From Aridibaculum aurantiacum (GTDB lineage Bacteria > Bacteroidota > Bacteroidia > Chitinophagales > Chitinophagaceae), in NCBI RefSeq assembly GCF_017355875.1, contig NZ_JAFEWC010000001.1:806001-870000 (forward strand): a stretch of 64,000 bases of DNA, read 5' to 3'. Below, piece after piece: positions 1 through 64,000 of this stretch (within the stretch, counting starts at the first letter, position 1; each line of letters begins with the position of its first letter). Made by a program: the position numbers and the translations under genes. The notes under the pieces were generated by a model. The model ran no database searches and was not told the origin of the DNA. It saw only the letters and a list, made by a program, of their open reading frames with translations.

Positions 1-2271
1 AAGGGTAAGAACCTGGTGCTTGACCTGAACAGGATACGTGATCAGGATTATACGTATGTAAATGGCAAGCTGGTAGGCCAAAAGTCAGGTGGCGATGCAA
101 GACGTTATACCATACCAGCAGATGTTTTAACGACTGGCAAGAACACAATTGCAGTACAGGTGTTGAACTTCTTTGATAAAGGCGGAATAGCTGGCTATAA
201 AGACACTTCAAGACATATTGGAATCTATCCTGCAGGTGACGAAAAGAGCAAGCTGTCGCTGGTGAAGAATTGGAAGTTCTTTGTTCAAAATGATAACCCG
301 CCACCAGTGGCTCGTTTCCAGGCAGATTATCAACCTTTTGGTGATGTGTACTTAAACTTTGCAGGTGTTGCAAATGCTACCAATTACAAGCGCGAACTTG
401 ATCTAAACAACGCTGTTGTACGTACAAGCTATACGTTAGATGGTGTTGATTATACCCGTGAATATTTTGCCAGCCAGCCTAACCAGGTAATTGTTATTCA
501 TGTAAAGGCAAACAAAGCAGGCAAGGTAAATTTTGATGCGTTATTAAATAGCCCGCATAAATTATCATCAACAAAAAAGATCGATGATCAAACACTTGGG
601 TTGAATGTGCAGGTTCGTAATGGAGCGCTGAAAGGTGAAAGCCAAATGCAGGTGGTTACCACCAAAGGAACTGCTCGTGTAGAAGGAGATAAAATTGTAG
701 TACGTGATGCTGATGAAGTAACCCTTTACATAGCAGCAGGTACCAGTTTCAAAAACTATAAAAGTGTAACGGCAAATCCTTCCGCAATTGTGAAGCGTTC
801 GTTGCAAACAATGAAAGGGAAGAACTATGAGCAAGTAAAAGCTGCGCATACAAATGAGTACCAGAAGTACTTCAATACTTTCTCCATCAACTTTGGTAAG
901 AGCACAAAAGATAATATTCCAACAGATGTAAGGTTGCAGCAGTTTGCTTCATCTTCTGATCCGGACTTTGTTGCTTTGTACACACAATATGGAAGGTATC
1001 TGTTGATTTCAAGTTCTCGTCCGGGAACCCGTCCTGCAAACCTGCAAGGCATTTGGAACGACTTGCTGACACCGCCATGGGGCAGCAAGTACACCACCAA
1101 CATTAATGCAGAAATGAACTACTGGCCGGCTGAGTTGCTGAACCTTTCACCGCTGCATGAACCTTTCTTTAAGATGGTAGAAGAGCTGGCCGAAGCAGGC
1201 AGGCAAACAGCTAAAGAGCATTATAACACCAAGGGTTGGGTACTGCATCACAACACGGATCTATGGCGTGGTACAGCACCAATCAATGCATCCAACCATG
1301 GTATTTGGGTAACAGGTGGTGCATGGGTAAGCCAGCACTTATGGGAGCATTACCTGTTCACCCAAGACAAAGAATTTTTACGCAACAAGGCTTATCCTAT
1401 CATGAAGCAGTCTGCTTTGTTCTTCAACGACTTTTTGGTGAAAGATCCAAAGACAGGTTGGTTGATCAGTACACCTTCCAACTCACCGGAACATGGTGGA
1501 TTGGTAGCTGGTCCAACCATGGATCACCAGATTATTCGCTCTTTATTTAAAGCTGTAGCAGAAGCTTCTGAAATTTTAAATACAGATAAAGAATTAAGAA
1601 CAACATTAGCGCAAAAGGCACAGCAGTTGGCCCCTAATCAAATTGGTAAACATGGCCAGTTGCAGGAGTGGTTGCAGGATGTGGATGATCCAAACAACAA
1701 GCACCGTCACGTATCACATTTGTGGGCAGTGTATCCTGGCAACGAGATCAATTTTGATGCAAACGAAAAGATGATGAAGGCTGCACGCCAGTCGCTCCTA
1801 TATCGTGGTGATGCTGCCACCGGATGGAGCCTTGGCTGGAAGATCAATCTTTGGGCTCGCTTTAAAGATGGCGACCATGCATACAAGCTTATCCAGATGT
1901 TGCTTAGTCCTGCCGACCGCGGTGGCGCCGGCTCTTACACCAATCTTTTCGATGCACACCCGCCGTTCCAGATCGATGGCAATTTTGGTGGTGCTGCCGG
2001 TGTAGGTGAATTACTGGTGCAAAGTCACACCCAGTATATTGATTTGTTACCTGCACTGCCTTCAGCCTTAAAAACCGGCGAAGTAAAAGGCATCCGTGCA
2101 AGAGGCGGCTTCGAACTCAACCTTACATGGAGCAACGGTAAACTGCAGCACGCTGAACTGTTATCTAATGCAGGTAACGATGCCGTGTTGCGTTATGCAG
2201 GCAAAACAGTAACATTCAAAACAGAGAAAGGAAAAACATATAAACTAAACAGTAGCCTGGAGGTGTTGTAA
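1..2271 (+). CDS. Acetylesterase (SASA/CE20-like) - GH95 fusion, 5' truncated
   Basis: The frame is open from base 1, so the start lies outside the window. The first ~75 codons match the jelly-roll insert of sialate-O-acetylesterase-type SGNH proteins (D-x-D-Y-x-Y-V-N-G followed by a VG-x-K strand pattern). The rest is a full GH95 module (alpha-L-fucosidase / alpha-L-galactosidase, inverting). GH95 signatures are present: N-x-N in TTNINAEMNYW (codons at 1099 and 1105), the general-acid Glu in SPE (codon at 1489) and the Asp in FQIDGNFGG (codon at 1975). It probably removes terminal L-fucose or L-galactose together with acetyl groups from pectin side chains in the periplasm. The stop overlaps a possible ATG of the next gene (TAATG). 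The exact sugar cannot be decided from sequence. Confidence 0.88.
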   Translation, partial: KGKNLVLDLNRIRDQDYTYVNGKLVGQKSGGDARRYTIPADVLTTGKNTIAVQVLNFFDKGGIAGYKDTSRHIGIYPAGDEKSKLSLVKNWKFFVQNDNPPPVARFQADYQPFGDVYLNFAGVANATNYKRELDLNNAVVRTSYTLDGVDYTREYFASQPNQVIVIHVKANKAGKVNFDALLNSPHKLSSTKKIDDQTLGLNVQVRNGALKGESQMQVVTTKGTARVEGDKIVVRDADEVTLYIAAGTSFKNYKSVTANPSAIVKRSLQTMKGKNYEQVKAAHTNEYQKYFNTFSINFGKSTKDNIPTDVRLQQFASSSDPDFVALYTQYGRYLLISSSRPGTRPANLQGIWNDLLTPPWGSKYTTNINAEMNYWPAELLNLSPLHEPFFKMVEELAEAGRQTAKEHYNTKGWVLHHNTDLWRGTAPINASNHGIWVTGGAWVSQHLWEHYLFTQDKEFLRNKAYPIMKQSALFFNDFLVKDPKTGWLISTPSNSPEHGGLVAGPTMDHQIIRSLFKAVAEASEILNTDKELRTTLAQKAQQLAPNQIGKHGQLQEWLQDVDDPNNKHRHVSHLWAVYPGNEINFDANEKMMKAARQSLLYRGDAATGWSLGWKINLWARFKDGDHAYKLIQMLLSPADRGGAGSYTNLFDAHPPFQIDGNFGGAAGVGELLVQSHTQYIDLLPALPSALKTGEVKGIRARGGFELNLTWSNGKLQHAELLSNAGNDAVLRYAGKTVTFKTEKGKTYKLNSSLEVL

Positions 2272-2323
2272 TGAGCGTAAGTAAGAACAAATATTATGGT
2301 ACCAGCAGTAGTAATACGATGAA

Positions 2324-2380
2324 GCAGTCGTTGCTGCCTGCCCCGTCACTCTTGCGGGGTCGCACACTTGTGCAGCAACA
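2324..2380 (-). repeat. Dispersed GTGCGAC element, copy 1 (long form)
   Basis: Read on the minus strand this is ACAAGTGTGCGACCCCGCAA followed by a CCCCG...CGGGG hairpin and a GGCAGGCAGCAACG tail. It nearly matches the copy at 57007 over ~45 bases. Upstream bases (TACCAGC...TAGTA) also resemble the flank of the copy at 13211. It lies inside the 5' end of the possible longer reading frame of the GH2 gene. Confidence 0.75.
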
Positions 2381-2393
2381 AGTTTATTCAGCC

Positions 2394-5300
2394 ATGTTGG
2401 TAATAATTCAAAAGACCTCTGTATTCAAAGTCTTTGCGCTCCTTTGCGCCTTCGTGTCTTTGTGGCTATCCGGGCAAACACAACGAATAGAAGTTTCTTT
2501 AAATAAAGGTTGGCATTCTGTTGCTCACGATGACAACAAGCAAGCCTATGATGGTTTTGAGCAAACATCTTATAAAACAAAAGACTGGAAACAGGTAGAT
2601 GTACCACACAACTGGGACGATTATCATGGTTACAGGAGAATGCGTCATGGCAACAGGCATGGCTATGCATGGTATAGAAAGAACTTCAAGGTAACACCAC
2701 AACCTGCAGGTAAAAGATACTTCCTGTTTTTTGAAGGAGTAGGTTCTTATGCAACTGTATGGCTCAATGGAAAGCAAGTAGGCTATCACCCTGGTGGAAG
2801 AACAACATTTACACTAGATGTTACAGATGCTATCAAGCTCAATAACCAACCTAATCTTTTAGCTGTTCGTGCCGATCATCCTGCCAACATCAAAGACCTT
2901 CCATGGGTATGTGGTGGCTGCAGCGATGAGAGAGGTTTCTCTGAAGGTTCTCAGCCTATGGGTATTTTTCGTCCTGTACACCTGGTCATTACCAATCCCA
3001 TACGTATTGAACCATTTGGTGTGCATGTCTGGAACGATCATACAATTTCAGAAAAGGCTGCACAATTACACTACAATACTGAATTAAAGAACTATAGCAA
3101 CAAGCCTAAAACTATCACTATCATCAACAGGTTGGTTGATAAGAAAGGTACAATTGTAGTAACTGCTCAAAGTAAACAAACCATTGCTGCAGGCAGTGTA
3201 GCTACTGTTAAGCAAACACCTGCAATCATCAATCACCCGCATCTCTGGTCATTGGAAGATCCTTATCTATATTCACTAACAACTGAAGTAGTAGACAACG
3301 GGAAGGTAGTGGACAAGCTAACAACGCCATACGGCATCCGCTGGATAGACTGGCAGCATGAGAAAGGCAAGAGCAATCAATTCTTATTGAATGGTAAGCC
3401 TGTTTTCATTAATGGTACTGCAGAGTATGAACACTTATTAGGCAACAGCCATGCATTTACAGCAGAGCAGATTGCTTCAAGGGTTCAATTAATGAAAGCT
3501 GCTGGTTTCAATGCTTTCAGAGATGCACACCATCCACATAACCTGCGATATCAAAACTATTGGGATGCGCAAGGCTGGCTATGGTGGACACAGATGGGCG
3601 CTCATGTCTGGTATGATAATCCAGACTTCAGGAAGAACTTTAAACAACTATTGACAGAGTGGGTAAAGGAACGTCGCAATAGTCCATCTAACGTAATGTG
3701 GGGACTGCAAAATGAAAGCAAGCTGCCAACAGATTTTGCAAGAGAATGTACAGAATTGATACGCCAGTTAGATCCAACTGCTTCAGAACAAAGACTGGTC
3801 ACCACCTGTAATGGCGGCACCGGTACTGATTGGGACGTACCTCAAAACTGGACAGGTACTTATGGCGGTAATCCTGCTACTTATAATGAGGATGTAAAGC
3901 GCCAGGTACTGATTGGAGAGTATGGTGCATGGCGCACGCTCGATCTTCATACAGAAGGACAGTTTCAGCAGAATGGTGTATACAGTGAAGACCGTATGAC
4001 ACAGCTGATGGAGATGAAAGTCCGATTGGCTGAATCAGTAAAAGACAGTGCTGCCGGTCATTACCATTGGATATTTACTTCACATGATAATCCCGGTCGT
4101 GTACAGGGTGGTGAAGGTTTCCGTGAACTGGATAGAATTGGCCCGGTTAATTATAAAGGTTTGCTTACGCCATGGGAAGAGCCGTTAGATGTATACTATA
4201 TGTACCGCTCCAACTATGCACCTAAGGATAAAGAACCGATGGTATACATTGCTTCGCACACCTGGCCTAACAGGTGGACAACAACGGGTAAGAAAGACGG
4301 TATTGTTGTGTACTCCAATTGTGATGAAGTAGAGTTGTTCAATGATGTTCGTTCAAAGTCGTTAGGCAAGAGAAAAAAGAATGGTGTAGGAACACATTTT
4401 ACCTGGGATGGTGTTGATATCAACTACAATGTATTGTATGCTGTAGGTTATGTAAATGGCAAGGAAGTAGCTGCCGATTATATTGTTTTAAACCATCTTC
4501 CACAGTCGCCAAACTTTAATGCTTTTTATAAAGATGCCCGACCAGTAACAAAGCCTGCTAATGGCTACAATTATGTTTATCGTGTTAATGCCGGTGGCCC
4601 TGGTTATAAAGATGAGCACGGAAACACTTGGTTAGCTGATCGTGCTTTAGAACCTCAAGCATCCAACACACAACCAACTACATGGGGCTCCACTTCATGG
4701 ACTGATCAATATGCAGGTTATCCACCATTCTTTGGTAGCCAGCGCAGAACACATGATCCAATAAAAGGAACCAGAGATTGGAACTTATTCCAAACTTTCA
4801 GGTATGGCAGAGACAAGCTGAATTATCATTTTCCTGTGAAAGATGGGGAGTATTTAGTTGAGCTATATTTTATAGAACCATGGCTGGGTACAGGTGGTGG
4901 ATTGAATGCAGCAGGAAGCAGACTGTTTGATGTTGCATTCAATGACAAAACAATTCTAAAAGATGTAGATCTATGGAAAGAAGCAGGTCATGATGCGGCA
5001 ATAAAAAAAACAGTAAAGGCAACAGTGAAAGGTGGAATGCTCACGATCTCATTTCCTCGTGTAGCTGCGGGACAAGCAGTTATTTCAGCAATTGCCATTG
5101 CCTCATTGGATAAGAATGTGAAGGCGGCTCCTTCACCTCAGGAATTGTTTACTGTAGGTAAAACAACAAGTGCTTCTCAGCCTGTCATAATGGATTGGTT
5201 GGACGAAGGTCAACAGGTGTATGCCAATAGTGAAGAAAGATTTACTGCATTACCACCAGATGTTTTTGGAGCACAATGGATCAAAACAGGTAAAGGACAA

Positions 5301-5942
5301 GCTGTGCCATCAGAAATACGATTAGAAAGTGATGCAGATGTTTATATTGGAATTCCTGCTAATAGTACGGATACATCATGGCTGAAGAATTTTGAACAAA
5401 CAAAAACGGAAATCAAAACCACCGCGAACGCTTACACGGTTTTCAAAAAACGAATAGCAAACAATGCGGTTGTAGTTCCTGCTAAAGGAGCCGATTATCT
5501 TTTCATGGCTGTTCCTGCATCGGCTATAGAGCCTGCGTATGATCTGAAGCCTGTGACCAGCTATAAAGCTTTCAATGCAACCTTGCTTGGTCCTTCACTC
5601 AAAAAAGGACAGGTAGATGGAAAGGATCGTGCAATCTTTGAAAAGGCATCACCTGCTAATGTGATCGAATGGAATATTAGTACCGGTGTGGCCGATACAT
5701 ACTCATTCACTATCTCCTACAACAACCCTACGAATGAAGTGATGAAAGGACATCTGCAATTCTTGCAGGCAGATGGGACAGTGATGAGAGAAGAAGGCGT
5801 AGAGTTCACACCAACAAGACCAACTAAAAATAACTATATCAACAGTGGTACCGGCAGCCAGGTCAATGCAGGGCATTATAAAGTGCGCTTGACTGCACCA
5901 ACTGCAGTTGGACTAAGTGTAAATGCATTAGATGTGCAGTAG
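2394..5942 (+). CDS. GH2 glycosidase with malectin-like domain
   Basis: Secreted retaining GH2 enzyme (beta-galactosidase/beta-glucuronidase type), 1182 aa from this start. Order: signal peptide (hydrophobic FALLCAFVSLWL, cleavage near SGQTQ), GH2 sugar-binding domain (~30-190), Ig-like domain, TIM barrel (~325-600), malectin-like carbohydrate-binding domain (~730-905) and a C-terminal beta-rich tail. The acid/base is E441 in GLQNES and the nucleophile E509 in LIGEYG. An upstream in-frame ATG at 2271 overlaps the previous stop and would add 41 residues. Nearly all of those are encoded by a dispersed repeat, so I prefer 2394. The signal peptide itself is encoded by another repeat-like stretch (TTTGCGC). 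Substrate unknown; the neighbours point to pectin side chains. Confidence 0.87.
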   Translation: MLVIIQKTSVFKVFALLCAFVSLWLSGQTQRIEVSLNKGWHSVAHDDNKQAYDGFEQTSYKTKDWKQVDVPHNWDDYHGYRRMRHGNRHGYAWYRKNFKVTPQPAGKRYFLFFEGVGSYATVWLNGKQVGYHPGGRTTFTLDVTDAIKLNNQPNLLAVRADHPANIKDLPWVCGGCSDERGFSEGSQPMGIFRPVHLVITNPIRIEPFGVHVWNDHTISEKAAQLHYNTELKNYSNKPKTITIINRLVDKKGTIVVTAQSKQTIAAGSVATVKQTPAIINHPHLWSLEDPYLYSLTTEVVDNGKVVDKLTTPYGIRWIDWQHEKGKSNQFLLNGKPVFINGTAEYEHLLGNSHAFTAEQIASRVQLMKAAGFNAFRDAHHPHNLRYQNYWDAQGWLWWTQMGAHVWYDNPDFRKNFKQLLTEWVKERRNSPSNVMWGLQNESKLPTDFARECTELIRQLDPTASEQRLVTTCNGGTGTDWDVPQNWTGTYGGNPATYNEDVKRQVLIGEYGAWRTLDLHTEGQFQQNGVYSEDRMTQLMEMKVRLAESVKDSAAGHYHWIFTSHDNPGRVQGGEGFRELDRIGPVNYKGLLTPWEEPLDVYYMYRSNYAPKDKEPMVYIASHTWPNRWTTTGKKDGIVVYSNCDEVELFNDVRSKSLGKRKKNGVGTHFTWDGVDINYNVLYAVGYVNGKEVAADYIVLNHLPQSPNFNAFYKDARPVTKPANGYNYVYRVNAGGPGYKDEHGNTWLADRALEPQASNTQPTTWGSTSWTDQYAGYPPFFGSQRRTHDPIKGTRDWNLFQTFRYGRDKLNYHFPVKDGEYLVELYFIEPWLGTGGGLNAAGSRLFDVAFNDKTILKDVDLWKEAGHDAAIKKTVKATVKGGMLTISFPRVAAGQAVISAIAIASLDKNVKAAPSPQELFTVGKTTSASQPVIMDWLDEGQQVYANSEERFTALPPDVFGAQWIKTGKGQAVPSEIRLESDADVYIGIPANSTDTSWLKNFEQTKTEIKTTANAYTVFKKRIANNAVVVPAKGADYLFMAVPASAIEPAYDLKPVTSYKAFNATLLGPSLKKGQVDGKDRAIFEKASPANVIEWNISTGVADTYSFTISYNNPTNEVMKGHLQFLQADGTVMREEGVEFTPTRPTKNNYINSGTGSQVNAGHYKVRLTAPTAVGLSVNALDVQ
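2430..2466 (+). repeat. TTTGCGC-type repeat forming the signal-peptide core
   Basis: Three degenerate TCTTTGCGC / CCTTTGCGCC / TCTTTGTGGC units stand in tandem and in frame. They encode the hydrophobic core of the GH2 signal peptide. Strings of this kind are, from memory, common as non-coding repeats in many bacterial genomes. Confidence 0.5.
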
Positions 5943-5957
5943 AATAGAAGCATTCAA

Positions 5958-6215
5958 ACACATAGAGATATAGGTTGATAAGGAACATTAGGATAAAATA
6001 AATGAAAACTAGGTGTTAGTAAAGAATATAAACACATAGAGACATAGATTGATAGAGAACATAGGATAGAACAATTGAAAGCCTATGTGTATTATGTTCC
6101 TATGAACCCTATGTGTTAGAAAAAGATATAACACATAGAGACATAGGGGAACATAAAAAAAATAATTGAAAAGTATGTGTTCTATATACCTATGAACCTA
6201 TGTGTTGGAAAATAA
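5958..6215. repeat. ACACATAGAGACATAG palindromic array, three units
   Basis: This fills most of the 296-base gap before the alcohol dehydrogenase. Units begin at about 5958, 6032 and 6131 with ACACATAGAGACATAG (the first degenerate). Units 2 and 3 carry a matching inverted arm ending CCTATGTGTT, so each can fold into a long hairpin. Spacing is ~75-100 bases, the units are imperfect, and there are no unique spacers as in CRISPR. No coding potential was seen. Confidence 0.8.
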
Positions 6216-6238
6216 CTTAACAGACATATATAACGATA

Positions 6239-7255
6239 ATGAAAACATTAGTATGTACCCGTCCGGGTCAATTTGATTACGAAGAAGGTGTGAGGCCTGA
6301 ACTACAAAAAGGTCATGCTATCATCAAAATAAAACGAGTGGGTATCTGTGGTACCGACCTTCATGCATACGAAGGCACACAACCTTTTTTTGAATATCCA
6401 CGCATATTGGGTCATGAGTTGGCTGGTGAACTGGTAGAGTTTGATGATGCACCAGGGTTTGAGGTAGGCGAAAGGGTTTCTTTCATCCCTTACTTCAATT
6501 GCGGTGAATGTATTGCATGCCGCTCAGGTCTTCCTAACTGTTGTGCAAATATCAAGGTATGTGGCGTGCATATGCACGGTGGCTTTGTGGAATATCTTTC
6601 AGTTCCATCTTATTCTTTGCTACATGGCGAAGGACTGAGTTATGATGAACTGGCCCTTGTAGAACCACTGGCAATTGGTGCGCATGGTGTACGTCGAGCT
6701 GGTGTACGTGAAGGTGAATTTGTGTTGGTAGTAGGCGCCGGTCCTATTGGTTTGGGTATTGCAGAGTTTGCACGCATAGCAGGAGGGAAAGTAATTGTAA
6801 TGGACATCAACGATCAGCGCCTTGCTTTTTGTAAAGAGAAGTTGCAGGTACCGCATACCATCAATCCATTGCAGGGAGATGCAATGCAGCAACTGAAGGA
6901 TATAACAAACGGAGATATGCCAACGGTTGTGATTGATGCAACAGGAAATTTGAAAGCTATCAATAACGGATTTCAATATATGGCGCACGGCGCACGGTAT
7001 GTGATGGTGGGCCTGCAAAAGAACGAGATCACTATCTCTCATCCTGAATTTCATAAAAGAGAAGCAACGCTGATGAGTAGCCGCAATGCTACAAGAGAAG
7101 ACTTTGAACATGTAATTGCTTCGATGAAGCAAGGATTGGTTAATCCGACAAACTATATCACCCATCGTGTTCCTTTCAGCCAGGTAAAAGCAGATTTTGC
7201 AAGCTGGTTAAAACCAGAGACCGGTGTTATCAAAGCAATGGTCGAGTTATCTTAA
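6239..7255 (+). CDS. Zinc-dependent medium-chain alcohol/sugar dehydrogenase
   Basis: 338 aa MDR-family dehydrogenase, cytoplasmic (no signal peptide). Catalytic zinc ligands C37 and the H59-E60 pair in GHE are present. The structural zinc lobe is C88-x2-C91-x2-C94-x7-C102. The Rossmann motif VVGAGPIGLG is followed by an acidic residue in VMDIND, which favours NAD over NADP. The family includes L-threonine, sorbitol, galactitol and L-galactonate dehydrogenases. Here it probably oxidises a hydroxyl of a sugar or aldonate released by the surrounding enzymes, for example a deoxy-sugar acid intermediate (inference). It is the only cytosolic gene in this glycosidase run and follows a repeat array. 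Confidence 0.88.
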   Translation: MKTLVCTRPGQFDYEEGVRPELQKGHAIIKIKRVGICGTDLHAYEGTQPFFEYPRILGHELAGELVEFDDAPGFEVGERVSFIPYFNCGECIACRSGLPNCCANIKVCGVHMHGGFVEYLSVPSYSLLHGEGLSYDELALVEPLAIGAHGVRRAGVREGEFVLVVGAGPIGLGIAEFARIAGGKVIVMDINDQRLAFCKEKLQVPHTINPLQGDAMQQLKDITNGDMPTVVIDATGNLKAINNGFQYMAHGARYVMVGLQKNEITISHPEFHKREATLMSSRNATREDFEHVIASMKQGLVNPTNYITHRVPFSQVKADFASWLKPETGVIKAMVELS

Positions 7256-7301
7256 CGTTTTTCATCAACTTAATCCGCCTTTATCAACTAGTATTGTTAT
7301 C

Positions 7302-9695
7302 ATGAATACCAGGTTACAATTCTCACTCTTATTCATTCTTGTTTTAGCATGTACTGCCAGTGCACAAACTTCATCAAGAAACATCCTCTTCGATAAAGAC
7401 TGGCGCTTCTATTTAGGTAATGATACTGCTGCACGACTAAGTAGTTTCAATGATGCCGGGTGGAGAAAGCTTGACCTGCCTCACGATTGGAGCATTGAAG
7501 ATATACCAGGGACAAACTCACCTTTTAGTGCAGATGCTATTAGCGGCGTGAGTGGTGGTTTTACTGTGGGCGGTACCGGTTGGTATAGAAAGTCTTTCAC
7601 CATTCCTGCAGCACAAAAAGGCAAGAGGGTAGTGGTGCAATTTGATGGTGTTTATATGAATGCTGACTTCTGGATCAATGGTCATCACCTAGGTAATCAT
7701 CCTTACGGTTACACTTCATTTGCCTATGATCTTACCGATCATATCGATCCAAATGGTACGAATGTAATTGCAGTGCAGGTTAAGAATGAGGGCAGGAACA
7801 GCCGCTGGTATTCCGGCTCTGGTATCTATCGTCATGTGTGGTTGAACTATCTACAACCTGTGCATGTAGCGCAATGGGGCACATTTGTAACTACACCCAA
7901 GGTTACCAAAGCAGGTGCAACAGTCAATGTAAAAACCAAAGTGCAGAATGAAACTGCGAAGCCTGCATCCATAAAATTGGTGACCATTGTTAAAGATGGC
8001 AAGGGTGTAGAGAAGGCGCGGAAAACTTCCCAACAAACCATAGCTGCCAATAATGTTTTTGAACTAAGCCAGGATATAAATGTGACTGCTCCAAAGCTTT
8101 GGTCGCTGGAAGCTCCTGCTTTATATACAGCCGTTACTGAGGTTTATAATAACAATCAACTGGCGGATGTTGTCACAACACCTTTCGGTATTCGCACCAT
8201 AAGCTTTGATGCTGTAAATGGTTTCCAGTTGAATGGGAAGACTGTAAAACTGAAAGGCGGATGCGTACATCATGATAATGGTGCGCTGGGAGCAAAGGCT
8301 TACGACAGGGCAGAAGAACGTAAGGTTGAACTGCTAAAAGCAAGTGGATATAACGCTATACGTACTTCACACAATCCTCCTTCGCCTTATTTTTTAGAAG
8401 TGTGCGATCGCCTTGGAATGTTGGTTATAGACGAAGCATTTGATACATGGAATGAAAGAAAGAACAGGCAGGACTACCACCTGTATTTTGAAGATTGGTG
8501 GCAACGGGATCTGCAGAGTATGATCTACAGAGATCGCAACCATCCATCAATTATAATGTGGAGTACAGGCAATGAAATACCTAACCGCGGTAAGCCTGAA
8601 GTGGCAGCTGTTGCCAAGAAGCTTTCTGATTATGTAAAAACATTAGATACCACCAGGCCAGTAACTGCAGGCGTAAATGGTATCGATCAAAATCCTGAGG
8701 CTTTCCTAGCAGCGCTTGATGTGGCTGGTTATAATTATGCTGAGGCCAGTTATGAAGGTGATCATGAAAAGTTTCCAAATCGCGTGATGTACGGAGCTGA
8801 AAGTTTTGCGCTTGACGCATATGATTATTGGATGGATGTGGTAGACATGCCTTGGGTTATTGGCGATTTTGTCTGGACCTCTTTTGATTATATAGGTGAA
8901 GCAAGCATTGGATGGTTGGGTTACCCGCAAAACAAAAATTTCTTTCCCTGGAACCTTGCTTACTGTGGCGATATAGATGTTTGTGGATGGAAACGTCCGC
9001 AGTCGCATTACCGTGATGCTTTGTGGATGAAGGATAAGGTTTCTGTATTTGTGAAACCACCTAAACCAACCTTTGCAGAATGGAATGAAAAACTGGAGAC
9101 ATGGGCACGCTGGCACTGGCATGATGTAGTTGCTAACTGGACCTTCCCAGGTTACGAAGACTCTACGCTTGATGTGTCTGTCTTTTCTTCTGCTGATGAA
9201 GTCGAGTTGTTTTTAAATAACAAGTCACTTGGAAGAAAGCCAACCAACCGCTCCAATAAATACACGGCTAATTTCAATGTTCCTTATGCTAAAGGAGAAT
9301 TGAAAGCAGTGGGATATACCAATAATAAGCAGGTTACTTCGTCGGTATTGAGAACAGCAGGCAACGCTGCAAAATTGAAGCTTACTGCAGATCGTACGGT
9401 TATTAATAAAGCAGATGACCTAAGTTATATAACCGTAGAAGTAGTGGATGCAAATGGTGTACGCTTACCCAATGCTGAAGAGCTGGTTAAGTTCACCGTT
9501 GATGGCCCGGCAACCATTGTAGGTGTTGCCAATGCAAATCCAAAAAGTCTTGAAAGCCTTACAAAGCCTCAACGTACTACCTGGCAGGGAAGATGCCAGG
9601 TGATCATTAAATCTAATGGTAAGGCAGGAACAATCAACCTGAAAGCAACCGCTGCTGGATTGCCGGTAGCAACTGTTGCCATCACAGCTAAATAA
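7302..9695 (+). CDS. GH2 beta-galactosidase-like enzyme with DUF4982-type C-terminus
   Basis: Secreted GH2 enzyme, 797 aa. The ATG at 7302 directly precedes a clean signal peptide (hydrophobic FSLLFILVLAC, cleavage near ASAQ). An upstream in-frame start at 7224 overlaps the dehydrogenase and is rejected. Sugar-binding, Ig-like and TIM-barrel domains follow. The acid/base is E425 in STGNEIP and the nucleophile E500 in YGAES. After the barrel come a WTFPGYE-type segment as in DUF4982 and a C-terminal Ig/invasin-like domain (~650-797). It hydrolyses a beta-linked galactoside or uronide in the periplasm; the substrate is not resolved. A GTG-started gene follows after 8 bases, so they are likely cotranscribed. 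Confidence 0.88.
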   Translation: MNTRLQFSLLFILVLACTASAQTSSRNILFDKDWRFYLGNDTAARLSSFNDAGWRKLDLPHDWSIEDIPGTNSPFSADAISGVSGGFTVGGTGWYRKSFTIPAAQKGKRVVVQFDGVYMNADFWINGHHLGNHPYGYTSFAYDLTDHIDPNGTNVIAVQVKNEGRNSRWYSGSGIYRHVWLNYLQPVHVAQWGTFVTTPKVTKAGATVNVKTKVQNETAKPASIKLVTIVKDGKGVEKARKTSQQTIAANNVFELSQDINVTAPKLWSLEAPALYTAVTEVYNNNQLADVVTTPFGIRTISFDAVNGFQLNGKTVKLKGGCVHHDNGALGAKAYDRAEERKVELLKASGYNAIRTSHNPPSPYFLEVCDRLGMLVIDEAFDTWNERKNRQDYHLYFEDWWQRDLQSMIYRDRNHPSIIMWSTGNEIPNRGKPEVAAVAKKLSDYVKTLDTTRPVTAGVNGIDQNPEAFLAALDVAGYNYAEASYEGDHEKFPNRVMYGAESFALDAYDYWMDVVDMPWVIGDFVWTSFDYIGEASIGWLGYPQNKNFFPWNLAYCGDIDVCGWKRPQSHYRDALWMKDKVSVFVKPPKPTFAEWNEKLETWARWHWHDVVANWTFPGYEDSTLDVSVFSSADEVELFLNNKSLGRKPTNRSNKYTANFNVPYAKGELKAVGYTNNKQVTSSVLRTAGNAAKLKLTADRTVINKADDLSYITVEVVDANGVRLPNAEELVKFTVDGPATIVGVANANPKSLESLTKPQRTTWQGRCQVIIKSNGKAGTINLKATAAGLPVATVAITAK

Positions 9696-9703
9696 TTTAT
9701 CGC

Positions 9704-10813
9704 GTGAAGAATATTGTAAGATTAACGACAGCCATTGGTATTAGTTGCATCACCATGCTTGCACAAGCACAAAAGCAAGTGCCGCAAAATGTAATGCAAC
9801 AGGTGTATGAAGAGATAAAGACACCTCATAAATACGGAATGGTACTAGTGCCAGAAGATGATTCAAAAAAATTAGATTGTCCTTCTGTCTTTAGAAAAGA
9901 TGGTAAGTGGTACATGACGTATATCACGTTTGATGGCCGCGGTTATGAAACCTACCTCGCCAAAAGCGACGACTTGTTGAACTGGACAAAGTTGGGTAAG
10001 CTGATGTCATTTGATAATGATACTACCAAGTGGGATGCAAGTCAGCGTGCCGGGTATATCGCCTTGCAAGATCATAAGTGGGGCGGTAGCTACAAGTGGC
10101 AGAAGTATGACAGGAAACATTGGATGAGCTACTTTGGCGGTAATGCCAGCGGATACGAAGCGGGATTACTTTCATTGGGAATGGCTTACACAAAAAAAGA
10201 TCCTACAAAACCGCATGAGTGGAATAGACTGCCAGCGCCTATACTAACTTCAAATGATAAGGACGTTCGCTGGTGGGAAAACAAGAAGCAATTTAAAAGC
10301 ACCATCATTCGCGATAAGAACAAAACGACTGGTTACCCATTCGTGATGTATTATAATGCCAATGGAGATACTGCGGCTAACAATCTAAAGACAAGATGGT
10401 ACGAACGCATTGGTATGGCTGTATCGAACGATATGGTCAACTGGAAGCGTTTTAATGCTGAACCGGTTGTTCACCATAAAATGGGTATTACAGGTGATCC
10501 TTATATCCAGAAGATAAATGATGTTTGGGTGATGTTTTATTTTGGTGCTTTTTGGGAAGGCCGTAAAGATGCATTCAACCGCTTTGCATGTTCATACGAT
10601 TTAGTGAACTGGACTGATTGGAATGGTGCTGATCTCATCAATTCAACAGAAGAGTATGATAGCAAGTTTGCACACAAATCTTACGTGGTGAAACATAATG
10701 GTGTTGTATATCATTTTTACAATGCAGTGAACAAAAAAGATCAGCGTGGTATTGCTGTAGCAACTTCAAAAGATCTTGGTAAAAGTGAACTACAGTTCAA
10801 TTCAAAACAATAG
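9704..10813 (+). CDS. Five-bladed beta-propeller glycosidase (GH43/GH130-like)
   Basis: 369 aa secreted protein starting with GTG, signal peptide ending near MLAQAQ. Propeller blades are marked by repeated D-x-x-N-W-T/K patterns (DDLLNWTK, NDMVNWKR, YDLVNWTD). The first carboxylate is in LDCPSVF, where the GH43/GH32/GH117 clan carries its catalytic Asp. Later acidic positions occur in GDPYIQ and STEEYDS. It belongs to the GH43/GH32/GH130 fold class, but I cannot assign the family. It starts 8 bases after the GH2 gene and its stop abuts the ATG of the GH95-like gene, which indicates one transcript. The role is probably removal of arabinose, galactose or a uronic acid from pectin. Confidence 0.75.
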   Translation: MKNIVRLTTAIGISCITMLAQAQKQVPQNVMQQVYEEIKTPHKYGMVLVPEDDSKKLDCPSVFRKDGKWYMTYITFDGRGYETYLAKSDDLLNWTKLGKLMSFDNDTTKWDASQRAGYIALQDHKWGGSYKWQKYDRKHWMSYFGGNASGYEAGLLSLGMAYTKKDPTKPHEWNRLPAPILTSNDKDVRWWENKKQFKSTIIRDKNKTTGYPFVMYYNANGDTAANNLKTRWYERIGMAVSNDMVNWKRFNAEPVVHHKMGITGDPYIQKINDVWVMFYFGAFWEGRKDAFNRFACSYDLVNWTDWNGADLINSTEEYDSKFAHKSYVVKHNGVVYHFYNAVNKKDQRGIAVATSKDLGKSELQFNSKQ

Positions 10814-13087
10814 ATGAAGTATCTCATTCAGTTCTGCTCGTTACTGCTGTTTACTGTTGCTGCTTTCGCTCAGCCTTCAGGCAAGCACGATCTACATTTT
10901 ACTTCTTTGGCTAAGTCATGGGATGAAGGCATTCCATTAGGTAATGGAATGGTAGGTGCTATTATATGGCAAAAGGACGGACGTCTTCGCTTTGCCTTAG
11001 ATCGTTCTGATCTTTGGGATGAACGACCGATGAAAGGTTTACACCGCCCGGAGTTTAGCTATGCATGGGTGCATGAGCAGGTAAAGAAGAATGACTATGC
11101 TGTTGTTCAAAAATATTTTGATGCACCCTACGACCGTGAAGCCGCGCCTTCAAAGATATCGGGAGGTGCTTTGGAATTTGAAAGTAAGGACTGGGGCGAA
11201 GCTGAAAGAGTACACTTGTCACTTACGAATGCAGTGGCCGAAGTAAAGTGGAAGAACGGAGTAGTGATGAAAACTTTTGTTCACGCTACGGAGCCTGTTG
11301 GCTGGTTCAGATTTGAAAATGTTACAGCTTCATTTGTTCCTGAGATAAAAACGCCTGGTTATAAAAACACCAAAGGATTGCCTTTGGATTCTCTAAAGAG
11401 CAACGACCCGGCGAAGCTTGGTTACGCCGAAGGAACGATAACCAAAGGCAACAACTCCATCACTTATATTCAGCTGGGATGGAATGGATTTGAATACCAA
11501 ATTGTAGTTGAATGGAAGCAGCTAGATGCTACCACTGTTGAAGGTGTATGGAGTGTGTCCTCCAATTATTACAAGCAGAATAAACCTGCTTCCAAGTATG
11601 TACAACAAGCTTTTAAAAGAACGTATAATAAGGACCTAACCACTCATGCAAACTGGTGGAAGGATTTCTGGAGTAAGTCCTCTATCAGTATTCCTGATGA
11701 AAACCTGGAGACGCAGTATTACCGCGAGCAATACAAGTTTGGAGCTACTGCCAGGAAAAATGCTCCTCCTATTTTGTTGCAAGGTGTATGGACCGCAGAT
11801 AATGGTCGCCTGCCACCGTGGAAAGGAGATTACCACCACGATCTGAATACAGAGATGAGTTACTGGCCAGCCTATAGCGGCAATCATTTAGATGAGGCCA
11901 TGTCATTCATCAATCATTTAGAAGACAACAAGGATAATTACAAGCGTTATACGAAGCTATACTTTGGTAACGATGGTATCAATGTACCGGGTGTAAGCAC
12001 ATTGAATGGAACAGAAATGGGCGGATGGATACAATATGCTTTATCGCCTACAGTTTCGGGTTGGCTGGCTCATCACTACTACCTGCAGTGGAAGTATAGC
12101 AACGATAAAAAGTTTCTGAAGGACAAGGCATACCCATGGTTTAGAGAAGTAGCTAAATACTTTGAAGGAATAACAGAGAAGAAGACAGACGGCTTTCGCG
12201 AACTGCCAATAAGCTCCAGCCCGGAGATCAATAACAATGCGATCAATGCATGGTTTACCAAAACAACTAACTACGACCTCTTCCTGATAAAGTTTGTATT
12301 TGCATCAGCGGCTGAAATGGCTACAGAGCTAAAGCAACCTTCTGAGGCTGACAGGTACCGTAAGATATTGTCGGAATTTAGAAATTATGAGCTGAATGCA
12401 AATAACGAGTTGATGTATGCGCCTGCATACGATTACAACGAATCGCATCGGCACTTTAGCCATGCTATGGCTATACACCCGCTGGGTTTGATAAAGTGGG
12501 AAGATGGAGAGAAATCGAGGACGATCATCAAAAACACCATAGCTAAGTTAGATAAGCTGGGTGGTGAGAACTGGAACGGCTACTCTTATTCATGGATGGC
12601 AAATATGAAAGCACGGGCAAAAGATGGCGAAGGTGCTGTAAAGGCTTTAGAGATTTTTGCAAAGGCTTTTACCTCTGTCAACAGCTTTCATGTTAATGGC
12701 GACCAGACAAAATCAGGATATAGCAAGCGTACCTACCGCCCCTTTACTCTTGAAGGCAACTTCGCCTTTGCATCAGGACTGCAGGATATGCTGCTGCAGA
12801 GCTATGCTGGCTTCATCGAAGTTTTTCCTGCTATTCCTTCATCATGGAAAAACACTTCCTTCACTACGCTTCGTGCTGAGGGTGCTTACCTGGTAAGTGC
12901 TACCATGAAAGATGGTAAGGTGAAGGAGGTGAAAATATATTCAGAGAAAGGAGGAACAACCAGGCTTAAGCTACCTGCTAGCAACTATACTGTTGCTTCA
13001 TCCAAAAGGGTTTATGTTTCAAAAATGCCGGGTGATTTTGTAGAGCTATGTTTCAAAAAAGATGGTGTAGTTGTTCTTAGCTTCTAG
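10814..13087 (+). CDS. Divergent GH95-like glycosidase
   Basis: 757 aa secreted protein with signal peptide (FCSLLLFTVAAFAQ). The N-terminal domain carries IPLGNGMVGA, and an (alpha/alpha)6 barrel follows. Against GH95 the general-acid Glu is kept (E471 in SSSPE). The N-x-N pair reads D343-x-N345 (HHDLNTEMSYW), and the Asp of FQIDGNFG is replaced by E647 (FTLEGNFAF). The normal-type GH95 at the start of the window keeps all these residues. The enzyme may therefore have altered specificity or mechanism. It directly abuts the previous stop (TAG-ATG). Function beyond "GH95-like" is inference. Confidence 0.8.
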   Translation: MKYLIQFCSLLLFTVAAFAQPSGKHDLHFTSLAKSWDEGIPLGNGMVGAIIWQKDGRLRFALDRSDLWDERPMKGLHRPEFSYAWVHEQVKKNDYAVVQKYFDAPYDREAAPSKISGGALEFESKDWGEAERVHLSLTNAVAEVKWKNGVVMKTFVHATEPVGWFRFENVTASFVPEIKTPGYKNTKGLPLDSLKSNDPAKLGYAEGTITKGNNSITYIQLGWNGFEYQIVVEWKQLDATTVEGVWSVSSNYYKQNKPASKYVQQAFKRTYNKDLTTHANWWKDFWSKSSISIPDENLETQYYREQYKFGATARKNAPPILLQGVWTADNGRLPPWKGDYHHDLNTEMSYWPAYSGNHLDEAMSFINHLEDNKDNYKRYTKLYFGNDGINVPGVSTLNGTEMGGWIQYALSPTVSGWLAHHYYLQWKYSNDKKFLKDKAYPWFREVAKYFEGITEKKTDGFRELPISSSPEINNNAINAWFTKTTNYDLFLIKFVFASAAEMATELKQPSEADRYRKILSEFRNYELNANNELMYAPAYDYNESHRHFSHAMAIHPLGLIKWEDGEKSRTIIKNTIAKLDKLGGENWNGYSYSWMANMKARAKDGEGAVKALEIFAKAFTSVNSFHVNGDQTKSGYSKRTYRPFTLEGNFAFASGLQDMLLQSYAGFIEVFPAIPSSWKNTSFTTLRAEGAYLVSATMKDGKVKEVKIYSEKGGTTRLKLPASNYTVASSKRVYVSKMPGDFVELCFKKDGVVVLSF

Positions 13088-13387
13088 CGTTACAGGTGTA
13101 GCTGAAGAAGAGTGATATTGACCGCAACTACACATTTTAAGTGATGCAGATCCCATTACAGTATTGGCCTCTCTTCACTTGGCTGAACAACGCTTTGCCG
13201 ACGAAGTGATTGCGACGCAACGATGCTGCTACAACTACTAAAGCTGGTATCATTCAACTACTCATTTTGCTTAAAATACCTGCCTGCTCTTTAGTAAGAT
13301 TATCCATTAAGTTTTTTAAATAGTCCATTGCAAATGGAGTGTTTTAGCTCGAATTTTATCTTTCTATAGATTGCAGGAAACAGCCAT
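13088..13387. other. Gene-free spacer with a dispersed-element copy
   Basis: 300 bases between the glycosidase run and the MaoC gene. It holds the GCGACGCAACGATG element copy at 13211-13250 and a weak hairpin TCCATT-GCA-AATGGA just before the MaoC gene. No convincing reading frame or promoter match was found. It is the natural boundary between two transcription units. Confidence 0.6.
13211..13250 (+). repeat. Dispersed GTGCGAC element, copy 2 (short form)
   Basis: TGCGACGCAACGATGCTGCT followed by ACAACTACTAAAGCTGGTA. It matches the copy at 47093 in TGCGACGCAACGATG-TGCTA and in the AGCTGGTA end. The ACAAGTG part at the left is degraded to GAAGTGAT. Confidence 0.65.
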
Positions 13388-13831
13388 ATGATACAGCAAA
13401 AATTTTTTGAAGAATTTGGACTCGGTGACGTACGCGAGACCATCGGAAGAACTATAACCGAGACTGATATCGTTATTCACGCTGGTCAAACAGGTGACTT
13501 TTTCCCACATCATATGGACGAAGAATGGTGCAAGACACAACCTTTTAAAAAGAGGATTGCCCATGGTACACTCATCTTTAGCATAGCAATAGGTAAGACT
13601 GCAGACATCATTAATGATGTAGCTATGACCTATGGCTATGAACGTCTTCGTTTTATCAAACCCGTATTCATTGGTGACACCATCACAGTGAAGGTGACCA
13701 TCAAAGACAAAAAGGATCACAAGAAGCCCGGCTATGGCCTCATTACCGAACTGGTGGAGACCTTTAACCAGGATGGCGATTTGGTGATGCTGTGCGAGCA
13801 CATCCTGCTTAGTCAAAAAAAGAATCCATAA
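13388..13831 (+). CDS. MaoC-family hotdog (enoyl-CoA hydratase-like) protein
   Basis: 147 aa single-hotdog protein, cytoplasmic. The hydratase-2 motif G-D-x-x-P-x-H-x-D is present as GDFFPHHMD, giving the catalytic pair D37 and H42. The AHGTLIFS helix follows, as in MaoC/PhaJ proteins. Such enzymes hydrate or dehydrate acyl-CoA thioesters. It is the first gene of a tight set with a binding-protein-fold protein (11-base gap) and two CoA-transferases, so it likely acts on the CoA ester they make. The acyl group is unknown. Confidence 0.85.
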
Positions 13832-13842
13832 AACTTTTAGCG

Positions 13843-15012
13843 ATGGCTAAAACCATATTGAATGGGATCACATGGAATCACAGTCGTGGCATTAGTCCAT
13901 TGCTTGCTGTATCCCAGCGTTTTTCAGAAATATATCCGGATGTAGAGTTTCGCTGGAAAAAGCGAACCCTGCAGGAGTTTGCTGATTATCCAATTGAACG
14001 ACTAACTGAACACTATGACCTGCTGATCATCGATCATCCATGGGTAGGATGTGCAGCAGCAACAGGCTGTGTACTTCCGCTCGATAAATATTTATCTGCT
14101 GATTTTTTACAAGACCAGTTGAATAATTCGGTGGGTGGATCACACGAGAGCTATAACTATGGTGGCCACCAGTGGGCTTTGGCTATTGATGCTGCTACAC
14201 CGGTTGCCAGTTATCGTGCAGACCTACTTAAGAAGAACGACGTACAGGTTCCAACAACATGGAACGAAGTGCTGGATCTTGCCCGCAAGGGTAAAGTAGC
14301 AGTGCCTGCTATACCTATAGACCTGCTGATGAATTTTTACATGTTCTGCATAGCACACGGTAAAGAGCCTTTTGCTAATGAAGAGCAGGTGATTGATTAT
14401 TCAACTGGCATGAAGGCGCTGGAAACAATGCGTGAACTGTATAGCCTGGTGGATAAGGATATGTTTGGGCATAACCCAATTGCAGTAGCAGAGTTGATGT
14501 CGATGACTGATGACTACTGGTATTGTCCTTTTGCTTATGGCTATTCAAACTATTCAAGGAAAGGATATGCGCGCAACGTGCTGCACTATACTACAACAGT
14601 AAATTTTACGGATGGAAAGCCATTGCGAAGTACAATAGGTGGAACAGGTCTTGCGATCTCTGCCTTTAGCCAGAACAAGGCTGCAGCATTGGTCTTTGTA
14701 GAAATGATGTTGTCTGCTTGTTGCCAGTCTACTCTGTATGTGGAGACAGGAGGACAGCCAGGACATCGTGCAGCATGGGAAAGTGACACCGCAAATTTGC
14801 TAACAAATAACTACTTCAAAAATGTGCTTCCTGCCATGCAGAACGGCTATATAAGACCGCGCTACAATGGCTACCTGCACTTCCAGGACCACGCTGGTAA
14901 TCCTATTCAGAATTACCTGAAGAATGGTGGAGATGCGTTTAAAGTTTTGAATGAAATAAATGACATGTACAGGCAGAGCCTTGTAAATAAAAATTCAACT
15001 GTGCTGATATGA
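13843..15012 (+). CDS. Solute-binding-protein-fold protein lacking an export signal
   Basis: 389 aa with the pattern of family-1 carbohydrate ABC binding proteins: FSEIYPDVEFRW near the N-terminus, YDLLIIDHPW, a PTTWNEVLDLARKG hinge-helix segment, and STIGGTGLAIS in the second lobe. Binding proteins of this family are normally exported, but this one starts MAKTILNGITWNHSRG with no hydrophobic segment and no lipobox. No ABC permease or ATPase lies in the window. The stop overlaps the next CoA-transferase start (ATGA), which implies translational coupling. It may bind a small carbohydrate or acid in the cytosol as a sensor, chaperone or enzyme subunit (inference). Confidence 0.8.
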   Translation: MAKTILNGITWNHSRGISPLLAVSQRFSEIYPDVEFRWKKRTLQEFADYPIERLTEHYDLLIIDHPWVGCAAATGCVLPLDKYLSADFLQDQLNNSVGGSHESYNYGGHQWALAIDAATPVASYRADLLKKNDVQVPTTWNEVLDLARKGKVAVPAIPIDLLMNFYMFCIAHGKEPFANEEQVIDYSTGMKALETMRELYSLVDKDMFGHNPIAVAELMSMTDDYWYCPFAYGYSNYSRKGYARNVLHYTTTVNFTDGKPLRSTIGGTGLAISAFSQNKAAALVFVEMMLSACCQSTLYVETGGQPGHRAAWESDTANLLTNNYFKNVLPAMQNGYIRPRYNGYLHFQDHAGNPIQNYLKNGGDAFKVLNEINDMYRQSLVNKNSTVLI

Positions 15013-16190
15013 ATAAGTTGCCATTAGATGGTTTGGTTGTGTTGGATTTCAGCCAGTATTTGTCAGGTCCGTCGGCCGCACTGCGACTTGCCGACCTGGG
15101 TGCAAGAGTGATAAAAGTAGAGCGTCCTAAAGTAGGTGATGCAGGACGTAATCTTGCTATAAAAAACCTTTGGGTTGATGATAGCAGTTTGTTGTTTCAC
15201 ACCATCAACAGGAACAAAGAAAGCTTTGCTGCAAATCTTAAAGATGCAGATGATCTAATACTGATAAAAAAGCTGATAAAGAAGGCGGATGTAATGATCC
15301 ACAACTTTCGCCCGGGTGTAATGGAGAAAGTAGGTTTAGGATATGAAGATGTAGAGGCCATCAACCCGCGAATAGTTTATGGCGAAATAACAGGCTATGG
15401 CAAACAAGGCCCATGGAAAAACAGGCCAGGACAAGACCTGTTGCTGCAGTCGCTGACCGGTTTAGCCTATACAAGTGGAAACGATTATCACGATCCTGTT
15501 CCCTTTGGATTAGCCATTGCTGACAGCCTTTGCGGCGCACAATTAGTGCAAGGCATCTTAGGTTCTCTTATTCGTCGTGCAAAGACAGGTAAAGGAGCTT
15601 TAATAGAACTGAGCCTGATGGAGTCGCTCCTAGATTTCCAGTTTGAATTGCTGACTACCTATCATACAAGTGGCCGCTTACCTAAGCGAAGCGGTATCAA
15701 TAACGGTCATCCATTGTTAAGTGCTCCTTATGGTATTTATAAAACCACTGATGGTTATATAGCTGTTGCAATGGCTTCGCTTGATGTATTGGCGACAGCT
15801 ATTAATTGCGAAGCGCTCAAAGCATTTAGCCAGGAAGAAGCTTTCTGCAAGCGGGACGAGATCAAGATGATCATCTCTCATTGCCTGCGCAACGATTCTT
15901 CTGCTTACTGGCTTGAAAAGCTACATGCGCAAAATTTGTGGGCAATGGAAGTACTGGATTGGAAGCGCCTTACAGAACATGAAGCGTATCGCTGCCTGCA
16001 AATGGAACAAACACTTAATGCAGCAAATGGCAAGAAGATAATTACAACAAGATGCCCTATACGTTTTAACGGAGAGCGAATATTTTCAGACAGGCCGGCC
16101 CCGCAACTAGGAGAGGATAATGAAAAGATCATGAATGAAATTTTAAACCACACGCAGGATGAAGCCATTGCAGGATATTGTAGTCGTTGA
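15009..16190 (+). CDS. CaiB/BaiF family CoA-transferase, first copy
   Basis: 393 aa class III CoA-transferase. Family signatures are present: VVLDFSQYLSGPSAALRLADLGARVIKVE at the N-terminus (a segment of ~29 residues from about position 9), NFRPGVMEK, and GLAIADSLCG with the nucleophile-position D172. That position corresponds to the Asp which forms the aspartyl-CoA anhydride in formyl-CoA transferase. Members move CoA between carboxylic acids, and some also racemise or feed hydratases. It is coupled to the binding-protein gene by an ATGA overlap and overlaps the second copy by 32 bases. The two copies are clearly paralogous along their length. They may form a heteromer. Confidence 0.88.
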   Translation: MNKLPLDGLVVLDFSQYLSGPSAALRLADLGARVIKVERPKVGDAGRNLAIKNLWVDDSSLLFHTINRNKESFAANLKDADDLILIKKLIKKADVMIHNFRPGVMEKVGLGYEDVEAINPRIVYGEITGYGKQGPWKNRPGQDLLLQSLTGLAYTSGNDYHDPVPFGLAIADSLCGAQLVQGILGSLIRRAKTGKGALIELSLMESLLDFQFELLTTYHTSGRLPKRSGINNGHPLLSAPYGIYKTTDGYIAVAMASLDVLATAINCEALKAFSQEEAFCKRDEIKMIISHCLRNDSSAYWLEKLHAQNLWAMEVLDWKRLTEHEAYRCLQMEQTLNAANGKKIITTRCPIRFNGERIFSDRPAPQLGEDNEKIMNEILNHTQDEAIAGYCSR

Positions 16191-17307
16191 TTTTAGCCAG
16201 TTTTTATCTGGCCCTTCTGCTGCGCTTCGCCTTGCAGACATGGGTGCGCAAGTGATAAAAATTGAACGGCCAGGTACAGGTGATATATGCAGGCAGCTGT
16301 ATGTATCAGACATAATGATAGAAGGCGAGTCTACCATTTTTCACGCTATCAATCGTAACAAGCAGAGTTATGCTGCTGACCTAAAGAAGCAGGATGATCT
16401 TGAAAAAGTAAAGCAGATATTGGCTAAGGCTGATGTTATGCTGCACAACTTCAGGCCGGGTGTAATGGAGCGGATAGGCCTTGATTATGCAACTGTAAAA
16501 GCCATCAATCCAAACATTGTTTATGCTGAAGTAACCGGCTATGGCTCGGAAGGTCCCTGGAAGGATCTACCGGGGCAAGACCTTTTACTTCAAGCAGTAT
16601 CAGGTGTTACGTGGCTTACCAATAATAACCAGGACGATCCTACACCAATGGGTGTAGCAGTTGTAGATATCCTTGCAGGCACACATGTGGCGCAGGGTAT
16701 ATTGGCTGCGCTTTATAAAAAAGCAATGACAGGCGAAGGATCTTCGGTACAGGTGAGTATGTTGGAAAGCATTCTTGATTTCCAGTTCGAAGTGCTTACC
16801 TGCTATTACAACGATGGTAAGCAACTACCGGTAAGAAGTTCGGTTAATAATGGGCACGCGTATATTTCTGCTCCCTATGGTATCTATAAAACCACCGACG
16901 GCTTTCTTTCTTTAGCTATGGGAAATATATTGGCGCTTGCTGAATTGCTTGGTTGTGTTGGGTTGAAAAAATACGTGGACAGTGCTGATTGGTTTACCAA
17001 GCGCGATGAGATAAAAGAAGTGTTGGCTCAGCATCTTGCCACCAATTCCACTGATCATTGGCTTGCTATCTTAGAGCCGGCAGACATATGGTGTGCTAAG
17101 GTGATGAACTACGAACACCTGATGCAGGAGATGGCTTACAAAACGCTGAACATGGAGTTGAAGGTGAAGACGAGCAATGGCTTGTCAATCAAGACTACGC
17201 GATGTCCTATCCGTATTGATGGAGAATTCTTTACTTCTGAAGTAGGAGCGCCGCTGCTTGGCGAACACAACCTGCAGATAGAAAAACAATTTGGATTAAT
17301 TTCCTAA
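16159..17307 (+). CDS. CaiB/BaiF family CoA-transferase, second copy
   Basis: 382 aa paralogue of the preceding gene, starting inside its last 32 bases. It shares the N-terminal DFSQ(F/Y)LSGPSAALRLAD block, NFRPGVMER and the VAVVDILAG segment with nucleophile-position D170. Both copies keep this Asp, so neither looks like a dead subunit. The ends also match (TTRCPIR followed by a G-E-x-F/I segment). A strong terminator follows 6 bases after the stop, closing the unit MaoC - binding protein - CoA-transferase pair. Substrate unknown; context suggests a sugar-derived acid (inference). Confidence 0.88.
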   Translation: MKPLQDIVVVDFSQFLSGPSAALRLADMGAQVIKIERPGTGDICRQLYVSDIMIEGESTIFHAINRNKQSYAADLKKQDDLEKVKQILAKADVMLHNFRPGVMERIGLDYATVKAINPNIVYAEVTGYGSEGPWKDLPGQDLLLQAVSGVTWLTNNNQDDPTPMGVAVVDILAGTHVAQGILAALYKKAMTGEGSSVQVSMLESILDFQFEVLTCYYNDGKQLPVRSSVNNGHAYISAPYGIYKTTDGFLSLAMGNILALAELLGCVGLKKYVDSADWFTKRDEIKEVLAQHLATNSTDHWLAILEPADIWCAKVMNYEHLMQEMAYKTLNMELKVKTSNGLSIKTTRCPIRIDGEFFTSEVGAPLLGEHNLQIEKQFGLIS

Positions 17308-17313
17308 TATTGA

Positions 17314-17346
17314 AGCCCTGCTACTGAGTATTAGCAGGGCTTTTTC
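17314..17346 (+). terminator. Rho-independent terminator after the CoA-transferase unit
   Basis: A perfect 10-bp stem AGCCCTGCTA / TAGCAGGGCT (17314-17323 with 17332-17341) has an 8-base loop and runs into TTTTT. It separates the CoA-transferase unit from the amidohydrolase, whose ATG lies only 25 bases further on. Confidence 0.88.
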
Positions 17347-17370
17347 ATTGCTGAAACTATTGCTTCCCCC

Positions 17371-18222
17371 ATGCCGCTACCTATAATAGATACCCATGTT
17401 CATGTTTGGGATTTTGACCATGCAGAATATGAATGGCTGAATGGTGATACATCTATTCTCAACCGTACATACAAGATCGAAGAACTGTCTGCCATTCGTG
17501 CAGAAGCTGGTGTTAGCCACGGTGTACTGGTACAAGCCGCCAATAACTTTGAAGATACAGACTGGATGCTGCACGTGTCATCTACTACCGATTGGATAAG
17601 TGGTGTAGTCGGTTGGGTGCCGCTGGTTGATCCACACCATGCAGGGCGTGCTTTAGAGAAGTACATGCAAAACCCTTACTTCAAGGGCATTCGACATCTT
17701 ATACATAACGAGGCGGATGACCAGTGGCTGTTGCAGCATACTGTTGTTGAAAGTTTGCAATTACTGGAGCATTATGGGCTTCCTTACGATGTGGTAGGTA
17801 TCAATACACGGCACATTGAAACTGCACTAAAGGTGGCAGAAAAAGTACCGGGATTGAAGATGGTATTTGATCACCTGAACCAGCCACCGATTGCTGCTAA
17901 ACAACTTTATGGTGAGTGGGGTGAAATGATGGCAGTAGCTGCACAACATCCAAACTTCTATGCAAAAATTTCTGGTCTTTGTACAGCTTCAGGTAACTTC
18001 ACCGGCTGGACGAAGGACGATCTTGCACCTTATATCAATTTTGCTTTACAACATTTTGGCGCGCATCGCTGCTTCTGCGGAGGCGACTGGCCTGTTTCAT
18101 TATTAGCCGGTAGCTATACGCACACATGGCATGCATACCAGGATATACTAAGCAACCTGCTAAGCGAGGATGAACTAAGGAAAGTCTACTTCGACAATGC
18201 CAAAGACTTTTACAGAATTTAA
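17371..18222 (+). CDS. Amidohydrolase-2 family sugar lactonase (L-fucono/L-rhamnono-lactonase-like)
   Basis: 283 aa cytoplasmic TIM-barrel hydrolase of the COG3618 type. Metal and active-site signatures: DTHVHVWD at the start, KGIRHLIH, VFDHLNQPP and CGGDWPVS near the end. Characterised relatives open 1,4- or 1,5-lactones of L-fuconate, L-rhamnonate or similar acids in the non-phosphorylated deoxy-sugar pathways. The RhaT-like permease follows 24 bases later, which supports a 6-deoxy-hexose substrate. It sits right behind a terminator, so it needs its own promoter or read-through; no clear promoter motif was seen in the short gap. Confidence 0.85.
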   Translation: MPLPIIDTHVHVWDFDHAEYEWLNGDTSILNRTYKIEELSAIRAEAGVSHGVLVQAANNFEDTDWMLHVSSTTDWISGVVGWVPLVDPHHAGRALEKYMQNPYFKGIRHLIHNEADDQWLLQHTVVESLQLLEHYGLPYDVVGINTRHIETALKVAEKVPGLKMVFDHLNQPPIAAKQLYGEWGEMMAVAAQHPNFYAKISGLCTASGNFTGWTKDDLAPYINFALQHFGAHRCFCGGDWPVSLLAGSYTHTWHAYQDILSNLLSEDELRKVYFDNAKDFYRI

Positions 18223-18246
18223 ATACCCCCAAACGAATACTGCTAT

Positions 18247-19299
18247 ATGGATGTTATTACAGGAGTGCTACTGCATGCCATCGGGGCAACGTCTGCTGCG
18301 CTATGCTATACGCCGCAAAAGAAAGTTGTACGATGGTCGTGGCAAACGTATTGGCTTGCGCAGGCTTTTATCTGCTGGCTGTTGTTACCGATTGTTGTTG
18401 CACTCATCACTATTCCCAATATTGCACAAGTACTTAGCGAAGCGCCAACCAGTGCTATGGTAAGATCTTTTGCTCTTGGTGCCGCGTATGGTGTTGGAGG
18501 TACAGCATTTGGTCTTGCTATTCGTTATCTAGGCTTTTCACTTACATATGCTATTTCTGTAGGTATATCGTGTGTACTGGGTACACTGCTACCACCATTT
18601 ATTCGCGGCGAGTTGAATACTATTGTTAGCAGGTATGGCGCCGAGTGGATCATGTATGGTATAGCAATAGGAGTACTGGGAATTATACTGTGCGGCTCTG
18701 CAGGCAGGCTAAAAGAAAAAGATATTTCAAACCAACAGGACGATACTTCTTTTTCATTTGCAAAAGGATTACCGTTAAGTATAATGGCAGGTGTGCTCTC
18801 TGCATTTTATGGTTTTGCATTAGACCAGGGACAACCCATTGCTGATGTTGCAGCCAAATATGGCGCAGGAAACTTGCAAGGAAATGTGATCTATATTTTC
18901 TCCAATACAGGTGCATTTATTACTACACTCATTTACTGTCTTTACTTGCATAAAAAACATCGTACAGCTCACGAGTATACCTCTGTTGGTGGTGGAAAGC
19001 AGCGGTTGCTGACCTTCAATTATGCACTTGCTATTCTTACAGGCTTCTTATGGTATGGGCAATTTTTCTTCTATGGCCTTGGACATGTGCGAATGGGTAC
19101 TTACCAATTTAGTAGCTGGGCTATTCACATGATCATGCTGGTATTATTTAGTGCAGTAGCAGGATTGCTCATGCGTGAATGGAGCCGCGTGCAAAAGCGA
19201 ACAGCATTCGTGTTGGCGCTTGCGCTGCTGGTACTTATTGCTGCAGTACTCACACTTACTTATGGCAATTATTTAGGCAGTGTACCTGCGGCCCATTAG
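18247..19299 (+). CDS. RhaT-like L-rhamnose/H+ symporter
   Basis: 350 aa integral membrane protein with about ten hydrophobic helices. The N-terminal GVLLHAIGATSAALCYTPQKKV and the GAAYGVGGTAFGLAIRYLG segments are typical of the RhaT family (drug/metabolite transporter superfamily). A second half carrying GVLSAFYGFALDQGQP repeats the topology. It probably imports L-rhamnose or a related 6-deoxy sugar freed by the rhamnosidase or the GH95 enzymes. It lies between the lactonase and the Gfo/Idh oxidoreductase on one strand. Symbol withheld because substrate identity is inferred. Confidence 0.85.
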   Translation: MDVITGVLLHAIGATSAALCYTPQKKVVRWSWQTYWLAQAFICWLLLPIVVALITIPNIAQVLSEAPTSAMVRSFALGAAYGVGGTAFGLAIRYLGFSLTYAISVGISCVLGTLLPPFIRGELNTIVSRYGAEWIMYGIAIGVLGIILCGSAGRLKEKDISNQQDDTSFSFAKGLPLSIMAGVLSAFYGFALDQGQPIADVAAKYGAGNLQGNVIYIFSNTGAFITTLIYCLYLHKKHRTAHEYTSVGGGKQRLLTFNYALAILTGFLWYGQFFFYGLGHVRMGTYQFSSWAIHMIMLVLFSAVAGLLMREWSRVQKRTAFVLALALLVLIAAVLTLTYGNYLGSVPAAH

Positions 19300-19377
19300 C
19301 CGATTTACAGCAGCATACGCTGGTTATTCCAAAAGGGTTACTTCTAAAAATCTATCATTGCATATTATTTCCTGCAT

Positions 19378-20451
19378 ATGATCAACGTTAGCTTCAGTTC
19401 GCCTTCGCCAAAGACTTCGAAACCTATTTACATTATTGGTGCAGGAGGCATAGTGAACGAAGCGCATTTGCCTGCTTATAAACTGGCAGGCTTTACGGTA
19501 GCAGGTATTTACGACATCAATGTAGAGAAGGCAAAAGCAACAGCTGATAAACACGGCATATCAAAAGTCTTTTCAAGTCTCCAGGAAATGATAGCACACG
19601 CTTCGTCGGATACCGTTTACGATGTTGCTTTGCCCGGATCAGCTTTGGTAGAAGTACTGGAACAGTTACCTCATGGAGCTGCAGTACTTATGCAAAAGCC
19701 TATGGGTAATGATCTTGCTGAGGCCAAAAGAATATTGGCAATAACAAGAGAAAAGAAGATGATAGCTGCTGTCAACTTCCAGCTGCGATATGCTCCATTC
19801 ATTAATGCAGCGCGTGATATGATAGTGCAAGGACTGATAGGCGAATTGGTGGATATAGAAGTGAATGAAAACGTTTATACGCCATGGCATAAATGGGATT
19901 TTCTTTTTTCACTGCCTCGTGTAGAGATACTCTATCACAGCATTCATTTTGTTGACGTGATCAGGAGCTTTATGGGAAACCCAACTTCTGTTTATGCTAA
20001 AACCATAAAGCATCCATTGATGAATGAACTGGCTTCAGTTCGTTCTAATATTATCCTGGATTATGGTGATCGTATAAGAGCAAACATATTAACCAACCAC
20101 ACACACCAGTTTGGTTTACACAACCAGCAGTCGTATATAATGTTTGAAGGCACTCGAGGTGCTATAAAAATCAGGATGGGTTTGCTGATGGCTTATCCTG
20201 AAGGTGTACCTGATGTTTTTGAATATGTATTGCTGGAAGAGGGAAGCGAACCTGTTTGGAAGACATTGGAGATAGATGGCAAGTGGTTTCCTCATGCCTT
20301 CATAGGTAGTATGGCCCAGGTAATCCTGGCAGCGGAGGGTACCATACAACAGCCGTGCAACTCTGTAGAAGATTGCATTTACACGATGGCTTGTGTAGAA
20401 GCCGCCTATACTTCTAGTGAAAAGGGCGGTACGCCATTGGAGAAAATATAA
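19378..20451 (+). CDS. Gfo/Idh/MocA-family oxidoreductase
   Basis: 357 aa NAD(P)-dependent sugar oxidoreductase, cytoplasmic. The N-terminal Rossmann fold contains IIGAGGIVNEAHLPA and an acidic YDIN after the second strand. The family EKP motif appears as QKPMG. The substrate domain holds the conserved His region (EILYHSIHFVD). Relatives act on inositols, glucose-6-phosphate, fucose or rhamnose. As the last gene of the lactonase-permease run it could be the sugar 1-dehydrogenase that makes the lactone (inference). It converges with the AraC gene, with only 5 bases between the stops. Confidence 0.85.
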   Translation: MINVSFSSPSPKTSKPIYIIGAGGIVNEAHLPAYKLAGFTVAGIYDINVEKAKATADKHGISKVFSSLQEMIAHASSDTVYDVALPGSALVEVLEQLPHGAAVLMQKPMGNDLAEAKRILAITREKKMIAAVNFQLRYAPFINAARDMIVQGLIGELVDIEVNENVYTPWHKWDFLFSLPRVEILYHSIHFVDVIRSFMGNPTSVYAKTIKHPLMNELASVRSNIILDYGDRIRANILTNHTHQFGLHNQQSYIMFEGTRGAIKIRMGLLMAYPEGVPDVFEYVLLEEGSEPVWKTLEIDGKWFPHAFIGSMAQVILAAEGTIQQPCNSVEDCIYTMACVEAAYTSSEKGGTPLEKI

Positions 20452-20456
20452 TCTTC

Positions 20457-21359
20457 TTAATCCTTTTTTACCGACCGATATTTTGTTGGCGACATTCCGA
20501 TAACCTTGGAGAAACGCCGGGAGAAATAGTACGGGTCATCAAAGCCCATAGTAAGTGCTATTTCTTTGATGGATCGATCAGAAAAGTCCAGTTCCTGGCA
20601 AGCCTTCTGCATTTTCATTTGTATAAAATAATCAATGGGCGCATAACCTGTCTTATGTTTAAAAAGGCTGGAAAAGCGGGAAGGCGAATAGTTGAAGTGC
20701 AGGCTCAACTCATTTAGCGATATATTATCGTTGATGTGCTCCTGCATAAATAGTATGGCCCGGTCTACAGGATTGGTCTTATCTGTAGGACTTATAACAT
20801 AATGTTTAGAATTGAAGATGAACAGCGTGATGAAGTGAAGCAGGCACATATTGGCAAACATCAGGTTGTCGATACTATAGCCTAATTCAAGCGTTTTGTA
20901 CATCTTTGAGAATGCTATCGGGATGTCATTGCTGTTCTTTATGTGAAATGGTTTCAGGTGTGTTTGTACAGTTTGCAGCTCATTGAAATGCGCTAAAAGA
21001 TCGCCGCCAAAGTGGATCCAATAGATACTCCATGGATGATCTACAGAGCTACCATAAGCATGCGCAACATTACGCGGAAGTATAAAAAATTCGTTGGGTC
21101 CTACGTTGTATTGCTTATCATCTATTTTGTACCAACCATTCCCATCCACGCAGTAAAAAAGGAAGTTTTCTGGTAGTCCTTTTTTTCTTGATGTGTAATG
21201 CCCTGCTGCTTTTGGATAATAGCCGAGGCTGCACAGATACAGCTGCTTCAGCAGCGCATTATTTAGTACCCGCGACTTCAAAACTGGTTTAGGTATCTCT
21301 ATCCGTTGGCGCCCCAGGCCATACCATATATTCTTGTGCGATCCGCCTTTTTGATCCAT
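20457..21359 (-). CDS. AraC-family transcriptional regulator
   Basis: 300 aa, the only minus-strand gene. An N-terminal cupin-type sensor domain (ENFLFYCVDGNGWYKID, GPNEFFILPRNVAHAYG) is followed by a C-terminal double HTH (LNELSLHFNYSPSRFSSLFK; IKEIALTMGFDDPYYFSRRF; ending GMSPTKYR). I chose the ATG at 21359; the reading frame extends to a TTG at 21428 without added domain. This is the only regulator in the window. It is a good candidate for sensing a monosaccharide such as rhamnose or fucose and for driving the neighbouring metabolic genes, and perhaps the divergent polysaccharide genes. Confidence 0.9.
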   Translation of the reverse strand: MDQKGGSHKNIWYGLGRQRIEIPKPVLKSRVLNNALLKQLYLCSLGYYPKAAGHYTSRKKGLPENFLFYCVDGNGWYKIDDKQYNVGPNEFFILPRNVAHAYGSSVDHPWSIYWIHFGGDLLAHFNELQTVQTHLKPFHIKNSNDIPIAFSKMYKTLELGYSIDNLMFANMCLLHFITLFIFNSKHYVISPTDKTNPVDRAILFMQEHINDNISLNELSLHFNYSPSRFSSLFKHKTGYAPIDYFIQMKMQKACQELDFSDRSIKEIALTMGFDDPYYFSRRFSKVIGMSPTKYRSVKKD

Positions 21360-21766
21360 AATGTTGTTCCTGTTTTTTACGTCTTGAGTGTGCAGATATT
21401 GGTAAAGCCCATGTCGCTGTTTAAGCAATACTTTGTTTCACTTACGCATGTTCATCAGCGCATTTCCGGTTTCAAATATAAAGTGGAAAAATAGTTAAAT
21501 CATCCATCATCATAGTAAAAGATTACATTGTTTCCGCTCTTGTACCAAACTACTTTTATGTTCTAAGAATAACGGTAGTGATGGATGAATTTCACATTTT
21601 CTTACACACTACAAGAACTAACGATTAACAGTAGAAAGGAACATGCTTGCCGAAATCTTCACAAAGACTTCCCAGCATTCAAATTCAGATCATGTAGGTG
21701 CCGCTTAAATCGGCGGTAAAAAAGTAAAGTTTACCCGGGGCTTTTTGTGCCCCTAAATGAAAATTG
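21360..21766. other. Divergent regulatory region
   Basis: About 400 bases between the AraC start and the first DUF3826 gene. It should hold promoters for both directions. It contains a minus-strand TATATTTG box (21473-21480), a small hairpin GCCGCTTAAATCGGC near 21700 and GGGGCTTTTTGTGCCCC just before the DUF3826 start. No gene is evident. Confidence 0.55.
21473..21480 (-). promoter_or_regulatory. Candidate Bacteroidota -7 box for the AraC gene
   Basis: On the minus strand the bases read TATATTTG, an exact match to the Bacteroidota TAnnTTTG -7 element, ~114 bases before the chosen start. No good TTTG -33 partner was found at 19-20 bases, so this is tentative. Confidence 0.3.
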
Positions 21767-22438
21767 ATGCCAGTTAAAATTATGATTGCCGTGCTGCTCT
21801 TTATCTCCTTTGCAGCAGTAGCCCAGGAAAAGCAAACTCTTTCCCCCAGCGAGCAGGAAGCCGCTTATACAAAAGTTGTTACCGAGCGAGCTCAAAAGAT
21901 TGTTGTTACATTAGGCATCAATGATTCTCAAAAAGCACTAAGAGTTCGCGATCTGATCGCCAACCAGTATAAGAACCTAAATGCGATTCACGACGAAAGA
22001 AATGGGCAGGTAAAGCAGCTTAAATCTTCAGGTGCCGGCAAAGAGCAAATAGATGCAATGGTGAAAGCAGCAGAGGAAAAAGCAAATGTGTCATTGGGAA
22101 AACTTCATACAACATATTTATCTGCATTGTCAAATGAACTTACTTCACAGCAAGTAGAGCAGGTAAAAGATGGAATGACTTATAATGTAGTTAATATAAC
22201 CTACAAAGGTTACCAGGATATGATCCCTACGCTTACGGAAGTTCAAAAGAAAAAGATCTACGACTGGTTAGTTGAGGCAAGAGAGCTTGCAATGGATGCG
22301 GAGTCTTCTGAGAAAAAACACGGATGGTTTGGAAAATATAAAGGCAGAATAAATAATTATTTATCTGCTGAAGGTTATGACCTGAGAAAGGAAGGGGAAG
22401 AGTGGCAGAAGCGGATAAAAGCTAAGGCCAACCAATAA
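21767..22438 (+). CDS. Secreted DUF3826 protein, copy 1
   Basis: 223 aa with signal peptide (IMIAVLLFISFAAVAQ). The start is the ATG just after an in-frame TTG. The mature part is helical and charged, with LGINDSQKALRVRDLI, LSNELTSQQVEQVKDGMTYN and a C-terminal KYKGRINNYLSAEGYDLRKE. The same blocks recur in the proteins at 39812 and 56216. The family is often seen in pectin loci but its function is not known to me. It precedes SusC 1 by 78 bases and is probably cotranscribed with it. Confidence 0.8.
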   Translation: MPVKIMIAVLLFISFAAVAQEKQTLSPSEQEAAYTKVVTERAQKIVVTLGINDSQKALRVRDLIANQYKNLNAIHDERNGQVKQLKSSGAGKEQIDAMVKAAEEKANVSLGKLHTTYLSALSNELTSQQVEQVKDGMTYNVVNITYKGYQDMIPTLTEVQKKKIYDWLVEARELAMDAESSEKKHGWFGKYKGRINNYLSAEGYDLRKEGEEWQKRIKAKANQ

Positions 22439-22516
22439 GCAGAACCTGGTCACAGTGCCCCGGGCACCTATACGATTGAAATTCACTTTTTTTATACTTT
22501 AAAAAACAAAAGCCAT

Positions 22517-25500
22517 ATGAACCAGCGCATGCTGCGATGCTCATTTGCTCTTCTCTTCATTCTTCTGGGCTTTGTAAGCACATTTGCCCAGCAAAGAGTG
22601 ATCACAGGTACAATAACAGCCCAAGACACTAAAGAACCGATTGCCGGCGTCACTGTCAGCATCAAAGGTTTAACCGTCTCTACCAGCACCAACGAGAAAG
22701 GGGAGTTCTCTATCCCGGTTGGTGGAAGTGAGACAGTTCTTCGTTTCTCATCTATTGGTTATACATACCAGGAGGTAAACGTTGGCGAAAGATCATCCAT
22801 CAACGTTGTAATGAATAAAGACCAGAAGCAACTGGATGAGGTGGTGGTTGTAGGTTATGCCACTCAAAAGAAGGCGCATCTTACAGGAGCCATCGAAACA
22901 ATTAAAGCTTCTGAAATTGAAGATTTGCCGGTAAGTAATCTCGGTGCTGCATTAGCAGGACGTGTGCTTGGCCTCGGGGTAAGTGGAGGTAATACTCGCC
23001 CGGGTTCTGCTGCCCAGCTTACTATTCGTAATCCTCTATCTCTTTCTAAAGACGGTGGTTCTACAAGCCCGCTATTCGTTATTGACGGAATTATCCAGGT
23101 AGCTCCTAACGGTGCTAACGATGATACCTGGTTCAATAACCTGGATGCGTCGGAAGTAGAAAATATAACCATACTAAAAGATGCTGCCGCCGCTGTTTAC
23201 GGTTCAAGGGGTGCATATGGTGTTGTATTGGTAACTACCAAGCGCGGTAAAGCCGGTTCTCCAAAAATCAGCTACAGCGGTTCTTATGGCTGGAACGACG
23301 AAGCTTACAGAACAAAAATGCTAAGTGCATACGAGTTCGGTCAGTATATGAATATAATGAATGGTCCAAACGGAGAAGCTGCCCAGCCAAGTCAAAACAG
23401 GTTCTTCACTCCAGATGAATTGGATCGTTTTAAAAGAATCAATTACGATTGGCTTGATCCGGTTTGGAAGTCAGCTTACAATACCCGTCACTCACTTAAC
23501 GTAAGTGGTGGTGTAGATAAAGCAACTTTCTTTGCTAACGTTTCTTATTATGCACAAAATGGTAACCTTAGCACGCTTGACTTCAAAAGATGGACATACC
23601 GCGCCGGTGGTGATGTAAGAATCGGTAACTCAGTAAAAGCGGGTTTGCAGGTTGCTGGTAATTCTTCTTCAAGAGTAAAAACATTCAATAAAATAGGTGG
23701 TGAAAATGACGAGAACGACTATAGGAACTTACTATTGACTCCTCGTTATATTCCTTCTTACATAGATGGCCTTCCAGTACGTATTCCTGGTACTGATCAA
23801 CTTTCTCAATATCATTTTTACGAAATAGAAAGATTGGGTAACCTGGCTGCAGACAAAGACAGGGCACTAAACGTGAACATGTATGTAGAGTATGAGGCGC
23901 CTTTCCTGAAAGGATTGAAAGGTCGTGTGAACTTTGGTAAAAACTTTGGCTTCAACAATGGTTCACAAATAGGTACACAATATCGTCTGTATAACTTTGT
24001 TGGATCTGGTACTAACCGTCACATTCTTGACAGTGGCGCAACATTGCCTGCTACCAATGCTTCACAACTTTTCTCTAACGGTAACAGGCTGTACTACTCA
24101 AACAACAACAGCGAAAACTACCAGTTAAACTTCATGGCTAACTATGCTCGCCAGTTTGGTAAGCACAGCGTTAGTGGTTTGTTCTCTGTAGAAAAATCAG
24201 AGGCTTCAAACTACCAGCAGGATGTTTGGAGAGACCAGCCGATACCAAGCACCAATGGCCAGTTCAATACTGCATTCGGTACTATTGATGGTAGAACGTC
24301 TGGAAATGAATCTGGTTCACTAGGATATATTGGTCGTGTTAACTATGCATACGATGATAAGTATCTTGCCGAGATCCTATTCCGCAGTGATGCATCTACA
24401 AGATTTGCTCCTGAAAACTACTGGGGTAACTTCTACTCTACCTCATTAGGTTATGTTATTTCAAAAGAAAAGTGGTTCAACATTCCTGCTATTGATTTCC
24501 TTAAACTACGTTACTCTTTTGGTAAGCTTGGCGCTGATAATACAAGGCCATGGCAGTGGAGACAGCGTTATACCTTCCAGAACAATGGAGGTACATTTGG
24601 TGGTACATCAGTAGGTGCCATGTCTCCTGGTATGCGTATGGAAGTGGCTCCTAACCGCAACGCTACATGGAGTGAAGAATACAAGAACAACCTGGGTGTA
24701 GACGCGAAATTCTTCCGTTCAAGAATGTCAGTTACCATGGAAGGCTTCTATAACAAAGGCCGCAACATGCTGATTGAAAGAACTGAAGCTGTGCCTGTAA
24801 CCGTTGGTGGTAGCGTCGCTTCTGAAAACTATGCAGCTGTAGATTTCTTCGGTTATGAACTAGGTCTTGGCTGGAACGATAAAATTGGCAGAGACTTCAG
24901 GTGGAGCATTGATACACGTTTCTCATGGTACGACAACATTGCTCACAAAGACAACTTCTCACCAACTGCTGATCGCTTTCCTTGGGTAAGAGGTCCTGGT
25001 CAATCAAGAGATAATGGTAAGTGGGGTTACGACTACCTTGGTATGTTCAAAACTCCTGAGGATGTACAGGCTTACATTGCTAAGCATGGCATCACCCAGG
25101 TATTTGGTACACCAGCAAGCCAGCTGAAGCCAGGTATGCTTTACTACCGTGATGTAAGGGGACCTGCTATTCAAAATCCTGACGGTAGCTGGACATTCGC
25201 TGGTCCTGATGGAATTATTGATGAGAACGACCAGATCCAACTGGCAAAGAGAGTTAACAACAACTATGGTTTTGGTGTAACACTTAGAGCTAGCTATAAA
25301 GGAGTTTCACTGGACGCTGTTATAGCAGGATCATGGGGTGGTTATGCTGAGGTAGACGGTAATGCTCGTAAGAAAATGAACAACGACATCAGCCGTAACT
25401 TCCAAAGCAGGCCAGCTATCTGGAACAACATTTACGATCCGGAACTGAACCCTACAGGTACAATGCCTAACCCACATTGGGAAGCAATCAGCCTGAGCCC

Positions 25501-25738
25501 AACTTCTGATTTCTGGAGAGTAAGCTCTTTCAGAGCAAGAGTAAGAAACATTAACCTAAACTATAGCCTTTCAAGAAGCGTAGCACAAATGCTTCATGTA
25601 AGCAGCGCAAGAGTTGTTCTTACAGCGCTAAACCCTTTCAACCTGGCTAATCCGTACACATACAAAGACTCAGAAGGTCCTTATGACATCTTCCCAACTT
25701 TGAGGACGTATTCAGTTGGTGTGAACGTAACATTCTAA
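22517..25738 (+). CDS. SusC/RagA TonB-linked outer-membrane transporter 1
   Basis: 1073 aa. Signal peptide (LLFILLGFVSTFAQ), CarboxypepD_reg-like domain (~27-108), a TonB-box-like stretch DEVVVVGYA, plug domain (~115-240, with DAAAAVYGSRGAYGVVLVTTK) and a long beta-barrel ending in an aromatic residue (NVTF). It imports oligosaccharides across the outer membrane with the SusD partner that starts 40 bases later. The adjacent PL1 lyase suggests pectic oligogalacturonides as cargo (inference). The length is typical for SusC proteins. Confidence 0.96.
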   Translation: MNQRMLRCSFALLFILLGFVSTFAQQRVITGTITAQDTKEPIAGVTVSIKGLTVSTSTNEKGEFSIPVGGSETVLRFSSIGYTYQEVNVGERSSINVVMNKDQKQLDEVVVVGYATQKKAHLTGAIETIKASEIEDLPVSNLGAALAGRVLGLGVSGGNTRPGSAAQLTIRNPLSLSKDGGSTSPLFVIDGIIQVAPNGANDDTWFNNLDASEVENITILKDAAAAVYGSRGAYGVVLVTTKRGKAGSPKISYSGSYGWNDEAYRTKMLSAYEFGQYMNIMNGPNGEAAQPSQNRFFTPDELDRFKRINYDWLDPVWKSAYNTRHSLNVSGGVDKATFFANVSYYAQNGNLSTLDFKRWTYRAGGDVRIGNSVKAGLQVAGNSSSRVKTFNKIGGENDENDYRNLLLTPRYIPSYIDGLPVRIPGTDQLSQYHFYEIERLGNLAADKDRALNVNMYVEYEAPFLKGLKGRVNFGKNFGFNNGSQIGTQYRLYNFVGSGTNRHILDSGATLPATNASQLFSNGNRLYYSNNNSENYQLNFMANYARQFGKHSVSGLFSVEKSEASNYQQDVWRDQPIPSTNGQFNTAFGTIDGRTSGNESGSLGYIGRVNYAYDDKYLAEILFRSDASTRFAPENYWGNFYSTSLGYVISKEKWFNIPAIDFLKLRYSFGKLGADNTRPWQWRQRYTFQNNGGTFGGTSVGAMSPGMRMEVAPNRNATWSEEYKNNLGVDAKFFRSRMSVTMEGFYNKGRNMLIERTEAVPVTVGGSVASENYAAVDFFGYELGLGWNDKIGRDFRWSIDTRFSWYDNIAHKDNFSPTADRFPWVRGPGQSRDNGKWGYDYLGMFKTPEDVQAYIAKHGITQVFGTPASQLKPGMLYYRDVRGPAIQNPDGSWTFAGPDGIIDENDQIQLAKRVNNNYGFGVTLRASYKGVSLDAVIAGSWGGYAEVDGNARKKMNNDISRNFQSRPAIWNNIYDPELNPTGTMPNPHWEAISLSPTSDFWRVSSFRARVRNINLNYSLSRSVAQMLHVSSARVVLTALNPFNLANPYTYKDSEGPYDIFPTLRTYSVGVNVTF

Positions 25739-25778
25739 TTGCTTATCAACAATTGTAAAAACAACTTATTGCTGGATT

Positions 25779-27809
25779 ATGAAAATGAATAAATATATAG
25801 TGGCTTTCGCAGCACTATTTGTAGGGTTGGTAAGCTGTAAAAAAACTTTCCTGGAAGAGAAGAATGATCTGACAGGTATGAACGAGCAGGTTTTTAAAGA
25901 CTCTCTGATGGCACAGGCATACATAGACTATGTATACTTTATGATGCTGCCAGGAAATAACGCGCAAGCCAATATTTGGAACCTGGCTGCGGGAGGTAAT
26001 GCTTTCACACAGACAACAGACGAGTTGGCTGGCGAAACAAACTGGAACAAAGAGTGGTCATCTATTCTTAGCACCAATGCTCATGCGCTTCCATACTTTG
26101 GTACAAACATCAGTACGAGCGTTGGTAACAATACCTGGACAAGGATGAAGCAGATCAACATGTTCTTGAATGAAGTTGATAAGCATGAAGGTCTATCAGC
26201 TGAAAAGAAGAAAGTATTGAAGGGCCAGATGTTCTTTTGGAGAGCATGGCAGTATTTTGACCTGGTAAGACTATATGGCGGTGTGCCCATTGTACTGGAG
26301 CCACAAAGTCCTATAGGAGTATCAGACAATCCTTCTTTACAAGTTCAGCGTAGCCGCACCGAAGATGTTATCAACCAGATTGTCCGCGACTTGGACTCTG
26401 CAACCGCATCACTTCCTGGCAAGTGGGGTTCAGCTGACTGGGGTAGGGTAACAAGTGGCACCGCTGCTGCATTAAAAGGTCGCGTGTTGCTTACATGGGC
26501 CAGCCCATTATTCAACCGCAGCGATGACAGGGGCCGCTGGCAGAAAGCTTACGAAGCTAACCTGGCTGCTAAAACATTGCTGGAAGCAAATGGTTTCGGA
26601 TTGTTCAGAACAGGTGGTAATGCTAACGCTACAGCTTTTGGTAATATGTGGTTTACAGAAGTTAACAATCCTGAAGCAGTATTTGTATTCGGCTTCAACA
26701 ATGGTACATCTGACCAAACAAGAAAATGGAATGGTTGGGAACATGCTGTTCGCCCAAGAGATATTCTTGGTGGTGGATCTGTTTCGCCTACCAAGCAAAT
26801 GGTGGATGCATTTCCAATGAGAGATGGTAAGATGGCTGGCCAAAGCTTCTATACTTACGATCAAAACAAATTTTACAAGAACAGGGATCCCCGTTTCTAC
26901 AGAACCTTTGCGTACAATGGATCTCTATGGCCATATTCTCAAAATCCTAACTACCGCATCTGGACGTACAGGTGGTTTAATAATGCTACAGCTACTACAC
27001 CAACACAAACTACAGAAGTAGCGGGTGCAAACTCAAGTGGTGTTTATGTAAATAAGGCTACAGCTACCAATGCTTCTAACTCACATGCATTGGGTAACAA
27101 CTTTAGCTTAAGTGGTACCGACTTCATGGAAATGCGTTTTGCTGAAGTATTGCTAAACCTTGCTGAAAGTGCAATTGGAGCAGATCGTCCGCTTGAAGGT
27201 ATAGATCAAATAAAAGCAGTAAGAGAGCGTGCTGGTGTAGAAAACAGGGACGGCCAGTTTGGTCTTGCCGGTATCACTAGCCGCGATGCATTATTTGCTG
27301 CAGTATTAAAAGAAAGACAAGTAGAATTTGCATACGAAGGCAAACGCTTCTGGGATCTTCGCCGCTGGATGTTGTTTACTGATGAATTTGGTACAACAGC
27401 TCGCCTGGGTTTTCAGCCGCTTAACGGAACTCGCCGTACAGGTTATTTCATTTCAGTGAAGAGAGCAGATGGCACTCGTTACAATTCTTCAACAGCAGTA
27501 GCCAACGGAGGTGACCCGCTTAGAAGATGGGGTACAAACGGTGCTAATCCAGCGCCGATAATCAACCGTGACTCTGCAGTAGCAAACTTTGATGCTTATC
27601 TTGACTACTTGTACGACAGGCACTTTACTGTAACAGAAAAGGATGACCTTGATCCTACAGCTAATAACAACGCCTGGAAGTTCAGGTGGTATAAAGAGTA
27701 CTACTTCTTTGGTATTCCTCAAAACGTATTGAATTCTTCTCCTTACCTGCAACAAACAATTGGTTGGGGAGGTGGTGGCGGATCAGGAGTATTTGATCCA
27801 CTGCAATAA
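25779..27809 (+). CDS. SusD/RagB surface glycan-binding lipoprotein 1
   Basis: 676 aa lipoprotein; lipobox LVSC with Cys near position 21, then KKTFLEEKNDL. Helical TPR-like SusD core: GQMFFWRAWQYFDLVRLYGGVPIV, ALKGRVLLTWASPLF and VEFAYEGKRFWDLRRW. It forms the lid on SusC 1 and binds glycan at the cell surface. A second ATG two codons in (25785) is equally possible. A hairpin terminator follows the stop. Confidence 0.95.
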   Translation: MKMNKYIVAFAALFVGLVSCKKTFLEEKNDLTGMNEQVFKDSLMAQAYIDYVYFMMLPGNNAQANIWNLAAGGNAFTQTTDELAGETNWNKEWSSILSTNAHALPYFGTNISTSVGNNTWTRMKQINMFLNEVDKHEGLSAEKKKVLKGQMFFWRAWQYFDLVRLYGGVPIVLEPQSPIGVSDNPSLQVQRSRTEDVINQIVRDLDSATASLPGKWGSADWGRVTSGTAAALKGRVLLTWASPLFNRSDDRGRWQKAYEANLAAKTLLEANGFGLFRTGGNANATAFGNMWFTEVNNPEAVFVFGFNNGTSDQTRKWNGWEHAVRPRDILGGGSVSPTKQMVDAFPMRDGKMAGQSFYTYDQNKFYKNRDPRFYRTFAYNGSLWPYSQNPNYRIWTYRWFNNATATTPTQTTEVAGANSSGVYVNKATATNASNSHALGNNFSLSGTDFMEMRFAEVLLNLAESAIGADRPLEGIDQIKAVRERAGVENRDGQFGLAGITSRDALFAAVLKERQVEFAYEGKRFWDLRRWMLFTDEFGTTARLGFQPLNGTRRTGYFISVKRADGTRYNSSTAVANGGDPLRRWGTNGANPAPIINRDSAVANFDAYLDYLYDRHFTVTEKDDLDPTANNNAWKFRWYKEYYFFGIPQNVLNSSPYLQQTIGWGGGGGSGVFDPLQ

Positions 27810-27816
27810 ATTTTTT

Positions 27817-27858
27817 AGGGGTTGTCTTTTTCTAAGAGAAAGACAGCCTCTATTTTCT
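27817..27858 (+). terminator. Probable terminator after SusC/SusD pair 1
   Basis: A 13-bp stem AGGGGTTGTCTTT / AAAGACAGCCTCT (27817-27829 with 27839-27851), with two G-T wobble pairs and a 9-base loop, is followed by ATTTTCT. The T-run is weak, so termination may be partial. Confidence 0.6.
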
Positions 27859-28013
27859 ATCAATGCAAAAACAAATATGCTTTGATACATCTTAGAACAC
27901 ATGTTGAACTTGCTGCCATTCCCTGTTTCTGCTACCAGCAGAAATACAATGGCTTTTTTATTGAAATCGACCACCTGGCTACACGATCCTAAAAGCACAA
28001 CTATACATAATTG

Positions 28014-29672
28014 ATGAACAAACTTTTGATGATGAAATTTTCTTTAGCTCAAGTTTTATTACTTGCTGGATTGATTGGTTCTAATGAAAGTGCTATGGCT
28101 CAATATCCACAGGTGCCGCAGCAAGTGCAGCGCACTACAGACTCCATGATGAAGGAGGCACAACGTAAGTCTGAAATAGCATGGGCAAAGGCTTTACCAA
28201 TCATAGAAGCCGATGCTAAAAATGGCAAACCTTTTATTCCCTGGGCAGCTCGTCCAACTGATCTGCCGCAGGCCGATATTCCTGCTTTTCCTGGTGCAGA
28301 AGGTGGTGGTGCTTATACCTTTGGTGGTCGCGGAGGAAAGGTATTAGTGGTAACTAATCTGAACGATGAAGGCGAAGGTAGTTTCCGCTGGGCTTGCGAG
28401 CAGGGCGGAGCAAGAATAGTTGTTTTCAATGTTGCAGGTATCATCAACCTAAAAAGCCCGCTTATCATTCGTGCACCTTACATAACTATTGCAGGTCAAA
28501 GTGCATCTGGTGATGGCGTATGTATAGCAGGTGAGTCTGTTTGGCTAAACACACACGATGTAATTGTAAGACATATGCGTTTCCGCCGCGGTAACACTGA
28601 TGTGGGCAGACGTGATGATGCTATAGGTGGTAATCCTATCGGCAACATTATGATTGATCACGTATCAGCCAGCTGGGGTGGCGATGAGAACATGAGTATG
28701 TACCGTCACATGTACAACGATAGTACAGGTAAAACAGAAGAGAAACTTGGCACTGTAAACATCACTATACAGAATTCAATTTTTGCAGAAGCGCTTGATA
28801 CATGGAACCACGCCTTTGGTAGTACACTGGGTGGAGAGAACTGCACCTTCATGCGCAATCTTTGGGCTAACAACACAGGCCGCAATCCATCTATTGGTTG
28901 GAACGGCATCTTCAACTTCGCCAACAATGTTGTCTTCAATTGGGTGCACCGCTCTGTAGATGGTGGTGACTACCGCGCACAATACAACATCATCAATAAC
29001 TACTTTAAACCAGGACCACTTACCCCTGTAAATACTCCTGTTGGTTACCGTTTTCTAAAACCTGAATCAGGAAGAAGTAAATTAAGCTACCGTACCTATG
29101 GTCGTGCTTATGTAAATGGTAACATCATGGAAGGCAACGATAAGGTAACTAAGAACAACTGGGATGGTGGTGTACAGGTAGAAGATCTTCCAAATGCTGG
29201 TGAGTATACAGATAAGATGAAAGTAGATAAACCGCTTCCAATGCCTAAGATCACTATTACGCCGGCTAAAGAAGCTTTTACTTATGTACTGGCCAATGCA
29301 GGTGCTACTCTTCCAAAGCGCGACGCAGTAGATGCAAGGATAACAGAACAAGTACGTACCGGGAACATCAATCCGCTGTCTAATGTAAAGCTGCCTGAAA
29401 CCAACTTCAAGCATCGTCGTTTGCCAATCGACTCTTACAAGCAAGGCATCATTACAGATGTAAGCCAGGTAGGTGGATATCCTGAATACAAGGGCACACC
29501 GTATAAAGACAGCGACAATGATGGTATGCCTGATGATTATGAAATAAAGAACGGACTAAACCCTCGCAATGCTGCCGATGCATCTGTTATCACAAGAGGT
29601 GGTTATTCTAATATTGAAGTGTATTTAAATACACTTGCATCACCGGTTCGTCCAACAACACGTAAAAAATAA
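28014..29672 (+). CDS. PL1-family pectate-lyase-like enzyme, copy 1
   Basis: 552 aa secreted protein (signal peptide to about SAMAQ); the start is the ATG after an in-frame TTG. A helical N-terminal linker (AWAKALPIIEADAKNGKPFIPWA) precedes a right-handed beta-helix: FPGAEGGGAYTFGGRGGKV, APYITIAGQSASGDGVCIAGE, VRHMRFRRG, DDAIGG and IDHVSASWGGDENMS. These match pectate-lyase-superfamily PL1. The C-terminal DSDNDGMPDDYEIKNGLNP is a thrombospondin-3/EF-like calcium loop. It likely cleaves homogalacturonan by calcium-dependent beta-elimination. It is very close to the gene at 36335. Confidence 0.88.
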   Translation: MNKLLMMKFSLAQVLLLAGLIGSNESAMAQYPQVPQQVQRTTDSMMKEAQRKSEIAWAKALPIIEADAKNGKPFIPWAARPTDLPQADIPAFPGAEGGGAYTFGGRGGKVLVVTNLNDEGEGSFRWACEQGGARIVVFNVAGIINLKSPLIIRAPYITIAGQSASGDGVCIAGESVWLNTHDVIVRHMRFRRGNTDVGRRDDAIGGNPIGNIMIDHVSASWGGDENMSMYRHMYNDSTGKTEEKLGTVNITIQNSIFAEALDTWNHAFGSTLGGENCTFMRNLWANNTGRNPSIGWNGIFNFANNVVFNWVHRSVDGGDYRAQYNIINNYFKPGPLTPVNTPVGYRFLKPESGRSKLSYRTYGRAYVNGNIMEGNDKVTKNNWDGGVQVEDLPNAGEYTDKMKVDKPLPMPKITITPAKEAFTYVLANAGATLPKRDAVDARITEQVRTGNINPLSNVKLPETNFKHRRLPIDSYKQGIITDVSQVGGYPEYKGTPYKDSDNDGMPDDYEIKNGLNPRNAADASVITRGGYSNIEVYLNTLASPVRPTTRKK

Positions 29673-30077
29673 TTCGTGTATTGTTGCTAAATTGATAATC
29701 AGAAATGCAGCATAAAATTGTTATTGCTGGTCATGCAGCAGAACAATTTGATCTAAGAATACACACCATACAAGAGATAGCAGGTTTCAGTATTTATAAA
29801 TGATGAAATAGGTAAACCAAACTAAGAAGAATAGCAAGAACACCGGGATCAAAGACTAATAAAAGCAGGCTTAGCTACAAACAACAACTTATAAGATTTT
29901 CTTTAGTCAGTTGTGGAGGCAAGCCTAAGGTTACAGAAGGGATGATAGAAAAAACTGCTTATAACTTTCTTGACATATCATACAACGATATCCATTACAT
30001 ATAAAACCAAAACAGGACATGTAAATTTCAACCATGTTTTCACCTAACTATTGTTCATCCATTAATCAAAACGCCAA
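29673..30077. other. Spacer before SusC 2
   Basis: 405 bases without a credible gene. A 32-codon frame from 29705 lacks family features and is not called. No good terminator or complete promoter motif was recognised. It is the likely promoter region for the second SusC/SusD unit. Confidence 0.5.
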
Positions 30078-33000
30078 ATGCAAAAGTTAATTACGAGAGG
30101 CTCACTCGTGCTGCTACTGCTTATTTTCAACTTCGTCCAGCTTTTTGCCCAGCAAAGAGTTGTAACAGGTACCATTGTAAACGACGAAACCAGGGAGCCA
30201 CTGGTTGGAGTTACAGTTGGTATCAAAGGTACTACCAGGAGTACAACCACTGTAGAAAATGGTAAGTATTCTATCATGGTTTCAGGAAACGAATCCGTTA
30301 TCAAATTCACTTATGTGGGTTTCCTTTACCAGGAAGTAACGGTAGGTTCAAGAAACGTGATTGATATTGCCCTGGTAAAAGAAAACAAACAACTAGATGA
30401 TGTAGTTGTAATCGGGTATGGTAGTCAAAAGCGCATCCAGAATAATGGAGCTATTGCTACCATCAAGGCAGCTGAAATAGAAGATATTCCAGCGCCAAAC
30501 ATTGCCGGTGCATTAAGGGGCCGGATTGCTGGCTTAGGCGTTAACACCGCTTCTGGTCGTCCTGGTGCAGGCATCACATTAAATGTGCGAAATTCTACAA
30601 GATCAGAAACTGCTGCAACGGTTGGTGCTACTGATGAACCGCTATATGTTATTGATGGTATCATTGTACAGAGGCAGGAGTTTGACAACCTTGATCCGTC
30701 AATGGTAGAAGACCTTACTGTTTTAAAAGATGCTTCTGCAGCGATATATGGTGCGGCAGGTGCCAAAGGTGTTATACTAGTAACAACCAAGAGGGGTAAG
30801 GCTGGCAAACCACGTTTAAGTTATAATGGTTACGTAGGCCATACTGATGCAACAAGAAAACCAGATATGTTATCTGCTTACGAACATGCCGTGTTATTGA
30901 ACGACGGTTATCGTATCGGAAATGCTCCTGCTAATCTTTTCTTCAGCCCTGCTGATCTTGAATATATAAAAGGCCTTAACTACAAAACCTGGTTCGAGGA
31001 ACTGTGGCAGGCTTCCACTACTCAAAGACATAACCTAAGTGTGTCTGGTGGCAGTGACAGGATTACCTTCTTTGTTGGTGGTGCTTATCAAAATGAAAAT
31101 GGTAACTATGCCGGACAAAAGCAGGACAAGTATACTTTCCGCAGCGGTGTTAATACAACCATTACACCGGCACTAAAGGCAGATATCAGTTTTAACGTAG
31201 ACTCTCGTATCAGAACCAGCCAAAACAGTTTAGCCGACGACCGTGACCAGGGTTTCCTTGAAAGCATTATACAAACACCAGGATGGGTACCGGTTAGCAT
31301 AGACGGCATGCCGGTTAGCTTCAATGGTGCAAGCACACATCCATTGGGATCAATTGGTTCTGGTTTTTACAGCAACAGCAAGTCAAGATCATATAGAATT
31401 AACTCTAGTCTTACTTACCAGCCTACCGGGTTTTTAAAAGGCTTTACTGCAAGAGTGCAATTCTCTCAAACAGCCGGCAATACAAACAGTGCTGAATATC
31501 GTCCTAATTACCGGGTATATAACTTCCAGAGAATGGGTAACAATAACCAGTTATACTCAAACAAGTTAGATACTGTTAGGCCTTATTTTGATGCTGTAGC
31601 TCCTGCTAACGTACACTATACACCAAGGTTAGGAGAGAATACTGGCTACCAGGGCTTCCTGACTTTACAATATGATAAAACACTAGGCAAGCATATTTTT
31701 GGAGCTATCGTAGGAGCAGAACAAACTGTGTCACGCTCCGAGGATATGGGCGTTAGGTGGATCAACCAGCAATTGGTTGGTATAGATGATTATTGGGCTT
31801 TTGATCAATCAGTAATATCAATCACAAACCGTGGTATAAGCGAGTCAAGAAAACGTTCTGGCTTTGCGCGTATGAACTACAACTTCGACAATAAGTATTT
31901 TATTGATGGAGTAACACGTTTAGATGCTTCTTCCAATTTTGCCGCAGGTAAAGTTTGGGGTGTATTTCCAAGCGTAGGATTGGGTTGGGTAGTCAGCAGG
32001 GAGAAATTCTTTAAGAATAACATTCCGCAGGTTAATTACCTTAAACTCCGTGTGAACTATGGTTTGACCGGGGATGATAGGATTGAGCCATTACTTTGGA
32101 AAGAAAGATATAGAGTTGATCTTTCTGGATACCTGTACAACGAATCTATGCAAGCTGGTTTGAACCCGGTAAGAATACCAAATCCGAATCTTACATGGGA
32201 AAAGAAGAGGACTCTGAACTTTGGTATTGACATGACTATGTTCAACAATAAGCTTAACATAGGCGTGGACTTCTTCCAGAACTATATATACGATGCATTT
32301 GATAAAGGAAACGACCAGAACTTCCCAATGTTCGCAGGTTTTGCAGCACCTATTATCAACTACCAGGAAAGGCATGCATGGGGATCTGAATTTACCATAG
32401 GTTATAGATCAAGGGTAGGCAAAGACTTAAACATTAATACAAGTATCAACTTTGGTTTTGCAAATTCTGTTACTGATAGAATGTTTTACAACAGGTTTCA
32501 ACTATTTGAAAACTCACCACCAGACTGGCAAGTGCAAATGGGAACAGATCCAAGGAAATATAATAGCTCAAACTTCGGCTTGAAAACTTTGGGAATGTTC
32601 AGAACACAGGATGAAGTGGATGCTTTCTTAGCACAATATCCAAATTATACAATCGACGGAAAAGTGCCTCAGCCAGGTTGGTTATACTTTGAAGATACCA
32701 ACGGTGATGGTAGGATAACCGAGAGAGATATGGTAGCAATGTTTGACAGAACAGATCCATGGTTTAGTAGCGGTATCAACATAGGTATAGCTTACAAATC
32801 TCTCAGTTTGAGTACCAACTTAGTTGCAAGGTTTGGCGGTAAACAGTTTTATGGTTCAAAAGATAGAGAGCGCCCAGAGCCTACACAGAATGTTCCTGGT
32901 TTCTGGAGAGATCGTTGGACACCGGAAAATCCAGGTGGTAAATTCCCTCGTCATGACGATGCCTCAATTGTAAGACAATGGAATTCTGATTTCTGGGCTT

Positions 33001-33221
33001 TTGATGCCACAACCATCAGGGTTAACAACATGACTTTGAGTTACCGTATACCAACAAGTATTTTAAACAGGTTTGGATTTTCAGATGCCAGGATTTTGGC
33101 AACAGGTAATAACCTTTGGATAATTAAAAGTCCTCTGAAATTAAGGGACCCTTACAGCAATTCGATTCTCGATTACCCAACTTTAAGAACCATCTCTCTC
33201 GGGCTTAGTTTGGGACTGTAA
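30078..33221 (+). CDS. SusC/RagA TonB-linked outer-membrane transporter 2
   Basis: 1047 aa. Signal peptide (LVLLLLIFNFVQLFAQ), CarboxypepD_reg-like domain, TonB-box-like DDVVVIGYG, plug (KDASAAIYGAAGAKGVILVTTK) and beta-barrel. It shares the SusC pattern with the protein at 22517 but differs throughout, so it is not a recent duplicate. It pairs with the SusD that starts 24 bases later. It probably imports a different pectic fragment from pair 1 (inference). Confidence 0.96.
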   Translation: MQKLITRGSLVLLLLIFNFVQLFAQQRVVTGTIVNDETREPLVGVTVGIKGTTRSTTTVENGKYSIMVSGNESVIKFTYVGFLYQEVTVGSRNVIDIALVKENKQLDDVVVIGYGSQKRIQNNGAIATIKAAEIEDIPAPNIAGALRGRIAGLGVNTASGRPGAGITLNVRNSTRSETAATVGATDEPLYVIDGIIVQRQEFDNLDPSMVEDLTVLKDASAAIYGAAGAKGVILVTTKRGKAGKPRLSYNGYVGHTDATRKPDMLSAYEHAVLLNDGYRIGNAPANLFFSPADLEYIKGLNYKTWFEELWQASTTQRHNLSVSGGSDRITFFVGGAYQNENGNYAGQKQDKYTFRSGVNTTITPALKADISFNVDSRIRTSQNSLADDRDQGFLESIIQTPGWVPVSIDGMPVSFNGASTHPLGSIGSGFYSNSKSRSYRINSSLTYQPTGFLKGFTARVQFSQTAGNTNSAEYRPNYRVYNFQRMGNNNQLYSNKLDTVRPYFDAVAPANVHYTPRLGENTGYQGFLTLQYDKTLGKHIFGAIVGAEQTVSRSEDMGVRWINQQLVGIDDYWAFDQSVISITNRGISESRKRSGFARMNYNFDNKYFIDGVTRLDASSNFAAGKVWGVFPSVGLGWVVSREKFFKNNIPQVNYLKLRVNYGLTGDDRIEPLLWKERYRVDLSGYLYNESMQAGLNPVRIPNPNLTWEKKRTLNFGIDMTMFNNKLNIGVDFFQNYIYDAFDKGNDQNFPMFAGFAAPIINYQERHAWGSEFTIGYRSRVGKDLNINTSINFGFANSVTDRMFYNRFQLFENSPPDWQVQMGTDPRKYNSSNFGLKTLGMFRTQDEVDAFLAQYPNYTIDGKVPQPGWLYFEDTNGDGRITERDMVAMFDRTDPWFSSGINIGIAYKSLSLSTNLVARFGGKQFYGSKDRERPEPTQNVPGFWRDRWTPENPGGKFPRHDDASIVRQWNSDFWAFDATTIRVNNMTLSYRIPTSILNRFGFSDARILATGNNLWIIKSPLKLRDPYSNSILDYPTLRTISLGLSLGL

Positions 33222-33245
33222 AAATCACCACTTAAAAACTTAGAA

Positions 33246-35108
33246 ATGAAAAAGAATCTATATAAACTAACGTTTGCGGCCACTTTTCTTGCAGTCACTT
33301 TTATCTCTGGATGTAGAAAACAAGATAGTTTTTTTGAAATAAGAGACAGGGGTGGATTAGATGCGGCAATCTGGGATAATGAAGGCGCTATCCAGTTCTC
33401 CCTGAACAAAGCGTACGATGTTATATTCCCTGATTTTTATTACCAATACACAGCCAATAACTATGGCATACACATGGCCAGTGATGAAAACTATTACTCT
33501 GCTACAGATGGTAACGCCCGCCGTGCATTAGGCCTGCAGGGTACACTTGTAGCCAATGATGTACGCCTTGTTGCTTCCAAATACCAGGGAGCAACCAGGG
33601 GCGATAACTCTTACTTTGATGTTGCCAGGTGTAATGTGGCTATTGCTAATATCCCCAACAGTAAAGTGTTGTCAGATGATGTAAAAAACAGGTTCTTAGG
33701 CCAGTTTTATGCCTTACGTGCAATGATATACCTGGAACTTACCAAGGCTTACGGTGGTATGCCATTGGTGCTGGAGCCACAAAATCCAGACAATCTTACA
33801 TTGGCAGGTAGAGCTAAAGCAAGGGAAATGTTTGCTCAAATAGTAAAAGACCTGGACTCTTCTATGAATAAATTAAGAGGAGTAAGATGGGTTGATGCTA
33901 CCGAGAGAGGCAAGATCTCAAGGGCAGCCGCGGCTGGCTTAAAAGCCAGGGCATTATTGTACTGGGCAAGCCCACAATTCAATCCTAATAAAGCTCACGA
34001 AAGATGGGTAGAAGCACATAAAGCTGCAAAAGAGGCTTATGAGATTTGTGTAGCCGAAGGGCACCAATTAATGACGAAATACGAAGATATTTTCAGGGTA
34101 GAGGGTCCGGGTAATAGAGAGGCTATTATGGTAAAATCATACTCTGATAAAATTGCCAAACGCAATCATGGGGTAGAGGCACGTAGCCGTCCTTCTTCTG
34201 AAAATGGCCAACCTAGTGATGTATACTATCCTTCTACCAGGATGATAGATGCATATACAATGATTGATGGAAGACCTATTACCAACAATCCTAACTATGA
34301 TCCAATGTTGTTCTGGAAAGATCGTGATCCACGTTTTGAAGCAACCATTGCATATAATGGTAGTAACTGGAAGTTGAGCGGTAATACAAACAGGAAACAG
34401 TGGACGTATAATAATGCAATTGGTTCAAATGGTATCAATGAAAGCAATAACAGGGGCTTTTATGTAAAACGTTTTTCAAGTCCTGATCTGCCGTTTGCTT
34501 CTGTGCGCGTAGCTAATGATTTTGGTGGTAGCGGCATGGATTGGATAGAAATGAGGTTTGCCGAGATCATGTTGATGTATGCAGAAACAGCCAATGAAGT
34601 AAATGATATTGCCCTGGCAAAATCATTGGTTCGTGACATAAGAAAACGTGCGGGTATTATTGCAGGTTCCATGGACTATGGCCTTGCTTTAGCTAACAGC
34701 CAGGATGCAATGAGAGACCTGATCATGAATGAAAGAATGGTTGAATTTGCATTTGAAGGAAAAAGACCTGATGACCTGAGAAGAACAAGAAGAATGCATA
34801 CATTATCGGGAACATTGCAGGCAATGACTTTTGCGACAAGGAGTAATGCTTTAAAAGACTTTTTAGAAAGAGTTATAGACCCAGTTAATGGAACACGCTA
34901 CAGGGAAACATTAAACCTGAATAACAAGGATACATTAACTAAGTATTTTGTTTATCCTTATCCATTGATAACTCCTGCCAATAACACCTCATTTAGCGTA
35001 CCTGAACACTATTATTTCTTTGGATTATCTAACCAGTTCATGAATTCTACTCCATTGCTTGAGCAGACAATTGGATGGGAAGGTGGAACTTTCGACCCAC
35101 TGAATTAA
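33246..35108 (+). CDS. SusD/RagB surface glycan-binding lipoprotein 2
   Basis: 620 aa lipoprotein, lipobox ISGC then RKQDSFFEIRDRGG. SusD signatures: FLGQFYALRAMIYLELTKAYGGMPLV, AGLKARALLYWASPQF and MVEFAFEGKRPDDLRR. Partner of SusC 2. The next lipoprotein begins 44 bases after its stop. Confidence 0.95.
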   Translation: MKKNLYKLTFAATFLAVTFISGCRKQDSFFEIRDRGGLDAAIWDNEGAIQFSLNKAYDVIFPDFYYQYTANNYGIHMASDENYYSATDGNARRALGLQGTLVANDVRLVASKYQGATRGDNSYFDVARCNVAIANIPNSKVLSDDVKNRFLGQFYALRAMIYLELTKAYGGMPLVLEPQNPDNLTLAGRAKAREMFAQIVKDLDSSMNKLRGVRWVDATERGKISRAAAAGLKARALLYWASPQFNPNKAHERWVEAHKAAKEAYEICVAEGHQLMTKYEDIFRVEGPGNREAIMVKSYSDKIAKRNHGVEARSRPSSENGQPSDVYYPSTRMIDAYTMIDGRPITNNPNYDPMLFWKDRDPRFEATIAYNGSNWKLSGNTNRKQWTYNNAIGSNGINESNNRGFYVKRFSSPDLPFASVRVANDFGGSGMDWIEMRFAEIMLMYAETANEVNDIALAKSLVRDIRKRAGIIAGSMDYGLALANSQDAMRDLIMNERMVEFAFEGKRPDDLRRTRRMHTLSGTLQAMTFATRSNALKDFLERVIDPVNGTRYRETLNLNNKDTLTKYFVYPYPLITPANNTSFSVPEHYYFFGLSNQFMNSTPLLEQTIGWEGGTFDPLN

Positions 35109-35152
35109 ATGTTAGCCAACGAAAATTAATAAACAATATTAAATATAGTGTG

Positions 35153-36079
35153 ATGAAAAATATTAAGTTATTAGGAGCATCAATAGTCTTGCTATTAGCT
35201 TTGGCAGGATGTAAAAAGGAATCCCAGAACATCTTCAACATGTTTGATGTTCAGCTTACGCTGCATCAGAATCACCCTTTTAGCACGGGTGAATATAAAG
35301 AGGTAAATGATGGTGATAGTGTATACATTGATTTTACAATTACATCACCAACAAAAGATATGTACCAGGTAGCTGTACTTAAAGCTGGCAGCGGTACTCC
35401 TTTTTTAAGAATACCTCTAGGACCTACTGAGCGGAGAACTTATTCAGGAGTGGTGAAATTAGCGGCAAATGAAAATGCCGGGGCTACTTCGTACAGGATC
35501 TGGGCTTACGATAAAGATGGCGTGTATCTTGGTGACGGCTATAAGCTGATCACAATTTATGTACGTCCTAATTTTACTCATTTAGCCAACAGGAACATTT
35601 ATTATCCTGATAGTGCTAACAAATCAACCGCTAATTATTTCTCTCTTTCAAAAGGAATTAGTTACAACTATGCCAGTGCACAGGCTAACTCTGGTGATAT
35701 TGATTTAGCCATTTATCAAAAACCATTAGCAGCACCAGCATCAGGGTTCACCACTCATATTTATTCTTTGAGTGCAACTCCACTGCCTTACATAGTTGAT
35801 AATATTAGTTCCTTTACAAAAAGAGAAACTCTTTTTTCAGCACCTGTAAATAACCATGCTGCTACTTTCAATAACACGCTTACAACCGGCAGTAAAATAG
35901 AAACAGAAGCAAGAAGGAGAACGATCAATTTGAAATCCATAACTGCAAATATTCCTGCAGGTAATGTTGTTTATTTCCGCACGCCTGAAGGAAAATATGG
36001 AGCCTTGTTGTTCAATACAATTACAACAAATTATTCTGGTGCGCCATTCGTAAATGTTAGCGTGAAATATCAGCACTAA
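35153..36079 (+). CDS. Outer-membrane lipoprotein, putative surface glycan-binding protein
   Basis: 308 aa. The ATG at 35153 precedes a clear lipoprotein signal (LGASIVLLLALAGC then KKESQN). The mature part is beta-rich (Ig-like, e.g. DGDSVYIDFTITSPTKDMYQVAVLK) with no recognised catalytic motif. Its place directly after SusC/SusD 2 is the usual slot of SusE/SusF-type surface glycan-binding proteins, so that role is inferred. I do not recognise the family. A strong hairpin follows 77 bases after the stop. Confidence 0.78.
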   Translation: MKNIKLLGASIVLLLALAGCKKESQNIFNMFDVQLTLHQNHPFSTGEYKEVNDGDSVYIDFTITSPTKDMYQVAVLKAGSGTPFLRIPLGPTERRTYSGVVKLAANENAGATSYRIWAYDKDGVYLGDGYKLITIYVRPNFTHLANRNIYYPDSANKSTANYFSLSKGISYNYASAQANSGDIDLAIYQKPLAAPASGFTTHIYSLSATPLPYIVDNISSFTKRETLFSAPVNNHAATFNNTLTTGSKIETEARRRTINLKSITANIPAGNVVYFRTPEGKYGALLFNTITTNYSGAPFVNVSVKYQH

Positions 36080-36156
36080 GAAGATTAATTAAGTTTTTAA
36101 ACAAATTGACACAGTCATAGTAATGGCTCTAAAATAATCTTTCAGAGAAATCAAAG

Positions 36157-36197
36157 TCTACGATGAACCAGTAAAACCTGGCTCATCGTAGATTTTA
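36157..36197 (+). terminator. Terminator after the SusC/SusD 2 lipoprotein unit
   Basis: A 15-bp stem TCTACGATGAACCAG / CTGGCTCATCGTAGA (36157-36171 with 36178-36192) with one mismatch and a 6-base loop, followed by TTTTAAATT. It would separate the SusC/SusD 2 unit from the following PL1 pair. Confidence 0.75.
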
Positions 36198-36334
36198 AAT
36201 TGAATTACATTAACCGGTTTGAAGAAGGTTTCCTGCAAAAGGTAATAAGCGAAAAAACAAGAATCAATTTCCTCACTGAAGCGAACAGCACATGTTAGCA
36301 GTTCAGAGTATTTAAAGAAAACGGGAAGTACCTT

Positions 36335-38020
36335 ATGATGAAGATTTTTATAAAAGTATCCGCGTTTGCGTTTCTACTTAATGTAGTGCAGCCGGCTTCG
36401 GCCCAGTATCCGCGTGTTCCACCAGAGCTTGGGATAGCAGGTCATAAAATGATGGATGAAGCCAGGCGCAAGTCCGATTCTGCATGGGCAAAGGCTTTAC
36501 CTATCATAGAAGCAGAGGCCAAAAGCGGTAGACCTTTTATTCCCTGGGCTGCTCGTCCAGACGATCTTCCACAGGCAAGCATCCTTGCTTTCCCTGGTGC
36601 AGAAGGTGGTGGAGCATATAGCTTTGGCGGCCGTGGTGGAAAAGTGATTGTAGTAACCAATTTGAACGATGAAGGAGTAGGTAGTTTTCGTTGGGCTTGC
36701 GAACAGGGTGGTGCCAGGATAGTAGTATTCAATGTTGCTGGTATCATCAACCTGAAAAGTCCTGTGATTATCCGTGCTCCCTATATCACTATTGCCGGTC
36801 AGTCAGCTCCTGGCGACGGCGTTTGTATTGCCGGAGAATCTGTTTGGATAAACACGCATGATGTTGTGGTACGCCACATGCGTTTCCGTAGGGGCAATAC
36901 CAATGTAGCGCGTCGTGATGATGCCATAGGCGGTAATCCTGTTGGAAATATCATGATCGATCACGTATCTGCCAGCTGGGGTGGCGATGAAAACATGAGC
37001 ATGTACCGTCACATGTACAATGATAGTACAGGTGCAAAAGAAACTAAGCTGGGTACTGTAAATATCACTATTCAAAACTCCATTTTTGCTGAAGCACTTG
37101 ATACATGGAACCATGCGTTTGGAAGCACATTGGGTGGAGAGAATGCGACCTTTATGCGCAACCTCTGGGCTAACAACACAGGCCGTAATCCATCTATTGG
37201 TTGGAACGGTATCTTCAACTTTGCAAACAATGTTGTTTATAACTGGGTACATCGTTCCGTAGATGGAGGTGATTACCGTGCAGCTTACAACATCATTAAT
37301 AACTACTTTAAACCAGGTCCTCTTACTCCTAAAAATTCGCCGGTAGGTTATCGCTTATTGAAACCTGAATCGGGCAGAAGCAAGCTGAGCTATCGTACCT
37401 ATGGCCGTGCATATGTGAATGGCAACATCATGGAAGGTAACGATCGTGTTACTAAAAATAATTGGGATGGTGGCGTACAGGTAGAAGACGAACCTAATGC
37501 AGGTGAATACACGGCTAAGATGAAGGTGGACAAACCTTTGCCTATGCCTGCTATTACTATTGTTCCTGCCAAAGAAGCTTTTACCACAGTGATAGCTAAT
37601 GCCGGTGCTACATTACCTAAAAGAGATGCGGTAGATGAGCGTATAACAGAGCAGGTAAGAACAGGGAAGGTAAATTATCTTCCTAATGTAAAATTGCCTG
37701 ATACGCAGTTTGAACATCGTCGCTTGCCGAAAGATTCTTACAAACAGGGTATCATAACTGATATTAGCCAGGTAGGTGGTTATCCTGAATACAAAGGCAC
37801 GCCGTACAAAGACAGCGACAACGATGGTATGCCTGATGATTATGAAATAAAAAATGGTCTTAACCCTCGCAATGCTGCCGATGCATCATTGATCACAAAA
37901 GGGGGTTATGCTAACATAGAAGTTTACCTGAATTCGCTTGAAGCAAAAGCAGGCACTCAACGGTTGGCTACAAAAGAAGCAGCCGGAAAGAAAGCTTCAA
38001 GCGCAAGATCTGTTAAATAA
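36335..38020 (+). CDS. PL1-family pectate-lyase-like enzyme, copy 2
   Basis: 561 aa; signal peptide to about ASAQ. The architecture is the same as at 28014: helical linker, beta-helix (GAEGGGAYSFGGRGGK, AGQSAPGDGVCIAGESVW, VRHMRFRRGNTNVARRDDAIGG) and calcium-loop C-terminus DSDNDGMPDDYE. It is near-identical to copy 1 over long blocks, which points to gene duplication. The C-terminus has an extra basic tail of ~15 residues ending SARSVK. An ATG one codon later (36338) is an alternative start. Confidence 0.88.
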   Translation: MMKIFIKVSAFAFLLNVVQPASAQYPRVPPELGIAGHKMMDEARRKSDSAWAKALPIIEAEAKSGRPFIPWAARPDDLPQASILAFPGAEGGGAYSFGGRGGKVIVVTNLNDEGVGSFRWACEQGGARIVVFNVAGIINLKSPVIIRAPYITIAGQSAPGDGVCIAGESVWINTHDVVVRHMRFRRGNTNVARRDDAIGGNPVGNIMIDHVSASWGGDENMSMYRHMYNDSTGAKETKLGTVNITIQNSIFAEALDTWNHAFGSTLGGENATFMRNLWANNTGRNPSIGWNGIFNFANNVVYNWVHRSVDGGDYRAAYNIINNYFKPGPLTPKNSPVGYRLLKPESGRSKLSYRTYGRAYVNGNIMEGNDRVTKNNWDGGVQVEDEPNAGEYTAKMKVDKPLPMPAITIVPAKEAFTTVIANAGATLPKRDAVDERITEQVRTGKVNYLPNVKLPDTQFEHRRLPKDSYKQGIITDISQVGGYPEYKGTPYKDSDNDGMPDDYEIKNGLNPRNAADASLITKGGYANIEVYLNSLEAKAGTQRLATKEAAGKKASSARSVK

Positions 38021-38081
38021 GTTAGAGGCTACCCGGTTTGGGCTACTTTGCATAAGCGCCTCATGGTGCACAACGATAATG

Positions 38082-38125
38082 TACAAGTGTGCGACGCAAG
38101 TAAAGCTGATAAGAGAACAGCTGTG
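38082..38125 (+). repeat. Dispersed GTGCGAC element, copy 3 (short form)
   Basis: TACAAGTGTGCGACGCAAGT followed by AAAGCTGATAAG in the spacer between two PL1 genes, 22 bases before the ATG at 38147. The core ACAAGTGTGCGACGCAA is identical to the other copies; the right half is diverged. Confidence 0.7.
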
Positions 38126-38146
38126 TGGCTACAAAAAAATTTTAGC

Positions 38147-39790
38147 ATGAAGAGATTACAAGTATTCCTGGCTGCAGCTGCAGCATTAGCTATGGTCAAC
38201 ACTGCTAATGGGCAGTATCCCACTATTCCTAAAGCGCTGGAAGACTCCGCTGATGCAGAAATGAAGCGCTTTGAAAAGTTGAGCGATGAAGCATGGGCGA
38301 AAGCATTGCCTATAGTAGAAGCTGAAGCAAAGAAAGGCAAGCCTTTCATTCCATGGGCGGCGAAGCCAGAGGATCTGCCACAAGCCAAGATACCTGCGTT
38401 TCCAGGTGCTGAAGGTGGTGGTGCTTTTACACCTGGTGGTCGTGGAGGTAAAGTGTATGTTGTAACCAACCTGAACGATTCTGGTGAAGGAAGTTTTCGC
38501 TGGGCATGTGAGCAGGGTGGTGCACGTACCATTGTATTCAATGTTGCTGGCATCATTCAACTGAAGTCTCCTGTTATTATTCGTGCACCTTATATCACCA
38601 TTGCTGGTCAGTCGGCACCGGGCGATGGTGTATGTATAGCAGGTGAGTCTGTCTGGATCAATACTCACGATGTGGTTATTCGCTATATGCGTTTCCGCCG
38701 TGGTGCAACCGATGTTACCCGTCGCGATGATGCATTGGGTGGCAACCCGGTTGGTAACATCATGATCGATCATGTGTCTGCAAGCTGGGGCCTTGATGAG
38801 AACATGAGTATGTACCGTCACGTATACGATCGTGGTGGAAAGAATGAAAAACTTCCTACTGTAAATGTTACTATACAAAACTCTATTTTTTCTGAGTGTT
38901 TAGATACCTACAATCACTCCTTTGGCAGTACCATCGGCGGCTTGAACAGTACGTTCATGCGCAACCTTTGGGCTAACAATATCAGCCGTAATCCATCTAT
39001 TGGTATGTATGGCGATTTTGGTTTTGTAAACAATGTTGTATTCAACTGGTGGAACAGGAGTGCTGATGGTGGTGACCATCGCTCTTATTTCAACTTCATC
39101 AACAACTACTATAAGCCAGGTCCTATGACTCCTTTGGATAAGCCTATTGCTCACCGCATATTGAAGCCAGAGTCAGGACGTGATAAAGCCAATGCACAGG
39201 CTTTTGGTAAAGCATACGTAAGTGGAAACATAGTAGAAGGATTTGATAAGGTAACACAGGACAACTGGGCAGGTGGTATACAGGTAGGAAACAATGAAGA
39301 TGCAGGTGTACATACTGCTGCTATTCGTGTAAATGAACCAATGCCAATGGCAAAGGTTACCATCCTTCCTGCAAAACAAGCATATGACCATGTGTTGGAA
39401 AATGTAGGAGCTAATCTTCCTAAAAGAGATGCTGTTGATGCACGTATCATCAAGACGGTAAAAACTGGAGAGATCTACTACAAAGAAGATGCAGTAACTG
39501 GTATAGGAAAAGAATTTATCAAGCGTCGTCTTCCTGAAGACTCTTACAAAAAAGGTATCATCACGCATCCAAGCCAGGTTGGTGGTTATCCTGAATACAA
39601 AGGCACACCTTACAAAGACTCAGATAAAGATGGTATGCCAGACAGCTACGAAAAGAAGATGGGTTTAAATCCTAACAACGCTGCCGATGCAAGTAAGGTT
39701 GGTAACACAGATGGTTATACTAACCTGGAGATTTATTTAAATAGTCTTGTACCACCTGTGAATCTTAATAAATCTGTTGCCACTAAATAA
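38147..39790 (+). CDS. PL1-family pectate-lyase-like enzyme, copy 3 (divergent)
   Basis: 547 aa; the ATG at 38147 precedes the signal peptide (LAAAAALAMVNTANGQ). A longer frame from 38048 would only add repeat-encoded residues. Same fold and landmarks as copies 1 and 2 (FPGAEGGGAFTPGGRGGK, IRYMRFRRGATDVTRRDDALGG, DHVSASWGLDENMS). The barrel differs, for example CLDTYNHSFGST against ALDTWNHAFGST, and NWWNRSADGGDHRS. It therefore may act on a differently decorated or longer substrate. It ends with the DSDKDGMPDSYE calcium-type loop. Confidence 0.88.
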   Translation: MKRLQVFLAAAAALAMVNTANGQYPTIPKALEDSADAEMKRFEKLSDEAWAKALPIVEAEAKKGKPFIPWAAKPEDLPQAKIPAFPGAEGGGAFTPGGRGGKVYVVTNLNDSGEGSFRWACEQGGARTIVFNVAGIIQLKSPVIIRAPYITIAGQSAPGDGVCIAGESVWINTHDVVIRYMRFRRGATDVTRRDDALGGNPVGNIMIDHVSASWGLDENMSMYRHVYDRGGKNEKLPTVNVTIQNSIFSECLDTYNHSFGSTIGGLNSTFMRNLWANNISRNPSIGMYGDFGFVNNVVFNWWNRSADGGDHRSYFNFINNYYKPGPMTPLDKPIAHRILKPESGRDKANAQAFGKAYVSGNIVEGFDKVTQDNWAGGIQVGNNEDAGVHTAAIRVNEPMPMAKVTILPAKQAYDHVLENVGANLPKRDAVDARIIKTVKTGEIYYKEDAVTGIGKEFIKRRLPEDSYKKGIITHPSQVGGYPEYKGTPYKDSDKDGMPDSYEKKMGLNPNNAADASKVGNTDGYTNLEIYLNSLVPPVNLNKSVATK

Positions 39791-39811
39791 GCTTCACTTA
39801 ATAATAATTCA

Positions 39812-40477
39812 ATGAAATCTTTCCGCTTCATATTCTGCCTTCTTGTTTCACTAATTTATTTAAGTGAGGTGGCATTCAGTCAAGATCATTTAAATGGCAA
39901 TGGTACCACAAGTACAGCAGCAAACAGGGCTAAACAATTGGTAGACGCCTTAGGTATCAATGATCTTGAAAAAAGATCAAGAACCAATGCTATCATTAAC
40001 CGGCATCTCGACAGCTTAGAAGTTATCTTCAAAGACAGGGCAAAAGCAGTAGAAAGTGCGGGTAAAGCTGAAACTAAGGAACTTTCAAATTTCAGGGGAA
40101 GGAGTGCATGGGATGCTGCGAACGGTAGGTTAAATAAAGTGCATGCTGTTTTCTTAGGTCGTCTTTCTACCGAACTTACAGCAGAGCAAATTGAAACGCT
40201 GAAGAATGCAATGACTGAAAATGGAATGATCAGGGAGTATAACAACTACCTCGATCTGTTTCCAAATCTTGCCAGTTACCAGAAGGAGCAACTTATGGCC
40301 TACCTGCGTGAGGCAAGAGACAATGCAATGAATGCAGAAACAGCTGGCCAAAGAAAAGAATGGTTTATTAAGTACCGCGGAAGGGCAAATAACTTCCTGT
40401 CAGCAGCAGGTTATGATCTAAGAAAGGCAACAGACGAACAACAGAAACGAAAGGCCAATAAATCAAAAGAACAGTAA
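39812..40477 (+). CDS. Secreted DUF3826 protein, copy 2
   Basis: 221 aa with signal peptide (FIFCLLVSLIYLSEVAFSQ). Landmarks parallel copy 1: LGINDLEKRSRTNAII, LSTELTAEQIETLKNAMTEN, AYLREARDNAMNAET and KYRGRANNFLSAAGYDLRKA. It is helical and charged with no catalytic motif seen. It lies 21 bases after PL1 copy 3 and 4 bases before the beta-helix/barrel gene, so it belongs to the same transcript. Function unknown. Confidence 0.8.
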   Translation: MKSFRFIFCLLVSLIYLSEVAFSQDHLNGNGTTSTAANRAKQLVDALGINDLEKRSRTNAIINRHLDSLEVIFKDRAKAVESAGKAETKELSNFRGRSAWDAANGRLNKVHAVFLGRLSTELTAEQIETLKNAMTENGMIREYNNYLDLFPNLASYQKEQLMAYLREARDNAMNAETAGQRKEWFIKYRGRANNFLSAAGYDLRKATDEQQKRKANKSKEQ

Positions 40478-40481
40478 CAAA

Positions 40482-43400
40482 TTGACTAGACACTTAATTA
40501 TAAGACATAGCCCGTCGTCCGTAAATCATCAAGTACAAAAGGCGGTTCTCATTACGTGCTTAGTATTAAATGGTTTCAGTCTCCTTGCACAAAAACCACC
40601 CAAGCCTCCAAGTCCTATCATAGCGGGTAGGGGAACGATCGCTTATACGCCCGATTCGTTGGGTAATCGTGTACCGGATTTCTCGTATGCTGGATATATG
40701 GCTTCTGAACAGCGAATCCCGAATGTGGCTGTAAAGGTGGTTGTTCCGGTGACTAAAGGAGATGCTACAGCGCGTATTCAATCTGCACTTGATCTTGTTG
40801 CTTCACTGCCAGCAGATGCCAATGGCTTTCGCGGCGCTGTATTGTTGCAAAAAGGTATTTACTCAGTAGAAGGACAACTGAAGTTAAATGCTTCGGGTGT
40901 TGTGCTTCGCGGTAGTGGGGCGGGTGCTAATGGAACTACGATTGTTGGTGCAGGTAAAGACAGGGAAACGCTAATTAAGATTGTTGGTGTAAATGATAAG
41001 GTAAAAGGAAGGGAGACAAGTATAACAGATGCATATGTACCAGTTAATGCTACTCAGCTAACAGTTGCAAATACGTCTGATCTAAGGTCGGGCGATCTTG
41101 TTGTTATCAGGAGGCCAAGTACCCTTCAGTGGATCCGTGAATTGGGTACCGGTCATTTTGGTGGAGGTGTTTCCTCTACAGGTTGGAAGCCTGGTGAAAG
41201 AGATATCTTTTGGGAAAGAAAAATTATAGCAGTTGATGGTAATACCATCACACTGGATGTACCACTGACCACTGCATTAGATACTACTTATGGTGGTGGT
41301 ACTGTTTCAAAGCTTACGTGGAATGGTAGGATAGAGAAAGTAGGTGTTGAGAACTTGCAACTTCGATCAACTTATGATGCTATCAATCCAAAAGATGAAG
41401 CGCATCGCTGGATGGCAATTACAATGGAGAATGTTGCTGATGCCTGGGTACGACAGGTTACATTCAAGCATTTTGCAGGATCTGCAGTGGCTGTGTTGGA
41501 AACAGCAAAGCGTGTAACTGTTGAAGACTGTAAGTCGTTGGAGCCTGTTTCTGAAATAGGAGGCCAGCGTCGTTATACCTTTTTCACCAATGGTCAGCAA
41601 ACGCTTTTCCAGCGCTGTTATGCTGAGAATGGTTACCATGATTTTGCTGTTGGATTTGCAGCTCCCGGTCCCAATGCTTTTGTACAATGCCAGTCGGTGT
41701 TGCCGTATAATTTCAGCGGTACAATTGATAGCTGGGCATCAGGTGTGTTGTTCGATATTGTAAACGTAGATGGTAACGCTATCCGTTTTGGCAATCGTGG
41801 TCTTGATGGAAATGGAGCAGGCTGGAGCGCTGCAAACAGTTTGATCTGGCAAAGTACAGCGGCTCGTATTGACAGCTATAAACCTCCAACTGCCAATAAC
41901 TGGGCTTTTGGAAACTGGGCGCAGTTTTCAGGTGACGGTTACTGGGAAAGTTCCAATGAACATATACAACCAAGGAGTTTTTTCTATGCACAATTATCAC
42001 AACGACTAGGAGATACAATTCAAAAATACGCGCAGCTTCTTCCTATAGAATCTGAAGCATCAAGTAGTCCAAGTGTGACTGTTGCTATGGCACTTACCGC
42101 TAAGGCTGTTAATCCTGCTTCACTACTTTCTGACTGGATAGACGAAGCAGTGAAACGCAATCCTATTCCTGTACAGGCGAATGGCGTAATTACCATTGAT
42201 AACATTGGTATCAAAAAGCCAGCTGTGGTGGCTTCTGCTCCGGCTATGAAAATCCAGGATGGATTGATCGTTCGGGGCAATACGCTTGTGCAGGGTAGAA
42301 GGCTGGACGTTCAATGGTGGTCAGGTGGTATAATGCCTACAGATCTGCCTAAGATGCGACCTCATATTACCCGCTATGTACCCGGCAGAACAGGAAAGGG
42401 TTTAACAGATGATCTTGATGCATTGACCGATACCATGAAGTCTTCTAACATCATTGGTATGGAGCATAACTATGGCTTGTGGTACGAACGTCGTCGCGAT
42501 GATCATGAACGTATTCGCCGGATGGATGGTGAAGTATGGGCGCCATTTTATGAGCTGCCTTTTGCACGTAGTGGTAAAGAACTGGCTTGGGATGGATTGA
42601 GTAAATACGATCTTACGAAGTACAACCACTGGTACTGGAACCGTCTGAAAACATTTGCTGATCTCGCCGATCAGAAAGGCCTGCTGCTGGTTCACCAGAA
42701 CTATATGCAGCATAACATCCTTGAGGCAGGTGCGCACTATACAGATTTCCCATGGCGCCCGGCCAACAACATCAACAACACTGGTTTCCCTGAACCGGTT
42801 CCTTATGCCGGTGATAAAAGATTGTTCATGGCTGAGCAGTTCTACGATGTTAATCATCCTGTCAGAAGGAAGTTGCACATCGCTTACATCAGGAAGTGCC
42901 TAGACAATTTCAAAAACAATAATGGTGTAATTCATACTATTAGTTCGGAGTTCACGGGACCATTGCACTTTGTGCAGTTTTGGGTGGATGTAATCAAAGG
43001 TTGGGAAAAGGAAAATGGCAAACAGCAGATCATAGCACTAAGTACTACCAAAGATGTGCAGGATAGTATACTCGCTGATCCTGCCCGTGCAGCAGTAATT
43101 GATGTAATAGACATTCGCTACTGGCATTACCAGGAAGATGGAACTGCCTATGCACCGAAAGGTGGGCAAAATCTTGCGCCACGGCAGCATGCACGTCAAA
43201 TGAAGGGTGGGCGTACATCTTTCGAGCAGGTGTATCGTGCAGTTAGCGAGTACAGGAAAAAGTTTCCTGCAAAAGCTGTTATGTACTCTGGAGGTGATGG
43301 CTTTGGATGGGCTGTATTTATGGCAGGGGGTTCGTTACCAACCATTCCAAAAGTTGATCAACAGTTCCTGCAAGCTGCAGCTGCTATGAAGCCTGTTGCT

Positions 43401-43622
43401 TCTACCGAAGGCCAGTACGTATTGGCTAATGGAGAAAAAGAATACATTGTTTACACCAATAGTGGTAAAGCAAACCTTGATATCAAAGGCACCTACAAAG
43501 CCCGCTGGATCAATCCTCGCAACGGAGAAATATTCAAAGAAGGAAATATACAGGGAGTTAAAACACTTGAACTGGCAAGCCCGCAACAAGGGGCTGCTGT
43601 TTTATGGTTGACAACATTATAA
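40482..43622 (+). CDS. Beta-helix plus glycosidase-like barrel protein (DUF6298-like)
   Basis: 1046 aa, TTG start 4 bases after the previous stop; no ATG precedes the signal peptide (AVLITCLVLNGFSLLAQ). The N-terminal half (~60-480) is a pectate-lyase-superfamily beta-helix (GFRGAVLLQKGIYSVEGQL, VVLRGSGAGANGTTIVG, VEDCKSLEPVSEIGGQRR). The C-terminal half has a barrel-like pattern with WWSGGIMP, SSEFTGPLHFVQFW and VIDIRYWHYQ. It ends in a beta-sandwich with WINPRNG that resembles the end of the GH140-like neighbour. The bipartite build suggests two activities on one pectic substrate. The DUF name is from memory, and the reaction is unknown. Confidence 0.75.
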   Translation: MTRHLIIRHSPSSVNHQVQKAVLITCLVLNGFSLLAQKPPKPPSPIIAGRGTIAYTPDSLGNRVPDFSYAGYMASEQRIPNVAVKVVVPVTKGDATARIQSALDLVASLPADANGFRGAVLLQKGIYSVEGQLKLNASGVVLRGSGAGANGTTIVGAGKDRETLIKIVGVNDKVKGRETSITDAYVPVNATQLTVANTSDLRSGDLVVIRRPSTLQWIRELGTGHFGGGVSSTGWKPGERDIFWERKIIAVDGNTITLDVPLTTALDTTYGGGTVSKLTWNGRIEKVGVENLQLRSTYDAINPKDEAHRWMAITMENVADAWVRQVTFKHFAGSAVAVLETAKRVTVEDCKSLEPVSEIGGQRRYTFFTNGQQTLFQRCYAENGYHDFAVGFAAPGPNAFVQCQSVLPYNFSGTIDSWASGVLFDIVNVDGNAIRFGNRGLDGNGAGWSAANSLIWQSTAARIDSYKPPTANNWAFGNWAQFSGDGYWESSNEHIQPRSFFYAQLSQRLGDTIQKYAQLLPIESEASSSPSVTVAMALTAKAVNPASLLSDWIDEAVKRNPIPVQANGVITIDNIGIKKPAVVASAPAMKIQDGLIVRGNTLVQGRRLDVQWWSGGIMPTDLPKMRPHITRYVPGRTGKGLTDDLDALTDTMKSSNIIGMEHNYGLWYERRRDDHERIRRMDGEVWAPFYELPFARSGKELAWDGLSKYDLTKYNHWYWNRLKTFADLADQKGLLLVHQNYMQHNILEAGAHYTDFPWRPANNINNTGFPEPVPYAGDKRLFMAEQFYDVNHPVRRKLHIAYIRKCLDNFKNNNGVIHTISSEFTGPLHFVQFWVDVIKGWEKENGKQQIIALSTTKDVQDSILADPARAAVIDVIDIRYWHYQEDGTAYAPKGGQNLAPRQHARQMKGGRTSFEQVYRAVSEYRKKFPAKAVMYSGGDGFGWAVFMAGGSLPTIPKVDQQFLQAAAAMKPVASTEGQYVLANGEKEYIVYTNSGKANLDIKGTYKARWINPRNGEIFKEGNIQGVKTLELASPQQGAAVLWLTTL

Positions 43623-43630
43623 AATAGAAG

Positions 43631-45025
43631 ATGATTAAGCGTAATTATTTAAAGCTGTTAGTAGCATGTATGCTGGTGTCGTTGTGTTCAAATGCACAAG
43701 TAGGTAACAGCATGGGTTTGAAAATTTCACCTGATAAAAGGTTTTTCACCGACAAGGAAGGCAAGCCGTTCTTTTGGTTGGGCGATACCGGCTGGTTGTT
43801 GTTTAGCAAGCTAGACAGGAAAGAGGCGGAGAAGTACCTGGAAGACAGGCGCGCTAAAGGTTACAATGTTATACAGGCGATGGTGCTTCATACGGTGGCT
43901 GCTAAGAATGTTTATGGTGATTCTGCACTGGTTAGAAAAAGTGTTGCAAAACCTGTTACGCCTGCAGGTAACAATCCTGCTGTAGAAGCTGAATATGATT
44001 ATTGGGATCATATAGATTATATGGTTGACCTGGCCGCACAAAAAGGGCTGTACATGGCGCTGGTGCCTATCTGGGGAAGCAACGTAAAAGCAGGTTCAGT
44101 TAGTCGTGACGAGGCAAGAAGCTATGCACAGTTTTTGGCTGAGCGTTATAAGCAAAAGCCAAATATTATCTGGCTGAACGGAGGTGATATACACGGAACA
44201 GATTCTATGGCAACATGGAAGATCATAGGCGAGACACTTCGTAAACATGATCCTAATCACCTGATCACTTTTCATCCGTTTGGACGTACTACATCAAGCC
44301 AGTGGTTTCACAATGAAGAGTGGCTGGATTTCAACATGTACCAAAGCGGACATAGAAGTTATGACCTTGACACGTCCAGGAAAGAGTGGCGGTTTGGCCC
44401 GGACAACTACAAGTTCACCAACATGGATTATAATTTGAAGCCCACCAAGCCTACACTGGATGGTGAACCTTCGTACGAGCTTATACCTTATGGTCTGCAC
44501 GATACAACAAAGCCTTACTGGAATGCCAACGATATGCGACGCTATGCATACTGGAGCGTGTTTGCTGGTGCTGCAGGTCATACTTACGGACACAACAGTG
44601 TAATGCAGATGCATAAGCCGACAGATAAAGGAAGCGCTTATGGAAGCAAAAAATATTGGGATGCGGCCCTCAATGATAGTGGTGCAGCGCAGATGGTTCA
44701 TGTAAAAAATCTCATTCTTTCTAAACCTTATTTTGATCGTGTTCCTGATCAAAGCTTGATTGCAGGAAAGCAGGGTGAGAAGTATGACTACCTGCTGGCA
44801 ACACGTGGAAAAGACTATGCTTTTATCTACACCTACACCGGCAAGAATTTCAAGGTAAACATGGGTAAGGTTAATGGAGATAAAGTGAAGGCTTCATGGT
44901 ACAATCCAAAGAACGGGCAATCAACTTTGTTGAAAACAGTTTCAAATAAAGGCACCCGCAAATTCAATCCTCCGGGTAAACCCGCAGAGGGAAATGATTG
45001 GGTGTTGGTGTTAGAGAGTTTATAA
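43631..45025 (+). CDS. GH140-like apiosidase (DUF4038)
   Basis: 464 aa secreted TIM-barrel enzyme. The signal peptide is followed by KISPDKRFFTDKEGKPFFWLGDTGWLL-like DUF4038 landmarks. Candidate catalytic pair: D186 in LNGGDIHG and E279 in LDGEPSYE. The spacing matches, as I recall it, that of the characterised rhamnogalacturonan-II apiosidase. The C-terminal ~90 residues form the usual beta-sandwich (SWYNPKNG). The predicted role is release of D-apiose-linked side chains from galacturonan. It starts 8 bases after the beta-helix/barrel gene and is followed by a REP pair. Confidence 0.85.
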   Translation: MIKRNYLKLLVACMLVSLCSNAQVGNSMGLKISPDKRFFTDKEGKPFFWLGDTGWLLFSKLDRKEAEKYLEDRRAKGYNVIQAMVLHTVAAKNVYGDSALVRKSVAKPVTPAGNNPAVEAEYDYWDHIDYMVDLAAQKGLYMALVPIWGSNVKAGSVSRDEARSYAQFLAERYKQKPNIIWLNGGDIHGTDSMATWKIIGETLRKHDPNHLITFHPFGRTTSSQWFHNEEWLDFNMYQSGHRSYDLDTSRKEWRFGPDNYKFTNMDYNLKPTKPTLDGEPSYELIPYGLHDTTKPYWNANDMRRYAYWSVFAGAAGHTYGHNSVMQMHKPTDKGSAYGSKKYWDAALNDSGAAQMVHVKNLILSKPYFDRVPDQSLIAGKQGEKYDYLLATRGKDYAFIYTYTGKNFKVNMGKVNGDKVKASWYNPKNGQSTLLKTVSNKGTRKFNPPGKPAEGNDWVLVLESL

Positions 45026-45038
45026 TGTTCCATGATCC

Positions 45039-45211
45039 CCCTGCCCTAAAGGGCAGGGCAATTGGGCCGGGCAATTAGGCAGGGCAATGATGCGGCAATT
45101 GATGATCGGATAAATGTCAATTGCCTCGGCATTTTAGAGATAGAACAAATCAATTGCCTCGTCCTTCAGGGCGAGGAAAAAAAATCAGATAACAAAAGAG
45201 GCTTTAGCCTC
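45039..45211. repeat. REP pair in inverted orientation (BIME-like) plus extra hairpin
   Basis: A 26-base unit at 45039-45064 (hairpin CCCTGCCCT-AA-AGGGCAGGG then CAATTG) is repeated in inverse at 45151-45176, which reads CCTCGCCCTGAAGGACGAGG then CAATTG on the minus strand. Stem positions 3/18 and 4/17 differ between copies by compensating changes. Degenerate GGGCAATT pieces lie between them, and a third hairpin GAGGCT-TT-AGCCTC follows at 45198-45211. This fits REP sequences mobilised by IS200-type RAYT transposases. None is present in the window. Confidence 0.75.
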
Positions 45212-45228
45212 AAATAGCAGTTGATGAA

Positions 45229-46146
45229 ATGAAGAGATGGTTTACAATATTATTTGCAGTAGTTGCACTGAGCTCTTGCGGTAAGAAGGTGTACATGTTT
45301 AGCTCTTTTAAAGAACCGGCTAACGAAGGACTTCGATTTTTATACAGTTATGATGGCGTTAACTGGACAAGGATTGATAGTACATTTCTGAAGCCAGAAT
45401 TGGATCAAAAGGTGATGCGTGATCCATCAATTGTTCAGGGTCCTGATGGTACATTCCACCTGGTGTTTACTTCAGCTTGGAAGGGTAGCAAAACATTCGG
45501 TTATGCATCTTCTAAAGACCTTATCAACTGGACTGAACAAAGAGCACTACCTGTAATGACTCATGAGGCAACAACAGTAAATGTATGGGCGCCTGAGTTG
45601 TTCTACGATGATGAGAGAGACCAGTTCATTATTATCTGGGCTTCTACTATTCCGCATCGTTTTGAACGTGGTATTGAAGAAGAAGAGAATAATCATCGCA
45701 TGTATTATGTAACTACGAAAGATTTCAAAACATTCAGTGATACAAAACTTTTTCTTGATCCTGGTTTCAGTGTTATTGATTGTGTAATCGTAAAGCGAGG
45801 CAAAGATGACTATGTACTTGTGTTAAAAGACAATACAAGACCAGAAAGGAATATTAAGATCGCTTTTGCAAAAGACCCTTTAGGTCCTTATACAAAACCA
45901 TCTGCGCCATTTACGCCAAATTTTACTGAAGGTCCTGCTGTAGCCAAAGTTGATGATGGTTATATCATCTACTACGATCAATACAGGGACAAGATCTATG
46001 GGGCCATGAAAACAAAAGACTTTATCAACTTTACAGATGTTACTAAAGAGGTAAAAGTTCCCGAAGCTCATAAGCACGGAACTATCTTCATGACCAATAA
46101 AAAGATCTTGAAAGGACTTTTGAAAGCGGCAGCAGAAAAGAAATAA
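45229..46146 (+). CDS. GH43-like lipoprotein glycosidase
   Basis: 305 aa, lipoprotein signal (LFAVVALSSC then GKKVYMF). A five-bladed propeller with the three GH43-type carboxylates: D65 in MRDPSIV (base), D184 in VIDCVIV (pKa modulator) and E234 in TEGPAV (acid). D-x-I-N-W-T blade motifs occur (KDLINWTEQ). GH43 enzymes remove arabinose, xylose or galactose. In a pectin locus an arabinosidase or galactosidase is most likely. It is probably anchored to the outer or inner membrane through its lipid. Confidence 0.85.
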   Translation: MKRWFTILFAVVALSSCGKKVYMFSSFKEPANEGLRFLYSYDGVNWTRIDSTFLKPELDQKVMRDPSIVQGPDGTFHLVFTSAWKGSKTFGYASSKDLINWTEQRALPVMTHEATTVNVWAPELFYDDERDQFIIIWASTIPHRFERGIEEEENNHRMYYVTTKDFKTFSDTKLFLDPGFSVIDCVIVKRGKDDYVLVLKDNTRPERNIKIAFAKDPLGPYTKPSAPFTPNFTEGPAVAKVDDGYIIYYDQYRDKIYGAMKTKDFINFTDVTKEVKVPEAHKHGTIFMTNKKILKGLLKAAAEKK

Positions 46147-46170
46147 AGCATTTCAAAAGGAGATAACCAG

Positions 46171-46222
46171 TAACTAGAAAATAGAAACTAGAAACTAGGA
46201 ACAAGAAATCAGAAACAAGCAA
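46171..46222 (+). repeat. Short ACTAGAAA direct repeats
   Basis: Degenerate direct repeats AACTAGAAA / ATAGAAACTAGAAACTAGGA / AAGAAATCAGAAACAAG lie directly before the ATG of the SGNH esterase. Low-complexity leader; function unknown. Confidence 0.55.
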
Positions 46223-46225
46223 TCA

Positions 46226-46999
46226 ATGGACAATAAAAATTCAAGAAGAAGTTTTATCAGGAATACATCTTTGGCAGGTGCATTTGGCCTTGCCCTTCCT
46301 TCTATCGTATCTGCAGCATTTGAAGGTGAAAATGCTACCAGGCTAAAGAAGAAGATCAGGATTGAAAAAGATGATGTGATCCTGTTCCAGGGTGATTCAA
46401 TAACGGACAGTGGCAGAAAGAAAGATGATATGAACTACAACACAGCTGGTGCTTTTGGTAATGGTTATGCATTGATTGCTGCTTCTGAGCTATTATATCG
46501 GGCCGGTGATAAAAATCTGAAGATCTATAACAAAGGAATTAGCGGAAATAAAGTTTACCAACTAGCAGAGCGGTGGGATAAAGATGCTATAGATCTAAAG
46601 CCAACGGTGCTAAGCATATTGATTGGAGTTAATGACTTTTGGCATAAGCTAAACGGTAGGTATGACGGCACTGTAAAGGTTTACAGGGATGATTATAAAA
46701 AACTACTGGATCGTACAAAGCAAGCGCTGCCTGATGTGAAGCTGATCATAGGTGAACCTTTTGCTGTTACAGGTATCAAAGCTGTTGACGATAAATGGTA
46801 TCCTGAATTCAATGAATACCGTGCTGCAGCGCGTGAAGTAGCTGATCAGTATGATGCAGTGTTCATTCCTTATCAAAGCGTGTATGATAAAGCACAACAA
46901 AAAGCACCGGGTGTTTACTGGACACATGATGGTGTACATCCAAGTTTAGCTGGTGCAAGATTAATGGCCGAGGCGTGGTTGGAGACAGTCAAGGTGTAA
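46226..46999 (+). CDS. SGNH/GDSL esterase with Tat signal (CE12-like, rhamnogalacturonan acetylesterase-type)
   Basis: 257 aa. The N-terminus has a twin-arginine motif (SRRSFIR) and a hydrophobic segment (LAGAFGLALPSIVSA), so Tat export is likely, unlike its Sec-dependent neighbours. SGNH blocks: GDSIT with nucleophile S58, the Gly block in KGISGNKV, GVND, and the D235-x-x-H238 pair in DGVHPS. It would remove acetyl groups from rhamnogalacturonan or other pectin and open it to the lyases and glycosidases. An acetylesterase on another pectic sugar is possible. Confidence 0.86.
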   Translation: MDNKNSRRSFIRNTSLAGAFGLALPSIVSAAFEGENATRLKKKIRIEKDDVILFQGDSITDSGRKKDDMNYNTAGAFGNGYALIAASELLYRAGDKNLKIYNKGISGNKVYQLAERWDKDAIDLKPTVLSILIGVNDFWHKLNGRYDGTVKVYRDDYKKLLDRTKQALPDVKLIIGEPFAVTGIKAVDDKWYPEFNEYRAAAREVADQYDAVFIPYQSVYDKAQQKAPGVYWTHDGVHPSLAGARLMAEAWLETVKV

Positions 47000-47027
47000 A
47001 AATGATGAACTACAAACGATGAATGAT

Positions 47028-47074
47028 AAAAAGAGTTTTTCTCTTTTACATTTTACATTTTTCATTTTGCATTG
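47028..47074. repeat. CATTTT-rich repeat
   Basis: AAAAAGAG-TTTTT-CTCTTTT hairpin continuing as ACATTTTACATTTTTCATTTTGCATT. The motif recurs at 53335, 56931 and inside the GH2 gene at 50588. It stands ~20 bases before copy 4 of the GTGCGAC element. Confidence 0.65.
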
Positions 47075-47092
47075 TTCAAATTTGACTTCCTG

Positions 47093-47142
47093 TTCAAGTG
47101 TGCGACGCAACGATGATGCTATGAAAAACTGTAGCTGGTAAC
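47093..47142 (+). repeat. Dispersed GTGCGAC element, copy 4 (short form)
   Basis: TCAAGTGTGCGACGCAACGA followed by TGATGCTATGAAAAACTGTAGCTGGTAAC, ending 14 bases before the ATG at 47156. It is the clearest full-length short form. Confidence 0.75.
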
Positions 47143-47155
47143 ATAAAAAATAACA

Positions 47156-49006
47156 ATGAAGAATTGGTTGAATAAGATAGCAGGTATAGGAATGTGTGTT
47201 GGTGCAATGGCTTCGGCTAATGCGCAGGATACAGTGCGATATACGGGTAATACTTTGGTAAATGTGGATTATCATCATGGGCAGTTAAGCCCTGCGGTTG
47301 GTGTTCATAACATCCAGATATTTCGTGCTAATCGTGAACATCCTGAATTAGCAGAAGGCTTTGGCTGGACTTACAACCATGCGCCGATGATCGCTTACTG
47401 GAACAACACATTTTATGTGGAGTACCTGAGCAATCCAAGAGGTGAGCATGTGCCGCCGGGACAAACATTCATCCTTTCATCGAAGGATGGTTATAACTGG
47501 ACGAAACCTGTGGTAGCATTTCCTGTATATAAGATACCAGATGGTACTACCAAGGAAGGACGTCCTGAGGTAGCAAAGGATATGTATTCGGTAAATCACC
47601 AGCGCATGGGCTTTCATGTGTCTAAGAAGAACAGGTTGTTAGCCTTTGCTTACTATGGATTAATAGTTGGTGTGAAGGATGATCCGAATGATGGATTGGG
47701 CATTGGTCGTGTAGTGCGTGAGATCTATAAAGATGGTTCGTTTGGTCCTATTTATTTTATCCGCTACAACAAGAAATTCAACGAAAAGAATACGCAGTAT
47801 CCTTTCTATACTAAGAGCAAAGACAAAGGATTTATTGAAGCTTGTAATGAAGTGTTGGCTAATCCGCTGATTACGCAACAATGGAATGAAGAAGCAGACC
47901 GTGATGATCCCTTAATTCCTTTGAAGAAAGAATACAAGGCGTTTAGCTTTTATCATTTGAACGATGGAAGAGTAGTAGGTCTTTGGAAAAATGCATTAAC
48001 TGCTATCAGTAACGATAATGGAAAATCATGGCCTACCAATGCAACCAGAGCGCCTGGATTTGTAAACAGCAATGCCAAGATCTGGGGACAAAGAACTTCC
48101 GATGGTAAGTTCATGACCGTGTATAATCCTTCCGAATTTAGATGGCCATTGGCTTTGAGTGTTAGTGATAATGGATTGGACTACAAAAATCTGTTACTGG
48201 TACATGGCGAGATCAGTCCTATCCGCTATGGTGGCGAATACAAATCGTACGGTCCGCAGTACGTACGGGGTATAGTAGCAGGAAATGGTACACCACCCGA
48301 TGGTAAGGCCTGGGTGACCTATAGCATGAACAAAGAAGACATGTGGGTAAGCTCTATTCCTGTTCCTGTAAAAGACAAGGTGAATGAACATCCAAACGAA
48401 GTGTTCGACCAGATGCCGCAAGGCAAAGAGCTGGAGCTTTGGAACATCTACAGCTTGCAATGGGCACCTACCAGAATTGAAAAAGCTGCAGATGGTAAAA
48501 GAGCATTGGTGCTTAGAGATTGGGACAGGTATGATTTTGCAAAAGCAGAAAGGGTAGTACCTGCAAGTAAAAGATTGGTTGCTGAGTTTACTGTGATACC
48601 ACAACAAAATAAGAACGGAACATTACACATTGAATTTCAAAATGCTAAGGGTAATGCGGGTGTGCGTTTGATGCTTGATACTGCCGGCAACTTAATGACC
48701 AAAGCTGGTTACCGCGACAGGCGTTTGACTACTTACAATGCGAATGAACCGCTGAACATTCATATTGAATTAAACACTGCAACACGTTTTTATTCTACTA
48801 CAGTCAATGGAAAGAATGTACCTGCAGGATTATTCTTTGCGCCATTGGATAGTATTGAACGTGTTGTATTCCGTACAGGCGAAGTACGTCGCTTTCCTGA
48901 TGCTGATACACCTACAGATCCTATGCACGATAAGTTGCCTAATGCAGGTGAAAAAGACCAGGAAGCAGCTTATTACATCACATCATTCAAAACATCAAGT
49001 AAGTAG
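47156..49006 (+). CDS. Sialidase-fold (BNR-type) propeller protein with C-terminal beta-sandwich
   Basis: 616 aa secreted protein (signal peptide to about SANAQ). The N-terminal two thirds form a six-bladed-propeller pattern with Asp-box-like segments (SSKDGYNWTKP, SNDNGKSWPT, SDNGLDYKNL) and HAPMIAYWNNTFYVEYLS. Residues ~480-610 are a concanavalin/LamG-like beta-sandwich (AEFTVIPQQ, HIEFQNAKGNAGVRLM). It is probably a glycosidase or lyase for an acidic pectic sugar. Sialic acid itself is unlikely, since no sialic acid catabolic gene is present here. I do not recognise the exact family. Confidence 0.7.
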   Translation: MKNWLNKIAGIGMCVGAMASANAQDTVRYTGNTLVNVDYHHGQLSPAVGVHNIQIFRANREHPELAEGFGWTYNHAPMIAYWNNTFYVEYLSNPRGEHVPPGQTFILSSKDGYNWTKPVVAFPVYKIPDGTTKEGRPEVAKDMYSVNHQRMGFHVSKKNRLLAFAYYGLIVGVKDDPNDGLGIGRVVREIYKDGSFGPIYFIRYNKKFNEKNTQYPFYTKSKDKGFIEACNEVLANPLITQQWNEEADRDDPLIPLKKEYKAFSFYHLNDGRVVGLWKNALTAISNDNGKSWPTNATRAPGFVNSNAKIWGQRTSDGKFMTVYNPSEFRWPLALSVSDNGLDYKNLLLVHGEISPIRYGGEYKSYGPQYVRGIVAGNGTPPDGKAWVTYSMNKEDMWVSSIPVPVKDKVNEHPNEVFDQMPQGKELELWNIYSLQWAPTRIEKAADGKRALVLRDWDRYDFAKAERVVPASKRLVAEFTVIPQQNKNGTLHIEFQNAKGNAGVRLMLDTAGNLMTKAGYRDRRLTTYNANEPLNIHIELNTATRFYSTTVNGKNVPAGLFFAPLDSIERVVFRTGEVRRFPDADTPTDPMHDKLPNAGEKDQEAAYYITSFKTSSK

Positions 49007-50436
49007 TGTTCAATCGCAGATCATATTGTTTCTTAATAATGCTGTTGTTTGTGTTGCAAGCTTCAGCAGAAATTACTTTGCCTAAAGTGATAGGAAGCAA
49101 TATGGTTTTGCAACGAAACAAACCGGTAGCCATTTGGGGCAAAGCAACAGCAGGAGAAAACGTAACGGTAACATTTGGTAAGCAAACAAAACAAACTGTA
49201 GCTGATGCCAATGGTAAATGGATGGTTCATCTTAATGCCATGCCTGCATCGGCAACACCTGCATCCATGACCATTGCTAGTAGCAACACCATTACGCTAA
49301 ATAATATTTTAGTTGGTGAAGTCTGGCTTTGCTCCGGTCAGTCTAACATGGAGTTTTCTATGGCTAAAAGCAGCAAGTTTGCCAACGCTGTAAGAAGCCA
49401 GGGAATGGATAGTGCTGCTACAGCCAATGAGCGTAATAAAAATATTCGTCTTTTTTTGGTTAGGCGCGATTTGACTAAACCAGATGGAGCTAATGTAAAC
49501 AAAGGGTGGAACGAAACAGAGATCACATACCTGAAAGATTTCTCAGCACCAGGTTATTATTTCGCCAGGAAGTTATACGAAGAGCTGAACGTTCCTATTG
49601 GTATGATCGCTTCAAGTGTTAGCGGTAGCGCTATTGATCCATGGCTTGATGGCACCATTGTAAAGGATACGATAAAGCACACGTATGCTATGAATGAGAA
49701 GCAGCCTGGCAAGTTCTTCAATGGTATGATAGAACCATTGGCTCCTTATACATTGCAAGGTTTTTTATGGTACCAGGGTGAAACCAATTGCTTCTCAAAG
49801 GAAACAACAGAGTACACTTATAAATTCAAGCATCTCATCAATAGCTGGCGCAAACACTGGAACAACAGCAATGCGTCTTTCTACTTTGTGCAAATAGCAC
49901 CACATAGCTATTCAAAAGGTAAAGGACTGAACGAACAAACATTACCAGAGTTTAGAGAAGCGCAGTCAAAGGCGCTTGACTTACCAAACACCGGCATGAT
50001 CATCACCACCGACTTGGTAGATAAAATTGATGACATACACCCGACTTATAAATGGGAAATAGGAAGACGACTGGCGCTGCTGGCACTGGCTAAAACTTAT
50101 GGCAAAAACATCGCGTATGCTGGTCCAACCTATAAGCGCATGAGCATTAAGGGAAATAAAATTGAACTTGCATTTGATCATGCAGAAGGATTACAAAGCG
50201 GCGATGGCCAACCGCTTACATGGTTCACCATTGCTGGTGCTGATGGCAAATTTGTTCCTGCCGATGCAGTGATCAAAGGCAACAAGATCATTGTTTCATC
50301 TTCCACGCTTACTGCGCCTGTGCATGTTCGCTTTGCATGGCACGAAGCCGCGCAACCCAATTTATACAACAAGGCCGGCCTGCCTGCTGTGCCTTTCAGA
50401 ACCGATCGTCCTAATCAATCAACAGCTAAAAAATAA
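49006..50436 (+). CDS. SASA-type (sialate O-acetylesterase-like, CE20-like) acetylesterase
   Basis: 476 aa, GTG start overlapping the previous stop by one base (TAGTG). Signal peptide (FLIMLLFVLQASA), then a beta-rich domain (VLQRNKPVAIWGKATAGENVTV). SGNH-like blocks: LCSGQSNMEFSM with nucleophile S113, FLWYQGETN, and a C-terminal DIHP. It lacks the jelly-roll insert seen in the fused relative at the start of the window, so it is the short form. Likely role: deacetylation of pectic sugars. Confidence 0.85.
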   Translation: MFNRRSYCFLIMLLFVLQASAEITLPKVIGSNMVLQRNKPVAIWGKATAGENVTVTFGKQTKQTVADANGKWMVHLNAMPASATPASMTIASSNTITLNNILVGEVWLCSGQSNMEFSMAKSSKFANAVRSQGMDSAATANERNKNIRLFLVRRDLTKPDGANVNKGWNETEITYLKDFSAPGYYFARKLYEELNVPIGMIASSVSGSAIDPWLDGTIVKDTIKHTYAMNEKQPGKFFNGMIEPLAPYTLQGFLWYQGETNCFSKETTEYTYKFKHLINSWRKHWNNSNASFYFVQIAPHSYSKGKGLNEQTLPEFREAQSKALDLPNTGMIITTDLVDKIDDIHPTYKWEIGRRLALLALAKTYGKNIAYAGPTYKRMSIKGNKIELAFDHAEGLQSGDGQPLTWFTIAGADGKFVPADAVIKGNKIIVSSSTLTAPVHVRFAWHEAAQPNLYNKAGLPAVPFRTDRPNQSTAKK

Positions 50437-50445
50437 GGAAGTATA

Positions 50446-53331
50446 GTGAAGACTGGATTTAAAAATATCATTCATTTTGTAAAGAAATTTTTGGATAACC
50501 AGCAACAGGAGCTCAGGTTGAACCTTTGTTGCGTCGCACACTTGTGCAATAATTTTTCTATTCAGCAACTCAACATCAAGCCTCTCTTTATTTTTTCATT
50601 TTTCATTTTTCATTTTGCACTGCTCTCCGCCCAGCAAACCCAAAAAATTTATTTATCGGGTACAGGTAAAGATCATACAGTTGATTGGCAGTTCTATGTA
50701 ACAGCAGGAAAAAACGCTGGAAAGTGGACCACAATCCCTGTCCCTTCCAACTGGGAATTACACGGGTTTGGAAAATATGATTATGGTTTTGCAAAAGACA
50801 CTGTACGCGGTAAAGAGCAAGGCTTGTACAAGTACACATTTAATGCACCAGCTAATTACAAAACCAAGCAGGTAAACCTTGTGTTTGAAGGTGTAATGAC
50901 TGATGCTGAAGTAAAAGTAAATGGTCAACCTGCAGGACCAATTCACCAGGGTGCTTTTTATGCTTTCAAATATGACATTACACCGTTATTGAAAGAGGGA
51001 GATAATCTATTAGAAGTAACAGTTGCAAAGCATTCATCCAATCAATCTGTGAATGAAGCTGAGCGTAAAGCTGACTTCTGGATCTTTGGCGGCATCTTCA
51101 GGCCGGTTTATCTGGAAGTACTTTCTAAGCAACATATCAATCATATTGCTATCGATGCAAAAGCTGATGGTAGCTTCAAGGCTAATGTTGATGTAAAAGC
51201 ATCTACTGCAAATGCAGTATTGGGGCAACTGATGACAACAGGTGGTAAGCCTGTAGGTGCAGCTTTTACCAAAGCAATCAAGCGTGGTGACACATCAGTC
51301 ATCATACAGACAGTTTTACCCAATGCAAAACAATGGACGCCTGAAACACCTAACCTCTATTACGTACAGGTAAACCTGCTTGATAAAGGCAAAGTTATTC
51401 ATACGATCAAACAACGATTTGGCTTTCGCACAGTAGAAGTAAAACAGCGTGATGGTATATATGTGAATGGCGTGAAGGTGAAAATGAAAGGCGTGAACAG
51501 GCATTCATTTCATCCTGAAAGCGGAAGGACGACCAGTAAGCAGATCAGCATTGATGATGTATTGATGATGAAGGATATGAATATGAATGCTGTTCGCATG
51601 GCGCATTATCCACCCGACGATCATTTCCTGGATGTATGTGATTCGCTTGGTTTGTTTGTAATGGATGAACTGGCCGGCTGGCATGGCAACTACGATACAA
51701 AGACTGGTAGCAAGTTGCTAAAGGAGATGATCGATCATGATGTCAATCATCCGAGCATCATAATTTGGGCAAATGGAAATGAAGGTGGACATAACCTGGA
51801 ACTGGATAGTCTATTCACAGCATACGATATACAAAAACGTCCTGTTGTGCATCCATGGCAGTTGTTTGGCGGCATAGAAACACAACACTATCGCCAGTAC
51901 AACTATGGCATTGGCAATTACAACAATGGCCGCGAAATAGTGATGCCTACTGAGTTTTTGCATGGGCAGTACGATGGTGGTCATGGTGCAGGCTTAGAAG
52001 ATTACTGGCATATGATGTGGCACGACCCGTTAAGTGCAGGTGGTTTTCTTTGGGATTTTCAAGACCAGGCAGTAGTACGTAGAGACCTTTATGACTCACT
52101 TGATACAGATAAGCACAGGGGCGCAGATGGTATTGTTGGTCCATACAGAGAAAAAGAAGGCAGCTACTACACCATCAAAGAAGTTTGGAGCCCGATCTTC
52201 ATTGAGCGCAGAGAGATAGCGGAAGGGTTCAATGGTAAGCTTAACATTGAGAACCGCTACCATTTTACCAATACCAATCAATGCAGTTTTACTTACTCCT
52301 TTAATAGCTTAATAGATAAGAAGAAGCAACCAATCAAAGGTGTTATTACAGCACCAAATTTAAAACCATCAGAGAAGGGTAGCATACAAATTCCTTTACC
52401 GAGTAACTGGAATCAATATGATGTATTGTATGTAACGGCCTTTGGTCCTGGTAAAAATGAAATCTTCACATGGAGTTTTCCAATTAGCCGTCCTGCAGAA
52501 GTAGTAAAGACTTTGGTGCCACTAAAAGCAAATAATAAAGTACAGGTCAGCGAACAAGATACTGTATTCATAGCCTCTGCTAATGGTGTTACCGTTCGGA
52601 TCAATAAGCAGAACGGAAGCCTTGTAAGTGTACAGAATATTAAGAATAATATACCTTTTACAAATGGACCTGTGATAGAGGAAGGTGCTACCAACTTCAA
52701 AAACTTCACACAACGTTTCGATGGTGATACACTTGTTATTGCTTCCACATTTGACAGGAAGAATAGCTACAATACTTTGGAGTGGAGAGTATATCCTACT
52801 GGTATTGTTAAGATGCAGGTAAAATACTTCCCTGCACAGATGTTTACCAGTATGGTTGGTGTAAATTTCTCTTTCCCTGAAAGTCAAATGAAGGGTGTGG
52901 AGTATATGGGCGATGGACCTTACCGAGTTTGGAAGAACAGGCTGAAAGGAAACCGCTTCGGTATCTGGAACAAGACATACAACAACACAGAAACTGGCGA
53001 GCAATGGAATTATCCAGAGTTCAAGGGTTATCATTCGAATATGTACTGGGTGAAGTTTATTACAACCACTCAACCCTTTACTGTTTATACAGAGAACGAA
53101 GGCTTGTTCTTCAGGCTTTTCACACCTGCATGGAAAACGGATCAATGGCACAATTACGAACCTATATTCCCGTCAGGAGATATATCGTTTATGCATGGTA
53201 TCAGCAGCATAGGCAGTAAGACACAAGGCAACGAAACAACCGGTCCAATGGGGCAGAAGTATATTTTCTATGACTATGAAAAGGACCCGGGCCGTGCGCT
53301 GAAAATGGTGCTGTATTTTGATTTTAGGTAA
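50446..53331 (+). CDS. GH2 beta-galactosidase-like enzyme with repeat-derived N-terminus
   Basis: 961 aa from a GTG at 50446 (AAGGAAG lies just upstream). The signal-peptide core (PLFIFSFFIFHFALLSAQ) does not begin until about residue 46. The ~45 residues before it span a dispersed repeat. A TTG at 50542 would give a normal 30-residue signal. No ATG is available. GH2 landmarks: sugar-binding domain, Ig domain, TIM barrel with acid/base E446 in ANGNEGG and nucleophile E503 in MPTEFLHG, and the C-terminal beta-galactosidase small-chain-type sandwich (~690-960). It hydrolyses a beta-galactoside or related linkage of pectin. Confidence 0.87.
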   Translation: MKTGFKNIIHFVKKFLDNQQQELRLNLCCVAHLCNNFSIQQLNIKPLFIFSFFIFHFALLSAQQTQKIYLSGTGKDHTVDWQFYVTAGKNAGKWTTIPVPSNWELHGFGKYDYGFAKDTVRGKEQGLYKYTFNAPANYKTKQVNLVFEGVMTDAEVKVNGQPAGPIHQGAFYAFKYDITPLLKEGDNLLEVTVAKHSSNQSVNEAERKADFWIFGGIFRPVYLEVLSKQHINHIAIDAKADGSFKANVDVKASTANAVLGQLMTTGGKPVGAAFTKAIKRGDTSVIIQTVLPNAKQWTPETPNLYYVQVNLLDKGKVIHTIKQRFGFRTVEVKQRDGIYVNGVKVKMKGVNRHSFHPESGRTTSKQISIDDVLMMKDMNMNAVRMAHYPPDDHFLDVCDSLGLFVMDELAGWHGNYDTKTGSKLLKEMIDHDVNHPSIIIWANGNEGGHNLELDSLFTAYDIQKRPVVHPWQLFGGIETQHYRQYNYGIGNYNNGREIVMPTEFLHGQYDGGHGAGLEDYWHMMWHDPLSAGGFLWDFQDQAVVRRDLYDSLDTDKHRGADGIVGPYREKEGSYYTIKEVWSPIFIERREIAEGFNGKLNIENRYHFTNTNQCSFTYSFNSLIDKKKQPIKGVITAPNLKPSEKGSIQIPLPSNWNQYDVLYVTAFGPGKNEIFTWSFPISRPAEVVKTLVPLKANNKVQVSEQDTVFIASANGVTVRINKQNGSLVSVQNIKNNIPFTNGPVIEEGATNFKNFTQRFDGDTLVIASTFDRKNSYNTLEWRVYPTGIVKMQVKYFPAQMFTSMVGVNFSFPESQMKGVEYMGDGPYRVWKNRLKGNRFGIWNKTYNNTETGEQWNYPEFKGYHSNMYWVKFITTTQPFTVYTENEGLFFRLFTPAWKTDQWHNYEPIFPSGDISFMHGISSIGSKTQGNETTGPMGQKYIFYDYEKDPGRALKMVLYFDFR
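50526..50550 (-). repeat. Dispersed GTGCGAC element, copy 5, inside a GH2 reading frame
   Basis: The minus strand reads GCACAAGTGTGCGACGCAAC, identical to the core of the other copies. It is in frame with, and upstream of, the signal-peptide core of the GH2 gene. Confidence 0.72.
50588..50620 (+). repeat. CATTTTT tandem repeat encoding the signal-peptide core
   Basis: TTTATTTTTTCATTTTTCATTTTTCATTTTGCA. The same motif is non-coding at 47045, 53385 and 56980. Here it is translated as the FIFSFFIFHFA hydrophobic core. Confidence 0.65.
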
Positions 53332-53334
53332 GGG

Positions 53335-53412
53335 CAAATGCAAAATGTAAAATGCAAAATGTAAAACCAGAATGTGTAGGATCCCTTTTTCATTTTACAT
53401 TTTTCATTTTGA
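53335..53412. repeat. AAAATG / CATTTT inverted repeat
   Basis: The left arm GCAAATGCAAAATGTAAAAT... (53335-53366) pairs imperfectly with the right arm TTTTTCATTTTACATTTTTC... (53385-53411). It fills most of the gap between the GH2 and GH78 genes. A transcript would fold into a long A/U-rich hairpin. Confidence 0.7.
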
Positions 53413-53439
53413 ATTATTGGTTTCTATAAATACGAGATT

Positions 53440-56199
53440 ATGAACGTGAGATTTCTAACGATGCTGGTGATAGTTACTTCTTTAAGCTTGATTGCTTTTA
53501 GAGGTAAAGTTGTTTCAACCATACAAACAGGAAACCTGCGGACTGAACTGTTGGTAAACCCTATTGGTATTGATGCATCGGCTCCAAGGTTTAGCTGGGA
53601 AGTAACAGGTGAGCAGAGAGGAATTGTACAACAAGCATATCAAATTCTTGTAGCTTCTTCTGCGGCTGATCTTGCAGCAGGCAAGGCTGATTTATGGAAC
53701 TCTGGCAAGGTAAATTCTGATCGATCTATTCATGTGCCTTATGCTGGCAATCCATTACAAAGCAGGACCGAAGCTTACTGGAAGGTGAAAGTTTGGACCA
53801 ACAAAGGTGAAGGTGCTTATAGCAGTCCTGCAAAGTTCACCGTTGGCCTGATGAATGAGAATGACTGGCAGGCAAAATGGACAGGGCTGGATAAGTACTT
53901 TCCCTGGGATACCATCACAAAAATGTCTCGTTTGTCAGCACGTTATTTCCGCAAAGAATTTGCAGCACCGAAAGAAGTAAAGAAAGCTACTGCTTATATC
54001 AGCGGTCTTGGTATATACGAGTTATACATCAATGGCAACAAGATAGGCGACCAGGTATTGGCGCCCGGACCTACTGATTATTCAAAGACGGTTAAGTACA
54101 ACACTTTCGATGTTACCAATCATGTGAAGCAGGGAAAGAACGCCATTGCTACTACATTAGGAAATGGTCGTTTTTACACCATGCGCCAGCAATACAAGCC
54201 GCACAAGTGGCACAACTTCGGGTATCCTAAAATGTTGTTACAGTTGGAGGTTGAGTATAAAGATGGCAGCAAGCAAACAGTGGTAAGTGATGATACGTGG
54301 AAAGTAACTGCAGACGGACCCATCAGAACTAACAATGAGTATGACGGGGAAGAATATGATGCAACAAAAGAATTTCCTGGTTGGAATAAAGTAGGCTTTA
54401 ATGACAGCAAGTGGTTGAAAGCAGAGTTGGTAGAGGCGCCGGGTGGAAATGTAGAAGCTCAAATGAATGAGAACATGAAGGTGATGCAAATACTAAAGCC
54501 GGTGTCGATCAAAGAACCTTCAAAAGGCGTTTACATATTGGACCTCGGCCAAAACATAGCAGGGTGGATAAAGATGAATGTAAAGGGCAAGCGTGGTCAA
54601 AAAGTAAAACTTCGTTTTGCTGAAAGTTTGAAACCTGACGGTCAATTGTACATGGACAACCTGCGCGATGCATTAGTAACAGATATCTATACTTTAAAAG
54701 GTGAAGGCGTTGAAACATGGGCACCACGATTTGTATATCATGGATTCAGGTATGTTGAAATAACTGGCTATCCTGGTAAGCCAAAGGCAGAAGATTTTGT
54801 AGGTGAAGTGGTGTATGACGATATGAAGACCATTGGCTCATTTGAGACATCTGACAGAACAATTAACCAGGTTTATAAAAATGCGTATTGGGGCATATTG
54901 GATAACTACAAAGGCATGCCTGTAGATTGTCCGCAGCGTGATGAACGTCAACCATGGTTAGGTGATCGTTTCATGGGAGCGTACGGCGAGAGCTTCATTT
55001 TTGATAACTCGAAAATGTATGCAAAATGGCTGGATGATATACAGGAATCGCAAACTCCGGAAGGAAGTATTCCTGATGTTGCTCCTAACTTTTGGTTCTA
55101 TTACAAAGATGGTGTTACATGGCCCGGTACTTACCTGAAGGTTGCTGAAATGGTTTACAACCAGTTTGGCGATGTTGAGAGTGTAAGGAAGCATTACAGC
55201 CCGATGAAAAAGTGGCTGAACTATATGCAGGATAAGTACATGAAGAACTACATCGTCACCAAAGACAGTTATGGTGATTGGTGTGTTCCACCTGAAGCGC
55301 CACATTTAATCCATGCAAAAGATTCAAGTCGTATCACTGATCCTAAACTTCTATCAACAGCTACATATTACCACATGCTGCAGGTGATGAAGAAGTTTGC
55401 TAACCTGTTAGGTAAACAGGAAGATATCAAGGAATATGATGCATTGATGGCCAACATCAAGAGCACTTTCAACAAAACTTATTTTGATAGCGAGAAGAAG
55501 CAGTACGGCAACAACACGGTTACTGCTAACATACTACCCTTAGCTTTCAATATGATACCAGAAGGAGCAAGTGATGCAGTGTTTAAAAATATTGTTGACA
55601 AGATCATGGTTGATAACAACGGTCATATCAGCACCGGTGTTATAGGAACTCAGTGGCTGATGCGTTGGTTGACATACAATGGTCGTGGTGATATTGCTTA
55701 CAAATTGGCTAGCAACCGCACCTATCCAAGCTGGGGTTATATGGCTGGAAATGGTGCTACTACTATCTGGGAATTATGGAATGGCAATACAGCTAATCCA
55801 AGGATGAATTCACAAAACCACGTGATGTTGCTGGGTGATTTAATCGTTTGGTACTATGAGAATTTAGGTGGAATCAAAGCGGCTGAACCTGCATTCAAAA
55901 AGGTAGAAATGAAGCCCGCAATGATCGATGGATTATCTTATGCTAAAGCTTCTTATCATTCATTGCATGGTATGGTGAAGAGTGATTGGAAGAAAAATGG
56001 TAAAACATTTACATGGAATATAACAGTGCCTGGCAATACAACTGCAGAAGTTTATATTCCTGCGGCATCTGCAGAACAGGTAACAGAAAATGGTAAAAAA
56101 GCAACTGCAGTGGAAGGAGTGAAGTTTTTAAGAATGGAAGGAGACAGGGCAGTTTTTGAAGTTGGAAGTGGTCAATATCAATTCGCTGGTAAACAATGA
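53440..56199 (+). CDS. GH78 alpha-L-rhamnosidase
   Basis: 919 aa secreted enzyme (N-terminal hydrophobic FLTMLVIVTSLSLIAF). N-terminal Ig/CBM domains: LLVNPIGIDASAPRFSWEV, and YISGLGIYELYINGNKIGD of the rhamnosidase N domain. An (alpha/alpha)6 barrel follows. The CPQRDERQPWLGD motif carries D501 and the general acid E502, and E778 in TIWELWNG is the general-base candidate. These are hallmarks of inverting GH78. It releases L-rhamnose from pectin side chains or backbone ends; the RhaT-like permease could take the sugar up. A DUF3826 gene follows after 16 bases. Confidence 0.93.
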   Translation: MNVRFLTMLVIVTSLSLIAFRGKVVSTIQTGNLRTELLVNPIGIDASAPRFSWEVTGEQRGIVQQAYQILVASSAADLAAGKADLWNSGKVNSDRSIHVPYAGNPLQSRTEAYWKVKVWTNKGEGAYSSPAKFTVGLMNENDWQAKWTGLDKYFPWDTITKMSRLSARYFRKEFAAPKEVKKATAYISGLGIYELYINGNKIGDQVLAPGPTDYSKTVKYNTFDVTNHVKQGKNAIATTLGNGRFYTMRQQYKPHKWHNFGYPKMLLQLEVEYKDGSKQTVVSDDTWKVTADGPIRTNNEYDGEEYDATKEFPGWNKVGFNDSKWLKAELVEAPGGNVEAQMNENMKVMQILKPVSIKEPSKGVYILDLGQNIAGWIKMNVKGKRGQKVKLRFAESLKPDGQLYMDNLRDALVTDIYTLKGEGVETWAPRFVYHGFRYVEITGYPGKPKAEDFVGEVVYDDMKTIGSFETSDRTINQVYKNAYWGILDNYKGMPVDCPQRDERQPWLGDRFMGAYGESFIFDNSKMYAKWLDDIQESQTPEGSIPDVAPNFWFYYKDGVTWPGTYLKVAEMVYNQFGDVESVRKHYSPMKKWLNYMQDKYMKNYIVTKDSYGDWCVPPEAPHLIHAKDSSRITDPKLLSTATYYHMLQVMKKFANLLGKQEDIKEYDALMANIKSTFNKTYFDSEKKQYGNNTVTANILPLAFNMIPEGASDAVFKNIVDKIMVDNNGHISTGVIGTQWLMRWLTYNGRGDIAYKLASNRTYPSWGYMAGNGATTIWELWNGNTANPRMNSQNHVMLLGDLIVWYYENLGGIKAAEPAFKKVEMKPAMIDGLSYAKASYHSLHGMVKSDWKKNGKTFTWNITVPGNTTAEVYIPAASAEQVTENGKKATAVEGVKFLRMEGDRAVFEVGSGQYQFAGKQ

Positions 56200-56215
56200 A
56201 AAACAAGTTTTCTAT

Positions 56216-56932
56216 ATGAAAAAGTTCATCGTTTCTTCAATGGTCCTTGCTGCAGTTGTCTTTGGCAATGCAGTATATAGTCAATCCACTACAGTTACTC
56301 CGGAAGCAAAAGCTGCGGAGGCAAAATTAAAATCTGATGAAGGTTTAGATAAGAAAGCTGATGAGTGGGTAAAGAGTCTTAGCCTGAATGATGCTGCTAA
56401 AGAAGCAAGGGTACAGGCTGTGATTGCAACTCATCTAAAAACTATTCGCGACTGGCATAATGAACATCCGCCTGCTACTGTTCCGGCAGGTATAAACCCT
56501 GTTACAGGCAATAAGCTAAGCGATCTTGACAGGCAAATCATTGCTAATTCAGCAATGCCTAAATCAGTTCATGAGAACCTGATGAATGGACTCCGTAAAG
56601 ATCTTACAGAAGAGCAAGTAGAAGCGATTCTTGATAAATACACCATTGGTAAAGTAGCGTTTACCATGAAGGCTTATAAAGAGATCGTTCCTAACATGAC
56701 AGAGAAAGAAGAAGCAACCATTCTTGGCTACCTGAAGCAGGCACGTGAGCAGGCTGTTGATTATAAGAACATGAACCAGATATCTGCCATCTTCGAGATC
56801 TATAAGACAAAGAGTGAGCAGTTCTTGAATAACAATGGCCGTAGCTGGAGACAGATGTACAAAGAATATACAGATGCATTGAAAGCTAAGAAAGCAGCAG
56901 ATAAAGCAGCCGCTGAAAAGGCAAATCAATAA
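56216..56932 (+). CDS. Secreted DUF3826 protein, copy 3
   Basis: 238 aa. The ATG at 56216 directly precedes the signal peptide (VSSMVLAAVVFGNAVYSQ); a longer frame from 56156 overlaps the GH78 gene and is rejected. It has the family layout with LSLNDAAKEARVQAVIATHL, LRKDLTEEQVEAILDKYT, GYLKQAREQAVDYKN and EQFLNNNGRSWRQ. An Ala/Lys-rich tail (ALKAKKAADKAAAEKANQ) is absent from the other two copies. Function unknown. It is cotranscribed with GH78. Confidence 0.8.
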   Translation: MKKFIVSSMVLAAVVFGNAVYSQSTTVTPEAKAAEAKLKSDEGLDKKADEWVKSLSLNDAAKEARVQAVIATHLKTIRDWHNEHPPATVPAGINPVTGNKLSDLDRQIIANSAMPKSVHENLMNGLRKDLTEEQVEAILDKYTIGKVAFTMKAYKEIVPNMTEKEEATILGYLKQAREQAVDYKNMNQISAIFEIYKTKSEQFLNNNGRSWRQMYKEYTDALKAKKAADKAAAEKANQ

Positions 56933-56994
56933 AATGTAAAATGTAAAATGAGAAAGCAAGAAATTTTAGTTTTCTCGCTTTTTCATTTTGCATT
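56931..56994. repeat. AAAATG / CATTTT inverted repeat with terminator-like hairpin
   Basis: It begins within the DUF3826 stop codon. Left arm AATGTAAAATGAGAAAGCAA and right arm CTCGCTTTTTCATTTTGCATT pair over ~24 bases with few mismatches. It could act as a terminator-like structure. Copy 6 of the GTGCGAC element follows 12 bases later. Confidence 0.65.
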
Positions 56995-57006
56995 ACTTCT
57001 TTCAGT

Positions 57007-57050
57007 ACAAGTGTGCGACCCCGCAAGACTGACGGGGCAGGCTGCAACGG
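57007..57050 (+). repeat. Dispersed GTGCGAC element, copy 6 (long form)
   Basis: ACAAGTGTGCGACCCCGCAA then GACTGACGGGGCAGGCTGCAACG. The CCCCG...CGGGG pair forms a hairpin. Almost identical to copy 1 at 2324-2380 on the other strand. Confidence 0.78.
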
Positions 57051-57106
57051 AAGCTTAATAGTGTTCCAAAGGCTAGGTTCATAAAAATGAATTTTAAAAA
57101 GATTGA

Positions 57107-58246
57107 ATGATGCGGTTAATTGGTTTGGTGATTGGGTTGTTTTTGATGTTTGATGTACAAGCACAAACACCTGCGTGGAAGAAGGGAATTTTGATTGATG
57201 AATTTGTTTATGACACAGCTTCGTTTCCTCAATGTCACTCAGCTACTATAGCTGAAACACCTGCAGGTTTGATAACAGCATTTTTTGGAGGTACACGTGA
57301 GGCAAATCCTGATGTTGAGATCTATGTTAGCCGTATGGTTAACAACAAATGGACTGCGCCTGTCTCTGTGGCTGATGGTAAAATAGACGGAACCCGTAAA
57401 GCTTGTTATAACCCGGTTCTTTTCCAGGTGCCAAATGGTGAGCTGTTGTTGTTTTATAAGATTGGAAAGAACGTTGGTGACTGGAAGGCTTTTGTAAAAA
57501 GATCGAAAGACAACGGCATTACGTGGAGTGAGCGGGAGCCAATGAAAGATGGTTTTTTAGGACCAGTAAAAAACAAGCCGGTAATGCTCAGCAACGGGAA
57601 GATCATATCGCCGGCTAGCTTGGAAGGAAGCCCGGGATGGAGAGTGCACTTTGAAATTTCGGATGATACAGCTAAAACATGGAGAAAGGTTGGACCTATC
57701 AATACAGGTACTGATTATACCATCATTCAGCCAAGTATATTGGTACATAAAGATGGCAAGCTCCAGATGCTTGCTCGTAGCAAACAAAGAGCTTTGATAA
57801 CATCGTGGTCGCATGATAATGGGGAGACATGGACGAAGGTTGAACCTTCGGGTTTGCCAAATAATAACTCAGGTACGGATGCGGTTACTCTAAAAAACGG
57901 AAGGCATTTACTTGTATATAATCATGTTCGCCCTCATGATAGTCTGAAGAACGGCAAAGGTGCTCGAACACCTTTAAATGTGGCAGTAAGTAAAGATGGA
58001 AAGAAGTGGTATGCATCGCTCATACTTGAAGATTCTCCAATCAGCCAATACTCGTATCCATCTGTTATCCAAAGTGCTGATGGGATGGTGCATGTTGTAT
58101 ATACCTGGCGGAGGGAGAAAATAAAATATGTAAAAATTGATCCTTCGCAACTAACTACTAAGAAGATAAAAGATGGCGCGTGGCCAAAGTTTAAAGGATA
58201 CAAGGCACGTGTAGCAGGCGAGATAACAGCAGATCCAATTAACTAA
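57107..58246 (+). CDS. Sialidase-fold (BNR) exo-glycosidase-like protein
   Basis: 379 aa secreted protein (LIGLVIGLFLMFDVQAQ). A BNR propeller with Asp-box-like segments SKDNGITWSERE, SDDTAKTWRKVG, SHDNGETWTKVE and SKDGKKWYAS. Active-site-like parts are CHSATIAETPAGLITAFFGGTRE near the N-terminus and QYSYPSVIQ late. The family includes GH33-type sialidases, and pectin-degrading relatives exist. Rhamnogalacturonan II carries Kdo and Dha, keto-sugars chemically like sialic acid, so activity on these is a reasonable inference. It is followed 12 bases later by the GH28 gene. Confidence 0.78.
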   Translation: MMRLIGLVIGLFLMFDVQAQTPAWKKGILIDEFVYDTASFPQCHSATIAETPAGLITAFFGGTREANPDVEIYVSRMVNNKWTAPVSVADGKIDGTRKACYNPVLFQVPNGELLLFYKIGKNVGDWKAFVKRSKDNGITWSEREPMKDGFLGPVKNKPVMLSNGKIISPASLEGSPGWRVHFEISDDTAKTWRKVGPINTGTDYTIIQPSILVHKDGKLQMLARSKQRALITSWSHDNGETWTKVEPSGLPNNNSGTDAVTLKNGRHLLVYNHVRPHDSLKNGKGARTPLNVAVSKDGKKWYASLILEDSPISQYSYPSVIQSADGMVHVVYTWRREKIKYVKIDPSQLTTKKIKDGAWPKFKGYKARVAGEITADPIN

Positions 58247-58258
58247 TTCCCTCTTTAG

Positions 58259-59902
58259 ATGATCAGTAAGCTTTTGAACAAACCTGGTTTCATGAACGGC
58301 TCAAGGTATCTAGTGGTGTTGTATGTTCTTTTTGCAGGTGTGTCTTGCGTGCCAGGCAAAAAAGGTGGAAATGCAGTTACTACAGTTGCTATTCCATTTA
58401 AAGAACAAGTAGGTGCATTGAACCTTCCGGATGACATAGCACCGGTGACAGCTCCTTTCCCAATGCCTGAATTCAAGAAGCCGGTTTTCCCTTCTTTGTC
58501 TGTAAGCATAATAGAAAAAGGAGCGAAGCCAGGAGCAAAAGTTACTGCTGAAATTCAAGCTACAATTGATGAGGTGAATAGGCGCGGAGGCGGAACAGCA
58601 ATCATTCCGAAAGGTAAATGGCATACGGGCCGCATCAGCCTCAAGAGCAATGTAAACCTGCGGATTGAGGAAGGTGCTGAACTATATTTCAGCGGTGAGG
58701 TGGAAGATTACAGGCCTGCAGTTTTTACGCGAAATGAAGGTGTGGAAGTGATGTCTTTAGGTGCTTGTATATATGCAAACGGGCAAGAGAATATAGCTAT
58801 CACAGGTAAGGGTAAAATGATTGGGCCAGCAAAAGGAGGTTCAGTGAGAAAGCAGGTAATGGAGTCGGATGTTGTTGAGAATTTTATTCTTTATACAACG
58901 CCTGTTGCTGAAAGAGTGTACGAAGGCTACAACGGGAGCCCGATCTTCCTGCCAATGTTCATCTCACCCATCAACTGCAAGAACGTATACATAGAAGGTG
59001 TTTCTCTTGAGAACACAGCTTTTTGGAATATCGTACCTGTGTATTGTGATGGCGTGATCATACGAGGCGTAACAGTCAATTCAGTTGGTATACCAAGAGG
59101 TGATGGAATTGATATTGAATCATCAAGAAATGTGTTGATCGAATACTGCACGCTTAGTTGTGGTGATGATTGCTTCACTATCAAAGCAGGCAGGGGAGAA
59201 GATGGACTTCGGGTGAATAAGCCTACTGAGAACGTTGTTGTTCGACATTGTCTTGCACGTGAAGGTCATGGTGGTATCACATGTGGCAGTGAAACTGCTG
59301 GTATGATCCGCAACCTGTATGTACACGACTGTGTGTTTGATAATACCGGTGTTGGTATCCGCTTCAAAACCCGCCGTCCACGTGGTGGTGGTGGCGACAA
59401 TCTTATTTATGAAAGAATAAGAATGAACCTTACCGGCACAGCATTCAACTGGGATATGCTGGGAAGTGCAACCTATGTAGGGGAATTGGCAAGGCGATTG
59501 CCGGCAAGACCAATCAACAGGTTGACGCCAAGCTATAAGAACATCATTGCGCGTGACATCATCGTGGAGAATGCCAGCCAGTTCATTAAGTTGAACGGCA
59601 TTCCTGAAACACCGCTTACTAATCTGCTTATTGAAAATGCAGTCATCAGATCTAATAAACTCATCACAGTTGCTGATGCAAAAGATGTGACCTTACGTAA
59701 TGTGAAAATTCATAGCAATGACTCACTTATCAGCTTGATCGACACCCGCAACCTCACATTCGAAAATGTTCATTTTACCGTTCCCGGCAAGGAGGTAGTG
59801 ACACAGGTAACAGGAGAATTATCAGGTGATATCGAGTTTAAGAATACTGTTCCTCAAAAGCCTAAAGGATGGGTTAGTCCTACATGGAAAGCTAATCAAT
59901 AG
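58259..59902 (+). CDS. GH28 polygalacturonase/exo-galacturonidase lipoprotein
   Basis: 547 aa with lipobox FAGVSC (Cys near residue 30). Right-handed beta-helix with GH28 residues: D282 and D285 in GDGIDIE, D303-D304 in CGDDCF, H337 in GHGG, and R367/K369 in IRFKTRR (RIK-type). The GDGID in place of NTDG is, from memory, common in exo-acting bacterial GH28 proteins. It hydrolyses alpha-1,4-galacturonic acid or rhamnogalacturonan ends. Last of the polysaccharide genes before the transporter/catabolic set. Confidence 0.92.
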   Translation: MISKLLNKPGFMNGSRYLVVLYVLFAGVSCVPGKKGGNAVTTVAIPFKEQVGALNLPDDIAPVTAPFPMPEFKKPVFPSLSVSIIEKGAKPGAKVTAEIQATIDEVNRRGGGTAIIPKGKWHTGRISLKSNVNLRIEEGAELYFSGEVEDYRPAVFTRNEGVEVMSLGACIYANGQENIAITGKGKMIGPAKGGSVRKQVMESDVVENFILYTTPVAERVYEGYNGSPIFLPMFISPINCKNVYIEGVSLENTAFWNIVPVYCDGVIIRGVTVNSVGIPRGDGIDIESSRNVLIEYCTLSCGDDCFTIKAGRGEDGLRVNKPTENVVVRHCLAREGHGGITCGSETAGMIRNLYVHDCVFDNTGVGIRFKTRRPRGGGGDNLIYERIRMNLTGTAFNWDMLGSATYVGELARRLPARPINRLTPSYKNIIARDIIVENASQFIKLNGIPETPLTNLLIENAVIRSNKLITVADAKDVTLRNVKIHSNDSLISLIDTRNLTFENVHFTVPGKEVVTQVTGELSGDIEFKNTVPQKPKGWVSPTWKANQ

Positions 59903-60167
59903 GACCTGCACTTTCGGCAACGACCTGTTCTTAAAGAGGAATTCGCTGGACATTGCTTTCTTATTAACCAATCTTCCTGGTTAGAAAATAGTCCATCATC
60001 TTAGTTTGATATTACATTCTTATACTATTGTGTTTCTTCTAGCTTTACTAGCCTAACGTATTGCCTTAATAAGTCCAAACTCTTGCTATATGATCTATCC
60101 TGCTTGTTTCCTTTGTGAAAATGTGACTGGTCATAAAGCTTCTTGTTGACACCGATAAACTGTATCA
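59903..60167. other. Spacer before the symporter operon
   Basis: 265 bases without a gene. A short TAACCA...TGGTTA inverted repeat lies near 59960. No proper T-run follows it, and no complete promoter motif was found. Confidence 0.5.
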
Positions 60168-61778
60168 ATGAGAAATCTGCCTGTCCTCGATCTTGCAATC
60201 ATCTTTATATACCTGCTGGCCATGGTACTGGTTGGTTTTTATTTTTCGCGTAAGAACAAAAACTCAGACCAGTTCACCAAAGCATCTGGTACCATTCCCG
60301 GCTGGGCTATTGGTATTTCCATCTATGCCACTTTTGTAAGTAGCAATACCTTCCTGGGTGTTCCGGGTAAAGTGTTTGGTAGTAACTGGAATGCCTTTGT
60401 CTTTAGTCTTTCCATGCCATTTGCAGCATGGATCGCATCCAGGTTTTTTGTTCCTTTTTACCGCAAAACAGGTGAAATATCTGCATATACACATCTGGAA
60501 AACCGCTTTGGTCCGTGGGCACGTACCTATACTGTTATTTGCTTTTTGCTTACACAGCTTGCCCGCATGGGTTCTATCTTTTTTGGTATAGCATTAAGCC
60601 TGCAGGCGTTGATCGGTTACGATATGAGCACCATTATGATCGTAATGGGAATCTCCATTATCATCTACACCGTGCTTGGTGGAATGGAAGCGGTGATATG
60701 GACTGAGGTAGTCCAGGGTATCATCAAGACCATCGGCGCACTGCTTATCCTTTACTTCATTATTTCAGAAATGCCGGGTGGTGTTTCAAGCATCATTGAT
60801 ATTGGTACCAACCACCAAAAGTTCAGTCTTGGTAGTTTTTCACCGGACCTGACTGAGTCGACTTTTTGGGTTGTCTTGTTCTATGGCTTCTTTATCAACC
60901 TGAACAATTTTGGTATGGACCAGAATTACGTGCAGCGTTACCATACCGCCCAATCCAGTAAACAAGCTTCCCGCTCTATCTGGATGTGTGTGGCTTTATA
61001 TGTTCCAGCTTCACTGTTGTTTTTCATTATTGGCTCTTGCCTGTTTGCGTACTACGATCAAAATCCAGACTTAATCGCGGTGGTTAAGCAACAGGTTGCA
61101 AGTGAGCGGTTAGGTGCAGGGGCAAGTTCTGCGCAGGTATCAGAATATGCTGCTGCAATGAAGCCGGCAGACTACGGAGACAAGGTATTGCCTCACTTCA
61201 TGGTGACTAAGATACCAACAGGTCTTGTGGGTTTGATCGTATCGGCTATACTGTCGGCAGCCATGAGTACAATCAGCTCAGGTATGAATGCATCTGCCAC
61301 CGTTTTTACCATGGATATTTATAAAAGATATTATAGACCTAACATGGGTGAAAAGAACAAAATGTTTGTTTTGCATACTTCAACCATCGTGTTTGGCTCG
61401 CTTGGATTGATAACTGGTATTGCTATGATCGGTGTAAAAAGTTTATTGGATATATGGTGGGAACTTTCAGGAATATTTGCAGGTGGCATGCTTGGCTTGT
61501 TCCTGCTGGGCATCATCAGCCGCCGTACAAAAAGCCACGAGGCGCTCACAGCCACCATCATTGGTATCATTGTCATCATCTGGATGACTTTCTCGAAAAA
61601 TCTTACGGGTAAATACTTGTTCCTGAAAAACCCGCTGCATACAAACATGGTGATAGTAGTAGGTACACTCACTATATTCCTGGTTGGGCTGGTGATTACC
61701 CGTAACAAAAGGAAGGTGCAGCTATCGATGCCGGCTGAACACAAGCTGCCCAAACCAGAACCAATTAACGAATTATAA
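60168..61778 (+). CDS. Sodium:solute symporter (SSS family) for sugars or sugar acids
   Basis: 536 aa membrane protein with about 13-14 hydrophobic helices. SSS landmarks: YFSRKNKNSDQF after helix 1, WAIGISIYATFVSSNTFLGVPG, GGMEAVIWTEVVQGIIKTIG and AILSAAMSTISSGMNASATVFTMD. Family members import sugars such as glucose, fucose or galacturonate with Na+. It likely brings a monosaccharide from the periplasm to the isomerase encoded 14 bases downstream. The C-terminal tail is charged. Confidence 0.92.
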   Translation: MRNLPVLDLAIIFIYLLAMVLVGFYFSRKNKNSDQFTKASGTIPGWAIGISIYATFVSSNTFLGVPGKVFGSNWNAFVFSLSMPFAAWIASRFFVPFYRKTGEISAYTHLENRFGPWARTYTVICFLLTQLARMGSIFFGIALSLQALIGYDMSTIMIVMGISIIIYTVLGGMEAVIWTEVVQGIIKTIGALLILYFIISEMPGGVSSIIDIGTNHQKFSLGSFSPDLTESTFWVVLFYGFFINLNNFGMDQNYVQRYHTAQSSKQASRSIWMCVALYVPASLLFFIIGSCLFAYYDQNPDLIAVVKQQVASERLGAGASSAQVSEYAAAMKPADYGDKVLPHFMVTKIPTGLVGLIVSAILSAAMSTISSGMNASATVFTMDIYKRYYRPNMGEKNKMFVLHTSTIVFGSLGLITGIAMIGVKSLLDIWWELSGIFAGGMLGLFLLGIISRRTKSHEALTATIIGIIVIIWMTFSKNLTGKYLFLKNPLHTNMVIVVGTLTIFLVGLVITRNKRKVQLSMPAEHKLPKPEPINEL

Positions 61779-61792
61779 ACTGATTGAAGACC

Positions 61793-63460
61793 ATGAATAA
61801 AACAAAAGAAGTTGTACTTGTTGCCAGTGGCGATCTCAGGCTCTCTGCCAATCAAAATTGCTGGCCTGCCCAACAGGAAATGGAAGCATTGCTAGGCAAA
61901 GCACTGGAAAAGCAAGGCTGGAAGGTGAAACGTGCACATGCTTACGATCCTGTTAAGCAACATGGTCTTATCGATTCTCAGCGAATGGGGATAGATGTGT
62001 TTGCTACTATTGATCCAACTGCACCTCTGATTGTTGCTGAAAGTTTATGGCAATACAGCCACCATGTGCTTGCAGGGCTTACCACTCACCAGGGACCCAT
62101 ACTTACTGTTGCTAACTGGAGCGGTCAGTGGCCGGGTCTTGTAGGCTTACTAAATCTAAATGGTTCACTCACCAAAGCGGGTGTAAAGTATAGCTCCATC
62201 TGGAGCGAAAATTTTGATGATGCATTCTTCACCAATGGCTTGAAAGAGTGGTTGGAAACAGGCAGCATCACACATGATGAAAGTCACGTAAAGCCTTTTG
62301 ACCAGGTTACAATTCCTGCAGAAGACGAAGCCATTGGTCGTGCTTTTGGTAAGCAGTTCAAGCACAGGAAAGCGATCATGGGTGTGTTTGATGAAGGATG
62401 CATGGGTATGTACAATGCCATTATTCCTGATGATACATTACATGCTACAGGTGTATTCAAAGAAAGACTGAGCCAGTCAGCATTGTACGCAGCCATGCTG
62501 GAGGTTACAGATGCTGAAGCAAGGGCTGTACTGGATTGGTTGCTGCAAAAAGGCATGACCTTCAACTGGGGAACAGATCTCGTTAATGAGCTTACAGAAG
62601 AGCAGACTTTAGAGCAATGCAAGATGTATATAGCTGCGCTACGAATGGCAGATGATTTCGGCTGCGATACCATCGGCATCCAATACCAGCAGGGCTTGAA
62701 AGATCTTACTGCCGCCAGCGATTTGGTAGAAGGTCTACTGAACAATACAGAACGACCACCAGCATTTTCAAAAGATGGACGTGAGTTGTTTGCAGGCCAG
62801 GCATTGCCACACTTCAATGAAGTAGATGAGTGTGCTGGTCTTGATTCATTACTTACGTATAAGCTTTGGAAAGAACTGGGAATGGAAGGCGATAACACCT
62901 TGCATGATCTTCGTTGGGGGCAACAATACAAGGGCGAAAATATTGATGATTTTGTCTGGGTGTTTTTGATCTCTGGTGCCGCACCTCCATCGCATTTTGT
63001 TGATGGATATAAGGGCGCCAGCAGCGACAGGCAGCCTGCGATGTTTTTCCCTAAAGGTGGAGGCACGCTCAAAGGTGTGAGCAGGCCAGGTGCCATTGTC
63101 TGGAGCAGGGTGTATGTTATGAACAACGAGTTGCATTGCGACCTTGGCGTAGGTGAAGTAGTTGAGCTGCCCGAGGAAGAAACGCAGAGAAGATGGAATG
63201 AGACAACGCCGCAGTGGCCTATCATGCATGGTGTGCTGAAAGGCATCAACCGCGACCAGATGATGGCGAAGCACAAGGCAAATCATATTCACGTGGTGTA
63301 TGCAACAGATGAAACAATGGCCAATAAGGCTTGTCGCATCAAGGCTGCTGCTTTAGCTGAGTTGGGTATTCAGGTAAACTTCTGCGGTGATGTAGCGCTT
63401 GAAGGTGCATCTTTTCAAACGGAAGATTATTTGGAAACCAGCAGTGCCTCAGTGATGTAA
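61793..63460 (+). CDS. L-fucose isomerase-like protein
   Basis: 555 aa cytoplasmic protein of the FucI/AraA-like fold. The ATG at 61793 is chosen over a TTG at 61784. Landmarks: [18 protein letters not shown] in the N-terminal part, [17 protein letters not shown] with the conserved Glu, and [10 protein letters not shown] with a conserved central region (residue ~300). It shares the fold with metal-dependent aldose-ketose isomerases. Members of this divergent group may not use L-fucose. Its neighbours (symporter and FAH enzyme) point to a deoxy-sugar or pentose, so the substrate remains open. Confidence 0.82.
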
Positions 63461-63530
63461 TATCGTTGCCACGCTCGGTTCAAAGGCAGTTTTTCATAGC
63501 AACAAAAACAAAGCAATAACGGCTACATAA

Positions 63531-64000
63531 ATGATAAGGATCTATAAAACACAGGACCAGATTGTACTTGAACAGGAAGGGAAGTATTATGTAGCTAATG
63601 AAACTTCATGGGACAGGTACATCAATCGCGATGACCTTTACCAGCAGTTACAGGAAGAGATATCATCTCTGCAAGCTGTTGGCGGTGAAGAGTGGTTACA
63701 GTCTCAAAAGCTGCAGGCACCCATAGGTTCACAGGAAGTATGGGCAGCAGGTGTAACTTATCTAAGAAGCAAAGTAGCCAGGATGGAGGAGAGCGAGCAA
63801 AGTGGCGGAGCTACTTTTTACGACAAGGTGTACGATGCAGAACGTCCTGAAATATTCTTTAAGGCAACGCCACAGAGAGTAGCAGGAACCAATGAAACCG
63901 TACGCATCAGGAAAGACAGTCACTGGGATGTACCTGAACCTGAGCTGACACTTGTTATCAGTTCATCAGGAAAGATAGTAGGTTATACTATTGGAAATGA
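63531..64000 (+). CDS. Fumarylacetoacetate-hydrolase-family enzyme, 3' truncated
   Basis: Open from ATG 63531 to the window end (156 codons visible, no stop). It begins MIRIYKTQDQIVLEQEG and contains GVTYLRSKVARMEE, PEIFFKATPQRV and HWDVPEPELTLV. The last is the metal-binding E-x-E-type motif of the FAH fold. Relatives include 2,4-diketo-3-deoxy-L-fuconate/rhamnonate hydrolases and 2-keto-3-deoxy-D-arabinonate dehydratase. It would carry out the last step of a non-phosphorylated sugar-acid pathway. Typical length is ~285 aa, so nearly half is missing. Confidence 0.85.
   Translation, partial: MIRIYKTQDQIVLEQEGKYYVANETSWDRYINRDDLYQQLQEEISSLQAVGGEEWLQSQKLQAPIGSQEVWAAGVTYLRSKVARMEESEQSGGATFYDKVYDAERPEIFFKATPQRVAGTNETVRIRKDSHWDVPEPELTLVISSSGKIVGYTIGN

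Follow-up and report, generated by a model that had tools for sequence, protein, structure and literature searches.

A conserved CoA-transferase module with a leaderless binding-fold protein is a candidate for a missing step in bacterial fucose use

Why would a solute-binding-fold protein without an export signal be encoded between a CoA-ester hydratase and two CoA-transferases? The question arises in a 64,000-nucleotide stretch of Aridibaculum aurantiacum DNA (the window), in which four forward-strand open reading frames at 13388-17307 encode MaoC, the solute-binding-fold protein (SBP), and the CoA-transferases CaiB1 and CaiB2 (Table 1). All four proteins exceeded their Pfam cut-offs, with SBP scoring 58.5 bits against SBP_bac_1. 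The original prediction, made from the letters of the window, described a tight unit with an 11-base gap, an ATGA overlap, and a 32-base overlap, all of which were correct. The terminator that it placed after CaiB2 is also real, having a 12-pair stem, an 8-base loop, and a following U-rich tract with a folding energy of -19.6 kcal/mol that none of 200 shuffles equaled; this stem-loop was absent from the list of a simple consensus terminator scan. Gene order is kept past the terminator to 20451, through the amidohydrolase (AmH), RhaT, and Gfo/Idh genes.

Table 1. Coordinates of the module and associated features in the window
Feature	Position	Strand	Evidence or remark
MaoC/PaaZ-type hydratase, 147 aa	13388..13831	+	PF01575 87 bits; PDB chain 4ffu
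SBP, leaderless family-1 solute-binding-fold protein, 389 aa	13843..15012	+	PF01547/PF13416; module core
CaiB1, CaiB/BaiF class III CoA-transferase, 393 aa	15009..16190	+	PF02515 315.6 bits
CaiB2, CaiB/BaiF class III CoA-transferase, 382 aa	16159..17307	+	PF02515 329.7 bits
Intrinsic terminator stem-loop	17312..17343	+	Folding z -4.87
AmH, COG3618-type amidohydrolase, probable aldonolactonase	17371..18222	+	PF04909; conserved neighbour
RhaT-type deoxyhexose/H+ symporter	18247..19299	+	PF06379 203 bits
Gfo/Idh/MocA dehydrogenase, probable aldose dehydrogenase of module	19378..20451	+	PF01408
AraC-family regulator, candidate regulator	20457..21428	-	PF00165/PF02311; beside module in some relatives
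Zinc alcohol dehydrogenase, candidate 2-keto-3-deoxy-acid dehydrogenase step	6239..7255	+	Likeness to L056 Zn-ADH

Pfam, predicted structure, and profile matching all place SBP in the SBP_bac_1/8 fold. A model of a 70%-identical protein from locus L002 resembled sugar-binding proteins (TMt 0.80-0.84 against 6dtq, 7ofy, and 5iai, with 0.84 for MalE3, 6dtq), and the profile match to 5iai spanned positions 55 to 371. SBP thus shares its fold with the family-1 sugar-binding proteins of ABC importers (MalE3, SmoF, 5iai), but it lacks a signal peptide, has no cognate permease in the module of the window, and is tied to CoA-transferases. Because the open frame is 399 aa long and the called protein 389 aa, only 10 codons lie upstream in frame, and the N-terminus of the family is conserved near the start Met. 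This leaves too little space for a signal peptide, in agreement with the original prediction of a protein without an export signal. Alignment of 31 sequences revealed 34 invariant columns, and in four proteobacterial loci the CaiB stop overlaps the SBP start. The accompanying claim that no ABC transporter is present held for the module of the window, where a Pfam scan found no ABC permeases. However, proteobacterial loci often have sugar ABC importers nearby, with their own separate binding proteins; three of five checked had an evident leader, and in the other two the annotated start seems to cut the protein short.

Linkage, on which the original prediction had staked itself, is conserved far beyond the close relatives of the window genome. 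SBP (E ≤ 1e-20) and the CaiB pair (E ≤ 1e-100) were found in an identical set of 16 among 296 Bacteroidota genomes. Plasmid records yielded 152 with SBP (E ≤ 1e-5) and 160 with CaiB2 (E ≤ 1e-60), and their tallies by organism were nearly equal (e.g., 3 and 3 for Streptomyces, 7 and 7 for Azospirillum). Of 78 distinct loci compared, 69 had CaiB no more than 6 kb away from SBP and 65 had it adjacent, with such loci ranging from Bacteroidota to Proteobacteria and Streptomyces. A 4-base overlap was present in 44 of 62 measured neighbour pairs, and SBP-CaiB overlaps of this kind occurred with either gene order and across two phyla. Across 45 loci, distances among SBP sequences correlated with those of CaiB at r 0.855 and 0.853, compared with 0.69 and 0.70 for MaoC and Gfo. 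Where CaiB was near SBP, 58 of the 69 loci also had Gfo. RhaT (at least 40% identity) was found in 31 of 78 loci and a FucP-like permease in 10, never both together. The remaining nine SBP loci lack a nearby CaiB. A genome search covering seven of the nine located CaiB elsewhere in four genomes (in one case only 38% identical) and none at E ≤ 1e-30 in three Sediminibacterium-type MAGs with SBP. Since some SBP loci and genomes are without CaiB, SBP cannot strictly be called a subunit of CaiB; at L005, L006, L007, L010, and L017 it stands beside MR/MLE and SSF genes instead.

The putative catalytic residues of the enzymes are intact. The closest PDB chain to MaoC was 4ffu (E 5.4e-52), and Asp37 and His42, which we take to be the catalytic pair, were kept in 62/62 and 58/62 aligned sequences, respectively. 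The four sequences without His42 are second MaoC copies with Val at this position, and one further sequence differs at residue 44 only. PaaZ and mesaconyl-CoA hydratase also have a MaoC domain with an Asp-His pair, and the module protein scored 93.6 bits against the PaaZ C-terminal domain and 21.5 bits against mesaconyl-CoA hydratase; it differs in standing alone and falls below the model cut-offs (562.8 and 26.5). The hydratase partner of CaiB and SBP alternates between MaoC and a crotonase depending on the locus, one or the other being present in 65 of the 69 loci having CaiB near SBP. This swap strengthens the proposal that MaoC acts on a CoA ester.

CaiB1 and CaiB2 are 51% identical, and each matched the CoA_transf_3 profile over its full length (1-366 of 366). 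Presumably catalytic by comparison with formyl-CoA transferase, CaiB1 Asp172 and CaiB2 Asp170 were kept in 51/51 and 73/73 aligned sequences (one row being a duplicate in each alignment). CaiB1 matched SUGCT (9br6, E 2e-54), and PDB matches of CaiB also included CaiB structures, alpha-methylacyl-CoA racemase, and 2-methylfumaryl-CoA isomerase. The predicted CoA-transferase heteromer is favoured by co-varying distances and by a natural CaiB1-CaiB2 fusion of 783 aa at L095 (one case). A tandem model (pTM 0.72, pLDDT 70.6) was compatible with a heterodimer, although homodimers may form as well. Beside SBP, most of the proteobacterial loci seen encode just one CaiB. Modeling SBP and CaiB1 of L002 as a fused read-through gave a pTM of 0.56 and no confident contact.

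The original prediction also held that the module fits no known pathway; instead, it matches a definable slot, that of aldonate dehydration. The sole NCBIfam match of AmH was L-fucono-1,5-lactonase (147.7 bits, below the cut-off of 400). The window genome has FucP and L-fucose dehydrogenase above cut-off, together with FAH and fuconolactonase matches below cut-off. At locus L056, a FucP scoring over cut-off accompanies the module, which faces a cluster of FAH, Zn-ADH, SDR, and fuconolactonase-like genes, and the Zn-ADH at 6239..7255 of the window is 60.7% identical to the one in this facing cluster. The window genome and L056 resemble the non-phosphorylative L-fucose pathway of Xanthomonas, as outlined in PMC5507952 and PMC13406643, in having genes for a sugar dehydrogenase and for fuconolactonase-like, 2-keto-3-deoxy-acid dehydrogenase-like, and diketo-acid hydrolase-like proteins. 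The window genome differs from that pathway in having CaiB-SBP-MaoC and no recognised FucD-type enolase-superfamily dehydratase.

No FucD-type MR/MLE dehydratase was found by Pfam in the module or within the MR/MLE set of the window genome, which comprises a single DgcA/epimerase-like gene of this superfamily; there is also one IlvD/EDD. This dehydratase search spanned two families, MR/MLE and IlvD/EDD. Among the 12 module genomes examined, the other 11 had 2-9 MR/MLE genes each and two had a second IlvD/EDD. In Pseudosulfitobacter, Streptomyces, and Azospirillum operons, CaiB-SBP-crotonase occupies the aldonate-dehydratase slot of a Weimberg-like pathway. Azospirillum L114, for example, has the order LacI, SDR-CaiB-SBP-crotonase-FAH-ALDH-ABC, with no IlvD or MR/MLE in 14 ORFs by Pfam and no MR/MLE by tblastn, and at L111 the FAH is similar to 2-keto-3-deoxy-D-arabinonate dehydratase (E 3.7e-19). 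Six proteobacterial CaiB loci, however, also have MR/MLE enzymes within the 19-25 kb viewed, L-fuconate dehydratase accounting for four, so the module does not act as a replacement everywhere.

Carnitine is dehydrated by the CaiB/CaiD system, in which a crotonobetainyl-CoA:carnitine CoA-transferase works with a crotonase. The module likewise encodes a class III CoA-transferase with a CoA-ester hydratase, and is predicted to dehydrate a hydroxy acid as its CoA ester while recycling CoA. It differs in its sugar-acid context, its MaoC (crotonase in the second flavour), its cytosolic SBP, and, in Bacteroidota, its two CaiB paralogues. The module also resembles the benzylsuccinate CoA-transferase BbsEF, a class III enzyme whose PDB entry (9fn0) holds two different subunit sequences. 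BbsEF acts on an aromatic substrate and is not known to have an SBP. Both paralogues of the module retain Asp.

We tentatively propose, as a real prospect, that CaiB1/CaiB2, SBP, and MaoC work like CaiB/CaiD and remove water from an aldonate in the form of its CoA thioester, with SBP holding the aldonate. The proposal builds on gene content and linkage, the leaderless SBP, the intact putative catalytic residues, the hydratase swap, and the lack of a recognised canonical dehydratase of the MR/MLE or IlvD/EDD type in the window genome; from these we infer the reaction, the CoA donor, the SBP ligand, and SBP-CaiB contact. The aldonate would most probably be L-fuconate or a closely related acid; of the acids originally named, an L-fuconate type is more likely than galacturonate. 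This CoA-thioester route would take the place of the usual enolase-superfamily dehydratase for a deoxy-aldonate. Sugar would enter through RhaT, or FucP in some relatives, and be converted to its lactone by Gfo/Idh; this lactone would then be opened by AmH. Cytosolic SBP would capture the open-chain aldonate and offer it to a CaiB1/CaiB2 heterodimer, which would load CoA onto it; SBP would perhaps also stop the aldonyl-CoA from lactonising and losing CoA. MaoC, or crotonase in the other flavour, would then remove water across C2-C3 to form 2-keto-3-deoxy-acyl-CoA, from which CaiB would hand CoA to the next aldonate. The free 2-keto-3-deoxy acid would proceed through Zn-ADH/SDR and a diketo-acid hydrolase to pyruvate and lactate.

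The same genes could be read in other ways. CaiB and MaoC might perform different CoA-level chemistry on the sugar acid, such as an AMACR-like C2 epimerisation or stereochemical conversion feeding an ordinary dehydratase, with SBP as aldonate carrier. CaiB relatives do include racemases and isomerases, and six proteobacterial loci combine the module with MR/MLE enzymes, but the scanned Azospirillum, Streptomyces, and Pseudosulfitobacter operons and the window genome contained no matching aldonate dehydratase, and the regular company of a hydratase of either fold also makes this unlikely. Alternatively, SBP could be an independent cytosolic binder of sugar acid or lactone (a buffer, mutarotase-like helper, or sensor) that is merely co-regulated with CaiB and MaoC. 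We consider this somewhat unlikely: the five loci with SBP but no CaiB, three of whose genomes were searched and had none, and the lack of a predicted complex speak for it, while the 4-base overlaps in both orders and two phyla, and the closer tracking of CaiB than of MaoC or Gfo in sequence distance, speak against it.

CoA-transferases and MaoC proteins usually act on acyl acids, and the window encodes carbohydrate esterases (GDSL at 46226-46999, SASA at 49006-50436), so the unit might handle CoA esters of an acetyl, feruloyl, or hydroxyacyl group freed from pectin, with the sugar genes as bystanders. However, no thiolase or acyl-CoA dehydrogenase was recognised among the scanned window proteins (part of its ORFs), and a thiolase appeared in only one of 12 annotated plasmid stretches (L047), in an opposite-strand cluster. 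The recurring partners are instead sugar dehydrogenases, lactonase, sugar transporters, mutarotase, and 2-keto-3-deoxy-acid enzymes, leaving the acyl reading quite improbable. A last reading makes SBP either an ABC binding protein that is exported by an overlooked signal or a remnant in decay. Its fold family suggests this, but the reading is barely credible, being already contradicted by the upstream frame, the conserved N-terminus, the overlaps with CaiB, and the invariant residues.

Aldonate dehydration through CoA thioesters remains our preferred, if tentative, reading. The original model stands insofar as many genomes link a leaderless SBP to CoA-transferases and a hydratase, but its sugar acid and pathway slot have been revised. 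It is possible, if doubtful, that the module represents an undescribed cross-phylum type of aldonate dehydration, in which a CaiB/BaiF enzyme needs a cytosolic SBP-fold subunit and a MaoC or crotonase, replacing FucD/IlvD types in some Bacteroidota fucose and Weimberg-like pathways.

Genes kept together in several bacterial groups appear to serve an undescribed breakdown of a plant deoxy-sugar acid, in which CoA enzymes are paired with a protein whose kind usually resides outside the cell membrane, and may fill a known gap in fucose use by some bacteria. PMC5507952 reports FucD as missing from the fuc locus of Algoriphagus HL-49, a Bacteroidetes, and describes a Rhodobacteraceae genome with an uncharacterised rhamnose pathway having RhaM and six putative enzymes of unclear function. 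The module, drawn from the window genome and its relatives, is a concrete candidate for the missing FucD and possibly also for the rhamnose-pathway gap, making both testable. If the proposal is true, CoA enzymology has gained a binding protein by recruitment, with an ABC binding protein turned enzyme subunit, and we would expect that many proteins encoded next to sugar genes may have been wrongly annotated as "extracellular solute-binding protein" or "CoA transferase".

The module (window 13388-17307) encodes a MaoC hydratase, a leaderless family-1 solute-binding-fold protein of 389 residues (SBP) and two class III CoA-transferases (CaiB1 and CaiB2). ORF coordinates and stem-loop analysis placed the four genes, their overlaps and the terminator exactly where the original prediction had them. 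Pfam assigned the proteins to MaoC_dehydratas, SBP_bac_1/SBP_bac_8 and, twice, CoA_transf_3. The catalytic-type aspartate was kept in both CaiB paralogues (51/51 and 73/73 aligned sequences, each count including one duplicate row). Beyond CaiB2 lie a COG3618-type amidohydrolase (AmH), RhaT and a Gfo/Idh/MocA dehydrogenase (Gfo), with an AraC regulator on the opposite strand. The sole NCBIfam match of AmH was L-fucono-1,5-lactonase, at 147.7 bits against a cut-off of 400.

The SBP was present in 16 of 296 Bacteroidota genomes (E ≤ 1e-20) and in 25 of 147 genomes of the window's family. Exactly the same 16 Bacteroidota genomes had the CaiB pair, each with two matches at E ≤ 1e-100; we attach no probability to this agreement because the genomes are phylogenetically clumped. 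It extends even to G286, whose SBP and CaiB genes are separated by about 60 kb. SBP was found in 152 plasmid records (E ≤ 1e-5) and CaiB2 in 160 (E ≤ 1e-60), with near-equal tallies in Sinorhizobium (91/90), Ensifer (9/9), Azospirillum (7/7), Roseibium (5/5) and Streptomyces (3/3). Most Bacteroidota loci encode an SBP about 50-75% identical to that of the window, whereas a few (L106-L108) reach 38-40%. Proteobacterial SBPs from deoxyhexose-type loci share 35-39% with it, and those of a flavour carrying a crotonase homologue about 31-34%. Among 60 plasmid matches sampled across the ranking, identity next falls to 27% or less.

We then compared 78 distinct SBP loci, comprising the window, 26 stretches from genome contigs, 15 from plasmids (hand-chosen from more than 150 records), 15 from the phylum and 22 from the family, minus one duplicate (L097). 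CaiB lay within 6 kb of SBP in 69 loci and was its same-strand neighbor in 65. Among 62 measured neighbor pairs, SBP came first in 54 and CaiB in 8, and 44 overlapped by exactly 4 bases, in either order. Chance linkage was rejected on same-genome occurrence and these neighborhood counts: the association of SBP with CaiB is real and crosses phyla.

Hydratases were the usual partners. MaoC accompanied 57 of the 69 CaiB-bearing loci and a crotonase homologue 10 (L045, L060, L061, L064, L106 and L110-L114), and 65 had one or both; Gfo was found in 58. Crotonase identity came from NCBIfam for L111, L106 and L060, and from annotation for L045, L110, L111 and L112. Neither hydratase was found in four CaiB loci: L008 (at a contig edge), L049, L115 and L116. 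The commonest order was that of the window, MaoC-SBP-CaiB1-CaiB2-AmH-RhaT-Gfo. An alternative in Bacteroidota, SBP-CaiB-CaiB-SBP2-Gfo-MaoC-transporter, includes a second leaderless binding protein (SBP2) found in 9 of the 296 genomes, all within the 16 with SBP. Among the 78 loci, none had both SBP2 (14 loci) and window-type AmH (39 loci), or both RhaT (31 loci) and a FucP-like permease (10 loci). The mutual exclusion of SBP2 and AmH prompted the idea that SBP2 may substitute for the lactonase.

A missed signal peptide or a remnant ABC protein was rejected as an account of the SBP, given its conserved N-terminus, its invariant residues and a reading frame that extends just 10 codons above the start. 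The invariant Trp11 was preceded by 8-12 residues in 70 of 75 aligned sequences (one a duplicate). The remaining five had 2 (L109 and L116, whose starts are probably annotated late), 7 (two) or 16 (one). The CaiB stop and the SBP start share bases in four proteobacterial loci. Hydropathy was a weak control: of five ABC-linked SBPs taken as exported references, two scored low, their annotated starts apparently being truncated. A predicted model of the L002 protein, 70% identical to the window SBP, has the fold of sugar-binding proteins (TMt 0.84 with MalE3 6dtq and 0.83 with 7ofy). An alignment of 31 sequences had 34 invariant columns, including Trp11, His13, Arg15, Asp64, Asp116, Tyr234, Tyr237, Arg338 and Arg340, which we read as a conserved putative ligand cleft suiting an acidic sugar.

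The loci fell into two flavours. The first, comprising the window, most Bacteroidota loci, and rhizobia and their relatives, combines MaoC with deoxyhexose genes; its proteobacterial clusters also carry L-rhamnose mutarotase. The second has CaiB-SBP-crotonase, in Pseudosulfitobacter (L111), S. meliloti LMB1 (L112), Streptomyces (L113) and Azospirillum (L114), accompanied by an SDR (4/4), aldose 1-epimerase (3/4) and an FAH-family protein (3/4). The L111 FAH protein matched PDB 9kkt (FAH family protein; E 1.2e-113) and 2-keto-3-deoxy-D-arabinonate dehydratase (E 3.7e-19). In Azospirillum, genes for an aldehyde dehydrogenase and for a sugar ABC importer that has an SBP of its own come after FAH. 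L111 (listed annotation), L113 and L114 (scanned ORFs) had no recognizable IlvD/EDD or enolase-superfamily (MR/MLE) enzyme, and MR/MLE queries gave no tblastn match in any of the three; in L112 an enolase-type gene lies on the other strand. This flavour looks like a Weimberg-like pathway, with CaiB-SBP-crotonase in the place of the aldonate dehydratase. That the same CaiB-SBP pair is joined by two unrelated hydratase folds is the best evidence for hydration or dehydration of a CoA ester. A flavour-2-like cluster in Bacteroidota (L106, genome G333) has SBP, crotonase, an M24-family protein, CaiB, an SDR and a UxuA-like protein in one run. It also has an RraA-like protein, a PfkB-type kinase and an Entner-Doudoroff-type aldolase, judged by sight from N-termini.

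The original prediction, in which a cytosolic binding protein presents a sugar acid to a CoA-transferase heteromer, was a fair first guess that we narrow to CoA-linked dehydration of an aldonate, in a proposed cycle like that of CaiB/CaiD. Free aldonyl-CoA would tend to lactonise with loss of CoA, which could explain the need for a protein gripping the open chain. One natural CaiB1-CaiB2 fusion (L095) and co-varying CaiB1 and CaiB2 distances (r = 0.943, 45 loci) suggest a CaiB1/CaiB2 heterodimer. SBP distances correlated with those of CaiB1 (0.855) and CaiB2 (0.853) and less with those of MaoC and Gfo (0.69 and 0.70), which correlated with each other (0.847). Since SBP tracks CaiB and MaoC tracks Gfo, we infer that SBP, CaiB1 and CaiB2 form a physical unit, though shared inheritance could also produce the SBP-CaiB pattern. 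A tandem CaiB1-CaiB2 model (pTM 0.72, pLDDT 70.6) fits an interlocked pair without discriminating. Modeling SBP-CaiB as a read-through of the stop between in-frame neighbors predicted SBP well and CaiB poorly (pTM 0.56), with no confident contact between the two.

Against a dehydratase role, four proteobacterial clusters have L-fuconate dehydratase (FucD) and another MR/MLE enzyme near the module, two further module loci have one MR/MLE enzyme, and 11 of the 12 module genomes searched, out of 16, carry 2-9 MR/MLE genes. CaiB was not nearby in nine of the 78 loci (L005, L006, L007, L010, L014, L017, L059, L107 and L108). A genome-wide search of eight genomes found CaiB elsewhere for L014, L059, L107 and L108 (the last at only 38% identity), the CaiB already in L106 for G333, and none at E ≤ 1e-30 for three Sediminibacterium-type MAGs (L005, L006 and L017). 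In L005, L006, L007, L010 and L017, all without CaiB in the locus, SBP has an MR/MLE gene on one side and a Na+/solute symporter on the other (5/5), a third context for the leaderless protein; L006 additionally has PhyH, UxuA and RraA family genes.

A pectin/rhamnogalacturonan-II locus around the module is suggested by genes for GH28, an alpha-L-rhamnosidase, a BT_1020-like propeller and an apiosidase-like protein (listed below).

Coordinates of SBP2 genes in compared loci and of genes around the module in the window
Feature	Sequence	Position	Strand
SBP2, with CaiB and Gfo	L055	5485-6723	-
SBP2, with CaiB and Gfo	L043	15661-16788	
SBP2, with CaiB and Gfo	L044	15436-16668	
SBP2, with CaiB and Gfo	L109	2432-3619	-
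GH95 protein	window	16-2271	
GH95 protein	window	10814-13087	
DUF3826 protein, same carbohydrate region	window	39812-40477	
Apiosidase-like	window	43631-45025	
BT_1020-like propeller	window	47156-49006	
Alpha-L-rhamnosidase	window	53440-56199	
DUF3826 protein, same carbohydrate region	window	56156-56932	
GH28	window	58259-59902	
Weak L-fucose isomerase C-domain match	window	61784-63460	
FAH-family gene after that match, cut by window end	window	63849-64000	

In the window genome, an L-fucose oxidation cluster lies 46-51 kb past the window end (L119 7644-12384; C1 916.1-920.9 kb). It encodes FucP and L-fucose dehydrogenase over cut-off, another SDR and, below cut-off, FAH (336 bits) and an L-fuconolactonase-like protein (290 bits); no L-fuconate dehydratase was recognized in it. 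With a Zn-ADH gene inside the window, these genes provide candidates for every oxidative L-fucose step except L-fuconate dehydratase. The genome's sole MR/MLE protein is closest to DgcA/epimerase models, and its one IlvD/EDD is presumably IlvD. In L056, a module with FucP over the curated cut-off faces genes for FAH (diketo-acid hydrolase-like, 378 bits; cut-off 500), Zn-ADH, an SDR and an L-fuconolactonase-like protein (268 bits; cut-off 400). A published reconstruction (PMC5507952) states that Algoriphagus marincola HL-49 lacks FucD and describes a Rhodobacteraceae genome with an unknown rhamnose route involving RhaM and six putative enzymes whose function is unclear; "MaoC", "CaiB" and "transferase" are absent from its main text.

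The obvious candidate substrate, L-rhamnose, was set aside. An L-rhamnose-isomerase-like protein has a homologue (65%) in the window genome, so L-rhamnose may have its own route; that reference protein scored 503 and 424 bits with TIGR02629 and TIGR02635, both below cut-off. RhaA (PF06134) was absent from all 12 genomes searched. We prefer L-fuconate because of the alternation with FucP and the facing fuc genes, with L-rhamnonate and L-galactonate as possible alternatives. No description of the module was found in the open full-text literature searched. The module would be a variant of CoA-transferase/hydratase dehydration systems, in which the cytosolic SBP would be the new element.
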